Made by a program: the position numbers and the translations under genes
The notes under the pieces: generated by a model
Told to the model about the DNA's origin: nothing
The model's database searches: none
Seen by the model: the letters and a program-made list of their open reading frames with translations, nothing else
Assembly: GCA_039654915.1 (NCBI GenBank)
Contig: CM077593.1
Span: 114,067,413 to 114,131,412, forward strand
Reading direction: 5' to 3'
From: Aquilaria yunnanensis
Lineage: Eukaryota > Streptophyta > Magnoliopsida > Malvales > Thymelaeaceae
DNA: 64,000 bases
In this document: piece by piece, positions 1 through 64,000 of the stretch
Position numbering within the stretch: the first letter of the stretch is position 1
How the letters are laid out: the number at the start of each line of letters is the position of its first letter

Positions 1-299
1 AGAAGATAGTACTCTTATTTCTGGTTACCCAATCACTGAAATGCTGTGCAGGTCTGTTTTCTCCTTAACCACTAATCCCCAACCATTTCTTTCTCTGAAC
101 ACCCACCCACATTAAAAATATATAAGCATCACATGTTTGTTTCTCTGATTTTGTTTGATCAGCTAGCTGTCTGAAGCTTATGTGCCTGCATTTGCAGCTC
201 AGGGACATCTGGTGGGGAGTGCAAATTAGGGCCATCGATTGCAGAAGATGTTGACCGCCGAACTTTTCTTTATAATCTCATCATGCCAATCGTGAACCA

Positions 300-3200
300 G
301 TTAGAACACAGCTGAATCTCCTTTCCTTTCTGCACTGCTTGTTCAATTTCTTTACTTTAATAATTTCTGATAAGTTTATATTTATTATATTTATTTCTCT
401 AATATTTAGTATATTTTAATATATTTTGAACCTTAAAGATATATTTTAAGTATGTTTTATAACTTAGAGCATATTTGGACTCAATTGATTGAAAGTGCAT
501 TTAATTTGTAATTTTACAAGTTTTAATTTGGTTGTGTTCTTTCAGGATTTTGACAGATTGACGATGTTCCAGTAGAAAAATCATATCTTGAACTAAAAAA
601 ATCAGAATTAAGTGATTTTTGATTCATTGGAAAGCTAATATTTGGAGCTACAAATCATATGCAGATTATAAAACCCAGTTAGACGTTAAGGGGGGTCAAA
701 TTTAGCTTTAAAGTCGTCATTTGCGCGTTATCGCTGGTTCGGAAGAAGTTGTGATATTTTGGGCATATCTTTAGCTGTAGATATCCATTTTGTGTAATTC
801 AAGTGTCGTTTCGAAGCTAAGAAAGAGCTCTATAACTTTTATGCTTTGAGTTTTGAGAAATAATGACTGCATCAAGGTCGAATCTCAGCTTGAAGTTGCT
901 ACTGTTGTTCTGGAGCATTTCTTGGTTACAACTTCGAAACTTTCTAGTTAGTTTGAATCTTTTTATTTGTGTGGGATACTTTTGTAAAAATACAGAAAGT
1001 TTAGGAAGAGTTTATTAATTTTGTACACTAGGTTAGCTTTATTGGAATTGGAGCACAGCAGCTCGTGGGTCTCTCTCTCTCTCGGCTGGACGCCTTCTTC
1101 TCCTTTCTCTCTCTCTCTTTTTTGCAATTTTAGTTTTTTCTTTCTATTATTATTGTTCTTTGTTTTTCTTCCAATCATGAGTAAGTAATTTTCTGGTTCA
1201 GTTCAAGGAGACGATTTCCATTGCCAACACTAGTTTTGAGGATTGATTTTTCTTATTAAAACTTTCTTTAAATTCAAGTATTTACTTATTAGTTATTAAG
1301 AATTATTACAATTAATTTTTCTGTTCTCACTTGTTGGATTGGTCATATAATTGCAAATCTGCTTAATTTTCTTTTCACCTGCTTAGATGAAAAATTTGAT
1401 TTAGAAAAAAAGTGAATTGACTGGGATTACTTTTATTTCTGGTTAGTTTATACAGAGAAGGAAGACATGTTAAATTGTTCAAGCTTTTGGATTATTGACT
1501 AGAATAAACTTTTTTTCATTGTTCTTAATGTTACATTTGGGTTTATTAGAAATTAATTTGAAACTTTTTCTAGTTAATTTTATTGTTGAATTCTTTGGGT
1601 TCTTTTTAGCTTTAAATAGAGTCTTATTTATTTGCTTGGATTGAAAAAATATTTTCTTTCGATAATCAACAGCGTAACTGGAATGGATAATTAATCCTGA
1701 ACTGAGCGTTTTTAGTATTGGTTAATTTTATTTTGATTCTATAATTAATTTATTTCAACATTCAATTCAAGAAAATTTCCCAACCTTTTATTTTAGTTTG
1801 TTTACAGTAAGTTTTCAGTTAAAAAATTTCCCTTAAGATTCGACTTGATTTTTACTATTATATTACAAATTTATTTATTCTGAGTTATCGGTGATACCAA
1901 AATTATTTTTTGTGGTTTCAACGACCTGCCAACTTCTTTCATGGTGACTCCACTGCAGTTTATATGTGTTTGCACGTAGATAAACATACAATATATATAT
2001 ATATATATGTCCAACTTTGGTCGTGTAATGTAAGCTGCAGTTATAATGTTATTATCTGGTTTCCAGATAGAGGTCCTAGATGTCCAGAGAAAGAAACTAT
2101 AAGAACCCAATCCACTGACATGTCATTTATCACTCTATTTAGTAGTTGTGACTAGAGAGAGACACACAATAAAAACACGCATTCCTTCTTTTAGCAGTTG
2201 TTTAGCGAATCTTTCCAATTCTAATTTCCTATAACTAAGTAACTTGTGCATCTCCTGGTCTTTAAAAGCTCTATAGTAACCAGGGGGAAGGACGTCTTAA
2301 TTAATTAGCTGCTAGACATGTATAATCTTACAATTGAAGTACTAGCTAGTTTGCCTGGATCTTGGTTTCAGCTGGTTCAAGATGTGTTCTCAAAATAGTT
2401 ACGTTGAAGTCGATTATTTTGAAGAATCTCCTAGTTATTTATTCCATGGATCATGAATTCTTTGCTCGGTGTAATAAATATGTTAGCCTCACTCCAAAAG
2501 TGTCTGGTGGCATGTCACACATACATGGGCTCCTAACCCATACAAGAGAACCAAGTTTTGGTGACCGTTTATAGTAACTGAAGAAGCGGTCACTAAGATT
2601 TCAGTTATTAAATTGGTCAGCAAAAAGTGCTTTCGGCATCGCAAAAAGTGAGTTGACGGACTAGTGATGTTAAAGATTTGGTCACCAAATTTGGTCACTA
2701 ACCGATCAATAATCGGTCAATATAATGACTGACTCTAATCGGTCACTAAAAAGCTTCACCAATCTGCTAGACTACCACCGTCCCCTCCGCATAAATATAT
2801 AGACGCCTTCAGTTTTTTTTTTGTTTTTTTGTATATCTTTTTCACTCTTGTTATTTTCTATTTTTCTCTGCTGTTCTCTTTTGTCTGAGAGGAAATGCAG
2901 CATTATTCGGAGATTGACTTTTTGTAGCTAGAGATACAATATTGCAGCTTAGGTAAGTGTTTTGTACGATATTAACCAAATATTTTAAAATTTTATGTTT
3001 AAATAGGTGTTAATGTATATATAAAAGAAGGAAGGAAAAAAAACAAACAAAAAACAAAACGGACGAAACACAAGTTGGCAATGGACAAAACACAAGTTGG
3101 CGTTATTTTATTTTTGGGTTCACATGGGGCGGCAATTTCAAATGACAAGGCGGGAGAAATAAACGAGGGGAAATAAATGCGCCAGAGATCACAGTTGGCA

Positions 3201-4519
3201 CTCAAAGTCAGACTTTTGCCCATAACGTCAACCTGCTTATCTTTACTACACCACTAAAATTATTACTTCATTCTCACTCCCAAATTTACCACACATCGAC
3301 CTGGCCTAAAATTTGAGTGTCAATTTCCACAGCCCGCCACATATTAGCTTTCCTTTTCAGCCAAATGCTTCAATCGGCTCCCACAACTCTGCTATGCTCT
3401 GAATAAATTTGGCCTCCTAATCTCTCTTTCTTCCTCCTCTGTAAGAATCATCTAGTACGTTTTCTTCCTTTCAATTTTCACGTTGTTTTTTACTTTTTGT
3501 TTCTATACATCACTTCTTTTTATTGATTTATTTATTTCTTTCTACTTTCTTTTTTATTCGGCCCCTTTGTTTGCTGCTGTGTTTGGCTCAAATGGAGTAT
3601 AACAAGAAGGTGGGGCTTCAGCAATAAAAAATACAGGACGTGGAAAGAACAATGAAGCACTTTCAAGATTGTGTTGGACGTGACCTTCAGGCTGCAATGA
3701 CCTCCGCTTTTGGCAGACTACAGTTAGTTGGTGACTTCCCTGTAAGCGTTGACCCGGCCATGTTGGTGATGATGATGCAGAGGAGGAAGAGGAGGAAGAG
3801 GAGGAGGCATCTAATGGAGAAGATGACAATTAGTATAATTAGTATTTAGGGATAATTTGTTATGTATGATGTTTTGTTAAAAAAAATATTTTTGGATATA
3901 TATATATATATATATATTTTAAATTAATGATATTTATATTAATTAACTTGAAATCACAATATTTTTGTTACATGTATTTTAATTATAATAGATGGCTAAT
4001 TAAATTATTAATTTTAATACCAAAAGTTTATAATTGATAAAAATGAATTAATAAAAAAAAAGGCAATTTCATTGACCGATTAAATCGGTTACTAAATCAG
4101 TTACTTTGCTGACCAATTACATCAGTCACTAAATCAATCACCAGTTGTGACCGCTTGTTGACCCTTTTTCGGTCACTATATTCAGTCACCACTCGGTCAC
4201 CAGCTTTTAATGACCAAAGTTTTATCGATCATTTGTTGATCACATATTTCGGTCACCAAAATACTTTTTGGTGACCGATTGCTAACGAATATGCTGATCA
4301 GTTTTTGTGATCTCTCTTGTAGTGCCATCTGCATAGATAGATTTAGAGCATTAATTATGAAGAGATTAACAGCTTAATGAGATAGTGGGACAGCACAAAT
4401 GCCCATTCTGAAGTGATTACGGAAAGCAAACACCAAGTTTCACTTCATCAACAAGTTTTACATACTTTAGTTAGTTACCAATACTGCTCATCATTCTCTC
4501 ATACATAATTTTTTTCGAG
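300..4519 (+). other. Large intron of the GH3 pseudogene
   Basis: Donor GTTAGA at 300 and acceptor TTCGAG ending at 4519 join the flanking exons to read NQ-YIPGLD, the expected GH3 sequence, so this is a true GT-AG intron. At 4.2 kb it is far longer than its sister introns (146 and 72 bases). About 540-1850 looks like an LTR-derived stretch: a block reading like a transcribed LTR, then CT microsatellite runs around 1070-1120. That identification is weak. An AT dinucleotide run lies at 1990-2007. The CACTA-like element at 2539-4324 accounts for the rest. Confidence 0.75.
2539..4324. mobile_element. CACTA (En/Spm)-type DNA transposon, non-autonomous or degraded
   Basis: The right end reads CTCTTGTAGTG at 4314-4324, which on the other strand is CACTACAAGAG, the CACTA-superfamily terminus. 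The left end at 2539 is a damaged copy (CATACAAGAG). Both ends are dense with short GGTCAC/GTGACC repeats in both orientations (2565-2750 and 4070-4290), the subterminal repeats typical of CACTA elements. A TATA-like ATAAATATATAG at 2791 and a pyrimidine-rich leader follow the left end. A small open frame (3640-3849) ends in a run of Arg/Lys and may be a transposase-gene relic; I do not recognise it. No clear 3-bp target duplication remains (ACC against CCA). Confidence 0.6.
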
Positions 4520-5879
4520 GTATATTCCTGGGCTTGACGAGGGCAAGGCCATGTACCTGCACTTTGTCAAGGCCGAGACTTGTACACCTTGTGGCATTCC
4601 AGCTCGAACGGTGCTTACCAGCTACTATAAGAGTAAGCACTTCAAGTGCCGAAGTCGTGATCCATTCAACGATTTCACGAGCCCCGATCAAGCCATTCTA
4701 CGTAATGACAGCAACCAAAGCATGCACTGCCAGTTGCTTGCTGGGCTCGTCCACCGCCACCAAGTCATGCGCCTAGGTGCTGTGTTTGCCTCCGCTTTCC
4801 TCCGAAGCATCTTATCCTTGATTGGCTCCAACTTTGCAATGACATCCGTACTGGCCAGCTTGATGCGGCCATTACTGATCCTGGATGCCGTACATCCATG
4901 TTAACGATATTATCCTCTCCACGCCCGGATTTGGCGTATGAAATCGAGGATATCTGCAGCTGTCCATCTTGGAAGGGCATATTTTGCCAACTGTTCCCTA
5001 GGGCCAAGTACATGAGGCCGTCGTGACAGTACCCATGGCACAATACATGCCAGCTCTGGAGTATTATAGTGATAAAAAGCTACCCTTGGTGTGTCCAATG
5101 TATGCCTCTTTAGAGTGTTACTTTGGGTTCAATCTGAAGCCGGTCTGAGATCCAGCTGACCTGGCGTTTACCCTTTTGCCCAGTATGGCCTACTTTGAGT
5201 TCTTGCCCTTGGGAGAAAATGGGACGCTCTTTGTGGATATCAGTGAAGAAGAGGAAGTGAGCAGCGAAAAGCTTGTTGATTTGAAGCATGTTAAGGTCGG
5301 ATGCTACTATGAATTGGTCGTCACCACTTTCGCCGGTACGAATTACTAATAGATAATGTCCTTTATGCAAGTTTCCTCTTGTGATTCTTGGATTTAATGC
5401 TGACCAGGACTGTGCCGGTATCGCGTTGGAGATATGCTCCAAGTTGTGGGATTTCACAACTAACCATTTATGGTTAGAGCCATACAACGCTCTGCTTGTG
5501 GAATGCACCAGCTATGCCGACACTTCCTCTGTCCCGGGGCACTATGTCCTCTTCTGGGAAATTCGTATGATCGACTCTGTGACTCCCATTGACTCTAAGC
5601 TTCTCCAGGATTGCTGCGTGCATTGCTGTGGAAGAGGAGCTTGATTACGTGTACAGGCACTGCCGAGCCCAGGAGAAGTCGGTGGGACCTCTGGACATAC
5701 GCGTGATGGAGACTGGAACATTTGAAGAATTGATGGACTTGTTCATCACCCAAGGTGGGTCTATCAACCAGTATAAGACACCCAGGTGCATCAAGTCTAA
5801 TGCTGCTGCAGTCGGCTTGCTCAATTCTCATGTCACAGGATCCTTCTTCAGTCCAAGAGACCCCAAATGGAGTCCTTAG

Positions 5880-6262
5880 TGATTTTCCTTTCGGTTTCTT
5901 TTTGTTCTCTCCCCGTAATCCAAAACAATAAAAGCAAGAGGGAGTGCAACGGAAGCTAATAATCCCAGTGAGCCACTGAGCTCATCTGATCTCAAATGTG
6001 GTGCTCATGATGCTGATTGGTTGTGTACTCCCCACCCGTTAATCTAATGAAGCAATATTCAACTTGAAGTGAATTTGTTGCTATTTCTGGTCTTTCTTGT
6101 CCAAGGGAGACCTTAACTGTTACAGCTTCACTTTCATTTCATATCCAATAACTTTTACTGAGATATTTTAAAAGGCTTGAAAGTACTGTTGCGGGGCTGT
6201 TCATTTTGGTTTTTTTTATAAATTTGATTCTAACTATTCGAATCTAATCTAATCTAATCTAA
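5880..6262. other. 3' flank of GH3 pseudogene, no gene seen
   Basis: Ordinary AT-rich DNA after the GH3 stop, with a possible old polyadenylation signal (AATAAA) near 5927. It ends in an AATCT pentamer repeat (6238-6260) that abuts the Helitron. No coding sequence seen. Confidence 0.5.
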
Positions 6263-8439
6263 TTATATATATATAAAGCAGGACAATTTTTAGGGAGGAT
6301 TTTGCCTTTTCCCTTTAACTATTTCTGTAATGGTGACATGTGTCATTTTTTATTTTTTATTTGAACACATTAGTGGTCACACAAAAGTGATATTCCACAA
6401 ATACCCTCAATTACAAAATAACAGTAGACTGAATGGCGTTTTAATTATCGAAGAATTTCCATTATCGTACCAAATGCCATTTCCATATTTCCATTATCGA
6501 ATAATTACCATGTGATGTCTTAATTTTCAATTAATGCAATCTCAATTTGGTGTGATTTTAATTCTGACAAATAATAAAGGAATCTATGACCACAAGTATG
6601 TAAATAAAATATACTATTTTATTTACATGGTTTCCTATTCATGGTTGCAGTTGCAGAATTCCAGATTCTGTTGCACAAGATTGGAGATTAATGGCAGAAT
6701 TCCATGTGACACCTTAATTTCCAACTAATGCCATCTCAATTTGGTGCGATTTTTATTCTGAAAATAATAAAGGAATTGTGAGCAAAATTATGTGCACAAC
6801 TATGTAAATAAAATATAATATTTTAACCCAAATTATGGATCCAATTGTGGAAAGTTGCGTCAGTGTGAGAATCAAAATTAAGATCAGCAGAAATTAAGCA
6901 ACAGATTTGATTAAGAGATATAATACAAAACTTCAATCGGAAATTTACTTACTATATTTATATCCATACAATCACCTATATAAATTCTCGCCAACATCAT
7001 AGCATGCTGACTAGCTAATGGTATAAATTGCCTATATCTACTCCACCTTCCCTACTAATTGTTTTCATAAACTTGTATATAAACAACATACCATTCTAAC
7101 TCAACATTTTCCTATTCTAGAAATAATTATTTCAGAAAATCAATAGAATGCCATTATACCATTAACAATTATCTACATTCCTAATTTATCATATTAGATC
7201 CCTTTAATTACATTGTTTAACAAGTAAACTTCCTAAATTACTTCAATCAACTAAGGTAAGGAAATCAATGGCCTCTAATATGGATACAACATTTTCTTTA
7301 TAAAAGCCCACTTTTGGCTTCTGTATTATCATTTGCGAACTAAAGGAGCCAAGTAAGTCTTTCTATATTCTTTTTGTCTAAACGTCTTTAAGTACTATAG
7401 ATCAATTACCGTGATAAAGATCATCATACTGTGTTTTCCAGATAATTCTTCAGGTTTTCGTAGCAGTGAGAGAAAACATCAAATTTTTTTTTACTCACTC
7501 AAACCCACTTGTAAGTGATTCAACCACTATCTTGATATTGATTTATTTTTTGCTTCTATTAGTTTTTTGTGTTTTATTGACTAAAAGTAACCTAAGTTCT
7601 TATTAATTTGCAGGGAGTGGTGTCACAGCAAACGAGCAAGGGGGTTATTTATTCATACTATTGAATTTTAGCATCAAAAGGTATAATCTAGATAAAATTT
7701 TATGCATTTTCGTAATTCAATTTCACAATAATAATTTCCTATAGAAGATTGCTTACCTAGAATGTATAACTCCTTCTAGCCAGTTAGATCCCGTTCAGTT
7801 TGTGTTTCTATAAAGTTCAAACAGTACACATCATCATGCATATAAACAGGAATTTTAAGAAAACAACAAAAATAATAGTAGATTAATGAGGGCTTATAGA
7901 GACAATACTTTACTCACCAACTAAATCATAAAGTTGATGATAGATCGGGTCTTTAATATTGTACGTGAGATCTCAATTTTTTCATCATATTTCCTGACAA
8001 TAAATAAGATATTAAGAAATAACAACAACAATACTAGAAAAATAATACATAAAACTTAAAAATTTTTAAAAAGATTAAAAAATGATATATTAAAAAACGT
8101 CCACCAAAGTAAAAGAATACAAATTAAAGTTTATGCACTCCTTACTAAATTTAAATAATTTTTTAGTATAAAAAGTTTTCAGGGTTAAAAAAATACTAAG
8201 TGAAACAATTCATGCATGTAAAAAAAGTTATCTTAAAAAGCAACAAAAATAACAGTAGTGTAATGAGGGCATAATAAATATATGAAGTTACTCACCAACT
8301 AAATTAGAATGTTGATAACAAATTGGGTCTTGAGTTGGATTCGTGAGACTTAATAATTTCATCATCTGTTATGATAAAAAAAAAAGATATTAAGATATAA
8401 CAAAAAAATATTAGAATAATCAATCCTTAAAAAGTTAAA

Positions 8440-9524
8440 ATTTTGAAAATAAAAATAATATTAAAAATAAATTTTTTTACTCACTCATGTCTTGAGTTGG
8501 ATCCGTAAGACTTAATTATTTCATCATCTGTTATGATAAAAAATAAAAAGGATATTAAGATATAACAAAAAAAAATATTAGAATAATCACGACTTAAAAA
8601 TATTTTACCCAGATTCTCTCCAATACCCACATAAACAACGTAGTACTTTGATCATGGTGAATTCTATTATGAACAAATATATAATTCAATGTGAATCATG
8701 ATGGATGAAAGGAATAATCTAAGTAAAATATTATCAAAATTAGTCACAAAAAAATTAGTCATAATTAAGAAACAATTCAAACTTATTTAACCTAAAGGCT
8801 TCATACTATGTTTTTTGTATAAATAGAATTATAAGAAAAATAATTAAGATTATTGCAAAATTTTATTTATAATTAATTAACTAAAAATAAACTAACAAAA
8901 TTCTCATAAACAATAACTGTTAAAAAATTACAAGGGAATACAAATCCTCTAGAATCAACAAATACAAATCCTGTCTTAGATGGATATAATGCCGTGAAAT
9001 CACAAGAACATATTAGATCAATTAAAGACATTTTCAAACAACACCTTAAGCAACCAATCATGTTTAGCCTTATGTCCTTTCACAAACTGCATGAAACCTC
9101 TAGAATAAGGAAAGAGGAGGAATATACAAAGATCAATTCTAATTCCAACTAACATTTAAAATCATCTTGAAGTAATATTATAAAAAAATAAATTATAAAC
9201 AACAAAAACGCCAGTATAAGGAAAACGTTACCCCGGTAACTTTGACGTACTGGTCATCAACAGTCCCTCTAAACTCAGCATCTAGGTACGTGCTTACGTA
9301 GCGCAACAAACCTCTCCTTTCCCACAGACAATTCCAAATCAAACCCAACCCTTTTGGGTCCACGGCCGCCGCCACAACCGTAAGAACCACTGCCTTCTTC
9401 ACTGCCACTATCAACCCCACAAATAACATCACCATAACCACGATCACCACCCACACTACTGCCTTGGGCACGAGTTCGATCCGGATCGGATGGATCTGCT
9501 ATTGGGCTGTGAAGAGGACAAAGT
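8440..9524. repeat. Left arm of ~1.08-kb near-perfect inverted repeat in Helitron 1
   Basis: This segment is the reverse complement of 9664-10745, centred on 9594. Encoded peptides match across arms (9193-9471 minus equals 9717-9995 plus; 8873-9061 minus matches 10127-10315 plus with one Ile/Thr change). Divergence appears only at the outer edge, so the duplication is recent or kept alike by gene conversion. Looser direct repeats of the outer sequence (a 'ttactcacc...catcatctg' block) occur near 7910, 8280 and 8480. Confidence 0.9.
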
Positions 9525-9663
9525 GCGTGAGGGGTGCTGCTGCTGCCTGGAGTTGGGATTCGAGTTAGGCCTCGAAGGAGGATCTCCAGGGGAGTGATGA
9601 TGGAGAACCGGGATGTCAAACATTTTACACAACTCGGCATGGATAGACCATAGATCTATAGGG
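9525..9663. other. Loop of the inverted repeat with captured gene fragment (minus strand)
   Basis: The 139-bp single-copy spacer joins the arms. On the minus strand it reads DLWSIHAELCKMFDIP followed by a Pro/Ser/Asn/Gln-rich stretch, and runs into the arm, which carries a Gly/Ser-rich stretch in another frame (SGSEEGSGSYGCGGG) ending with a stop near 9275. This looks like host-gene coding sequence captured by the Helitron. I do not recognise the parent gene. The same Gly-rich stretch exists in both arms in opposite orientations. Confidence 0.5.
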
Positions 9664-10745
9664 ACTTTGTCCTCTTCACAGCCCAATAGCAGATCCATCC
9701 GATCCGGATCGAACTCGTGCCCAAGGCAGTAGTGTGGGTGGTGATCGTGGTTATGGTGATGTTATTTGTGGGGTTGATAGTGGCAGTGAAGAAGGCAGTG
9801 GTTCTTACGGTTGTGGCGGCGGCCGTGGACCCAAAAGGGTTGGGTTTGATTTGGAATTGTCTGTGGGAAAGGAGAGGTTTGTTGCGCTACGTAAGCACGT
9901 ACCTAGATGCTGAGTTTAGAGGGACTGTTGATGACCAGTACGTCAAAGTTACCGGGGTAACGTTTTCCTTATACTGGCGTTTTTGTTGTTTATAATTTAT
10001 TTTTTTATAATATTACTTCAAGATGATTTTAAATGTTAGTTGGAATTAGAATTGATCTTTGTATATTCCTCCTCTTTCCTTATTCTAGAGGTTTCATGCA
10101 GTTTGTGAAAGGACATAAGGCTAAACATGACTGGTTGCTTAAGGTGTTGTTTGAAAATGTCTTTAATTGATCTAATATGTTCTTGTGATTTCACGGCATT
10201 ATATCCATCTAAGACAGGATTTGTATTTGTTGATTCTAGAGGATTTGTATTCCCTTGTAATTTTTTAACAGTTATTGTTTATGAGAATTTTGTTAGTTTA
10301 TTTTTAGTTAATTAATTATAAATAAAATTTTGCAATAATCTTAATTAGTTTTCTTATAATTCTATTTATACAAAAAACATAGTATGAAGCCTTTAGGTTA
10401 AATAAGTTTGAATTGTTTCTTAATTATGACTAATTTTTTTGTGACTAATTTTGATAATATTTTACTTAGATTATTCCTTTCATCCATCATGATTCACATT
10501 GAATTATATATTTGTTCATAATAGAATTCACCATGATCAAAGTACTACGTTGTTTATGTGGGTATTGGAGAGAATCTGGGTAAAATATTTTTAAGTCGTG
10601 ATTATTCTAATATTTTTTTTGTTATATCTTAATATCCTTTTTTTTTTATCATAACAGATGATGAAATAATTAAGTCTTACGGATCCAACTCAAGACATGA
10701 GTGAGTAAAAAAATTTATTTTTAATTCTATTTTTATTTTCAAAAT
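9664..10745. repeat. Right arm of the Helitron inverted repeat
   Basis: Reverse complement of 8440-9524. It ends directly before the first readable Rep exon, so the inverted duplication seems to have replaced or pushed away the Rep N-terminal coding part. A transcript through both arms would fold into a ~1.08-kb duplex with a 139-base loop. Confidence 0.9.
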
Positions 10746-10753
10746 TTATACTC

Positions 10754-13086
10754 ATGCAATCCAAGGAAATTGCTGCCTTGACTGTTGGGCTGGATGAGGA
10801 GCAAAGTGACAAGCGAGATATTGTTGTTTATACTCATGCTCATGGTGCTCGTAGAATTAATGTTTTACACCCAAAGTTAATGTCTCTACACTTCCCTGTT
10901 CTCTTCCCTAATGGATCAGATGGTTGGCGTGAAGGAATCCCGCATCGTGATGGTACAATGGATGGCATGATCCGCAACAAAGTGACTATGCGTGAGTATT
11001 ATGCCTTTCAACTTCAACATCGTACATTTGTTCATTCCATGGTCCTTCGAGGTGGGAGACTTTTCCAGCAGTATGTAGTTTATGCATATTGTTGCATCCT
11101 CGAGCAGCGATTCAACTACATTAGAAGTCATCAAAATATATTACGGGCGGAAATATTATGTGGCTTACAAGACTCCATCAACAGGGGGGACACTATTGGC
11201 TATCGTAGTGGAAAACCCTGTATTTTGCCTTCTTCATTCACAGGTGGTCCACGATATATGATGCAGAACTATCAAGATGCTATGGCAATATGCCGGTGGA
11301 TTGGACATCCAGATTTATTTATAACAATGACTTGTAATCCCAAGTGGAATGAGATTACTAAGTGTTTGGAATTTATACCTGGACAGACTGCTGATGACAG
11401 GCCTGATATCATGGACCGTGTTTTTGAAATGAAGCTATACTCTTTACTTCAAGACATAACAAAAGGTCAACATTTTGGAAGATCAATAGGAGGTAATGTA
11501 ACCATCAATGTCATTTGGTCAAAATTATGTATTAAACATCAATTATTGCATAATTTGGTATTAACGGCATGTTTCACTATGTGATATATGCAGTTGTTGT
11601 CACAATAGAGCACCAAAAGCGTGGGCTTCCACATGCTCATATAGCTCTATTTCTGCACCCTGAAGACAAAATAAATGATTCTGATTCCTTAGATAGATAC
11701 ATATCAGCTGAATTACCTGATAAGGATAGAGATCCTATTGGTTTTGAGGCTGTGGCTAAACATATGATGCATGGTCCATGTGGACTAGCAAATTGTAGGT
11801 CTCCATGCATGGTAAATGGAAGATGTAAAAAGAAATACCCACGCCCTTTTCAAACAGAAACATCTATTGGTGATGATGGTTTTCCAATATATAGAAGAAG
11901 GCGTTGCTCAACTACTGTCACAAAGAATGGAATACAGCTAGACAACCGTTCAGTGGTACCACACAATGTTGATTTGGTTGTTAAACATGATTGTCACGTA
12001 AACATTGAGAAGACAAATAGAGACAAGTGTATTAAGTACTTGTGTAAATATATGCACAAGGGGACAGATCGTTCGATTGTGGTAATTGAAAGCTCTGTTG
12101 GTCAAGTTGATGAAATCAAACAATTTTTAGATTGTAGGTATATTTCTGCATCGGAAGCTTGCTGGAGAATTTTTGGTTTTGATATTCATAAGCATGACCC
12201 ATCAGTAGAGCGATTGTCATTCCACTTACCAAATGAGCAAAATATTGTATTCCCTCAAAGTGCTGACATTCATGAGGTGGTACGAAAGCAACGTGACAGT
12301 GTTACTAAATTTCAAGCATGGATGCACCGCAATATCATTGACTTTGAAGCCCGAACACTTACATATGTGGAGTTTCCAATGCGATATGTCTGGAATAGAC
12401 AATCTAAGGAATGGAATAAACGTGTACGTGGGAGAAGTGTTGGTAGGCTCTATTATGTGCATCCTACTGCTGGTGAGAAATACTACCTTCGTATGCTACT
12501 AAATGTACAACGAGGCTCAAAATCATATGAGGAGTTGCGCACAGTCCGAGGTGTTTTACATCCTACATTTAAGGACGCCTGCCTAGCATTAGGTTTGCTT
12601 GATGGAGATGGTGAGTGGCATGAGGCATTACGTGAAGCTACAGAATGGGCAATGGGAAGCCAACTTCGGGATCTTTTTGTCACATTACTTTTATTCTGCC
12701 AAGTTGTTAATCCTTTGGAGCTTTGGAACGAACACCGTGATGCATTGTCTGATGATATGACCATTGTGCAGCGCAGGGTTAGGAATAATCCTGAGTTGGT
12801 GTTGTCTGATCAAGAAAGGTATAACTATGCATTATATGAGATTGAGAAGATGATGAATCGACTTGGAAGAACTTTGAAAGAATTTTCTGGTATGCCTTAC
12901 CCTAATCTTAGCACTTTAATAATTGAAGAGAATTCATTGATTTTGGAAGAACTTAATTATGATCGAGCTACATTGGCAGCTGAGCATACATCATTGGTTA
13001 GCAGTCTTAATAATGGTCAGCGATTTGTTTATCATTCAATCATAAATTCAATTGACACTGGATCAGGTGGTTTCTTTTTTGTTTAG
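10754..13086 (+). pseudogene. Helitron Rep/helicase gene, spliced, helicase domain lost
   Basis: Exons 10754-11492 and 11594-13086 are joined by a 101-base GT-AG intron; the join reads GRSIGVVVTIEHQKRG with frame kept, giving about 743 residues. The first exon matches the Helitron-like N domain (FPVLFPNGSDGW, FTGGPRYMMQNYQDAM, DLFITMTCNPKW). The second holds the HUH relaxase motif GLPHAHIAL and the two-tyrosine motif YLCKYMHKG, both intact, so the nicking/joining domain looks preserved. The protein stops at NSIDTGSGGFFFV, exactly where the PIF1-type helicase begins and just before its Walker A motif. The start shown is the first Met; the true N-terminus (zinc-finger part) is absent or lies in an unrecognised exon. 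It normally nicks and joins single-stranded DNA in rolling-circle transposition. Confidence 0.88.
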
Positions 13087-13431
13087 GATTTAAGAAGACA
13101 AATAATTTTGTTTGTGATACTACATTAGGATATCTTATTCTAATGTTACTTGAAGTTATAATTCTGTAATGTTTTCATTAAATATTAATACATTCTCAGT
13201 CACCAAATACACCTTTCACCCCGGTCAATGATATATCAACAGAAAATGATGCTGAGGATGTGAACGGAAATGCTACCTGATTATCGGTTTGAGGTGGACA
13301 ATTAGTGCACATTATAGGCTGCTAAAAGTATTTTTATTGCATGTACTGTTCAAATTTGCCAGTATTTGATTTTACTTTTATCTTTTTTTATTTTTTGTAG
13401 TTCCCGTGGCAATGCCGGGTATTTAAACTAG

Positions 13432-15915
13432 TTATATATATATAAAGTAGGACATTTTTAGGGAGATTTTAGTCTTTTCCACTTTTAAAATTATGTTAGC
13501 CTGCCATGTGTCCACTTTAATTCCCTTTTTATTCGCATTCTGTAGCTGTTGAAATCAAACTGATAAATTTTCCCATAAATCAATTGTAGTGGTTCATCCA
13601 TTCATTAGTAGCTAAATGTGAACGTATTCATATCTGAAAATTTTTATAAGAGATATAATTTCCGTTATTAAACACTTATAATTTATAATTGATTAATATC
13701 ACAAATGTAAGAAGCAATTATCGTTTTAGTTATATTAAAAAAATTTAATAGAAAAAGCATTTAGAATGCACACCAAATAAAAAATTTTATGAATTCAAAT
13801 TTTAAACCCATTATAATTGTTAATAATATAACTATTTGTTAATTTAAAGAATGAATAAAACAATTCGAATAATTCGAATTTAGTTAGGCTTACAAAATTA
13901 TCTGACCCAAAGGCTTCATACTATATTTTATGTATAAATTAGATTGTAAGAAAAATGATTAAGATTATTACAGAATTTAATTTATAATTAATTAATTAAT
14001 TATAAATAAACATACAAAGTTTAAACAATAATTAGAATTTAAACAATAATTATAATTTTTTACACATTATCTAATGTTTTATTCGATTACTCCACTATTG
14101 ACCATTATTAGCATAGTTGAGTATTCCATATATAATATATACGTTCATTGTCAAAATATTTGAATATAGATTCAAAGTGGTGATAAATACTTTAGATAAC
14201 TCAAATCAAAGAGTAATTGTTTCCCTAATTCCTTTTATACTGATACCATTAACAGCGTAATTGAATATTCCTTAGTGTTGTGTGCAATAATTGTTAATTG
14301 TTTGAATATCGGTTCAATAATGTCATGGTAATTAAAATTTTCCATAAGAACTGATATCATACAACTTCCATTCCAATCTACTCTCCACCTTCCCTACTAA
14401 TTGCTTTCATAAACTTTGTATATACACAACATACCATTCTGCCTAACTCAACATTTTCCTATTCTAGAAATAATTATTTTAGAAAATCAATAGAATGCCA
14501 TTAATATACCAATAATATACCATTAATCACGACACCATTCCAAAAAAAATAATTAATTAATCACAACAATTATCTACATTCCTAATTTATCATATTAGAT
14601 CCCTTTAATTACATTATTTAACAAGTAAACTTCCTAAATTATTTTAATCAACTAATGTAAGAAAATTAATGGCCTCTAACGTGGATACAACATTTTCTCT
14701 ATAAAAGCCCACTTCTAGCTTTCTTTGTTATCATTTGCGAACTAAATGAGCCAAGTAAGTCTTTATATATTCTTAGTGTTTGAATGTCTTTAAGTACTAT
14801 ATTCTTAGTACTATAGATCAATTACAACATTTTCCTAAAAGTCTTTCTATATTCTTACTGTCTGAATGTCTTTAAGTACTATAGATCAATTACCATGATA
14901 AAGATCATCAAATTGTGCTTTCCGGATAATTTTTCACTACCCTATGAATTCTTTCTATTTGTTTTAAGATTTTGTGTTCATCTGCCGTGCATCAATAATT
15001 TTTATTGATGAATCGTTCCCTTAGTATTATACTGGATGTCGCATTTGCATGTCGCATTTCCCTGAGGAAGGTTACTGAGCAGGGACCATCATTCTATTGC
15101 AGCAATTGTCAGATTTCAACCAGATCACTTATAACTTGGTACTTAATTTGTTATCTTTTATTACAATTTAAAGAATTCAATTTAGTTTGATTAAACTCCT
15201 ACATCTATATATCAAATAGCTAAACTAATCTAATAATTTATAATGACACAATAAATATTTATTGTATAGGTATAAGGTGGACATCAAGGTTCAAGATCGT
15301 TATAATTGTTATTAAATTGTTGTAATTGATGTAGTAAAAGTTGATTGTGATTTTTTTAAGTCAGTCAAGTACAACTGATGAAATGTGTAAAATATTTCAC
15401 AATTCATCAAGATGCTCTACATCTTCCACTATTCTTTCTGATCAGGAGATCCGAGTTGCTGAAATACTGTATGTAGTTAGCCAATAATGTGTGTGTGTGT
15501 GTGTGTGTGTAACATCATCTTTTCTTTTGCAATAATAACATTTAAATTCTTATTTTACAGCTTACAATTTTTTCATCACCTCATATATAATTTAACAAAT
15601 CAGTGTCCTAAATCTATATCAGCATCTCTAACTAGGTAAAAAAAAATAAAGGTTTTTTTCCCCAAATTTACGTAAATAGTCATAAATATATAACTATTAC
15701 ATTTTGTTGCAGTTGTATCAGCGATATATCAACAAAAAATGATACTGAGGATGTGAATGAAACTACTATCTGATTGTCGGGTTGAAGTGGACAATTAGTG
15801 CACATTATAGGTTGCCAAAAGTATTTTTATTGCATGTACTATTCAAATTTGCTGGTATTTGACTTCACTTCTTCTTTTTTTTTGTTCCCGTGGCAACGTC
15901 GGGTATTTAAACTAG
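13432..15915 (+). mobile_element. Helitron 2, non-autonomous, joined head to tail to Helitron 1
   Basis: It starts with TTATATATATATAAAG directly after the CTAG of Helitron 1 and ends at its own CTAG (15912-15915) behind the hairpin CCCGTGGCAACGTCGGG, followed by host T. Its 5' part (about 13440-14950) is a diverged copy of 6270-7450, and its last ~210 bases match 13225-13431. No Rep coding is left. A GT dinucleotide repeat sits at 15489-15510. Confidence 0.8.
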
Positions 15916-16629
15916 TTAAATATTAAAACAGCTCATTCGAATCATTTGAGTTATAATTCAATTTTTTCAGTTTTTATTTGAACTATTCAAATTATAATTT
16001 AATTTACCCAACTTTAATAATTTAAATTTTTTATTAGAAATAAATATATGGTAATTGAAAAAAAAATATAACGTGAAAAAATATGATAAAAATTGATAAT
16101 ATTTCATTTTATAACTAAATTTAAGGATTAATTCATAACATATAATCTAAAATTAAACAAAAATGATCTTCTATGTGTAGGATTGATGGGAATATTCACA
16201 AAATATGTATTACTTTTCAGTTTATTTGGTTTCAAGTCTAGAAACCAATAACCGATCCAATAACCAAACAAGAAATTCAATTTTAATCCAATATGAACTG
16301 AATAACCAAATAGCCAAACCATTTTTTCCAATCCAAATGATCCATTTGAATTATTTAATTTTATCTAAATAATGAACACTGCTACCTGATCGAACTTAAT
16401 TTTGTGTTGGCATATAAAGAAATTTGATGCTTAGCCCTTATCTTTATGTAATCTCACATTAAAAAAATCATGTCCATTTTGTTAAGTTGATTGCAAACTT
16501 CAATTTCTTTCAAATGCTTCCTTGCAAATTTCAGATTGATTGCGAGGCATAAGGCTTTGTTTTTTTGGATAAGTTGGCATCTAGGATCTCGCTTCAATCT
16601 CATCACTATAAAGTACAACAAGATTGGGG
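15916..16629. other. Intergenic AT-rich DNA, no gene seen
   Basis: Low-complexity AT-rich sequence with scattered short repeats of CAATCCAA/TTTGGTT type around 16200-16340. I see no coding or RNA gene. Confidence 0.5.
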
Positions 16630-16638
16630 TTTGATATA

Positions 16639-17931
16639 GACCAAAATACAGTAAAAGCCCCCCAACTTAATTAATCAAAACATTTTCCCCTTTGAACTTC
16701 AACTCGGACCAACTTAACCCCTTAACTTGAAAAAAGAGATCAGTTAACTCCCTTGACCACTTGTGCACCTCATATGACCCCCTTTAATAAGACGTCATCC
16801 ATCTCCATTTCTTAAGCAACCAACGATGAAGGGCATGTGTGCCTAGGCTCAGCTTTGGTCATCTGGTTTGTGAGGGACATAAGCATAGCCGATTGAATAG
16901 CAAGACATCTCAGATGAAACATTGCTCCTGATTCATAGAATATTCATCTGTAAAAGCAATGCAAATGGTAGTGATAGGAGCAGGAAGATTATTTAGCTAT
17001 TGACTAAACCTTGAAGATTTTCCAGCTAATGCTCGTTCATATGCATATTTCACTAAAATTGAATACTTGAGTGCAAATAAAACCTCAAAAGTTCAAATTG
17101 CACAAGGCATACATTTTTTATTACAACTTGTTCTCGACCTAATAGGAAAGAAGACAAGTGTGTTTATTTACCTCTACAATGTCGATGCTTTATAGGAACT
17201 ACAAGGTGGGCCACAGACAATATTCCACTCTATAGACGAGCAATATAGGCCGTTGATTGATGACAATTTTAAGATCGGAACCATTGAAACGCGCTCCATG
17301 CTTCACGCGTACTCCGTTAGCTGTACCGTAAGGACCTCAGGACACATGAAAATGATTAGGCAAAGCTCAGGCAAAAAGAAATTCATGGAAGAAAGGAATT
17401 TGGTGGTCAATTTGAGGTCAGAGAGAAAGGAAGTTACAATGGGTGGGTGATGTTGGATGAGAGAAGAGGAAGTTGAGACCAACGGTATCAAGGAAAAGCA
17501 TCTTTTCCTCAAATTCAGAGTGGTTGTGATTTGAAGCTGGTAACTCTAGCTGGGGCAGAAGGAAGAATCCATTTTCTTGCTTTTTTTTTATGGTTTGGGA
17601 GAGAGAGCAATTGTTTTTTAGGAAAAGGCGAGAAAGAGGAGGTTTTTAGGGTGAGAATGAGAGGGAAAGTCATGGTGCTCTGTGAATGGTAACGACAACA
17701 ACGAAGGTGAAGGAGACCATATCACCGCCTCAGGAACTACCGCATCAGACACGGTGACAACAACGAAGATGGACACCATCTGATTAAAGGGGGTCATGTG
17801 AGGCACACACATGGTCAAGGAGGTTGGCTAATCTTATTTTTTAAGTTGAGAGGTTGAATTGCCCCAATTTAAAGTTCAAGGAGGAAAGTGTCCTAGTCAA
17901 CCTAATTGGGGGCTCTTGCTATATTTTGGCC
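16639..17931. mobile_element. Mutator-like (MULE-type) non-autonomous element with ~155-bp TIRs
   Basis: Terminal inverted repeats start GACCAAAATA and end in TATTTTGGCC and can be followed for about 155 bp with scattered mismatches. The element is flanked by a perfect 9-bp duplication TTTGATATA (16630-16638 and 17932-17940). Long TIRs with a 9-bp duplication are the Mutator signature. The interior (about 16800-17770) holds short open stretches but no transposase; I recognise nothing there. Confidence 0.8.
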
Positions 17932-17940
17932 TTTGATATA

Positions 17941-19632
17941 CAAGGCTATGGGTTATAGGAAGGTATTTATATATTATACGGAAATAATGTCTGGCAAACA
18001 TTTGAGACCAAAACAGTACTAAAGGTATTTATAGGATTAGGGGAAGGGAAGGGGACTCGAATCCAGAACACCGGGTTCAATGTCCCCAACACTTTGCCAT
18101 TTTGCCAGCGTTGCAAGGACACCTACTCTTAATCTTAAATCATCATGGAATTCATTTGCATGAGTGTGGTGTGCAACTCTGAATTGCACTTTGTAGTTTG
18201 TTGTGGATAAGTCGGCATCTATTTCTCATGTTTCCATAGTCTATTGGTGGATGAACATTTTGTGATGCTGGCTTTTTCATCCGGAAAATATTAGAACAAT
18301 TTTTTTTTTTTTGTATAGAAGTGAATTTGCAAATATATATGACTGATTTCCAATAAATAATATAAATTCAAGCGGATCATGCACGAATATGACTTACATT
18401 TAGTGATTTTCTACGAAAAATGTTGTATAAACTTATTACTCCCTTTGTCTAAAAAAAGATGATAAGCATATTTTGTACTGTCCAAAAAAGATGAATTGTT
18501 TCCCATTTTTGGTAAGTTTTTTTTATATCTAACTAATTTTTCTATTATATTTAAATTCTCTCTACATAAAATTTAAAAACTTCACAAAACCCTAATTTTT
18601 TTTTTCTCTTTTGAACTCACATTTAAACTCTCACTACATAAAATCAAAAAAATATTTTAGTTCAAGGGGTAAAAATTAAAAAAATAAAATAAATTAAAAA
18701 TGTTTGAATCTCTGTGTCAAAAAAAGTACCTACTCCATAAAAAAAAATCATATTTCTTTTCAGGCCATGCAAAAGATGATGAATAATTTTCTTTTTTCGA
18801 AAATTTTTAGTTTTCAATTTACCTTACTATTCTTATTTAAACTCTTACTATATGAACTTTTTTTTAAAAATCAATCTTTAATAAAATACTCGCCACGTAA
18901 AACTCTAAAATGAATCTTTTATTTAAGCATTCTCCATTTTGCTTGGCGGATGGGGCCGTTGCGGCTATAAAGGTGAGAGCAGAGAGGGTTGATGAGTCAT
19001 GCGCATGATTATAGGCTTTTCCTAGGTAATGCGCATGCATTATTTACTCAAATACAAAAAGGCAGGTTGAGGATGGTTGGTGTCTCCGGCAATGCAGACG
19101 AATCCAAACGCATTTGGGTGGGTCGTGGGTGGCATTTTCGTAGAATAAACATATGTGTAGCAGTTCCTTCAACACACCCACTTCTGTAAAATTATATTGC
19201 CACGAAGAATGATAGTGATAGACACATGCATTATTCGCTCATCACAACTTTAGTCTCACTCTCAATATTATCTGTCCATCTGCTTCACTTTGATAACTGG
19301 CTTAGGAATCCATAGCAACCACGTCCAACTGACCAATTGTATTCACCCATAAATCAGTTTTTATGTGTCTGGCTACTTTCTCTTCTTAGAGTTGGATATC
19401 ATAGAATCTCCACAATGCTGCATCTGCAGTAAATATTATTAAAAAAAAAAAAACAAATAAGATTCCATAAGCTTGTTAGAGAAATATGATTTAACCTGAA
19501 ATCGGTCCAATCAATAATTATGTGAACACCATTTCTCAAGTATTTCTGGAGATTTGTTCAATTAGATAGTGTACCACCATCAACATATTTCTAAAAATGA
19601 CTATGAATTATACTAGTTTTATATCTCATTTT
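17941..19632. other. Intergenic DNA, relics only
   Basis: AT-rich sequence. A Stowaway-like left terminus (CTCCCTTTGTC) appears near 18441 without a matching right end, so it is probably a truncated MITE. No convincing coding sequence, tRNA or conserved motif seen. Confidence 0.45.
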
Positions 19633-20080
19633 TACGGGTGGAAACTAGCCGAGCCTCTTATCGAACAATTTAAACTCAAGTTCAATTTTTTTGTCATCAA
19701 ACCGAGTCTAATGAGTTTCGAGTCGAGCTTCGAGCTTCATTTTAAGTTCGAATTCTTAACAAGCTAAGGTTTCAACCTGGTACTCTTCGGCTCCAATCCT
19801 TATAAAGCCTAATTAGTGTAATATTTTGTTAATATAAAAACTTAATTAATTTTATTTTTAATATACCCAAACCTTAAAATTTTAATTTTTATTCCTTAGA
19901 TTGAGCTCGAATCTTGAATCGATCTCAAATTTTAAATCCAATTTTGAACATATCAAGCCACCGAGCCAAGACCAAACCGTTTTCAGTTGAGTTTCAAGCC
20001 TCGCTTTCCGAGCCAATCTTTAATGAGCCAATCTTCGAGCTTGGGGTATTCGGACTCTGTTCGGCTCGTTTCCACCTCTA
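19633..20080. mobile_element. Small TIR element (hAT-like MITE), ~450 bp
   Basis: Ends are inverted copies: TACGGGTGGAAACTAGCCGA on the left and, reversed, TAGAGGTGGAAACGAGCCGA on the right. The interior is rich in GAGCTTCGAG-type repeats, as in the larger hAT-type element at 54059-55115. No clear 8-bp target duplication is left, so superfamily is by resemblance only. Confidence 0.5.
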
Positions 20081-20109
20081 ATAATTTCCCTAGGTTTAGA
20101 AATAAATAC

Positions 20110-20971
20110 TCCCTTCGTCCCGTGTTTATTGAAACAAATCATTTTGCACGAAGTTTTAGGCGAGTCTGTGTTTTTCTATAATGCCCTTGTCTCCGACACA
20201 GCCACGCGCCGATCACCGTTTGGCTCTGGCTTTCGTCTGTCTCCGCGTTCACCGTTCAGCCTTCGTCAATCTGTCACGATTCGTCGATCAGAGATCCAAG
20301 AAAAAAATTTAACATGGTATCAAAGCAGGTTTAAAATTACCTCAGCCATTGCCGAAAATAACCCACATGATAGAGCCGAAGTGGCTTACACGTAAGGGGG
20401 CGTGTTAAGTGGGAAAATCCCACATGGCCAAGAAAAGGGGTTAAGTCAATGCTTTATATAGTGATGAGGCCTCTCCACCTATTGCCAATTGGTTTTAGGT
20501 TGGACGCTTTAACAGTCTCGATCCGAGATCCTTTTGTTAATTCGTCGTCTTGATCGAGATCTTTGCGTCGATTCGTCGTCTCGATCGTCTTGATCGCAGA
20601 TCTTTCGGTCGATTCATTGCGTCAATCGGAGATCCTTTAGTCGCCGTCTTCGGTCGTTTATTTGTCATTGCCCGCCTTTGTTTATCACCTCAATCTACGA
20701 TCTCGTCTGGGTTCGTCGACATCGTCTGTGTTCGTCAACATCGTCTGGGTTCGTCGCCTCGTCACCTTCGTCTCCGCTAGTCACCGTCATTTCCACAAAA
20801 CAAAAATATCGGGCTATAGGTTTTAAGAGTAAAATAGAGTATTTGAGAGATGGGAGAGGGTATAATGGTAAAAATACATTATAAAATTTACAAAAAAAAA
20901 AAAGAAATGTTTCAAAGAATATGGGACAACCCAAAAAGGAAAGTGTTTCAAAGAATGTGAGACAGAGGGAG
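20110..20971. mobile_element. Stowaway (Tc1/mariner) MITE interrupted by a TRIM relic
   Basis: The ends CTCCCTTCGTCCC (20110) and, reversed, CTCCCTCTGTCTC (ending 20971) are Stowaway termini, flanked by TA on both sides (20108-20109, 20972-20973). At 862 bp it is too long for the class; the extra length includes the TRIM remnant at 20308-20514 and a TCGTCG-rich interior. Confidence 0.7.
20308..20514 (+). mobile_element. TRIM-type miniature LTR retrotransposon relic
   Basis: A primer-binding site TGGTATCAAAGCAGGT (20315-20330, initiator-Met tRNA type) follows a TTTAACA LTR end. A purine run AAGGGGGCG then precedes an LTR of 112 bp (20403-20514) starting TGTTAAGTGGG and ending TTTAACA. The left LTR has been deleted down to its last bases. 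There is no coding capacity, as in TRIM elements. Confidence 0.6.
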
Positions 20972-21556
20972 TAATTATTTGGGAAAAAAGGGTAAATTTA
21001 TCTTTCATGTATTGAGGGAATCTTCCTGCCTGTTGACACCCAATTTCGTCCGGCCATTAAAATAATTTTAAAAAAAATTAAATAAAAAAAAATTAAATAA
21101 AAAAAATGTATTATTATTATTATTATTGTTATTATTATTACTAAATTTTTTTTAATTAGTTTAAAATATATATATATATATTTTTTTGTTTTGTTTTGTG
21201 AAGATTTGATATATGTGTGTATATGTGTATGTTTGAAAGAAAAAAAGAAAACTCCATAAAAATGACAAAATTTAAAAGTTTGAGGTAAAAATGACAAAAT
21301 TAAGAAGTTTCAGGCAAAATTGACAAATTCTGAAAGTTCCAGGAGCATTTGGCAGTTTGTCACATAAAATTTTGAGCCTGCCAACGTTTTTGGCTCAAAT
21401 TGACAGAAAACGACAAAATTGTCAAAATCAGAAGCTTCAGGAACTTATCCAGAGCCTGAGAGACGTAAAGGACTAAAACTGTCATTTTACCAATTTAAGA
21501 GATAAGTTTGAAATTTTTTATTAATTTATCCATCAACAGTTCAGCTAAACTTCCTC

Positions 21557-21564
21557 TATAAATA
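21557..21564 (+). promoter_or_regulatory. LTR promoter TATA box
   Basis: TATAAATA stands in a TTCCTC-TATAAATA-GCCCCCC context about 525 bp into the LTR, the usual arrangement of a plant LTR promoter. Transcription would start about 30 bases downstream, near 21590, placing the CT/GCC-rich block in the RNA leader. The same box is at 40689-40696 in the 3' LTR. Confidence 0.7.
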
Positions 21565-21707
21565 GCCCCCCAAATTTTGTGCTGAACACAGAAAAAAATA
21601 GCAAAAAAACTTAGAGCTCCGTTTCAAAAAAAAGAGAAAATTACAGCCCTTAGCCCCAGCCCTCTTCCCTTCTTCCCCAGAAAGCCAAAATTTTTTTTCA
21701 CTGCTGT

Positions 21708-21743
<36 letters not shown>

Positions 21744-22873
21744 GTGCCTCTCTCCTCACCGTCGCCGCCTCCGCCGTGCCCGTGCCGTCGTCGCCCCGCC
21801 GTCCCGCCTCCGCCGTGCCCGTGCCGCCGTCGCCCCGCCGGCCCGCCGCCGCGTCCCCTTTTCTTTTCCCTCCTTTTCCTTCTTTCTCCTCGGACCTCCG
21901 CCCCTCGCCGGCCGCTGTCTCCGCCGTGCCGTCGCTCGCCGTCCCGTGCCCGTGCCGCCGCGCCACCCCCGCCGTCCCCCCCTGCCCCTGGCCCAGCCGC
22001 CGCCGGCCGCCAGCCCCTTTCCCCCCTCGCGCTCGCGTCGCGCCTGTACCCAGCAAAATTCAAAAATTTCAACCTTTAGGTAAAATTCTACTTTAATACT
22101 TCATCTTTTCAATTCTTTTCATTTTGGTCACTAATCTTTTTATTTTGTTTTTTTTTTTCAGAATTAATTACTAACTTTATGTTTTACTTGTGTATTTATT
22201 TGTTTATTATTGTTATTGTTACTAACCTTTTTTTTTGTTATTATTAACTTGTTAACTAACTTACTAACAACTAACTTTTAACATTATTATTGTTACTAAC
22301 CTTTTAATTTTTGCATTATTACTAACTTTTATTATTGTTAATTAATTTAATCAACTTGGTTAATTAACAATTAATTAATTTGGCTAAATTTTATTATTGT
22401 TGTTAATTAATTAATTTAATTAACTTGACTAACTTTTTATTATTGTTGTTAACAATTAATTTAATTAAACTTGGCTAATTTTTATTATTGTTGTTAATTA
22501 ATTTAATCTAACTTTTACTAACCTTTTTTATTGTTATTAACTAACTAATCCAACTAATCTAACTATATTAATTGTGCTAACTTTTATTATTATTGTGTTA
22601 TTAAAGTGGATGGCCAAAAAGCCCCACTTTATTAATTGAATTTTTTTTATGATTAAAAGATAAAAAAAGGAATTTTACGTGAATAATTTTCTAAAGGCCA
22701 ATAAAAATTACTTTTTTTATTTTGAAACAAAGTTTTTATTCCTTTTAATAAATAAACATAATGAAATAATTCAAAAATAAAATAAATAAATAAATAAACA
22801 TAAAATCATTCTTTTAATACATCTTTAAAATTAATAATTAATGAAATAAAAAAAAAAAATTAAAACTCCATGA

Positions 22874-24395
22874 CCAAATGATCCGCCAGGATTCATGGCT
22901 CGGAAATATTTTTAAATAAAATATATAAATAAATTTTTTCTTTATAAAAAATAAAAAAAAAACTTTAGACTAATATATTAATTATCTATCAATATATAAT
23001 TTTTTTTTAGTTTTCTTTATTAATAAAAAGAATAAAAAGCGTAAAAATTTTGGGTTAATATTTTATTCAGTAATATTTTACTTATTAAATTATATAACTT
23101 TTTGTTTCTTTTATAAAAATCTTAATCAAATAATTTCAAAATAATACAAAATAAAACAAAAATAATTGAATTTTCTCTTAAATATTTTTGACTTATTGAT
23201 TAGATATATTTTCAGAAATATAAATTAAAATTAAAAAAAAAAATCTTTCATCAAACAAAGAAGAATATAAAAATAAAAATATCAAGACTTTTGTTTTAAA
23301 ATACATATAAGTTTTCGGTTAAATAATCTTTTATTCCAAAATAAATTAAATAAATATCAAAACTTTTCTTCTTTTGTTTAAAATTTTTGATTCTCTTAAT
23401 AAAAAAAATAATAAAAAAATAATAAAAAATAATAACAAAAATAAAAATTTTTAGTTCATGGTATATTGGCTGGAAACTGTCTCGTGCCCGCTTTTGAGCT
23501 GCTTCACCTGGTGAAGAGGGTCTGGCTGAGTAACAACGCCCCGTACCATGATCAAAATTTTTATTTTTAAACTCTTTAATTCTTTTAAATTAACTTCTTA
23601 TTAAATAAAAATTAATTATTATTTTTTTTTAATTCTTTTATAAATTTAGTAATCCTTTAAAATAATAAATATCTTTCATTAAACAAGAAAACAAAAAAAG
23701 TAAACAAGAAAAAAAAAGAAAGATAAGAAAAATAAAAGAAAGATAAGAAAGAAAAATAAAAGAAAGATAAGAAAGAAAAGAAAGATAAAAAAAATAAAAG
23801 AAAAGATAAGAAAAAGAAAAGAAAGAAAGAAAAGACAAGAAAAATAAAAGAAAAATAAGAAAGAAAAATAAAAGAAAGATAAGATAAAGAAAAGAAAGGA
23901 AAGATAAGAAAAAGAAAAGAAAGATAAAAGAAAGAAAAAGAAAAAGAAAAGAAAGAAAGAAAAGAATAAAAAAGAAAGAAAAGAAAAGAAATTAAAAGAA
24001 ATTTAAAAAAAAAAAAAAGTAAAATAAGTAAAAAAGAAGAAAAAGAAAGAAAGTAAAAAAAGAAGTAAAAATATAAAGATAAATTTTTAGTTAGTATTAA
24101 AAATCATTCATAAATAAAAAGAATTACCATTTAAAAATTAATTTCATAATAATAAGAATTAAATAATTACGATAAATCAATTTCCATATCCGGATGATCC
24201 GGCAGGATCTACGGTTTGGAAAATATCAAACTTTTTAAAATAAATAAATTAAATAAATACAAAGATAAAAATCCATGTTTACAATATGGATTAAATTATT
24301 TAAAATTTCACCAAATTCCGTGTCCAAATGACTCGGTAGAGTCCATGGTTCGGAATCAAATCTTCCGTGTCCAAATGACTCGGCAGAGTCCATGG
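22874..24395 (+). repeat. Four dispersed copies of a small covarying hairpin in the LTR
   Basis: Copies at 22874-22898, 24190-24214, 24324-24348 and 24371-24395 share one geometry: 3-bp outer stem, 3/2-nt internal loop, 5-bp inner stem, 4-nt loop (GGCA, GGTA or GCCA). Outer stems are CCA/TGG in three and CCG/CGG in one; inner stems are GATCC/GGATC, GACTC/GAGTC (twice) or GATCC/GGATT. Paired changes keep the stems. The 3' LTR has the same four. Function unknown. Confidence 0.6.
23456..23551 (+). other. GC-rich island with nested inverted repeats inside the LTR
   Basis: In otherwise very AT-rich sequence, a 96-base island is bounded by TCATGGTA and its complement TACCATGA, and holds an inner hairpin CTTCACC-T-GGTGAAG (23502-23516). 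It is unchanged in the 3' LTR (about 42592-42687). It could be an RNA structure or protein-binding site; no family is recognised. Confidence 0.5.
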
Positions 24396-24680
24396 TTCGG
24401 AAGTATAAAATTTCATACAAATTAATTAATTTAAAAATCCACATTTCGACTAATCCAGTTAAAATTTCTAATTTTGAAAATTAACTGAGAATTATTTAAA
24501 AGCAAAGCAAAACAAAATTAAAATCAACTAAGGTGCCAATTTTTGGGCGTTTTAACAAAGTTGTTTTAACGTAACCGTACTCCCGATCCCCGAACTCTCG
24601 CAGACCAATTTTAAGGTGACCAATCGACCTAGGTGAAACCGATTGGTGGCGACTCCCGAAAACCCGACGTTGCCACAGCT

Positions 24681-24698
24681 TGGCGACTTCGCTGGGGA
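24681..24698 (+). other. Primer-binding site
   Basis: TGGCGACTTCGCTGGGGA begins three bases after the 5' LTR. The leading TGG pairs with a tRNA CCA end. Sites of this kind in Tat/Ogre elements are usually assigned to tRNA-Arg; I could not check the primer. Confidence 0.8.
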
Positions 24699-25790
24699 CT
24701 CGACGTTAGTGAGTCGAGCCTAAAGTTGATTTGTTTTAATTTACTTTGCTTATTATGTGGATTTTTATATGCTATATTTACTTAGCGAAAACATGCATTA
24801 TGGATTCACAATATGAAGCTCTATACCCGAGCTTACTTAAATCGAACACGATTCTTTCTAAGCGGAATTGGTGTTGTTGTCCTTGTGAGGCCATGGTCTC
24901 CAAGCCTTCACCGGTTTCAAAGTAGCAAAGTAGTGTATTGCCTTCTGAGACGGTTAGTCTCTGCATGGGCCCACGAAAAGCTACGACTCGAATTAATCCA
25001 TTCCTTACATTAACCCTAGAGGGTAAGGAATCGGGCCGTCACTATAATTTAGTGACGGGATTCGGGAACTATCCCTTGCCTTTTTGATAAGCCACCTTAT
25101 GCATATAGAACTCCCCACTTAACCATAGAACTAACCATAGTATTCCTCCCATTTACCAACGCCATAAGCATATCCTTGTTATGCTGTGTTGTTGCTCTAC
25201 ACTTTTATTTTCGTATTTATGGTTTTAACTCATTTTTCCATAATAGTTCATGAGTTGTTAATTGCTATTTAAGTTATTAATAAACTTATCTTTCTTTTGT
25301 TATACTTCTGTTTTGTGCAAATATTCTTCATGCATCAAAACCACGCATCAAACTATACTAACTTTTTGGTCTTTTTAATAACAACTAAAAGTCTTGAAGT
25401 TCCATGATATTGGATAAGCAAACTCACTCATTGCATGCATTCCATTACATTAATCACGTGCATATAAAGTCTGATAAAAATAATCTCATTGCATGCATTT
25501 CATTACATCAATCACACGCATATAAAATCTGATAAAAACATAATCTCATTGCATACATCCATTACATTAATCACGTGCATATAAAGTCTGATAAAAACAT
25601 AATCTCGTTGCATACATCCATTACATCAATCACGTGTATACAAAGTCTGATAAAAACATAATCTCATTTTTCCTACTTGCATCCATTGCATCAATCACAT
25701 ACACATAGGATCTAATAAAATATACCTTACTTTTAAAAGGATAAAATTGGACCTCGACACCGATATTCAATTCGGCTCCAAATAAGATTA
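24699..25790 (+). other. 5' leader of the retroelement with 59-bp tandem repeats
   Basis: Non-coding leader between PBS and gag. From about 25423 to 25720 there are five tandem units of 58-60 bp (starts near 25431, 25489, 25549, 25608 and a degenerate fifth), with core TTGCATGCAT...ATCACGTGCATATAAA. No convincing coding frame. Confidence 0.65.
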
Positions 25791-27326
25791 ATGGCAGAAC
25801 AAATCGAAGGACGTCTCATAAAGATAGAGTCCAAGATAGAAAGTATGGCCGAACAAATGAGACAATTAATCGAGCTAATCAAGGCGAAAGCAATTCAAGA
25901 AGCACAAGTTCAGCCACCCATGACAGAAAGAGAAATGGTCACTTTGTTTGTCCAGACATTGAAGTACCTATATTATGACGAACTCATTGGCAATTCGGCA
26001 ACTAATTTTTCTAACATTGTCATGTCTGGAGAAAGAATCGAGCATGAGATTAGGACTGGGAATATTGCTGAATCCTTTAATAATCCTATAAAAAGAGGAG
26101 GACCATCCAGAAGAAAAGATGACGAAGTACAACAAATAGGACGCGGAAGAAGGATTCCCCTCGTGGATACGGTGGCTATCGGACCTCGCCTATCCTATTT
26201 TGCCAATGGGCCCGATAATTACCTTCCAAATAGGCCCAATGATTATCCTCTAAATAGGCCCAATGATTATCCTCTAAATAGGCCCAATGATTATCCTCTA
26301 AATAGGCCCAATGATTATCCTCTGAATAGGCCCAATAATTATCCTCCAAATAGGCCCAATGATTATCCTTCCAATAGGCCCAACAATTATCCTTTTAACA
26401 GACCTAATCAGTCATGGCCACCTGCTCCTACTCCTCCAGTACCTGCACCAAGACCAAGAGAAGTTTTCACACCAATTTCCATGACTTATACTGAGTTATA
26501 CCCAAAACTCATCGAAAGACAATTTATCCGTCCAATTCCTACAAAGCCATTCAAACCCCCATATCCAAGGTGGTATGACCCTAACATTACCTGCCCATAT
26601 CATGATGGCGTTCCAGGCCATGGCTTGGAAAACTGCATGGCATTGAAGCGTATAGTTCAACAATTAATCGAGTCAAAGTGGTTGGACTTTTCCGATGAAC
26701 CAAACGTCACTCACAATCCATTGCCGCCTCATCAAGCAAAACCAGTCAATATGATAGAAGAACACCAGCCGATAAAGAAGTCAGTCAACGATATCATAAC
26801 CCCTCTTAAGCATGTATATTCATGCCTTCTAAAAGAAGGGGTTATCATCCGGAAGTCTTCTTTTAAACATGAAGAAGTCAAAGATGAGGACTGGTGTGAC
26901 TTTCATGACAGTAAAAGTCATTCTATCCAAGAATGCTCAGAATTCCGTGAAAGTCTACAAAGGCTCATGGACTCATCCCAACTCATCATTTCTACGTCGG
27001 ATAAAGATGATGATGTAAATGTGATCACTAAAAAACGGGAAGTCAATGCTACGCCAAAACCACTAGTTATACCAATTTCAAAATCTATTGTCAAGCCTTT
27101 AAGAACTCGAGTCCCGAGGTCATTCCTCTACAAATCAGACAAGGCTGTTCCATGGAGCCATGATTACACTTCCAACATCACATCAACTCCGTTAGAAGTT
27201 AGGAGTATGACTAGAAGTGGTCCATGTTACTCTCCAGAACAAATGTACAAGCTTCGACAAGATAAGAACGTCACAGACCCAACAAGTGAGCCTCTAGATA
27301 CAGATACAGATACATCTAAAGAGTAA
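25791..27326 (+). CDS. Retrotransposon gag polyprotein, capsid domain partly deleted
   Basis: 511 residues. Residues 1-36 are a charged coiled-coil-like segment. The reading then jumps straight to AQVQPPMTEREMVTLF (39-54), the last part of the plant gypsy capsid domain, so most of the capsid core expected before it is missing. Residues about 135-210 are octapeptide repeats NRPNDYPL. Two CCHH-type knuckles follow: CPYHDGVPGHGLENC (~268-282) and CDFHDSKSHSIQEC (~367-380), both typical of Tat-lineage gag. It should bind element RNA and build particles, but loss of the capsid core makes function doubtful. It ends in TAA, followed in the same frame by AAG ATG of the protease frame. ATG 25791 is the first in the frame and has a purine-rich context. 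Confidence 0.85.
   Translation: MAEQIEGRLIKIESKIESMAEQMRQLIELIKAKAIQEAQVQPPMTEREMVTLFVQTLKYLYYDELIGNSATNFSNIVMSGERIEHEIRTGNIAESFNNPIKRGGPSRRKDDEVQQIGRGRRIPLVDTVAIGPRLSYFANGPDNYLPNRPNDYPLNRPNDYPLNRPNDYPLNRPNDYPLNRPNNYPPNRPNDYPSNRPNNYPFNRPNQSWPPAPTPPVPAPRPREVFTPISMTYTELYPKLIERQFIRPIPTKPFKPPYPRWYDPNITCPYHDGVPGHGLENCMALKRIVQQLIESKWLDFSDEPNVTHNPLPPHQAKPVNMIEEHQPIKKSVNDIITPLKHVYSCLLKEGVIIRKSSFKHEEVKDEDWCDFHDSKSHSIQECSEFRESLQRLMDSSQLIISTSDKDDDVNVITKKREVNATPKPLVIPISKSIVKPLRTRVPRSFLYKSDKAVPWSHDYTSNITSTPLEVRSMTRSGPCYSPEQMYKLRQDKNVTDPTSEPLDTDTDTSKE
26212..26406 (+). repeat. 24-bp in-frame tandem repeat in gag
   Basis: About eight units of 24 bp encode NRPNDYPL and near variants. The unit length keeps the frame. 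The middle units are nearly identical, pointing to recent expansion by slippage or unequal exchange. Confidence 0.85.
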
Positions 27327-27329
27327 AAG

Positions 27330-28043
27330 ATGTCTCAAGAGGTGACAGATGAACAAACTACTGAGTTCCTTAAACTCATGAAGCAAAGTGAGTACAGTGC
27401 CGTGGAGCAGTTAAACCACCTGCCAACAAAGATCTCCATACTTTCACTACTCATAAGCTCTGATGCTCATCGAGAAACCCTCCTCAAAGTCTTGAATAAG
27501 GCCTATGTTGAGCCAGATATTTCAGTGAATAATTTTGACCACCTCGTCAACAACATCACCGCACAGAATCTCATCACATTCACTGACGATGAGATACCAG
27601 CAGAAGGAAGGGGTCACTCTAAGGCTCTATATATTTCGGTTAAATACAAAGATCGAACTATGACTAGAGTTATTGTTGATAATGGGTCAGCTCTAAACAT
27701 AATGCCAATTGAGACCTTACACAAGTTTGGTATAGACTCATCATACCTCAACTACAGTCATATCACTATTCAAGCATTTGACGGGACGAATAGAAATGTC
27801 GTCGGAAAAATAGAGCTGCCAATAGAGATCGGCCCTTGTGTCTTTCATATCACATTCCAAGTTATGGACATTAATCCTTCTTATACTTGTCTGTTGGGAA
27901 GACCATGGATTCATATGGCCGGAGCAATTCCCTCCTCATTACACCAAAAAATGAAATTCATTTTTGAAGGAAAGTTAATCACAGTCTTTGCTGAAGAAGG
28001 CATTCTGCTATCATCTATATCAATAGTAGCAAAGGCCAAGTGA
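27330..28043 (+). CDS. Retrotransposon aspartic protease (pro)
   Basis: 237 residues in the frame of gag, separated from it only by TAA-AAG (27324-27329), so gag-pro was probably one frame or is joined by stop readthrough. The catalytic motif is VDNGSALNIMP (Asp at residue 117), in the D-N-G form common in Tat-lineage elements instead of D-S/T-G. Later come FDGTNRNVVGKIELP and LLGRPWIHMAGAIPSSLHQ, the C-terminal part of this retropepsin family. It would cleave gag. The frame ends without running into reverse transcriptase, which is absent. Confidence 0.85.
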   Translation: MSQEVTDEQTTEFLKLMKQSEYSAVEQLNHLPTKISILSLLISSDAHRETLLKVLNKAYVEPDISVNNFDHLVNNITAQNLITFTDDEIPAEGRGHSKALYISVKYKDRTMTRVIVDNGSALNIMPIETLHKFGIDSSYLNYSHITIQAFDGTNRNVVGKIELPIEIGPCVFHITFQVMDINPSYTCLLGRPWIHMAGAIPSSLHQKMKFIFEGKLITVFAEEGILLSSISIVAKAK

Positions 28044-31000
28044 CCTTCTCTTCCAAGTTGGTGTGACCCAAATCCCAAATGTAACTGAAAAGTCTGTGGT
28101 GCTGAAACTCAAGGTCCAACAGTTGGTCGAGTCTAAGTTGCTAGGCCATGATGTGATTGATAATTGAAAGTGAAGATTTTGAGCTGGAATTACATTGATT
28201 TTGGAAGGGCTCCAAGTCAGATCTGACCTAACAGTCCGCATACATTTTCGAATGACAGGGAATCCTTTGAATAAACTTGTATCTTTGAAAGCTTGCAAAA
28301 GTAATCTAATAGTAAAAATCTCCTAGATTTAGTCCAGAATCTAGGGTGTAGTCTTTGTTAGATGGACACCTGGTATTCTTTCTGGTACAACAAAAAGATG
28401 TAATGCGTGCATTCTACTACTTTCCATTTTTACACTCTTTGCCATTATACTATCTATTATTGCCATCACACTTTACTTTTTGACAACTGGTAATTCTTTT
28501 TGTTCTCTAACAAAAAGATGTTACGTGTACATTATACCACTTTTTAATTCCATTATTACATCTACATATTGTACCAATTTTTACCAAAAATTCAATTATT
28601 ACACCTACACATTCTATCACTTCTTACCAAAAATTCTGTTTTTACATCCATCTCTCACTCCTTTCCATTATACTATCCATTATTGCTATCATACTTTGCT
28701 TTCTAAATGATACTACTCGTGGGTGAAAATAAAAAGTTAAGGAAAATTTGATAGTAATGATCTTGAAAGTGCTGCCAAATCTAGTAAGAAGGATTTCATA
28801 TGTTGCACCTCAACCCTCAAAAAGAATTCACAGTGGTTATCAACATCCTTGCAAGGAGTCCGGGATTAACTTCCAAAGAAGTTAGCTCTCATATTAAATG
28901 ACTTCAGTGGCCTCCCAATTCTCACAAATGCTCAATACAAAAAAAAATTCTCAGTTTTCCACAACACAAATTCCAACAAAGGAAAGAAGTTCCTCCCTTC
29001 CATCAAAAGCCATTAAAGAGAAAATCCAAACAAGAAAAAAAAAATCCAAAAAAAAAAAAGAGACTGAGAAGCAAATAAAGCCACTTGAGTCATCTTACTT
29101 CAAGAAGGCTATGATCTCGGTTCTCCATAACACAAACTCCAAAAAAAAAGGAAAAAGTTCATCCCTTCCATCAAAAAGCCAACAAGGGAAAATTCAAAAC
29201 CAAAAAAAGCGAGACTGAGAGCAAACACAAGCAAGTAAGGCCACTTGAATCATCTCATTTCAAGAAGGCTATGATCTCGGTTCTCTGTAACAAAAACTCC
29301 GAAAAGGAAAAAGTTCATCCCTTCCACCAAAAAGCCAACAAGGGAAAATTCAAAACCAAAAAGAACTGAGAACAAGCACGAGCAAGCAAGGCCACTTGAG
29401 TCATCTCACTTCAAGAGAGTTATCAAATATGTTATCACCATAGCTCACACAAAAAAACAAAAAAAAAAAAAAAAAAAAAGAGGAAAAAGGGCTCAAACTA
29501 GAAAAAAAAAAAAAGAAAGAAAAAAAAGTGAGCTATGGATTCTAGACTGAAAACCTGCAAATGCGGTTTAGAACACAAAAGCAACCCTCAAACCAAGCAT
29601 GCATAAAGATCACAATAGTTGGGGGGCAACAGATGAGGTCTAACTTTCTGGAAAAGTGGCAAGTTTGAGGTCATCACTATTGAGTTTTTCACCATAATCA
29701 AATTTGCTCACGAGTAGTATTAAAAGACCCTTCTTTCACACCACTCAAACTTAACTTTATTCAGACCTAATATTTACCTCTTAATATCATTCTCATTCAG
29801 CTAAAAGACTGCCACAAAAAAAAAAAAAAAACATTCAAACTTAACTTTCCTCACACCTAACATTTACCTCTCGATATCATCCTCATTCAGTTAAAAGGCT
29901 ATTATTGTGAATCATGTTTCTACCTTATTGCCTTGCACAGTTTATGTCTTCGAGTTGGAAAGGGAAGAATGGCAGGACATTTTAATTGAAAACAAAGACC
30001 GTAAATTACTTTGTCAAGCTTTGAAAATTGATGAAAGTTTTTCTTTAAGGCCAAACCATTATTCATTAATGTATGTAGACTTAAAAGTAAGGAGATAGCT
30101 TGAGTCTTTCTTTAATAAGATGTGGTTCTTGTAAGAGAAATTTACGATCAAGTGCCATCACAAAGGTCTAAAAATTCTCAACCTTCTATTAAATCAAAGG
30201 CGAGATGATATCTCTTTCCACATAAACACCATAATCAAGGGGGAAAAGTAGTCTCTACTAAGCGCAAGAAAAGTACTGCCAAGAAAGAAGCTCAATAGAC
30301 AAGAGGGCAAGTCTTATGGATCAGAACCTGAGTCTAAGGAAGAGCAATCATTCGGACTGTAACATGGGGATAAACAAGTGTCGGCACGGCCAGAAGAAAA
30401 TGGGCAAAGCAGACATTGAAAGTAAAGCCTTTGATGGTATCAAATCCATGACAATGGATGAGTACCCGAAAGAGATATAAATTATGAGGCGGGCCAACTT
30501 TAAAGAAATTGAGGCCAAAATTCAAGAACAAGTCAAAGAAAGGGGATTTTGAAAAGAGTTGGGCTTTTGAGGCAGTGAACAAAAGCTGGAAAGCATAAAG
30601 AGATTCAATGATAGTCCAAGAAGGCAATTATAAAGAGGATCCAGTAAAGCAAAGATATGAAGAACTAGATCAATCCAAAAAAAATAAAAAATAAAAAAAT
30701 AAATATAAATAAAAATAAAAATAAAAAAAAAAAAGAACCATCAATTACACATGCTTTGCATTCATGCATTTCACATCATGCATGCATGATTTTTACACGA
30801 TAGGAATCAAATGGGAAACACATCCACCGCACCGTTACAGCAGTATAAGCTGAGATCTCAATAATATCAGCTCTTACCAATCTATCACTGGATACACAGC
30901 TAATATGCGGGACCAACCCGCATCAGGAATTCAAGGATAAGGTAGACAATATGTCAAAAGCCTGGCAATTGATTCAATAATCGAGACTACACCTGGAAGG

Positions 31001-31429
31001 ACAGGATTGACATCAGCTAGTAGTATCCAAAATAGGAGATAGCTATAGCCAAGGATAAGGCAGATATCAAAAAGGATAAAGTAGACAATATTGTCAAAAG
31101 CTTGGCAATTGATTCAATAATCGAGGCTACACCTGGAAGGACAGGATTGATGCCAGCTTAGCAGCATCCAAGATAAGAGATAGCTGTGGTCAAAGATAAG
31201 GCAGACATCAAGAAATATTGTCGTTGAAACTTTGTCAAAAGCGGACAATGGATTCAATAATCGAGGACTGGATCAACGGATAAAAAAAAAATATCTATCA
31301 AAATGAAGTAGGATCTACTTTTCCGGTTAAACGGCGGATACGGTACTCCGTGACTCTCAAGTCAGTTCTCTCAGTTGCCCATAATAACTGATTCCTTCAC
31401 CCCTTCTTTCTTTTACTTCCTCCTAGAAA
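28044..31429 (+). other. Non-coding, repeat-rich internal region where pol is missing
   Basis: No RT, RNase H or integrase motif on either strand. Repeats seen: a ~160-bp unit about three times (28940-29420, marker AAGGCTATGATCTCGGTTCT), a ~96-bp unit twice (29735-29900), and a 140-bp unit about 2.5 times (30930-31270, marker ATTGATTCAATAATCGAG), plus long A-rich runs (29450-29520, 30690-30735). A short open frame 29907-30098 (63 residues, contains EREEWQDILIENK) is unrecognised and is at best a fragment. Confidence 0.6.
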
Positions 31430-31978
31430 ATGGATCCTACTTTTTCCGCCTTGCGAAAGTATTTCCCTTCTCTCCCAATGAACATCCTCAAAAAGATCTA
31501 CCAAGTTCGCTGTGAACGATTAAGAGTTCTGATGCACAAAGGAATCCCTGAAGATGTGCAGTGGTTAATCGAAGCCAAGGTTCGTCTAGCAGGTGAAATC
31601 CCAGAGGCATTTGTGTCTCACATGCCTGGTATAGGCAAAAGCTCTTATGCCAAAAAGCGAAGAGCGAAAAGGTTACAAGTCTGCCATAAATGTGGACGGT
31701 GGACTTGTAATACTAAATGTCGTTCTTTAGGGATGATCTCTGATAATCGAGAAGATAAAATACGATTCATTAAGAATGGCCTGAGTAAAGACTCGTTGGA
31801 TGATATCCAATTGACTCTTGAGACGCATTCTTGTGGATCCGTGCAACGTGAACTTCTCGATTTATGGAGCATTTTTCATGAAGAACGAGAACGATACAGT
31901 CCCGGGAATCTGACGTTAAACGACCCTATTTGTCAGCTTGTAAGAAAACTGGATGGGAAGCAAATCCTCGACTCATAG
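31430..31978 (+). CDS. Viral-CRP-like basic cysteine-rich protein, copy 1
   Basis: 182 residues, unspliced. Order: an N-terminal amphipathic part (SALRKYFPSLPMNILKKIY), a basic patch GKSSYAKKRRAKRL (69-82), four cysteines CHKCGRWTCNTKC (85, 88, 93, 97; CX2CX4CX3C), then NREDKIRFIKNGL, and an acidic/aromatic C-terminal part ending near KLDGKQILDS. The 'YA(K/R)(K/R)RRAK - x3-4 - CxxC - Cys pair - Asn - FI..G' layout resembles the cysteine-rich nucleic-acid-binding protein of carlaviruses and relatives (Pfam Carla_C4), which acts as a silencing suppressor and/or regulator; the spacing of the second Cys pair is shorter. No host gene of this kind is known to me. Expected to bind nucleic acid. It lacks the exact TATA core of its siblings. 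Confidence 0.7.
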   Translation: MDPTFSALRKYFPSLPMNILKKIYQVRCERLRVLMHKGIPEDVQWLIEAKVRLAGEIPEAFVSHMPGIGKSSYAKKRRAKRLQVCHKCGRWTCNTKCRSLGMISDNREDKIRFIKNGLSKDSLDDIQLTLETHSCGSVQRELLDLWSIFHEERERYSPGNLTLNDPICQLVRKLDGKQILDS

Positions 31979-32137
31979 AAGCCATTAATCCCGTTACTGG
32001 ACGTAAAACCAGTGGAAGATGTAAGCCACAGTCACAATCACTGTACATACAATTTATCATATTTAAAATTTTCCATTTTTCTTTTAATAATGTATTTGCT
32101 CCCGTAAGTGTAATCGACACGTTATCCATTTCATCGC

Positions 32138-32144
32138 TATAAAT
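32138..32144 (+). promoter_or_regulatory. Promoter core of CRP-like copy 2
   Basis: TATAAAT inside TCATCGCTATAAAT, 87 bases before the ATG at 32225. The same 14-base core with one variable base precedes copies 3 and 4 and the LOG-type gene. Confidence 0.6.
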
Positions 32145-32224
32145 GCATGTTCTTCCAGTCGGTTATCTAAGTTTCCTTCAATAACTGATTCATTTCCCTC
32201 TTCTCTCAAATTCTTCTCTCATCA

Positions 32225-32773
32225 ATGGATTCTACTCTTTCTGCACTGCGAAAATACTTTCCTTCCTTTCCAATAAAAGTCCTTAAAAAGATCTACCTTG
32301 CTAGATGTGAAAGAATCAGAGTTTTTACACGCAAAGGCATTCCCGATAATGTGCAGTGGATAATTGAAGCTAAGGTCCGTCTGGCGGGTGAAGTTCCAGA
32401 TGCATTTATGCCCCGCATGCCCGGTTTAGGTAAAAGCCGTTATGCCAAAAGGCGAAGAGCAAAGAGACTAGGCGTGTGTTATAAATGTGGGCGATGGAAT
32501 TGTATTACTAAATGTCGCTCTTTAGGATACATCTCCATAAATCGTGAAGATAAAAGAAAATTCATTAAGAATGGCCTGCGTAAGGAATCTCTGGAAGATA
32601 TCCGAGAGACTCTTGAAACGCATTCTTGTGGAAAAGTGCAAGGTGAAATTATCAGTTTATGGAGGACTTACCATAAAGAACGAAACCGTTACAGTCTTGG
32701 GAATGTGACTTTAAACGATCCTGTTTGTCAGTTTGTAAGAAAACTGGATGGGAAGCAAATCCCCGACTTATAG
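32225..32773 (+). CDS. Viral-CRP-like basic cysteine-rich protein, copy 2
   Basis: 182 residues, collinear with copy 1. Basic patch GKSRYAKRRRAKRLG, zinc-finger-like CYKCGRWNCITKC at the same positions, then NREDKRKFIKNGLRKESL. It starts 795 bp after copy 1, and downstream sequence is duplicated along with the coding part, so the family grew by tandem duplication of a ~0.8-kb unit. The length is exactly kept despite many amino-acid changes, which suggests function was retained for at least part of its history. Role as for copy 1. Confidence 0.72.
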   Translation: MDSTLSALRKYFPSFPIKVLKKIYLARCERIRVFTRKGIPDNVQWIIEAKVRLAGEVPDAFMPRMPGLGKSRYAKRRRAKRLGVCYKCGRWNCITKCRSLGYISINREDKRKFIKNGLRKESLEDIRETLETHSCGKVQGEIISLWRTYHKERNRYSLGNVTLNDPVCQFVRKLDGKQIPDL

Positions 32774-32922
32774 ATGGCATTGAAGCCATTACTGGACATA
32801 AATCAGGGGAAGATGAGAGCCACGGTCATGATTCCTGTACATATAAGCTGTCATTTGTCTTTTCTTTTGACAATAATATACTTGTTCCTGTAAGCGTAAT
32901 TAACACGTTATCCTTTCATCGC

Positions 32923-32929
32923 TATAAAT
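32923..32929 (+). promoter_or_regulatory. Promoter core of CRP-like copy 3
   Basis: TATAAAT inside TCATCGCTATAAAT, 127 bases before the ATG at 33050. Confidence 0.6.
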
Positions 32930-33049
32930 GCGTGTTCTTCTTTCCGGTTAAGTAGCGGATGCAATACTCTCTGACTCTCATAATCGGTTATTTCAGTTTC
33001 CTACAATAACTGATTTCTTCATCTCTTCTCTCAAATTCTTCTTTTATCA

Positions 33050-33598
33050 ATGGATTCTACTCTTTCCGCCATGCGAAAATACTTTCCTTCCATCCCAATA
33101 AATGTTCTTAAAATGATTTACCAAGCTAGATGTGAAAGGATTAGAGTCTTTATGCACAAAGGCATTCCTGACAATGTGCGGTGGCTAATTGAAGCTAAGG
33201 TTCGTTCAGCTGGTGAAGTTCCAGAAGCGTTCTTTCCCCGTATGCCCGGCTTTGGTAAAAGCGCTTATGCCAAAAAGCGAAGAGCAAAGAGGCTAGGTGT
33301 CTGTCATAAATGTGGACGATGGAATTGTAATACTAAATGTCGCTTTTTAGGATACATCTCCAGAAATCATGAAGATAAAAGAAAATTCATCAAGAATGGC
33401 CTGCGTAAGGAATCTTTGGATGATATCCTATTAACTTTTGAAACACATTCTTGTGAAATAGTGCAATGGGAAATTATGGATTTATGATGGACTTTCCGTA
33501 AAGAACAGGATCGTTACAGTCTTGGAAATCTAACTTTTAATGACCCTGTTTGCCAGTTTGTGAGAAAACTGGATGGGAAGCAAATCCCCGACTTATAG
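33050..33598 (+). pseudogene. Viral-CRP-like protein copy 3, nonsense codon
   Basis: Aligns over the full 182-codon length with its sisters, but the TGG (Trp) codon in 'LW' at 33485-33487 is TGA, ending the product at 145 residues. The basic patch GKSAYAKKRRAKRLG and CHKCGRWNCNTKC are intact, so a shortened protein that still carries the nucleic-acid-binding core could be made. Beyond the stop the frame stays open to 33598 with the normal ending (NDPVCQFVRKLDGKQIPDL), so the lesion is young. Confidence 0.75.
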
Positions 33599-33748
33599 AA
33601 GGCATTGAAGCCGTTACTAGACATAAATCAGTGGAAGATGAGAGCCACAGTCATGATTGCTGTACATATAAGCTGTCATTTGTCTTTTCTTTTGACAATA
33701 ATGTACTTGCTTCTGTAAGTGTAATAAACGCATTATCCCTTTCATCAC

Positions 33749-33755
33749 TATAAAT
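33749..33755 (+). promoter_or_regulatory. Promoter core of CRP-like copy 4
   Basis: TATAAAT inside TCATCACTATAAAT, 66 bases before the ATG at 33815. Confidence 0.6.
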
Positions 33756-33814
33756 ATGTGTTAGTTATGTTCGTTCCCTACAATCACTAATTTCTTTCTT
33801 TGCCTCCTTCATCA

Positions 33815-34363
33815 ATGGAGTCTTCTCTTTCCGCCCTACGAAAGTATTTTCCTTCCTTCCCAATAAATGTTCTTAAAAAGATTTATCAAGCTAGATGTGA
33901 ACGATTCAGAGTATTTATGCACAAAGGCATTCCTGATAATGTGCGGTGGCTAATTGAAGCTAAGGTTCGTTCAGCTGGTGAAGTTCCCGAAGCGTTCTTT
34001 CCCCGTATGCCCGGCTTTGGTAAAAGCGCTTATGCCAAAAAAAGAAGAGCAAAGAGGCTAGGCGTTTGTCATAATTGTGGATGGTGGATTTGCGGCAATA
34101 AATGTCGTGCTCCAGGAGTGATCACCAGAAATCGTAATGATAGAATAAGATTCATTAAGAATGGCTTGCGTAAGGAATCTCTAGAAGATATTCGAGAGGT
34201 TCTTGAAGCGCATTCTTGCGGAATAGTGCAATTTGAGGTTGTTGGATTATGGATAATTTTCCAAAAAGAACGAGATCGTTACAGTCTTGGGAATCTGACC
34301 CTAAACGACCCTGTTTGCCAGTTTGTGAGAAAGCTAGATGAGATGCAAATCACCGATTCATAG
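33815..34363 (+). CDS. Viral-CRP-like basic cysteine-rich protein, copy 4
   Basis: 182 residues when started at ATG 33815, which matches the start of the other copies (TCAATGGA context); the reading frame is open a little further upstream but without ATG. Basic patch GKSAYAKKRRAKRLG; cysteine motif CHNCGWWICGNKC with the same four Cys positions. N-terminal two thirds are nearly identical to copy 3 (residues ~32-85), while the zinc finger and C-terminal half differ more, suggesting gene conversion between copies. It is the last of the array, 1.1 kb before the LOG-type gene. Confidence 0.72.
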   Translation: MESSLSALRKYFPSFPINVLKKIYQARCERFRVFMHKGIPDNVRWLIEAKVRSAGEVPEAFFPRMPGFGKSAYAKKRRAKRLGVCHNCGWWICGNKCRAPGVITRNRNDRIRFIKNGLRKESLEDIREVLEAHSCGIVQFEVVGLWIIFQKERDRYSLGNLTLNDPVCQFVRKLDEMQITDS

Positions 34364-34416
34364 AAAGCATTGAAGCCATTACTGGACGCAAAGCCAGTGG
34401 AAGACGAGGATTAAAG

Positions 34417-34870
34417 TCACGATTACTGTACGTACTAGCTGTCGCTTTTGAAATTTTCCTCCCCTTTTGGTAATAATGTATCCACTCCTGACGTGAACCA
34501 AAGTCACGATTACTGTACGTACTAGCTGTCGCTTTTGAAATTTTCCTCCCCTTTCAGCGATAATGTATCCACTCCTGACATGAGCCATAGTTACGATTAC
34601 TGTACGTGCTAGCTGTCGCTTTTGAAATTTTCCTCCCCTTTGGCAATAATGTACCCACTCCTGACACGGACTACTGTATATAGCTGCCACTTTTGAAATT
34701 TTCCTTCCCTTCCAACAATCACATACCTACTCCTGACGTAAGCTACAGTAGTGACTACTGTACATGCTAGCAGCTATTTTGAAAATTTTCCTCCTCTTTT
34801 AACGATAGTGTACCCATACCTGACCAGAGTCATACTCGTGACTACTGTGTATAGCTGGCAATAATGTATC
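34417..34870 (+). repeat. ~87-bp tandem repeats upstream of the LOG-type gene
   Basis: Units start at 34417, 34504 and 34591, then degenerate copies near 34668, 34750 and 34835. Core: ATTACTGTACGTACTAGCTG, then TTGAAATTTTCCTCCCCTTT and AATGTATCCACTCCTGAC. The unit resembles the single spacer before CRP copies 2-4 (CTGTACATATAAGCTGTC, then AATAATGTACTTG), so one upstream module seems to have been multiplied before LOG. Possible enhancer; not shown. Confidence 0.7.
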
Positions 34871-34910
34871 CACTCTTGAAAATAAAATTATTGCCTTATC
34901 TCTTCATCTC

Positions 34911-34917
34911 TATAAAT
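34911..34917 (+). promoter_or_regulatory. Promoter core of the LOG-type gene
   Basis: TATAAAT inside TCATCTCTATAAAT, 40 bases before the ATG at 34951. If it works as a TATA box the mRNA leader is only about 10 bases long. Confidence 0.55.
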
Positions 34918-34950
34918 ATATCATCTTTTCTCACAAGGATAAGGATAGGA

Positions 34951-35580
34951 ATGGAGAAAACCCCAACTCGTAAATCCCGAAGTATTTGTGTATTTTCTGG
35001 GGCTTTTCCTGGAAAAGATGAAGAGTATTTAAAGGCAGCCAACCATTTGGGTAGAGTATTAGCTGAGCGAAAAATACATTTAGTTTATGGAGGAGGTAGT
35101 GTCGGATTAATGGGAGGTGTAGCATCAGCAGCATCTTTAGGAGGAAGTCAAGTTTTGGGCATCATCCCTGGACCTTTGAAATTTGTTTCTGGGGGTACGA
35201 TTGGAGAAGAATTAGTGGTTAAAAATTTGCAAGAGCGTGTGTTACAAATGCTTTTAAATGCTGATGCTTTTATCGCTCTACCAGGTGGTTTTGGCACGTT
35301 GGGAGAAGTCTTTCAAATTGCTTCCATGGCCCAACTTAATTTGCATAAGAAACCCATTGGGCTTTTAAATGTTAACAATTTCTTTACAGGTCTGATAGCT
35401 TTTATGGATTATGCTATGCAGAAGAATTTCATATCAAGAGTGGCACGGCGAATCATAATATCCGCAACAACTGCTGAAGAATTGCTAGATAAAATACAAG
35501 CTTTTGTTCCTGAACCAGATCCAGCAATGATTCAGATAGACTGGACACGACAGTCTTTCCCGACCAGTTCACTCCCATAA
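34951..35580 (+). CDS. LOG-type cytokinin riboside 5'-monophosphate phosphoribohydrolase, intronless, in a retroelement
   Basis: 209 residues from ATG 34951, chosen because an upstream in-frame ATG (34864) would place the TATA box inside the coding region and because family similarity begins at SICVF. LOG enzymes release active free-base cytokinin from nucleoside monophosphates in the cytosol. Visible motifs: CVFSGAFPGKDEEYL (13-27; family CVFCGSS), LVYGGGSVGLMG (44-55), Arg of QER (96) and the signature PGGFGTLGE (111-119, PGGxGTxxE with the catalytic Glu), then KPIGLLNVNNF. Length is normal for plant LOGs. Plant LOG genes have several introns; this one has none, so it was probably copied from mRNA. 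Cys-to-Ser at 16 and loss of the usual Lys after ER are unusual. The frame is intact. Activity is plausible, not proven. Confidence 0.88.
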   Translation: MEKTPTRKSRSICVFSGAFPGKDEEYLKAANHLGRVLAERKIHLVYGGGSVGLMGGVASAASLGGSQVLGIIPGPLKFVSGGTIGEELVVKNLQERVLQMLLNADAFIALPGGFGTLGEVFQIASMAQLNLHKKPIGLLNVNNFFTGLIAFMDYAMQKNFISRVARRIIISATTAEELLDKIQAFVPEPDPAMIQIDWTRQSFPTSSLP

Positions 35581-36130
35581 TGGTCCTCTACTCACCCTGT
35601 TGAAGTATTGTGGAAGAAAGAAGCGATCTGATCCGTTTTTCTTGTCCTTTAGTTTTATTATCAGCATTTTCTTTCGCGTTTCAGTTTTTCTTTTCAAGGA
35701 ATTTCTTTTCTTATAAGATAGTTTCGTCCATGCTGATATTAAAACCATGGGACAATGCCTTTAGGTTGGAATGGCTGAGTAAAGAGTAATTTTTATTACT
35801 CTTGAGACGCATCCTATTAGGTCTACTAGGCATAACATTTTGGGGTAGTTAAGCTTTAACCTTATTTGGATGACATATCTCACAAGGGAATCTATATTTA
35901 CTGAAGAAAATATTAGATGAACCTTGGATATTGATTCCAAACATCCGTTCCCTTTACATAATTTGTCAGTGTTATTGTCATCATCAAGATTCACTCATCT
36001 TATCGAAGTTTAAATTTTTGCACTCACCTATTATGAAAATTCACACTTTCGAAGAAAATTATTCCAATTTCAATTGCTTTCATATAAATTTCGCTCGAGG
36101 TCCTAAGGAAAGCTCCTTAGCCTCAAAATC
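35581..36130 (+). other. 3' sequence after the LOG-type gene, no gene seen
   Basis: Pyrimidine-rich and AT-rich sequence with no convincing coding frame. At about 36096-36125 a GAGGTCCTAAGGA...TCCTTAGCCTC inverted repeat appears, a forerunner of the hairpins in the following arrays. Confidence 0.5.
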
Positions 36131-36334
36131 AATTTTCATCATCGGGGTTTTAAGGATGGAACCTTTGCCTCGAAAACAATCAATTTTCATCATCGGGGTT
36201 TTAAGGATGAAACCTTTGCCTCGAAAACAATCAATTTTCATCATCGGGGTTTTAAGGAAGGAACCTTTGCCTCGAAAACAACCAATTTTCATCATCGGGG
36301 TTTTAAGGATGGAACCTTTGCCTCGAGATCAATC
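36131..36334 (+). repeat. 51-bp tandem repeat, four units
   Basis: Units with CATCATCGGGGTTTTAAGGA begin at 36137, 36188, 36239 and 36290. The 51-bp length is a multiple of three, so frames stay open on both strands across it; this does not make it a gene. The motif shares the GGTTnTAAGGA...AACCTTT theme with the larger array that follows. Confidence 0.85.
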
Positions 36335-39300
36335 ATTCAGTCCATCTTACAACGATAGAACCTTTCCTATCGTTAGAGGTTCTAAGGACCTTTCCTTAAC
36401 CTCAAACAAGCAATCAATCATTCAGTCCATCTTACAACGATAGAACCTTTCCTATCGTTAGAGGTTCTAAGGAACTTTCCTTAACCTCAAACAAACAATC
36501 AATCATTCAGTCCATCTTACAACGATAGAACCTTTCCTATCGTTAGAGGTTCTAAGGACCTTTCCTTAAACCTCAAACAAACAATCAATCATTCAGTCCA
36601 TCTTACAACGATAGAACCTTTCCTATCGTTAGAGGTTCTAAGAATCTTTCCTTAACCTCAAACAAACAATCAATCATTCAGTCCATCTTACAACGATAGA
36701 ACCTTTCCTATCGTTAGGGGTTCTAAGGACCTTTCCTTAAACCTCAAACAAACAATCAATCATTCAGTCCATCTTACAACGATAGAACCTTTCCTATCGT
36801 TAAAGGTTCTAAGGACCTTTCCTTAAACCTCAAACAAACAATCAATCATTCAGTCCATCTTACAACGATAGAACCTTTTCTATCGTTAGAGGTTCTAAGG
36901 ACCTTTCCTTAAACCTCAAACAAACAATCAATCATTCAGTCCATCTTACAACGATAGAACCTTTCCTATCGTTAGAAGTTCCAAGGACCTTTCCTAAACC
37001 TCAAACAAACAATCAATCATTCAGTCCATCTTACAACGATAGAACCTTTCCTATCGTTAGAGGTTCCAAGGACCTTTCCTAAACCTCAAACAAACAATCA
37101 ATCATTCAGTCCATCTTACAACGATAGAACCTTTCCTATCGTTAGAGGTTCCAAGGACCTTTCCTTAAACCTCAAACAAACAATCAATCATTCAGTCCAT
37201 CTTACAACGATAGAACCTTTCCTATCGTTAGAGGTTCTAAGGACCTTTCCTTAAACCTCAAACAAACAATCAATCATTCAGTCCATCTTACAACGATAGA
37301 ACCTTTCCTATCGTTAGAGGTTCTAAGAATCTTTCCTTAACCTCAAACAAACAATCAATCATTCAGTCCATCTTACAACGATAGAACCTTTCCTATCGTT
37401 AGGGGTTCTAAGGACCTTTCCTTAAACCTCAAACAAACAATCAATCATTCAGTCCATCTTACAACGATAGAACCTTTCCTATCGTTAGAGGTTCTAAGGA
37501 CCTTTCCTTAAACCTCAAACAAACAATCAATCATTCAGTCCATCTTACAACGATAGAACCTTTCCTATCGTTAGAGGTTCTAAGGACCTTTCCTTAAACC
37601 TCAAACAAACAATCAATCATTCAGTCCATCTTACAACGATAGAACCTTTCCTATCGTTAGAGGTTCTAAGGATCTTTCCTTAAACCTCAAACAAACAATC
37701 AATCATTCAGTCCATCTTACAACGATAGAACCTTTCCTATCGTTAGAGGTTCCAAGGACCTTTCCTAAACCTCAAACAAACAATCAATCATTCAGTCCAT
37801 CTTACAACGATAGAACCTTTCCTATCGTTAGAGGTTCTAAGGACCTTTCCTTAAACCTCAAACAAACAATCAATCATTCAGTCCATCTTACAACGATAGA
37901 ACCTTTCCTATCGTTAGAGGTTCTAAGGACCTTTCCTTAAACCTCAAACAAACAATCAATCATTCAGTCCATCTTACAACGATAGAACCTTTCCTATCGT
38001 TAGAGGTTCCAAGGACCTTTCCTTAAACCTCAAACAAACAATCAATCATTCAGTCCATCTTACAACGATAGAACCTTTCCTATCGTTAGAGGTTCTAAGG
38101 ATCTTTCCTTAACCTCAAACAAACAATCAATCATTCAGTCCATCTTACAACGATAGAACCTTTCCTATCGTTAGGGGTTCTAAGGACCTTTCCTTAAACC
38201 TCAAACAAACAATCAATCATTCAGTCCATCTTACAACGATAGAACCTTTCCTATCGTTAGGGGTTCTAAGGACCTTTCCTTAAACCTCAAACAAACAATC
38301 AATCATTCAGTCCATCTTACAACGATAGAACCTTTCCTATCGTTAGAGGTTCTAAGGACCTTTCCTTAAACCTCAAACAAACAATCAATCATTCAGTCCA
38401 TCTTACAACGATAGAACCTTTCCTATCGTTAGAGGTTCTAAGGATCTTTCCTTAAACCTCAAACAAACAATCAATCATTCAGTCCATCTTACAACGATAG
38501 AACCTTTCCTATCGTTAGAGGTTCTAAGGATCTTTCCTTAAACCTCAAACAAACAATCAATCATTCAGTCCATCTTACAACGATAGAACCTTTCCTATCG
38601 TTAGAGGTTCTAAGGGTCTTTCCTTAAACCTCAAACAAACAATCAATCATTCAGTCCATCTTACAACGATAGAACCTTTCCTATCGTTAGAGGTTCTAAG
38701 GACCTTTCCTTAACCTCAAACAAACAATCAATCATTCAGTCCATCTTACAACGATAGAACCTTTCCTATCGTTAGAGGTTCTAAGGACCTTTCCTTAAAC
38801 CTCAAACAAACAATCAATCATTCAGTCCATCTTACAACGATAGAACCTTTCCTATCGTTAGAGGTTCTAAGGACCTTTCCTTAAACCTCAAACAAACAAT
38901 CAATCATTCAGTCCATCTTACAACGATAGAACCTTTCCTATCGTTAGAGGTTCCAAGGACCTTTCCTAAACCTCAAACAAACAATCAATCATTCAGTCCA
39001 TCTTACAACGATAGAACCTTTCCTATCGTTAGAGGTTCTAAGGATCTTTCCTTAAACCTCAAACAAACAATCAATCATTCAGTCCATCTTACAACGATAG
39101 AACCTTTCCTATCGTTAGAGGTTCTAAGGACCTTTCCTTAAACCTCAAACAAACAATCAATCATTCAGTCCATCTTACAACGATAGAACCTTTCCTATCG
39201 TTAGAGGTTCCAAGGACCTTTCCTAAACCTCAAACAAACAATCAATCATTCAGTCCATCTTACAACGATAGAACCTTTCCTATCGTTAGAGGTTCTAAGG

Positions 39301-40057
39301 ACCTTTCCTTAAACCTCAAACAAACAATCAATAATTCAGTCCATCTTACAACGATAGAACCTTTCCTATCGTTAGAGGTTCTAAGGACCTTTCCTTAAAC
39401 CTCAAACAAACAATCAATCATTCAGTCCATCTTACAACGATAGAACCTTTCCTATCGTTAGAGGTTCCAAGGACCTTTCCTTAAACCTCAAACAAACAAT
39501 CAATCATTCAGTCCATCTTACAACGATAGAACCTTTCCTATCGTTAGAGGTTCCAAGGACCTTTCCTTAAACCTCAAACAAACAATCAATCATTCAGTCC
39601 ATCTTATAACGATAGAACCTTTCCTATCGTTAGAGGTTCCAAGGACCTTTCCTTAAACCTCAAACAAACAATCAATCATTCAGTCCATCTTACAACGATA
39701 GAACCTTTCCTATCGTTAGAGGTTCTAAGGACCTTTCCTTAAACCTCAAATAAACAATCAATCATTCAGTCCATCTTACAACGATAGAACCTTTCCTATC
39801 GTTAGGGGTTCTAAGGACCTTTCCGTCTTACAACGATAGAACCTTTCCTATCGTTAGAGGTTCTAAGGACCTTTCCTTAAACCTCAAACAAACAATCAAT
39901 CATTCAGTCCGTCTTACAACGATAGAACCTTTCCTATCGTTAGAGGTTCTAAGGACCTTTCCTTAAACCTCAAACAAACAATCAATCATTCAATCCATCT
40001 TACAACGATAGAACCTTTCCTATCGTTAGAGGTTCTAAGGACCTTTCCTTAAACCTC
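36335..40057 (+). repeat. 85/86-bp satellite-like array, about 43 units, two hairpins per unit
   Basis: Units are highly alike (variants such as TCTAAGGACC, TCCAAGGACC, TCTAAGGATC, and one unit shortened at 39824). Each contains AACGATAG-AACCTTTC-CTATCGTT, a perfect 8-bp stem with 8-nt loop, and GAGGTT..AAGG-ACCTTT-CCTT..AACCTC, a second stem. It lies just before the PPT, in the 3' untranslated region. Tandem arrays in this position are known for Tat/Ogre elements and can seed genomic satellites. The few variant types recur in blocks, showing unequal exchange. Confidence 0.95.
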
Positions 40058-40150
40058 AGAGTTTAGGCGGCGAGAAGGTTTTCAATGCCTAGCTAAGCTG
40101 GACGAAATTTGGTAACTAACTTTGCATACATCATGTCCCATGAAGCATGC

Positions 40151-40159
40151 AAAGGGGGG
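40151..40159 (+). other. Polypurine tract
   Basis: AAAGGGGGG four bases before the 3' LTR start (GCAGC-TGTTG junction at 40164), the expected plus-strand primer of an LTR retrotransposon. Confidence 0.8.
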
Positions 40160-40163
40160 CAGC

Positions 40164-40839
40164 TGTTGACACCCAATTTCGTCCGGCTATTAAAATAATT
40201 TTAAAAAAAATTAAATAAAAAAAAATTAAATAAAAAAAATGTATTATTATTATTATTATTGTTATTATTATTACTAAATTTTTTTTAATTAGTTTAAAAT
40301 ATATATATATTTTTTTTTTGTTTTGTTTTGTGAAGATTTGATATATGTGTGTATATGTGTATGTTTGAAAGAAAAAAAGAAAACTCCATAAAAATGACAA
40401 AATTTAAAAGTTTGAGGTAAAAATGACAAAATTAAGAAGTTTCAGGCAAAATTGACAAATTCTGAAAGTTCCAGGAGCATTTGGCAGTTTGTCACATAAA
40501 ATTTTGAGCCTGCCGACGTTTTTGGCTCAAATTGACAGAAAACGACAAAATTGTCAAAATCAGAAGCTTCAGGAACTTATCCGGAGCCTGAGAGACGTAA
40601 AGGACTAAAACTGTCATTTTACCAATTTAAGAGATAAGTTTGAAATTTTTTATTAATTTATCCTTCAACAGTTCAGCTAAACTTCCTCTATAAATAGCCC
40701 CCCAAATTTTGTGCTGAACACAGAAAAAAATAGCAAAAAAACTTAGAGCTCCGTTTCAAAAAAAAGAGAAAATTACAGCCCTTAGCCCCAGCCCTCTTCC
40801 CTTCTTCCCCAGAAAGCCAAAATTTTTTTTCACTGCTGT

Positions 40840-40875
<36 letters not shown>

Positions 40876-43813
40876 GTGCCTCTCTCCTCACCGTCGCCGC
40901 CTCCGCCGTGCCCGTACCGTCGTCGCCCCGCCGTCCCGCCTCCGCCGTGCCCGTGCCGCCGTCGCCCCGCCGGCCCGCCGCCGCGTCCCCTTTTCTTTTC
41001 CCTCCTTTTCCTTCTTTCTCCTCGGACCTCCGCCCCTCGCCGGCCGCTGTCTCCGCCGTGCCGTCGCTCGCCGTCCCGTGCCCGTGCCGCCGCGCCACCC
41101 CCGCCGTCCCCCCCTGCCCCTGGCCCAGCCGCCGCCGGCCGCCAGCCCCTTTCCCCCCTCGCGCTCGCGTCGCGCCTGTACCCAGCAAAATTCAAAAATT
41201 TCAACCTTTAGGTAAAATTCTACTTTAATACTTCATCTTTTCAATTCTTTTCATTTTGGTCACTAATCTTTTTATTTTGTTTTTTTTTTTCAGAATTAAT
41301 TACTAACTTTATTTTTTACTTGTGTATTTATTTGTTTATTATTGTTATTGTTACTAACCTTTTTTTTTGTTATTATTAACTTGTTAACTAACTTACTAAC
41401 AACTAACTTTTAACATTATTATTGTTACTAACCTTTTAATTTTTGCATTATTACTAACTTTTATTATTGTTAATTAATTTAATCAACTTGGTTAATTAAC
41501 AATTAATTAATTTGGCTAAATTTTATTATTTTTGTTAATTAATTAATTTAATTAACTTGACTAACTTTTTATTATTGTTGTTAACAATTAATTTAATTAA
41601 ACTTGGCTAATTTTTATTATTGTTGTTAATTAATTTAATCTAACTTTTACTAACCTTTTTTATTGTTATTAACTAACTAATCCAACTAATCTAACTATAT
41701 TAATTGTGCTAACTTTTATTATTATTGTGTTATTAAAGTGGATGGCCAAAAAGCCCCACTTTATTAATTGAATTTTTTTTATGATTAAAAGATAAAAAAA
41801 GGAATTTTACGTGAATAATTTTCTAAAGGCCAATAAAAATTACTTTTTTTATTTTGAAACAAAGTTTTTATTCCTTTTAATAAATAAACATAATGAAATA
41901 ATTCAAAAATAAAATAAATAAATAAATAAACATAAAATCATTCTTTTAATACATCTTTAAAATTAATAATTAATGAAATAAAAAAAAAAAAATTAAAACT
42001 CCATGACCAAATGCTCCGCCAGGATTCATGGCTCGGAAATATTTTTAAATAAAATATATAAATAAATTTTTTCTTTATAAAAAATAAAAAAAAAAAACTT
42101 TCGACTAATATATTAATTATCTATCAATATATAATTTTTTTTTAGTTTTCTTTATTAATAAAAAGAATAAAAAGCGTAAAAATTTTGGGTTAATATTTTA
42201 TTCAGTAATATTTTACTTATTAAATTATATAACTTTTTGTTTCTTTTATAAAAATCTTAATCAAATAATTTCAAAATAATACAAAATAAAACAAAAATAA
42301 TTGAATTTTCTCTTAAATATTTTTGACTTATTGATTAGATATATTTTCAGAAATATAAATTAAAATTAAAAAAAAAAATCTTTCATCAAACAAAGAAGAA
42401 TATAAAAATAAAAATATCAAGACTTTTGTTTTAAAATACATATAAGTTTTCGGTTAAATAATCTTTTATTCCAAAATAAATTAAATAAATATCAAAACTT
42501 TTCTTCTTTTGTTTAAAATTTTTGATTCTCTTAATAAAAAAAATAATAAAAAAATAATAAAAAATAATAAAAAAAATAAAAATTTTTAGTTCATGGTATA
42601 TTGGCTGGAAACTGTCTCGTGCCCGCTTTTGAGCTGCTTCACCTGGTGAAGAGGGTCTGGCTGAGTAACAACGCCCCGTACCATGATCAAAATTTTTATT
42701 TTTAAACTCTTTAATTCTTTTAAATTAACTTCTTATTAAATAAAAATTAATTATTATTTTTTTTTAATTCTTTTATAAATTGAGTAATCCTTTAAAATAA
42801 TAAATATCTTTCATTAAACAAGAAAACAAAAAAAGTAAACAAGAAAAAAAAAGAAAGATAAGAAAAATAAAAGAAAGATAAGAAAGAAAAATAAAAGAAA
42901 GATAAGAAAGAAAAGAAAGATAAAAAAAATAAAAGAAAAGATAAGAAAAAGAAAAGAAAGAAAGAAAAGACAAGAAAAATAAAAGAAAAATAAGAAAGAA
43001 AAATAAAAGAAAGATAAGATAAAGAAAAGAAAGGAAAGATAAGAAAAAGAAAAGAAAGATAAAAGAAAGAAAAAGAAAAAGAAAAGAAAGAAAGAAAAGA
43101 ATAAAAAAGAAAGAAAAGAAAAGAAATTAAAAGAAATTTAAAAAAAAAAAAAAAGTAAAATAAGTAAAAAAGAAGAAAAAGAAAGAAAGTAAAAAAAGAA
43201 GTAAAAATATAAAGATAAATTTTTAGTTAGTATTAAAAATCATTCATAAATAAAAAGAATTACCATTTAAAAATTAATTTCATAATAATAAGAATTAAAT
43301 AATTACGATAAATCAATTTCCATATCCGGATGATCCGGCAGGATCTACGGTTTGGAAAATATCAAACTTTTTAAAATAAATAAATTAAATAAATACAAAG
43401 ATAAAAATCCATGTTTACAATATGGATTAAATTATTTAAAATTTCACCAAATTCCGTGTCCAAATGACTCGGCAGAGTCCATGGTTCGGAATCAAATCTT
43501 CCGTGTCCAAATGACTCGGCAGAGTCCATGGTTCGGAAGTATAAAATTTCATACAAATTAATTAATTTAAAAATCCACATTTCGACTAATCCAGTTAAAA
43601 TTTCTAATTTTGAAAATTAACTGAGAATTATTTAAAAGCAAAGCAAAACAAAATTAAAATCAACTAAGGTGCCAATTTTTGGGCGTTTTAACAAAGTTGT
43701 TTTAACGTAACCGTACTCCCGATCCCCGAACTCTCGCAGACCAATTTTAAGGTGACCAATCGACCTAGGTGAAACCGATTGGTGGCGACTCCCGAAAACC
43801 CGACGTTGCCACA
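40164..43813 (+). repeat. 3' LTR
   Basis: 3650 bp, almost identical to the 5' LTR. Differences seen by eye include C/T at 21055/40188, small AT and A-run length changes, G/A in the GCC-rich block (CCGTGCC to CCGTACC), A/C in TGATCCGCC to TGCTCCGCC, and T/C in the third hairpin loop (GGTA to GGCA). It is followed by the CTGCC target duplication. Confidence 0.95.
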
Positions 43814-43818
43814 CTGCC

Positions 43819-46733
43819 CTTATTTCTTCTTATGCAAATTTTTCACTGATTTTAAAGTGTGATAGCAAATTTGCTATCAAAGTTGCAAAATGAGAGAAAA
43901 ATAACCTTTGAAGGTCTAATAAGAGAAATATTTCATCCAATATGCGAAGATTCCTTGCCATATCAACACCACTCAGTGCCATGTCAACACCACATTTGTG
44001 AGTAACATCTGGAAAAACCCTTAACCTAGTCCCTTAAATTTTCTCTTTAACGCATAGTTACCCTAACCTTGCAAATATACTATAGCTATTTTTTTACTAA
44101 GTTTCATTGTCACTCTTCTGAGCACTTTTAGTGACAAGCTATCCAAAATAATCTTGACAAAGCAACCATGTCCTCTTTCGATGATAATAGCAACTTTGAG
44201 TAGTGGAAAAACTAACTTTAATATCCAGCATTGCCTCGAGATTAAATTATAGAGAAAATATGATTAAATTTAAAATATAAACTATATGGATATCAAAAAA
44301 ATAATTTAAATACTTGGTATTGTCATAAAAACAAAAAAAAAGTTAGAAATAATAAATAATGCAATGAAAATTTTAAATAAAACCATAGATAAAAATGTTA
44401 TTCATCAACATGAATACTTTACAAGTAAAATAAAGTGGTAGTAATATGTGTATTGATAGCATACACAATAGTTTAAATAAAAATACATGATTATATAATT
44501 AATAATCATGTCTTATTAGATAAATTAGTAAGAAATCATATTAAAAAATGAATACAATATTCTACTAATACTACATATCATTTTAATTTTTATATAGTTC
44601 ATAGTAGTAATAAAATATAAATTAAATAGAGAATTATAGAATGTCTAGATTAAGATAATCATGTAAGACATTACGAAAAAGTTTTAACAATTAACAAATC
44701 TTTAAGTATATTTTAGACGTTAGCATAAGGTGATACAAAATTTTATCTTTATGCACTGTTTTTAAAATTTTGAATTGCAGAGTGAGAAGAATATATATAC
44801 AAGAAAAAAAAACAGATTTATTATGTTATGTCAAGCTACTAAAACACGTACAGAAAAATAAAAAATAATAATAATAAGTATAAGTACTTTGAGTATTAGT
44901 TCTACGAACATAATCTCAGCTCCCTAGAGTCACCAGAGGACACCAACTACAGCTACACTCACCAAACTGTCAATTTTATCTCATATTCCTATAAGTTTTG
45001 AGAAACATGTAAGTTAGCTCATATACTTTACAACAACTTAATAAAAGAAGGAAAATAGTTACATTGAGGTATTCAAATGGTATGTTTTGGTATAGACGAA
45101 ATCATATATAAGACTAAGTATAATTAACCTAGCTTGCCCTTATTAATGAAGATAACAAAAATAATTTTACTACCCCTACCCTACCAGAATTTGGACATTC
45201 GAACTCAACCTTACCCACAAAGCTTGTTATGAGTTTAACTAATTTTACCTAAAATGCAAGAAAAATATATTTATCGTTGAGTATCAGACTACTAAAATAT
45301 GTATGAAAAAAATAAGAAAAATAAAAAAATGAGTATAAGTATTTTAAGTATTAGTTCCAGGAACATAGTCTCGACCCTCTAATGCAGCTACTGCCAAGGG
45401 ACACGGACCCAACTGCCACTCCCCCAAATTGCCAATTTTATCTCATATAGCTTGCAAATTTTGAAAAACCGGCAAGCTACCCATCATACTTTACAATAAC
45501 TCATTAAGAAAAGGAACATAGTTATATCAAAATGTTCGAATGATAGGCTCTGATATAAGATAATTAAATTAAATATAAGATTAAGTGTAATTGGTAGAGT
45601 TTAGCCTCTACTAATAGAGATGATAGAATTACTCTATTGCCCTTACTCTTCCTAAATCAGGCCACTCTAAATCAACCCTACCCATAAAGCTTTGTGGAAG
45701 TTAAGAGATTTAACTATTTCTATTGCATCCTATCCTTCATAAATTAGTATATTTATTTGTAAAAATTTTTCTTTTATCTCAAAATAAAGTTATAATCTAG
45801 TGTAAATTTTTTATGTTACCTTATTTTATATTTTTTATTTATTAATTATTTGTAGACATATATATTTTTTAAAAATATACATAAAATATATAGAAAAAAA
45901 TAAAGTTTATACACACACATACACCAAATGGTAAGTGTGTATTACCCGCCTACCCATGGGAGCCGAATACGAACTTACTTACATGTTAAGAGGGCTTGAA
46001 TTTAGCAATATCCTCCCCCAAACCTCCCTCTTCACATTTCTATCTACCAAGGAAGACTCATGACCCATGATCTTGCTAACTGACCCCCTCAATGAAGACT
46101 TAAAACTAATACTTTCTATCAAAATAGATATGTACTTTATATCAAAAAATTTGTACTCTAATGAAAATGTTGTTATTTTTTTTAAAGAAAAAATGTTCAT
46201 TATTTTTCAAGATGATTGTTTAAAAAACTAATTATCTGTTACATAGGCTAGGGTTCTAGCCAAGCTAAGCCAAGCCTAAGCACCTTCAGCTTGAGCTTAA
46301 CTGAGTCTTTTTATCAAAATCATAACGTAGGTAAATCCCAACCATTGAATAATTTTTATTTAAAAAATTCAATAATGGTAACAATTAATAGGTGCATAAA
46401 AAAAATAAAAAGGAAGTTAGTTTTCAACTTTATGGTTAAGATATAAATACCTAGCTAGGCATTGAGTATTCATAATAAAGCTTTAAAGTAATGATATTTA
46501 TAGTAAAATTAATATAAAAAAGATCATTATAATTAACAAATAAAAATAAAAAACATTGACTTATTCACCAGAGAAAATGACTTAACCTAAAAAATTTAAC
46601 CTGATATGTTCGACCATATTCCTAATATATTATTATCCTATATTAACTATCCCTTAATATAGTGGTAGCTTATTTATTTAATTATTAATTTTAAAAAAAA
46701 CTTTTAAAGAAAAAATAATGAAGGCAATTAAAC
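43819..46733. other. Intergenic DNA with a diverged tandem duplication
   Basis: About 44820-45245 and 45280-45710 are diverged copies of one ~460-bp unit (shared AGTATTAGTTC..GGAACATA, TTTTATCTCATAT, ACTTTACAA.AACT). A related stretch recurs near 49480-49860, so this is an old dispersed repeat family. No gene recognised. Confidence 0.5.
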
Positions 46734-46742
46734 AAAGTTATA

Positions 46743-47096
46743 GGATAAATAACATTAGTTGTCCATAAACTATTCCAATGTTGCTTAATCGTCCTGAAAC
46801 TATCAAATGTTACTTAATGGTCCCTAAATTATATCCAATGTTTCTTAATCGTTCTGCCGTCCATCACAACTATTAAGAATGAATGAAAAAAATGACGTGG
46901 CTGCTGACATGACATAGAAAAATAATGTGGCTGTTAATGTGGTACCACTCTTCCATCCATCTTTAACGGTATGGTGTACAACGAGACGAGATAGTAATAA
47001 TTAAATAGTTTAAGGACAATTGGTGTAATGCTTGATAGCTTTGGGATAATTAAGTAACATGAAAGATAGTTTAGGGACAACTGACGGGATTTATCC
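46743..47096. mobile_element. Mutator-type MITE, 354 bp
   Basis: TIRs start GGATAAAT on both ends and continue through TTGTCC.TAAACTAT-like sequence for about 100 bp. A perfect 9-bp duplication AAAGTTATA (46734-46742 and 47097-47105) flanks it. No coding capacity. Confidence 0.8.
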
Positions 47097-47105
47097 AAAG
47101 TTATA

Positions 47106-49937
47106 ATTTGAAGCTAACATAGAAAAACTCTAATCGAGTGTCATGTATTTTTGGTAAATAAACATGATTGAGTGATTAAAATAATAATAACACCATCTAA
47201 TGTAATATGTTTATAAATTTAAAATGAAAAATACAATATCAATTAAAAAAATAAATGATAAGAAAAAAATTTAATAGTAACCAACCACACTACAAAAAAC
47301 ATCAAAATATTGAATGAAAAGAAGAAATGAAACAAAAAACATGTCCACTATTGTTTATTAGTTTGGATTTTATTTTCAATATGTTCTCATATATATGAGA
47401 AAATTTATAATAAGAATGAGAAAAGTCTAAGATGTAATAAAGGTGATAATATTAATACACATCATAGTGCAATTTATTATTATTATTATTATTTTGTATA
47501 ATACATAGTTGAACAAATCAATTTAGAAAAAATGTCGGCATTAGTTTGCTATGTTAGTTCAACTAAAAAAGCAAAATTTTGAAAGTCATACAAGAATTTT
47601 AGATTGAATTCAATCATTTGCAATTGAATAAAAAAAATAATGTCTTTCACCATTAAGAATAAGAGAACTATTTTTTATAAGTGTTAAAGTATTTTTATAT
47701 TTTATTAAAATGAATTAAATATTAATAAATGTCAATTTGATTTTATTTTGGAAACAATTAATGTTTACATTCCCATTGATTTTATAAAGTGATTAAAATT
47801 TACAGTTATTCAAAAAAAATAACTATTTCCTTTTTATGAAAATAGGTGCTAATTGATGTGATTTTTCTATCTTCTATAATAAATTTTTTTCTCATAAGCA
47901 AATTATTCTTGTTACGTAAAGTATCTTGCCTATTAAATTTCTATAATAGATAAGTGGTATGGAGATTTTAGAGTAAATATTAAAGGTTGTGATATTGTTG
48001 CCAGAATTAATATTTCCTTACTAATTGTATTATATGTTCAGGATTTTGAAGAGCTTTCTTTTCTTGTGTGAAGAGCAAATTTATATGAGAAAATATGCTA
48101 TAAAAATCTATTTTAAATAGGTCAATGTGCAAGAGATCACAAGAAATACATAGGAATATTGAACATTTTGTTTCCAAAAGTATTAAGATGGATATTTTTA
48201 GTACCAACATTATAAAATCTGGATATTGATTAGTAAACGAAAAATATGCAAGAAAAATGTCTTTTATGGTGACAACATGACCATTATGTATTTATGGGCT
48301 TTACATAATTATATTTATCATAGATTAAACTTACTAAATAGTATAATGAAAATAATAAAAATTTATGGGTTTTACATAATGAAAATGACACATTTAGAAT
48401 ATGTAAAAATGAAAAAGTAACATATTATCAAATATAAATAAAAAATTAACATATATTACACAACATAGATTTTTCTTTTATTTTTTTTCTTGTCTCCTAT
48501 CTATTTGTCTCCATATCTCTATCTCGTCTTTGAATTTGCAAAAGATGGCTAAAATTCACTCTTAATTAGTCCCTAAAGTTTGGATAAAGTTTTTTAATAG
48601 TCACTTAAGTTTCTTTTTCTTTTCACTTATACCACTTCATTTCAATAACTTTTCAAATAAACTACACCATAATATTTTTTGACTTCCAAATATTAAAAGC
48701 CGCTTTCTTGAGAATCTTGGCTATTTTTTTTTCTCACTTTTCTGCTCATAATGAACATGTAATCAACGTTTTTTTGTTTCCCTATTAAAATTCCATCTCA
48801 ATTAAATCACCTGTAAAATTTTGTGGCATTTAGGATATTTGACTCCTACATTAAAAAAATTCAAATAAAGAAATTAGAGGCATTTATGGTGACAATAAAT
48901 GTAAACTAAACAACTTGTATAAATGTTCTCTTAACATTTGGCAGGCAAAAAAAAAACAAAGTGATTAGACTGCAGAATTGTTAAACTTGAGTGACTTAAT
49001 TGAATTTAAAAACTGAAGAATAATGATAAATTTGATCAAGTACGCACTACTCCACAATAAAATTTGAGTTTTTAAAAGAAGTATTGTAGTTACATTTTTT
49101 TTTTATGAAATATTGTAGTTACAAATTTTAATTGTCAAATGAGTAGTTTTTAATTTATATACTAATTAATCGTAGTTTTTGGAGTTTTTAACAAAAATAT
49201 TGTAATTAAAAAACTTAATTACCAAAAAATAGTGATTTGTAACTTATATACCAGTTAATTGCACTTTCTATCCTTAATGTGCCATGTCACATTTTTTTTT
49301 CCATTGATGGATTGCCAAACCACGTTTAATTATTTTTTAAAAATAAAAAATTTGATTTCACCCGCACAAGATAATAAAAAAAAAACTGTTATAGAACATC
49401 ATAATACAAATGAAAGAACATTTTAGTTATAATTTAGTTAAGCTATTGGCTTAAAAATTCTCTATTTGGCCTTGTGTTTAAGGATGTTAAAAAATATTTT
49501 ACCTGTCCCTACCCTCTTTGAATCCAGTCACTTGAATTCAAATCCGAATCTGACCCTACTTGCAAAGCCATAAGAAGGGTATGAGTAGGCTTATATTTAC
49601 AATCCTTCTTGGTTTTAAAATAAAATTATAATTTAACATAAATTACTATACATTTTTCAGCTAATAATTGATTGTAGGTATGCACATTTTTTAAAAATAT
49701 ATATGTAAAAATATTAAAAAAAATAACTTTACAAAAATAAACATATGCCTTAAATATGTTGACAAGTAGTACTCGCCTACTCACATTAGTCGGTACCAGT
49801 TGAACCTAATTACTCGTAGAAAAAGATTTGGGATTAATTAAACCTGGGCAAAATTCGGGAAGTTGACATACTTGCCCGTGCTCCCTGTTTTTTCTGTCAG
49901 GTAATTGTTTTTTGTTAATCCACCAAAGAACCACATA
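47106..49937. other. Intergenic AT-rich DNA, no gene seen
   Basis: Very AT-rich sequence with ATT trinucleotide runs (47475-47495). Weak 'AGTCCCTAAAGTTTGG'-type and reversed motifs near 48570 and 48960-49020 may be remains of another TIR element. About 49480-49860 resembles the repeat at 45640-45960. Confidence 0.4.
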
Positions 49938-50011
49938 CTTCCTTCGTCTAAAAATTTTTGCTTCATTTGACTTTTTTGAGTATTTTTATTTGAATTTATT
50001 CATATTATTAT

Positions 50012-50042
<31 letters not shown>

Positions 50043-50168
50043 AACTACATATCTTGATTTATCATTCATATATAAATATTTTTCATTTATATATTAAAAT
50101 ATTGAAAATAAAAAATCCTAAATCAATTACCAAAAATAAATGGAACAAAAGTTTTGGGATGGAGGAAG
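49938..50168. mobile_element. Stowaway-type MITE, 231 bp
   Basis: Ends CTTCCTTCGTC and, reversed, CTTCCTCCATC, flanked by TA on both sides. Subterminal AAAATTTTTGCT... matches ...AGCAAAAATTTT-like sequence at the other end. Same family as 62964-63197. Confidence 0.75.
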
Positions 50169-50917
50169 TACACTATTTTTCATTTAAAGAAATTGATTAT
50201 TTTTATTTTTATTTTTTTAACCATTATTCTTTGAAATTTCTTTTGTTTAATAATCATTTAAACATTTTTTGAAAAATAAATAATTATTTCTAAATCCATT
50301 TCTGTTCCAACCTATTACTAAGTTATTCAAAAATAATAAATTTTAAAAAATAAATTAAAAATTATTTTTGAGCTTCTTAAATTGCATAGAAAAAATTTAA
50401 TAATTTTTCTAACATCTCTATATAAGTTGATTTTGTAGAATAAAAATTTTGAAAAAATTTCAAATGGAGCTCACATGGAAAAAAAATTTGACTAAAGATA
50501 TCTTCCTTCTTTTTTCCCTTTTTTTTTTCGTTCTTCGAAGTAAACAACTGTTAGGTTTTTTTAAGACTTTAAGATTAAGTTTTAATGTGACGTAGCACTT
50601 GATGATAGAAAAAGCGGTAACATGACAATGTAAGATAATAAGTACAATGGGTTGTCATATTCATTAGAAATTACTACTCCCTTCGTTTTAGTTAATACTT
50701 TTTCTTTTTTTTTAATTAAAATTTGACTTAAATATATTTATATTAATGTGTATTAAAAAAATGATTAGAAATTACATTTAGAAACTACAATCATTAAGGT
50801 TTTATTTTCATATAAAAAATTCATATTCTTATGATAAATTTTAAAAGAAATAAAATTATAGATTAATTGTTATCTGAATAGTAAAAAAAGACGAACTTTC
50901 ATAAGACATAGGAAATA
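50169..50917. other. Intergenic DNA with a degraded Stowaway-like sequence
   Basis: From about 50686 (TACTCCCTTCGTTTTAG) to 50916 the ends are weakly inverted copies (GACATAGGAAATA), so a decayed Stowaway MITE is likely. Nothing else recognised. Confidence 0.4.
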
Positions 50918-50927
50918 TCTTTTAGCA

Positions 50928-52040
50928 GGGTAAATTGCACTCGCTACCCTCAACCTTTAATTGTTGTTTTATTTCTAACCCTAACCTGCATTTTGTTCAT
51001 AGCGTATCTATAGCCACAATAAAATGTTTCATTTTGGCCTCTTTTTAGACAGAAATCGTTATCTTGGATGGAAAAAGTCACGTTAGTAGATTACTGTATG
51101 GAAAAATCTTTGTTTTAACCATTGTAAAAATCCCCTTTACGAAAAAAGCCTTAAAGCTTTTAAATCTAACAAAAAACCTTAAAACTTTCTCCAGCCAACT
51201 CTTTCCTCCCTCTCCAGCATCTCTATCTTGGCGACCTTCTTCTCCAGCGAATCCCCTCCTACCTCTCATCCCTCTTCGGCCTCTTCTCCACAGTAAGTTT
51301 GGTTAACCGGCTTTCTTCTCGCAAATTGAGCCTCCCTCTCACAACAAAATTGAGCTTGGTCTTCACCCGTGATTCCCGGTCCTCGTGCACTTGTTGCCAA
51401 ATCACCATCATCTACTTGCCGCCAAATTGCCCTCGCCCTCTAGCACCGAATTGAGAGGAAGCCGAATTGGGCTCTTTTCTCTTGCTTCCTTCTCGCAAAT
51501 TGGGGGAACTTAGATGAATTGCAATGAATTGCGACAGAATCAATGGAATGGGGCGAGGGAGAAGAATCATGAATCTTGACGAAATCGATGGAATCAGACG
51601 AAATCGAAGCCATTCGCAAGCAAGGATGGAGGAGAGGAAATGGGGATGGGTGAGCGGAAGGGTGAGCAACAGTAAGGATGGTGAGTAGCAGTAGGTAAGG
51701 GAGGTAGACGAATAAGAGAGCTGGCTGGAGATGGGAGGACAGGGTGGAAAGGGAGGCCGAAGAAGGAGGAGAGATAGGAGAAGTTAGCCTAATTTTTTGT
51801 TAGATTTAAAAGCTTTAAAGGCTTTTTTTGCAAAGGGAACTTTTACAGGGATTAAAAAAAAAAAATTCCTACAATAATATGCTGACGTGACTTTTTCCGT
51901 TTGATATAACATTTTTTGTCCAAAAAGGGACTAAAATGAAATGTTTTATTAAAATTATGGATATACTACGAGTAAAATGAAGGTTGGGGTTAAAAAGGAG
52001 ACAACAATTAAAGATTAGAGGTAGCGGGTGCAATTTACAC
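50928..52040. mobile_element. Mutator-type non-autonomous element with ~250-bp TIRs
   Basis: The left end GGGTAAATTGCAC and right end GTGCAATTTACAC begin TIRs that can be followed for about 250 bp (shared GACGTGACTTTTTCC/GGAAAAAGTCACGT and GATTTAAAAGCTTTAAAG). Perfect 10-bp duplication TCTTTTAGCA (50918-50927 and 52041-52050). The interior (51200-51760) is GC-richer but has no transposase. Confidence 0.85.
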
Positions 52041-52327
52041 TCTTTTAGCAATTAAGTTTTTAAGTCACAATATTCTTAAGTTAAAAACACATACTTTCTA
52101 CATTATGTTGCCACATCATCCGTTCATCTGTGATTAGCTGTCATATTAGTCCTTTTTCTTATTCGATTCATCCATAGAGGGTCTATTTGGATTACATAAG
52201 GCAAGGACTGTGCTCCCGAAAGCTGTAGAGTGAGTGTGGGGTCTCAACATTCCACACAAATTTAAGGTTTTCTTGAGACAATGCACTTCCCATGACTGCC
52301 AACCTAGCTGGTCATGGAGGTTGGTAG

Positions 52328-53546
52328 AAGAGAAAATTATCAGAACCCCCCCTAAGGTATACCCTAACCTACACTTATATCCTCTCCATTTCAAATACTT
52401 GCACTTACCCCCTCAAATTTAACACCATTAATCACCGTTATGATAAAAAATAGAAAACACCTACATTTGCCCTCCAAGCTTTCTTCCCTAAAACTTTTGC
52501 TCCCCAACTTGTACATCTAACAATCTTTGCATTCACTCCAATCTAATGTCCTGGAAATGGAGCCTCCGATTCTGTCGTCCGCACCAGCAACCTCCTCCGA
52601 TCCCTCTTCGCGCCGCCTGCTCCTCCGATCACTCTTCTCGCCGCCGTATCCTCCGATCCCTTTCTCCCCCTCACCGGCCTGAGCCGCGAGACGAAGGAGA
52701 ATGAGGCCCAGGGCCGGCAGGGAAGCTCCACCGTCTTCGACTGGATCCGCGAGACACACGGCGTTTTAGCGATGCTGGAGACTAGATGGCCGGCGAGACG
52801 CGACGGCAGCCGTCGGATTCATGAGATCAGATGCTGGAGAACAATTGAAAGAGGAATAATCGAAAGGCGGAATCAAAGATCGGCGGACAAACAAAGGAAG
52901 AGGCGAACAATCGAGCGAACAAATCAAAGGAGAGCGAGGGCAGTCAAGCATGTTTCGAAGGTCCGGCTCGGTTCCGGCGAACCCGACAATGAATCTGGTT
53001 CAAAACGGAATCGAATCAGAGATGGTTGTCGGATGAATCGAATCAAAATCTGATTTAGTGATGGTCGTCGGGTGAATTGAAGTACGGCGAGGCGAGGGTT
53101 GTCGGCGCTAGCGGAGACGACGCAAGGTCGTCGGAGGGAGACGGAGACAGAGGCGGGAGAGGAGAGGGCTGAGGAAGCATTGGCCAGGCTGGAAAGGTGG
53201 CAAAGTCAGTTCATCGGACTGTAAGAATCTGTTTGGATATGATCTTTATGGGAAGGGGACGGAAGGGAAGGGACAAAGAGGAGAGAGAGAGAGAGAGCAG
53301 GGAAAACAGGGGAGAGAGAGAAAAACGTTTAATTGTAAAGTTGTGTATCTGATTTGTATTATCTGAAAGTTTGGGGGTAAATTTTTCAAGGAAGAATATT
53401 ATGAAGTCAAAATCAGATATTTTACCTTTTTTAGTCTAACGGTGAATGACGGTGTTAATTTTTTAAGGGCATAACTATAGGTATTTAAAAAATAAGGGAT
53501 ATAAGTGTAGGTTCGACCTAACGCAGAGTTCTAGTAATTTTCCCTT
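52328..53546. mobile_element. TIR element, ~1.2 kb, Mutator-like, target duplication not clear
   Basis: The ends AAGAGAAAATTATCAGAAC and, reversed, AAGGGAAAATTACTAGAAC, then shared CCTACACTTATATCC and TTAACACC...CACCGTTA, form TIRs of about 100 bp. The interior (52550-53220) is GC-rich with CCTCCGATC and GCGAGACG motifs; open frames there look compositional. An AG microsatellite lies at 53279-53297. No clean flanking duplication found. Confidence 0.65.
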
Positions 53547-54050
53547 TTATAGAATCTAATATGCTAGAGATGCACTTTACACCTGTTTTGGAGTTTTCTA
53601 GGATCTACCAATATACAGGAACCTTTTTGTACAGATCCATTAACTCAAAATTTTTGGTATTTTGAGGCACCACTATCATCATTACTAACATCACAAGGAA
53701 AATTGCATTATAAATGGATTTACTGTGTAGTCTCTACTTTTTGGACTGTATAGTTGAGTAAAAATGAGTGTGTATTCCATGACTCTACGATTGATATCCA
53801 ATAATTCATAGCTAGAATGGATGTCTTATTTTATCAGTTGGTGGTTACTAGAGACTACCTGTTGGTTTATATGACTTTTGTTACCAATCCTCCAAAGCTT
53901 CTTTGTCATTCTTCGAATACTAGTTTATTGTGTGGCCCCTCTTATGGCCTATAAATTTTTGTTGTTGAAGAAACATGAGTTTTACCTAATTATACTTGCT
54001 TTAGAATGGATAAGATATGAGTACTAAAACTATAAAATTGATGTATGATG
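53547..54050. other. Intergenic DNA, possible retroelement relic
   Basis: No intact frame. It has less AT bias than its surroundings and reads like decayed coding sequence, but I recognise no family. Confidence 0.3.
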
Positions 54051-54058
54051 GATAGGAT

Positions 54059-55115
54059 TATGGGTGTTAATGAACCGAGCTTTTTTCGAGCTATTTAAGC
54101 TCGAGCTCGAAAATATCCTTTAACGAACTGAGCCTATCGAACTTCGAACTCGAACTTGAGCTGACTTTGATATTCGAACCTTTTATTGAATTGAGCCCGA
54201 ATACTCTAATGTTCGGTTCGATAGTTTTTTGAGCCTATCGAGCCCTATATAATATTAATATAAATATTAAAATTTATATAATTAATTTAATAAAAATAAT
54301 AAATAAATTACCTAAACCTAAAACTCATTTGTTTTGACTTAGAATTCACCCAGATTTTCTCACCGATAACCCTCATCCTCCGATGATTTCATCGGCTCCC
54401 TCATTCACTAACCTCCCTTCAGCCCCATCGTCCTAAGCTCCCATATTCCACTATTAGATCAAGTGGTACCACATTCTCGTGGTTTACCTCATCGCTCCGA
54501 TCCTCGCCTTCTGTAATGCCTACGGCTGCGGCTTCACTGATTAGTCATTTGCGGCATCAGCAACCAGCAGACACTCACAATCATAAAGCTACAGCAAGCC
54601 ACGACCGATCTCACTTATTCACCAGACGTCTCCTCTGTCGAGCGCCGAGAGTCCCGTAGTCGATCGCTTCTCCAGGGCTCTGCCTGATTTCTCTTATATC
54701 ATGCGTTGCACATTCACTGGATTTCTCCTCTGTCGTGCATCACCCCGTCGCTGGATTTCTCTTCTGTCATGCAATCGATTGCCCATTCACCGGATTTCTC
54801 CTCTGTCACACATCTTCAATCGCGCAATCAGCCACTCCTCTGCCTAACTTCTTCTCCTTCGCACACTGCTAATCACACAATCAGTTGTTCCTTCACCAGA
54901 CTTTCCCCCATTTGCTGTGCCATCGGCCCGCTCTTTAATAGGTTTTCGAACACTTTGAACGTTCGAATCCTTTCAACCACCATACCAAGCCGAACTCGAG
55001 CACCATTTTCTCGAGCTCATCGAGCTCTAGCCCGAGCCCGAACACTTCTCAAACTTAAACGAGCCAAGCTCGAGCCCGAGAGGTTCGGGCTCGGCTCAGT
55101 TCGATAACACCCCTA
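54059..55115. mobile_element. hAT-type non-autonomous element, 1057 bp
   Basis: Ends TATGGGTGTTAATGAACC and, reversed, TAGGGGTGTTATCGAACT, flanked by an 8-bp duplication GATAGGAT (54051-54058 and 55116-55123), the hAT hallmark. Subterminal GAGCTCGAGC-type repeats on both sides. No transposase domain; the open frame at 54706-55107 is low-quality Ser/Thr/Pro sequence and probably not a gene. Confidence 0.8.
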
Positions 55116-55540
55116 GATAGGATACAAGTTGAGTATCCAACATAATGGATAGAATGTGAGAATAACATTATCTCACTCATATCCTATTGATTGTCATGCA
55201 TAGATCTACTGAGTGAATGTTGCTCTACGTTCAATTCTTAACCCTGAACCATAGAGGCATGATGATGCCTTTGTACTTCATCTTGCACATGGTCAACCTA
55301 TTCCTTACCATTATGATCTTGATTGTAAAAGAGCCACTGATATATTTTAAGGATACACCATTTATCATGTTCTTTCATACATTCGAATAACATACATCAT
55401 AAAAACATATTACTTGCTTTGTTTTGACTTAGTATAAGAACTTTAGAAAAACTAACAAATGTAGAAATTACACAAAGATTTGAGATAAGTAAAATAGTAA
55501 ATAGTGCAAAGGGATATAAGATATATAGATGGAGCACCTT

Positions 55541-55661
55541 AGATAGCCAATTTCTTGGTAGCCAAATTCTTTGATGATCTGGCAAGTGATATTGTTGAAA
55601 TTAGCCTTCTGGCCGTCAATGGGAAGAGGTCAACCCTTAGCAGTTGGGACTTGAGAGACAA
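55541..55661 (-). pseudogene. Orphan exon-like fragment, gene not recognised
   Basis: On the minus strand the sequence reads GVALDSFVSQVPTAKG, a stop, then PLPIDGQKANFNNITCQIIK and EFGYQEIGYL, followed by a possible splice donor (AG|GTGCTC). It has the look of a conserved soluble-protein exon with one nonsense codon. I cannot name the family; it may be a captured or decayed host-gene piece. Confidence 0.3.
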
Positions 55662-57151
55662 AAGAGTCAAGTGCAACACCAAATACACTGCGCAAGAAAA
55701 ATTTCACTTTTGAGAACTCCAAATTCTGAAACAAATAAATCCGTTCAGCGTGACGCTCACATTAACTACATTTTCATAATCAAAAAAGCCTATATTCTCA
55801 TTGATTTGTCATGCTTAGATAAGAGAAAGTGAAATCAACCAACATAATTATAAGAGCCACATAAGACTAGTCAATTTGACCAGTTCAACTACGAAATGGT
55901 TCTTCTACTAGCCTAGTAGTTTGTTCATTTGATATTAGGTCAAAATTGATCAGGAATTAAAAAAAAATAAGGAAAAACTGCCAAATGAAAAAAACCTCGG
56001 GCATATGACATAAAAGTTTTACATTGTTTAATTTTAGAAGTAAAATTTAAACATAAAAATATAATAAATTATTATTGCATAAATATGACATTATATATGT
56101 AAAGGCCTAAATGTCTATTGGTCCCCTGAATTATAATAACTCAAATAGTTTAGTTCCTAAACTACCAACCGCATCAATTTGAACCCTAAACTTTCAAGAA
56201 TCAATCACTTTAGTCCCTCGACCCAGCAAAACGCTCACGTGAGTGCACGTGAGGTTGAAACCATCAGGCATTTAACGAAGCCCAAAAAACATGCCTCGCC
56301 GCCGACATTGTCATCATTTCTATGGAACCTCAGGCTTTTTCGTAAGCCATTTCTGATTTTATTCAACCTAGATGCAAAGCCTCCACTCATTGGTGACGTC
56401 ATTCCGTCAAGTTCATTTGTCGTCCTAACATTGACCGAAGATCTGGCTGGAATTCATTACCCCCTGATCATGCAATACTTCATAAGCAATCAAATAGCCT
56501 TTTTTGGAGCTCGTAATCACGTTGCAGAAAATAGTTCAAAACCACATCCGCCTGCTCCTTTTTCATTCACATCGAAAAAGAAGCCTAGGCCTATTGGTGG
56601 GAAAAATATGACTTAGACCTTCATTTCATGTATTATAATTATTTAAGTTACTAAGGTGTTATCTCTTTCACTTTATTCACTCTGTTTTGGAGTAATACAT
56701 GTTTTTTTAGGGTAATAATTGTTAACTATTTTTTATATTTTACGTATAAGGGTGTAGACATTATTATAGAGTAACTTTTAGAAATATGAATTTAGTTTTA
56801 TTTATTTGTTGTGTGTGCTACTTGCTTGTTAAATATTTGAGTCTTTGCAGCCATTATGCATCATGCCTTGAATATCTTGAAAATCTTAAGCCAAATCTAC
56901 TGCTTGACATATATTTGAATTGTCTTGACACTAGCATGTTTTATTTTTCAGAAAACATCTATTAGATGGTAAAGATCTTTAAAAGGAATAAAATAGATGA
57001 AAGAAAAAGCGACTATTAATTTGTGTCCTAAAAGATTCGTATGTACTATAAGTATAATGCAATTTCTAAGGCCTAGATGCCTGTTGGTCACATGAATTAA
57101 TGATGGGCTTTGGTGGATTTTATCCTTTTTTAAATGTCTTATGCAAATTAG
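55662..57151. other. Intergenic DNA with TIR-element remains
   Basis: About 56108 begins AGGCCTAAATGTCTATTGGTCCC, and a related AAGGCCTAGATGCCTGTTGGTCAC appears in the same orientation at 57068, so two left ends of one element family are present without matching right ends. The open frame 56179-56616 (145 residues) lies inside the first and has no recognisable domain. Confidence 0.35.
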
Positions 57152-57160
57152 AAACTTTAG

Positions 57161-57622
57161 TGAGAAAATGACAAAAACTCCCCTATGGTTTGGTCTAACC
57201 TATACTTTGTCCTCTCTATTTTCAGAAACCTATACTTTACACACTTCTTCCTTTACATTGTCTGATAATAACTTCTAAAACCCTAACTTAAACTAGCTAA
57301 TATTAATGTTCTAGAAATTTTAAGATTTTTGATATTTTTTTTACAGCTAACTAACTGTCAAAAAAATACTAATATGTATTTATAGGAAGAAAAATACAAT
57401 CACAGAAATAAAAAATTGATAATTTATAATGTCTATTAACTACAAAAAAAAATATTAAGAAGATTGAAATTACTGGAAGATGACATTGTATAGTTTAAAT
57501 TACAATTTTAGAAGTTGTTATTAAATAGTGTAAAGGAAACATAAGACAAAGTGTGTTCAAAAATAAAAGGGGGGCAAACTATAAATTAAAGCAAACCTTA
57601 GGGGGGTAATTGTAAGTTTTCT
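57161..57622. mobile_element. Mutator-type MITE, ~460 bp
   Basis: Inverted ends share AGAAAA..ACAA..ACTCCCCTA.GGTTTG, then ACTTTGTC and TTTACAC..TT....AACTTCTAAAA, over ~140 bp. A 9-bp duplication AAACTTTAG flanks it (57152-57160 and 57623-57631). Confidence 0.7.
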
Positions 57623-57631
57623 AAACTTTAG

Positions 57632-60600
57632 TTGAGTGAATGACGAGTGAACAATATACTCACACCCATGCCTTCGCCTCGCCCCCTACACATGAATCCT
57701 GGCTATATCCCTGCTCCTAGATTAGCTACACTCCTCTCTCAAGGAACAAAATCCTATTCATATGTTAGTTAATTATAATCTCTTCGTTAACCAAAATCCC
57801 TAGCAATGCATTACTCACTTTGTGAATCCCACTACTAGGTTTGACCTTATTATGGAGATTTTATGTTAGCCTATCTCTACACTTGCATGCAGTCTATTCT
57901 ATCCATGCGGTGATCTACTTAAACATGCAAGAGGTTATCTTAACATGCTCGAAAATAAATGTTAAATTAATAGGCTAAAGCTACCATTAACCCAACAAAC
58001 AATGAAGCACATATGGGTAAATCTCAAGAAAACTATATTCATCAAGCAAAATAAATCAAAAGAACAAGATCCTTCTAGGGTTCATCAATACTAATCATAA
58101 TAGAAGTTTAATTCATGGTAAAGTAAAAAAAATAAACAAAGGCAAATAAAACTAAAACTAAGAAGATAATCCATCTTTGAACTCTCTTCAAATCCATGAA
58201 ATCTTCACTTCGATGTGCCTGAAATTGATGTTGATTGCCTTAAAACTGCTTCCTCTTGCGTTCTCCCACGAACCCTAGGCTATTGCTAACCTAAAAACTA
58301 AAAATGAGCAAAAGAACTACCTTTCCAGCACTAAAATCATGACTTAAAAATGCAACTGAGTACTGACATAGGCTAGGTCACAGGCATGTACATGGGCGTG
58401 TTAGCTTACAAGGGCTGGGTTACAAGTGTGACCTAGGGCCTGTCATGTTGCTGGACATGAAATTTATGATTAAAATATAGAACACGGCCATGGCTAAGGG
58501 CGTGTCTATATAGAAAACTTCTAAAACTTCAAGTTCTAGCTCCAAACTTCCTAAAAAATCCTTCCACATTGCAAAAAAGATGAAAAATGATATGAAAATA
58601 AAATATGAAATGACTTAGCACCAATTCTTATAAAAAAATGACTCAAATGACAAGCAAATGTCAAGGAAAATATAGTAAAAATATGTATAATTACACATAT
58701 ATCAAAGGGGCACGGCTTTATTACATGGAAGGATTTGTTGTAGGCTAAGTATGCTAGATGAATCACCTGTGCAAGCCTAAGGTTGAACAATTTGGCTATG
58801 GCATCCTCGATTGGGTAATCTTTCTTTTGGTTATTTAAAGCATCTATCTTGTACTTTATTCATAGACTTGTCTGATTTAGACTTTAAGTATGAAATTTGC
58901 ATTCTAGTTAAAAGCCATGAAGTACTTTTCTCGTAAAGTATGAATATGAGTATTGTTTCATTTGCTTTAGTTCACTCTATGTCTTAGGCTTTCAAACCCT
59001 CTGCAAGATTTATTAACTCACACATGTTTTCCGCATACAACTTTTATGCTTCCACCTAGGATGTAGCGACCTTACCTTTAATGGAGTCTTCCCAAAAAAA
59101 CTATGAAACCGAATTTCATAATAATTACAATTGGCTAGTTATTTTTTTTATCTCATATTAAATTTTTCATGCATCTAGTTATTAACCTATGATACACTAT
59201 ACATGCTTTGATTTTTCTATGACTAATAAAACTAAAACATTGCATGCATTTATAAAACACAGTTTAGCTGCAAGTCAAAAAGTATAAAATGCAGTGTGTT
59301 TACTATAAGCGATAACTATGTATATGCATCATTATACAGATAAAACTATGTACATGGCCAAAAGCAACAATCTAGGAACTTCATAGGATAATCTAGCATA
59401 CATACTTATAACAAAAGCAACTACTAAGATCCAAGCCCTTCTATGTCCTTCCTTATGCCACTAGTATTTGTAAGGCCAAAACAACTATAGTTATCACAAC
59501 AAACTCTCAATCAATAAAAATTCACTAGGTGGTTACTTGCTTAAAAACACTAGCACAACAACCTTCAATGGTTATCAGCCCCTTTTAGACTTAAATCTAC
59601 AAAATAACACTAAAGAGAGTAAGAATCTAAAGATTCACAGTAAGGGATTCGGGTACCTACAAGAAACACTAAGAACAAACATATATACATAATGTCTAAA
59701 GTTTATTACACACACTTACAATTTGAGGGCTAACATATGTATATAGGTTCAGGTTCTTTGGGACCTTTCCTCATCCAAGCCCTTCCATGGAATATTGTTT
59801 CATACTTAGTAAGTTATGGCCCCTAACTCACCCTAACAAGCCTTGGCTTGCCAACCTTACTAGTGTACTTGGTATACTAGCTCTTAGTGAGCTTAGCACA
59901 TCACTTATCCTATCCTTTGTTGTTATATAGATGAACATGGTTGATGTTTTTTGCTTGAGTTGTAAAGAACTCACTAAGTGTACTAGGCTCCCGCATAGTG
60001 CCCCAAGCAATTAGCTTGCCTAAGTCAATATGGTATTAAGCCTCTACCTACATTAGGCTTACTAGACTCCCACTTAGTACCTCGTGCTATAAAGCTCATT
60101 TAGGTCACCAATGTACTAATCCTTCACCCAATACCTACTTATGTTGCATTAGGTCATTACTTGCGCCTCAAGTCATGACTTGAGTAGGCTACAAGTGCAC
60201 CAAGCCCTTACCCTAGGTACCCTATTATCCACCATTACTTAGTTAACCCTATTATGGTAAGAATTACTTTAGATGAACTCACCTTATTAGTTTCTAGAAA
60301 ACTCCTAAAAGTGCCTTTGAGTTCCTACATTGGTGTCTTAAGCCCAAGGCTTGTCTAGACCCCAAATGGTTACTGAACTTCATCCCATTATTGTATTCTT
60401 TATTCTTTTTTTCACCATTGGTTTCCATGTTGCTTATTTGGAGATCAAGCTTCAATTCCAAACTTTGATGGTTTTACCCTAGTTCCTTAAAGACCATGAA
60501 AGCCCCAAGCCACACTTAGATTGTATAAAACCTTAAGGACTCTAGGCATTCCTTAGCCCTTCCCTTATAACCGTCTTCATAAAAATGCCCCCAAATTGGT

Positions 60601-61726
60601 CTATAGTTCCACAGTACCAGTAAAGGTGCTACAGCGGCAATGTATAAACCATTCGGATGCACCTTGGGATTTTTAGAGCTATGGGCCTTATGCTCAGGTG
60701 TTGGCAACTCCCTCCATAATCACTTTAGGGGCTTCATAAACCTCCCAAACCTTGATGCCTTACCTCCATAAGCTCCGAAACTCTCCTAGGACCACCATAG
60801 ACCATTTTCATGTAAACCTTTCTAAGCTTTAGGCAAACAAACATACCACACTAAGCCTTGGAACTCACTAGCTCACCATAAGTTAATTTTTACCATAACA
60901 GTGCATATCTTCTAAACTACTTAAACCATCAAGCAATCAACTAATACATGCATCAAACAAGTGCATAAACTAAACCCTTACCTCAATTATGAAAAACAGG
61001 TAAGCATTAAGCCCATCAAAGCAAAAATGGGCTCTTATAGGGTGTTCTTATGGTTCTAACACAAATAAATGGCACCAATTCAAGCTCAATTAAGCTATAC
61101 TTAAGCTCAAAAAATGTCAAGAAACCAAGAAAAACAAAGAAAAACATGTACCTAAGCTTCCCAAGCATAAAAAATGCCACATAAAGATCACCATACCAAA
61201 ACTATGTATAAGGAAGCTCCCAAATGTGTTCAAAAACCAATCTTCCTTCCAAACATCTTTAACTTTTCCCTTTTTAATAAAAGACCCGCTTAAATAATGC
61301 CATGAGACTAGAAAATTTTGTCCCATACTTTAGTTTTTTATCACTTAGGTCCTAAAGAACAACTTATGAACTTTAAAGCTAAGCCTATCACTTTGGAGTA
61401 CAAAATGACAGTTTTGCTCTTAGTGATATTTAGGTGCCAAAATGACCCAGGAATCATCTAACTCTCTAATAACTTGATTAACTTGCTAATTCACTATAAA
61501 TGAGACATTAAACATTTTATTTAGACTTATTAAATAAGTTTTACATGATCATTGATGGTCTGCTACCTAGAAGGCCATAGCACAAGATCTTTTGGTGTGT
61601 ACAATTTATGTAGTTGTATAAAAACCAATGCACAAAACCAAACCCTTGTGCCCAATGGTGTTTTTCTCTTGGCTATGCTACACATGAAAAGAGGTAATGA
61701 TGTTACAACCTGAGTACTCAATATAC
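57632..61726. other. Old retroelement-like sequence, no intact gene
   Basis: Moderate-GC, repeat-poor sequence unlike the AT-rich intergenic DNA to its left, with phrases such as CTTGGCTTGCCAACC and many CCTTA/TAAGG words. Probably decayed LTR-retroelement DNA. No domain could be read on either strand. Confidence 0.3.
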
Positions 61727-62050
61727 TTACGTTACTATGAATGTCACATTTCTTAGGTATAAACTATTTTCCCCAACTTGTATTGAATTCAGCTCTTCAA
61801 GGGGAGACATAAAAAAAAGAACTAAATTGGTTAAAGTTTGACTAAATAGGATATAATGATATGGATACACCATTACACAAGTCCATGAAAAGGTTGTAGA
61901 ACCTAGATCCATGAAACTAGATGAACTGCCTCCTAAAGAAAATGTCATTAAATAATTTGCCTTTTCAGGAAACACCAACACAAGCACCCTCATGTTATAG
62001 TTGCCAACGAAATAGCTTCTAATTGAGGTAAGCTCTCTAAACGTTCCCAA
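61727..62050 (-). pseudogene. LINE (L1-type) endonuclease fragment, tentative
   Basis: A 107-residue minus-strand frame contains SYFVGNYNMRVLVLVFPEKA (compare the GDFN..R...EK pattern of plant LINE endonucleases), SFMDLGSTTFSW (the FTW-like block) and YPYHYILFSQTLTN. The order and spacing fit the C-terminal part of an L1 endonuclease, but the GDFN Asp is lost and no reverse transcriptase is found downstream on the same strand. A degenerate fragment if real. Confidence 0.4.
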
Positions 62051-62963
62051 TGTTTCTCATGATATAAATAGCAAATATGAGCTACTTTTCAAGCATAATC
62101 AAGGAAAACCTCTAAAAATTGGTGCTTTCATAGGGTAGAAAAACAGATGTTTAGGTATTCAATTGCAAACCATGTATCCTTAGACAGACTTTCCAGACCT
62201 CTTAAAAACATTATGAAAGAAATCTTCTCATCCACTGTTGATAATGAGTGGAATTGTTTTCAAAGAAGGAGATAGGTCCAATTACAAGCTCCACGATCCA
62301 CTACCGATTCCATATCCGCCTTCAAATAAAAGAGTTGACCTATCATCCATGAAGCTAACATCTGAAGATACTCCAATGAAGCTACCTGAATAGTGGTGAT
62401 AAAGAGATTGGTTAAGCAGGCAAGAAAGAAGAAATCTGATAGCGGCGATGGCAAATGAGATAAAAAGTCGAGAGCGAGAAAAACATAGAGATAATTTTTA
62501 ATGCTTTTTTAATATATGAAAAATTGGAAAACAGTAAAAATAGTGTTTTCCAATTCTTCATAATATGGAAAACTGTTTTTTGAGAAAATAGAAAAAGAAA
62601 ACTTACGCACTAAACATATTTTCTTCTCATTTTCTAAAATTAAACATGGCCTAAATGTTGCATTTCATTAAGGGTAGTTTTGGATTTAAAGGTTAAAATT
62701 TGATATGTATTAGTATATCAATTAATTCAGTAATTACTTAATCACCTCCAACTTGTGCTTTATATTATATATAATAGATTTTCCAATTTTTAAAAAATTC
62801 TCTAAAAAATTTAGAAAATTTTCCAAAACTAAGCATGGGCTAGGTGTTGTGTTTCATTAAGGGCATTTTTGGATTTTAAGATTAAAATTTGACGTGTCAA
62901 TCAATTAGTATATCAATTAATTCAATAATTACTTAATCACCCCAGCTTGTACTTTATAATATA
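62051..62963. other. Intergenic DNA with a local duplication
   Basis: About 62650-62760 and 62835-62950 are copies of one ~180-bp-period segment (TTTCATTAAGGG.A.TTTTGGATTT, AGTATATCAATTAATTCA). No gene recognised. Confidence 0.5.
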
Positions 62964-63197
62964 CTTCCTCTGTCCTAAAATTTTTGCTCTATTTGACTTT
63001 TTATTGTATTTTTATTTGAATTTATTCATATTATTGTTTGTTAGAAAAAATTTAAAAAAATATATATTTAAAAACTATATGTCTTGGTTTATCATTTATA
63101 TATAAAATTTATATATATATATATTAAATGCTAAAAATAAAAAATTCTAAATTAATTGTAAAAAATAAATGGAGCAAAACTTTTTAGATGGATGAAG
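62964..63197. mobile_element. Stowaway-type MITE, 234 bp
   Basis: Ends CTTCCTCTGTCC and, reversed, CTTCATCCATC, flanked by TA. Closely related to the copy at 49938-50168 (shared TTTTTGCT..ATTTGACTTTTT, AAATGGA.CAAAA). Confidence 0.75.
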
Positions 63198-63199
63198 TA

Positions 63200-64000
63200 T
63201 ATAATTACCACGGATAGCGTGCGCATATGTTCATTTGAACATAGCAGGTAAATGACACTCTTACCCCTAACTATTTTATCTAATTAATATCATATGCCCA
63301 AATCAGATCGTGAGATAAAAGCAAAATTCAAAGAGTTCTAGAATCTTCATGCTCTCCGGTCTCCATGGTCGATGCCGACGGCGGCCTCCGATGCTCTTCG
63401 ATCTCCATGATCGATGCCGGCGACGGCCTGAGACAATCCTCCAACGGCGGCCCGCGACAATCCTTTGATCAACGAAGTTCTCAGAAAGCGATGAAGCCGA
63501 GTCACCGATGACGATGAATGAGACTACGTCAAAGATGTTGACAATGATGACAAGAGGAGCGGCCTGATTGTCAATTGTTGATCGCTGCCTGGTTGAATCA
63601 CGTCGCCTGATCGAACTGCTGCCTAATCGACTCGCTCCGCCTGATCAAATCGCCGATTGCCGCCTGATAGACGCGATGGCGAGCCTGAAATCGGAGACGA
63701 TTGAAGCCGATGACGCGACGATGGTGATGGTGGAATCGCACCGCTTGATCGCCGTGATGGTTAGCTTGAAATCGGAGGTAGTGATTTGAGGTTAGGCGAT
63801 CGGAGGCAATTCAATGAGATCCAAAGGTAGGCGACCGGCAATGATGAACGGCAAAGGATGCAGATCCAGAATCAGCGGCTATGAGGACAACGACTGTGGA
63901 GGAAGAGCGGCAGTTGTGGAGGGTCGGTGGCGGAGAACAGAGGAGAGATGATAGGGATGAAAAGGAGAAGCGGAAGATAAGAGACGTTTTCCAACAGGAA
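63200..64000. other. GC-richer block at the right edge, no supported gene
   Basis: From 63350 the sequence is rich in GATCG, GCCG and GGCGA words, like the interiors of the TIR elements at 51200-51760 and 52550-53220. Frames are short and of low complexity. It may be the left half of another such element cut by the window. Confidence 0.35.

Follow-up and report, generated by a model that had tools for sequence, protein, structure and literature searches.

A non-autonomous LTR retrotransposon of Aquilaria yunnanensis with a tandem array of virus-like cysteine-rich protein genes and a LONELY GUY-type gene

How a tandem array of genes resembling one of plant RNA viruses came to lie inside a plant retrotransposon, and whether it is of any use to the element that carries it, are the questions raised by a locus of Aquilaria yunnanensis, which was analysed here within a window of 64,000 nucleotides (i.e. 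the whole stretch of DNA under study). The reading towards which we lean is that of a recent non-autonomous LTR retrotransposon with a five-gene cassette on its coding strand (four NABP/cysteine-rich-protein genes and a LONELY GUY (LOG) gene), which would have been captured and would function in the life of the element. The anatomy and the homology of element and cassette, which form the basis of this reading, are well supported.

Anatomy of the element

The element spans 22.8 kb (21031-43813, plus strand). Its 5′ LTR (21031..24677, plus strand, 3647 bp, with a TATA-like TATAAAT at 21557) is paired with a 3′ LTR of 3650 bp (40164..43813, plus strand), both with TG...CA ends, and the whole is flanked by two identical 5-bp TSD copies, CTGCC (21026..21030 on the left, 43814..43818 on the right). 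A PBS-like stretch recognised from sequence, TGGCGACTTCGCTGGGGAC (24681..24699, plus strand), begins TGGCG 3 bases past the 5′ LTR, and a PPT-like purine tract, AAAGGGGGG (40151..40159, plus strand), ends 4 bases ahead of the 3′ LTR. Near-identical LTRs, TG...CA ends, TSD, PBS-like and PPT-like sites are together those of an LTR retrotransposon, and the original prediction was thus right in placing the array inside one. The two LTRs differ by 13 substitutions over 3646 aligned sites (K 0.0036); the insertion appears recent, its age of 0.14-0.26 My (computed with assumed rates) being only indicative. From its layout and the primer-site type it is probably a Ty3/gypsy element. The PBS-like stretch resembles the tRNA-Arg type of Ogre/Tat elements, which, together with the layout, is only suggestive of the Tat/Ogre lineage in an element without RT.

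The internal region starts with a gag-like ORF of 511 aa (25791..27326, plus strand), which contains two CX2H-type stretches and is presumably gag, judging from its position and motifs; no Pfam family matched it at E<=1 and no capsid domain was recognised. It is followed by an ORF of 237 aa (27330..28043, plus strand) for a retropepsin-like protease (Asp_protease_2, 24.7 bits, cut-off 24.3). In six frames of 24678-40163 (stops being read as X outside ORFs) no Pfam match to RT, RH or INT was found, and the element is therefore non-autonomous, without recognisable pol. The same six-frame scan gave no viral coat, movement or replicase family within the element. Non-autonomous LTR elements with gag and without pol are known as the TR-GAG type, from which the present element differs in keeping a protease, and in its cargo genes and satellite region. 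Neither the missing pol nor the LONELY GUY gene of the same promoter type beside the array had figured in the original prediction.

The satellite region, an 86-bp satellite-like tandem array of more than 40 copies (36328..40058, plus strand), gave spurious matches of its own. All three of its minus frames scored above the whole-protein cut-off of 27 bits for Chordopox_A35R (29.5-35.4 bits) with not one stretch passing singly, and the plus frames gave three to four families below cut-off; the former was rejected, and so were the latter, as summed scraps of the repeat. The NABP-like units, each of which was scanned by itself and has one stretch that passes, are free of this artefact. Cucumo_2B (0.0045, on a Lys-rich stretch in 28045-31429) and Pox_VERT_large (0.093) were both below cut-off and taken as noise, and scans for bacterial promoters and terminators, tRNAs and Rfam families yielded nothing useful.

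The array and its viral relatives

Four NABP-like units start at 31430, 32225, 33050 and 33815 on the plus strand (spacings of 795, 825 and 765): unit 1 (31430..31978; Viral_NABP 1.1e-7, Carla_C4 4.6e-6), unit 2 (32225..32773; 2.2e-7 and 3.1e-5), unit 3 (33050..33487; 3.6e-6 and 1.4e-5) and unit 4 (33815..34363; 4.8e-6 and 1.7e-4). The coding stretch is 546 nt in all four (unit 3 being counted through its stop), and what had been described as four ~0.8-kb units of 182 codons each holds for the number of units and for the codons of units 1, 2 and 4, but not for unit 3, which has 145 codons before an in-frame TGA (33485-33487), past which its similarity to the other units goes on. Units 2-4 are 70-74% identical to unit 1, so that the proposed amplification is plain from the tandem copies. 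As was also foreseen, every unit has the pattern C-X2-C-X4-C-X3-C, directly preceded by a basic patch (YAKKRRAKRL or YAKRRRAKRL). With three of the four frames open, all stretches of 546 nt and a synonymous excess in each of the six pairs, the array is not a product of chance.

Between the units, dS is 0.38-0.98 and dN/dS 0.19-0.30 in all six pairs (Fisher p 7e-7 to 3e-16), the first 66 codons being more conserved (0.11-0.18) than the last 84 (0.30-0.64). In a simple two-rate simulation of units 1, 2 and 4 only, a neutral frame was still open at 0.19-0.25 substitutions per site with a chance of 0.7-2.9%. Codon comparisons thus indicate that the array has evolved under protein-level constraint, although dN/dS here compares units of one insertion (the only one of the element seen) and says nothing about selection during residence in the element. 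The units being mosaics, dS serves as a lower guide: units 3 and 4 share 96 and 92% identity over frame bases 92-273, and 75 and 67% over the two sixths that follow. Set against the LTR divergence (K 0.0036), the dS of the units indicates that the array is far older than the current insertion, by a factor of ~100 or more as judged from these distances.

The original prediction had likened the proteins to the carlavirus-type nucleic-acid-binding protein, and a profile HMM search against Carla_C4 and related viral families bore this out in part: all four scored above the gathering cut-off for Carla_C4 (21.9-26.9 bits, cut-off 20.9) as well as for Viral_NABP (PF05515; 27.1-32.5 bits, Pfam cut-off 23), and no other Pfam family reached its own cut-off on the units, which were scanned individually, with one passing stretch per unit. 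The better and longer match is that to Viral_NABP, to which the flanks contribute. It is colinear over ~105 residues (16-120 to 96-202) and leaves uncovered the initial ~95 positions of the profile, along with the C-terminal 60-62 residues of three units (25 in unit 3). The Carla_C4 profile, of 91 positions, is shorter than the unit proteins, and its match rests on a ~28-residue core. When the flanks of unit 1 were shuffled, its Viral_NABP score fell from 32.5 bits to 17.0-20.9 (0 of 11 at cut-off); the flanks thus contribute 11.6-15.5 bits in this unit, i.e. there is similarity beyond the basic-finger core, whereas Carla_C4 was still at cut-off in 10 of the 11 shuffles and therefore shows, by itself, little beyond the core.

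Shuffling the order of the 13-residue basic patch of unit 2 removed all matches at E<=10 (5 of 5), shuffling the non-Cys finger residues brought Viral_NABP under its cut-off (3 of 3), and masking the finger alone did so for both families; with the core masked, neither of two retained any match, and units 1 and 2 matched neither family when reversed. As masking of core or finger abolishes the passing scores, the homology rests on a short core plus a weak flank signal, and on this sequence evidence distant homology of the units to the cysteine-rich proteins of flexiviruses is likely. Within Viral_NABP, the nearest relatives of the units are probably the CRPs of allexiviruses and mandariviruses, which have a different genomic setting. 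The carlavirus label is upheld by the Carla_C4 scores (at cut-off in all four units) and by the basic patch that immediately precedes a four-Cys finger, both shared with the carlavirus CRP/NABP (e.g. chrysanthemum virus B p12), but it is too narrow, since the flanks help only Viral_NABP and the finger spacing differs, being CX2CX4CX3C in all four units versus CX2CX12CX4C as given for one carlavirus (PMC10141686). The units are also longer than the carlavirus protein, are arranged in tandem in a retroelement and are without companion viral coat, movement or replicase genes.

Structure prediction from the four-row alignment gave a poor model (pLDDT 44.5), and the sole solved-structure match for unit 2, STENOFOLIA, was rejected at E 0.51. 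Pertus-S5-tox (0.22 on unit 3, 0.0052 across the whole array) was below cut-off and taken as noise. In IMG/VR, the four-protein alignment gave 71 pattern stretches with no confirmed relatives, gag gave 4 stretches with none confirmed, and a DNA search with a degenerate version of the core returned 2 candidate stretches.

A shared promoter module and the LONELY GUY gene

Three of the units and the LOG gene are preceded by a shared module that ends in TATAAAT, on the plus strand throughout: at 32122..32144 (TATAAAT at 32138), 87 bp 5′ of the ATG of unit 2; at 32908..32929 (32923), 127 bp 5′ of that of unit 3; at 33733..33755 (33749), 66 bp 5′ of that of unit 4; and at 34896..34917 (34911), 40 bp 5′ of that of LOG. 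The module is absent upstream of unit 1. Its pattern, which was drawn from these very sites, has 4 exact matches in the window and 0 in 100 shuffles. Ahead of LOG lie 87-bp repeats (34413..34879, plus strand; 2.9 regular copies as far as 34666, followed by diverged ones), which are related to the spacer 3′ of the NABP-like units (blastn 31983-32095 versus 34368-34481, 71.6%, E 2.6e-10). With the module of units 2-4 in front of LOG, and LOG behind amplified copies of their spacer, it seems that the cassette was shaped as one.

The LONELY GUY-type gene itself (34951..35580, plus strand) is a single open frame of 209 aa with the motif PGGFGTLGE, whose product matches TIGR00730 (5.1e-44, 150.1 bits, cut-off 96.35), Lysine_decarbox (106.4 bits, cut-off 27) and PDB 2a33 (E 1.3e-51). 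Alignments to 2a33 and 1ydh show that it keeps PGGxGTxxE and the aligned Arg of the MHQRKAEM stretch, which we take to be catalytic residues. Elsewhere in the MHQRKAEM-aligned stretch it differs from plant LOGs and two residues are missing, so that enzyme activity is not assured. For the NCBIfam equivalog NF058542 it scored 98.9 bits against a cut-off of 300, the protein of the element being the only one scored.

Origin and possible role of the cassette

In the preferred capture-and-function model, an ancestral element would have acquired two kinds of gene: an NABP gene, most likely through template switching with an RNA virus, and, in a separate event, LOG, from its spliced mRNA. The NABP gene would have been duplicated in tandem together with its promoter, its copies exchanging sequence, and pol functions would be provided in trans by an autonomous partner. 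By analogy, the NABP-like proteins might act like the viral ones (i.e. dampen cytoplasmic small-RNA silencing and/or activate nuclear transcription via the basic patch), and LOG might release active cytokinin, leading to a dividing-cell state that lets the element copy and be inherited; to these roles we hold only tentatively. The viral counterparts are described accordingly in the parts of the literature drawn upon: CVB p12 activates transcription in the nucleus and suppresses silencing in the cytoplasm (PMC7588395), albeit as what is termed a weak suppressor, silencing suppression is also reported for several relatives from carlaviruses, mandariviruses and allexiviruses, one mandarivirus CRP acting against only one of two silencing triggers, and mandarivirus and allexivirus CRPs carry an NLS and a zinc finger (PMC12172455).

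Whether the gene travelled from virus to element bears directly on the capture step. A reverse or shared origin, in which flexiviruses took the gene from an old plant or transposon family and the cluster is the element's own or the host's, would fit a protein that exceeds the Carla_C4 profile and has an unmatched C-terminus, the eukaryotic-looking promoters at units 2-4, a GC content at third codon positions (0.34-0.40 in units 1, 2 and 4) like that of gag and protease (0.36-0.41), and an element without coat, movement or replicase family. Both matching Pfam families are viral by name, however, with no other at cut-off, and we consider such an origin rather unlikely. That a basic patch beside a Cys finger evolved independently, making the viral match accidental, seems very improbable: the match does hang on a ~28-residue core, and Carla_C4 tolerates shuffled flanks, but it is lost when nothing more than the residue order within the basic patch is changed, the flanks are worth 11.6-15.5 bits in Viral_NABP, ~105 residues are colinear, and reversed units match neither family.

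It may also be that an existing tandem array (of host genes, or from an old viral integration) was swept in once together with LOG, without a role in transposition. The element is defective and seen in a single insertion, unit 3 has a stop codon, and the dS of 0.38-0.98 could predate capture, having accrued at the source locus. Against a passenger of this kind, which we regard as improbable, stand the promoter module that LOG has in common with units 2-4, its place behind amplified spacer copies in a cassette shaped as one, and the recurrence of LOG-type cargo elsewhere, since a LOG-type (YgdH) domain is reported for Ty3/Gypsy consensuses of Citrus sinensis and C. clementina and, with a looser filter, of Populus trichocarpa Gypsy (PMC9289625).

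As for function, the virus-like array and LOG under the same promoter style suggest a mobile element equipped for host-cell manipulation. A bolder version, which we think doubtful, casts it as a selfish cell-reprogramming vehicle, replicated in trans, with a promoter-bearing battery of suppressors/transcription factors and a cytokinin enzyme: host cells would lose small-RNA control and continue dividing, and the 87-bp repeats before LOG would be the sites that the NABP-like proteins bind, and from which they drive the cassette. If virus-type suppressors are kept under selection, transposons may, like viruses, counter small-RNA defence with dedicated proteins, and their pairing with a gene that activates a hormone, under the same type of promoter, would give a compact example of a mobile element that influences cell fate. 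The array would, moreover, be a datable record of genes passing between retroelements and the RNA viruses of plants, in a direction that a tree can test.

Among the open-access titles listed, none has NABP/CRP retrotransposon cargo, which lends weak support to its absence from print. Steinbauerova 2011 is said to be the original report of a LOG domain in Gypsy elements, and the main survey of extra ORFs. The Citrus and Populus LOG elements are consensuses picked by RT, with no mention of NABP-type cargo in that account (PMC9289625). According to the same source, orchid Ty3/Gypsy elements with an AlkB-type m6A demethylase likewise have an additional gene related to RNA, a sort of gene also carried by some flexiviruses, but differ in the domain, and are not described there as having a tandem array or a LOG partner (PMC9289625). 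Cucumber CsFRLS1 is betaflexivirus replicase-like and lies in a plant nuclear genome near retrotransposon-like sequence; it differs in being a replicase region, and in the excerpt consulted is neither described as retrotransposon cargo nor accompanied by a cysteine-rich protein (PMC3136472). Insect retrotransposons with a viral superfamily-1 helicase are likewise a case of a captured RNA-virus domain, with weak silencing suppression reported, and differ in host group and in the domain, the helicase being fused to the polyprotein in LTR elements (PMC6338049).

Structure and age of the LTR element

The LTR retrotransposon has clear bounds at 21031-43813 (22,783 bp, coding on the plus strand), with LTRs of 3647 and 3650 bp enclosing an internal part of 15,486 bp. 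A 5-bp duplication (CTGCC) stands on either side, 3 bases separate the 5' LTR from a primer-site-like TGGCG... stretch, and the 3' LTR is directly preceded by a purine tract. This bears out the original prediction that the gene array sits within such an element. On the plus strand, the internal part holds a gag-like ORF (25791-27326) that matched none of the Pfam families, a protease ORF (27330-28043), ~3.4 kb in which no domain was recognised, four tandem units encoding NABP-like (nucleic-acid-binding protein-like) proteins (31430-34363), 87-bp repeats, a LONELY GUY (LOG)-type gene (34951-35580) and, 5' of the 3' LTR, a satellite-like array with more than 40 copies of an 86-bp unit (36328-40058). 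Since a six-frame scan of the complete internal part (stops being read as X outside ORFs) recognised neither a reverse transcriptase nor an RNase H nor an integrase, we conclude that the element is non-autonomous, and since its LTRs are near-identical (13 differences in 3646 aligned sites, K2P 0.0036), that it is young, presumably 0.14-0.26 My at the substitution rates we assume.

Several smaller repeats also occur here: a 24-bp coding repeat in the gag-like ORF (26205-26393; 7.9 copies, RPNDYPLN-type octapeptide), short tandem arrays between the protease ORF and the NABP-like units (29069-29416 and 30933-31266, with periods of ~160 and ~140 bp, respectively) and, in the satellite-like array, 44 matches of the inverted repeat AACGATAG...CTATCGTT, so that a hairpin is possible in each 86-bp unit.

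Relationship of the array proteins to viral families

When tested against Carla_C4 and related viral profiles, all four NABP-like proteins scored above the curated Pfam cut-offs for both Viral_NABP and Carla_C4 (families of flexivirus nucleic-acid-binding or cysteine-rich proteins, NABP/CRP), and no other Pfam family reached its cut-off for any of them. The match was gone once the basic patch had been masked, whether alone or along with the finger (0 of 3 masked proteins matched), masking of the finger alone brought both scores below cut-off, and shuffling the order of the 13 patch residues abolished the match in 5 of 5 cases. With the non-Cys finger residues shuffled, Carla_C4 gave 20.9-27.0 bits and Viral_NABP 20.0-21.3 bits, the latter below its cut-off of 23 in 3/3. 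In 10 of 11 shuffles of unit 1 outside the ~28-residue core (patch plus finger), the Carla_C4 score was no lower than its cut-off, but Viral_NABP fell from 32.5 to 17.0-20.9 bits in all 11. Following these results, an ordered, specific core is required for the match, with the flanks contributing 11.6-15.5 bits for Viral_NABP only. We read this as distant but real homology to the flexivirus NABP superfamily. The narrower, Carla_C4-type assignment of the original prediction holds as to score (4/4), whereas identity with the carlavirus protein was rejected on finger spacing, which is CX2CX4CX3C in the element and CX2CX12CX4C in the one carlavirus for which PMC10141686 states it. The structure predicted for the NABP-like protein was of low confidence (pLDDT 44.5).

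Constraint, history and upstream sequences of the array

As had been predicted, an identical CX2CX4CX3C motif directly follows the basic patch (YAK[KR]RRAKRL) in all four proteins. The 182-codon frame expected in every unit is open in units 1, 2 and 4, but unit 3 stops after 145 codons, with similarity persisting 3' of the stop. The coding stretches are all of equal length (546 nt), whereas each pair of the three spacers aligns with 30-62 gap columns. In all six unit pairs dN/dS is 0.19-0.30, at dS of 0.38-0.98 and with a significant synonymous excess (Fisher p 7e-7 to 3e-16). By region, constraint acts most strongly on the first 66 codons (0.11-0.18) and on the basic-finger core (0.13-0.30), and less on the last 84 codons (0.30-0.64). 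A neutral frame like those of units 1, 2 or 4 would have stayed open with a chance of 0.7-2.9% (at 0.19-0.25 substitutions/site).

The units are mosaics, which means that exchange between copies has occurred and that dS is a lower guide. Set against the LTR distance of 0.0036, the dS between units puts the age of the array at about 100 times that of the present insertion, or more. Either the element family transmitted the array over many rounds, or the array aged at a source locus and was captured afterwards; a single insertion fits both alike.

Upstream of units 2, 3 and 4 and of LOG lies a module, TTATCY-N0-2-TTCATCNCTATAAAT, whose TATA is 87, 127, 66 and 40 bp from the ATG, respectively. 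These are the only four matches in the whole window, against 0 in 100 shuffles, for a pattern derived from these same sites. The repeats between unit 4 and LOG are related to the NABP spacer, and because of these and the common module, units 2-4 and LOG look co-regulated at the sequence level. Spacers (K2P 0.18-0.33) have diverged less than the synonymous sites of units 2-4 (dS 0.38-0.56), in keeping with either constraint on promoters or exchange between copies. The module is absent upstream of unit 1; at 31290-31429 only the leader part of the spacer is common to this unit and unit 3, and sequence farther upstream aligns poorly.

The LOG gene, possible function and known relatives

The LOG-type protein, whose gene is absent from the original prediction, is full-length in a single open frame (TIGR00730, 5.1e-44; 2a33, Arabidopsis At2g37210, 1.3e-51) and retains PGGFGTLGE, with other changes in a conserved stretch. 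Because plant LOG genes contain introns, the copy probably derives from spliced RNA.

LOG enzymes activate cytokinin, and viral proteins of the NABP superfamily bind nucleic acids. Some of these viral proteins act as nuclear activators of transcription and as cytoplasmic silencing suppressors, and p12 of chrysanthemum virus B does both (PMC7588395); p12 is described as a weak suppressor and as causing hyperplasia (PMC12172455). Some mandarivirus and allexivirus relatives also suppress silencing. By analogy, the cassette (NABP-like units plus LOG) might reduce small-RNA control and promote dividing cells, in which case element RNA would be made, copied with a partner's enzymes and inherited. 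We offer this only tentatively, as the most economical model of how the cassette could aid the element; the anatomy of the element and the homology of its proteins we hold with considerable confidence.

Captured retrotransposon cargo is already known. LOG-type (YgdH) domains are reported in Gypsy consensuses from two Citrus species, and from Populus under a looser filter, as are AlkB-type domains in Gypsy elements of orchids (PMC9289625) and, in insect retrotransposons, viral helicases with weak silencing suppression (PMC6338049). The cucumber genome contains a betaflexivirus replicase-like sequence (PMC3136472). Among the matches listed from the open-access literature, none was an NABP/CRP-type cargo in a retrotransposon. 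What appears new here is a tandem battery of virus-family genes that bears promoters and is linked to a hormone gene.

Elsewhere in the window, an exon-like fragment of a GH3 auxin-conjugating enzyme (4509-4904; Pfam 8.4e-26, PDB 4b2g 1.5e-34) fits a plant nuclear origin. Opposite-strand ORFs at 9193-9498 and 9690-9995 have identical 101-aa translations and therefore form an inverted repeat with arms of at least 300 bp, and a Helitron lies at 10709-13086 (Helitron_like_N, 1.9e-42, in the first ORF; a REP-type match in the next, overlapping one).
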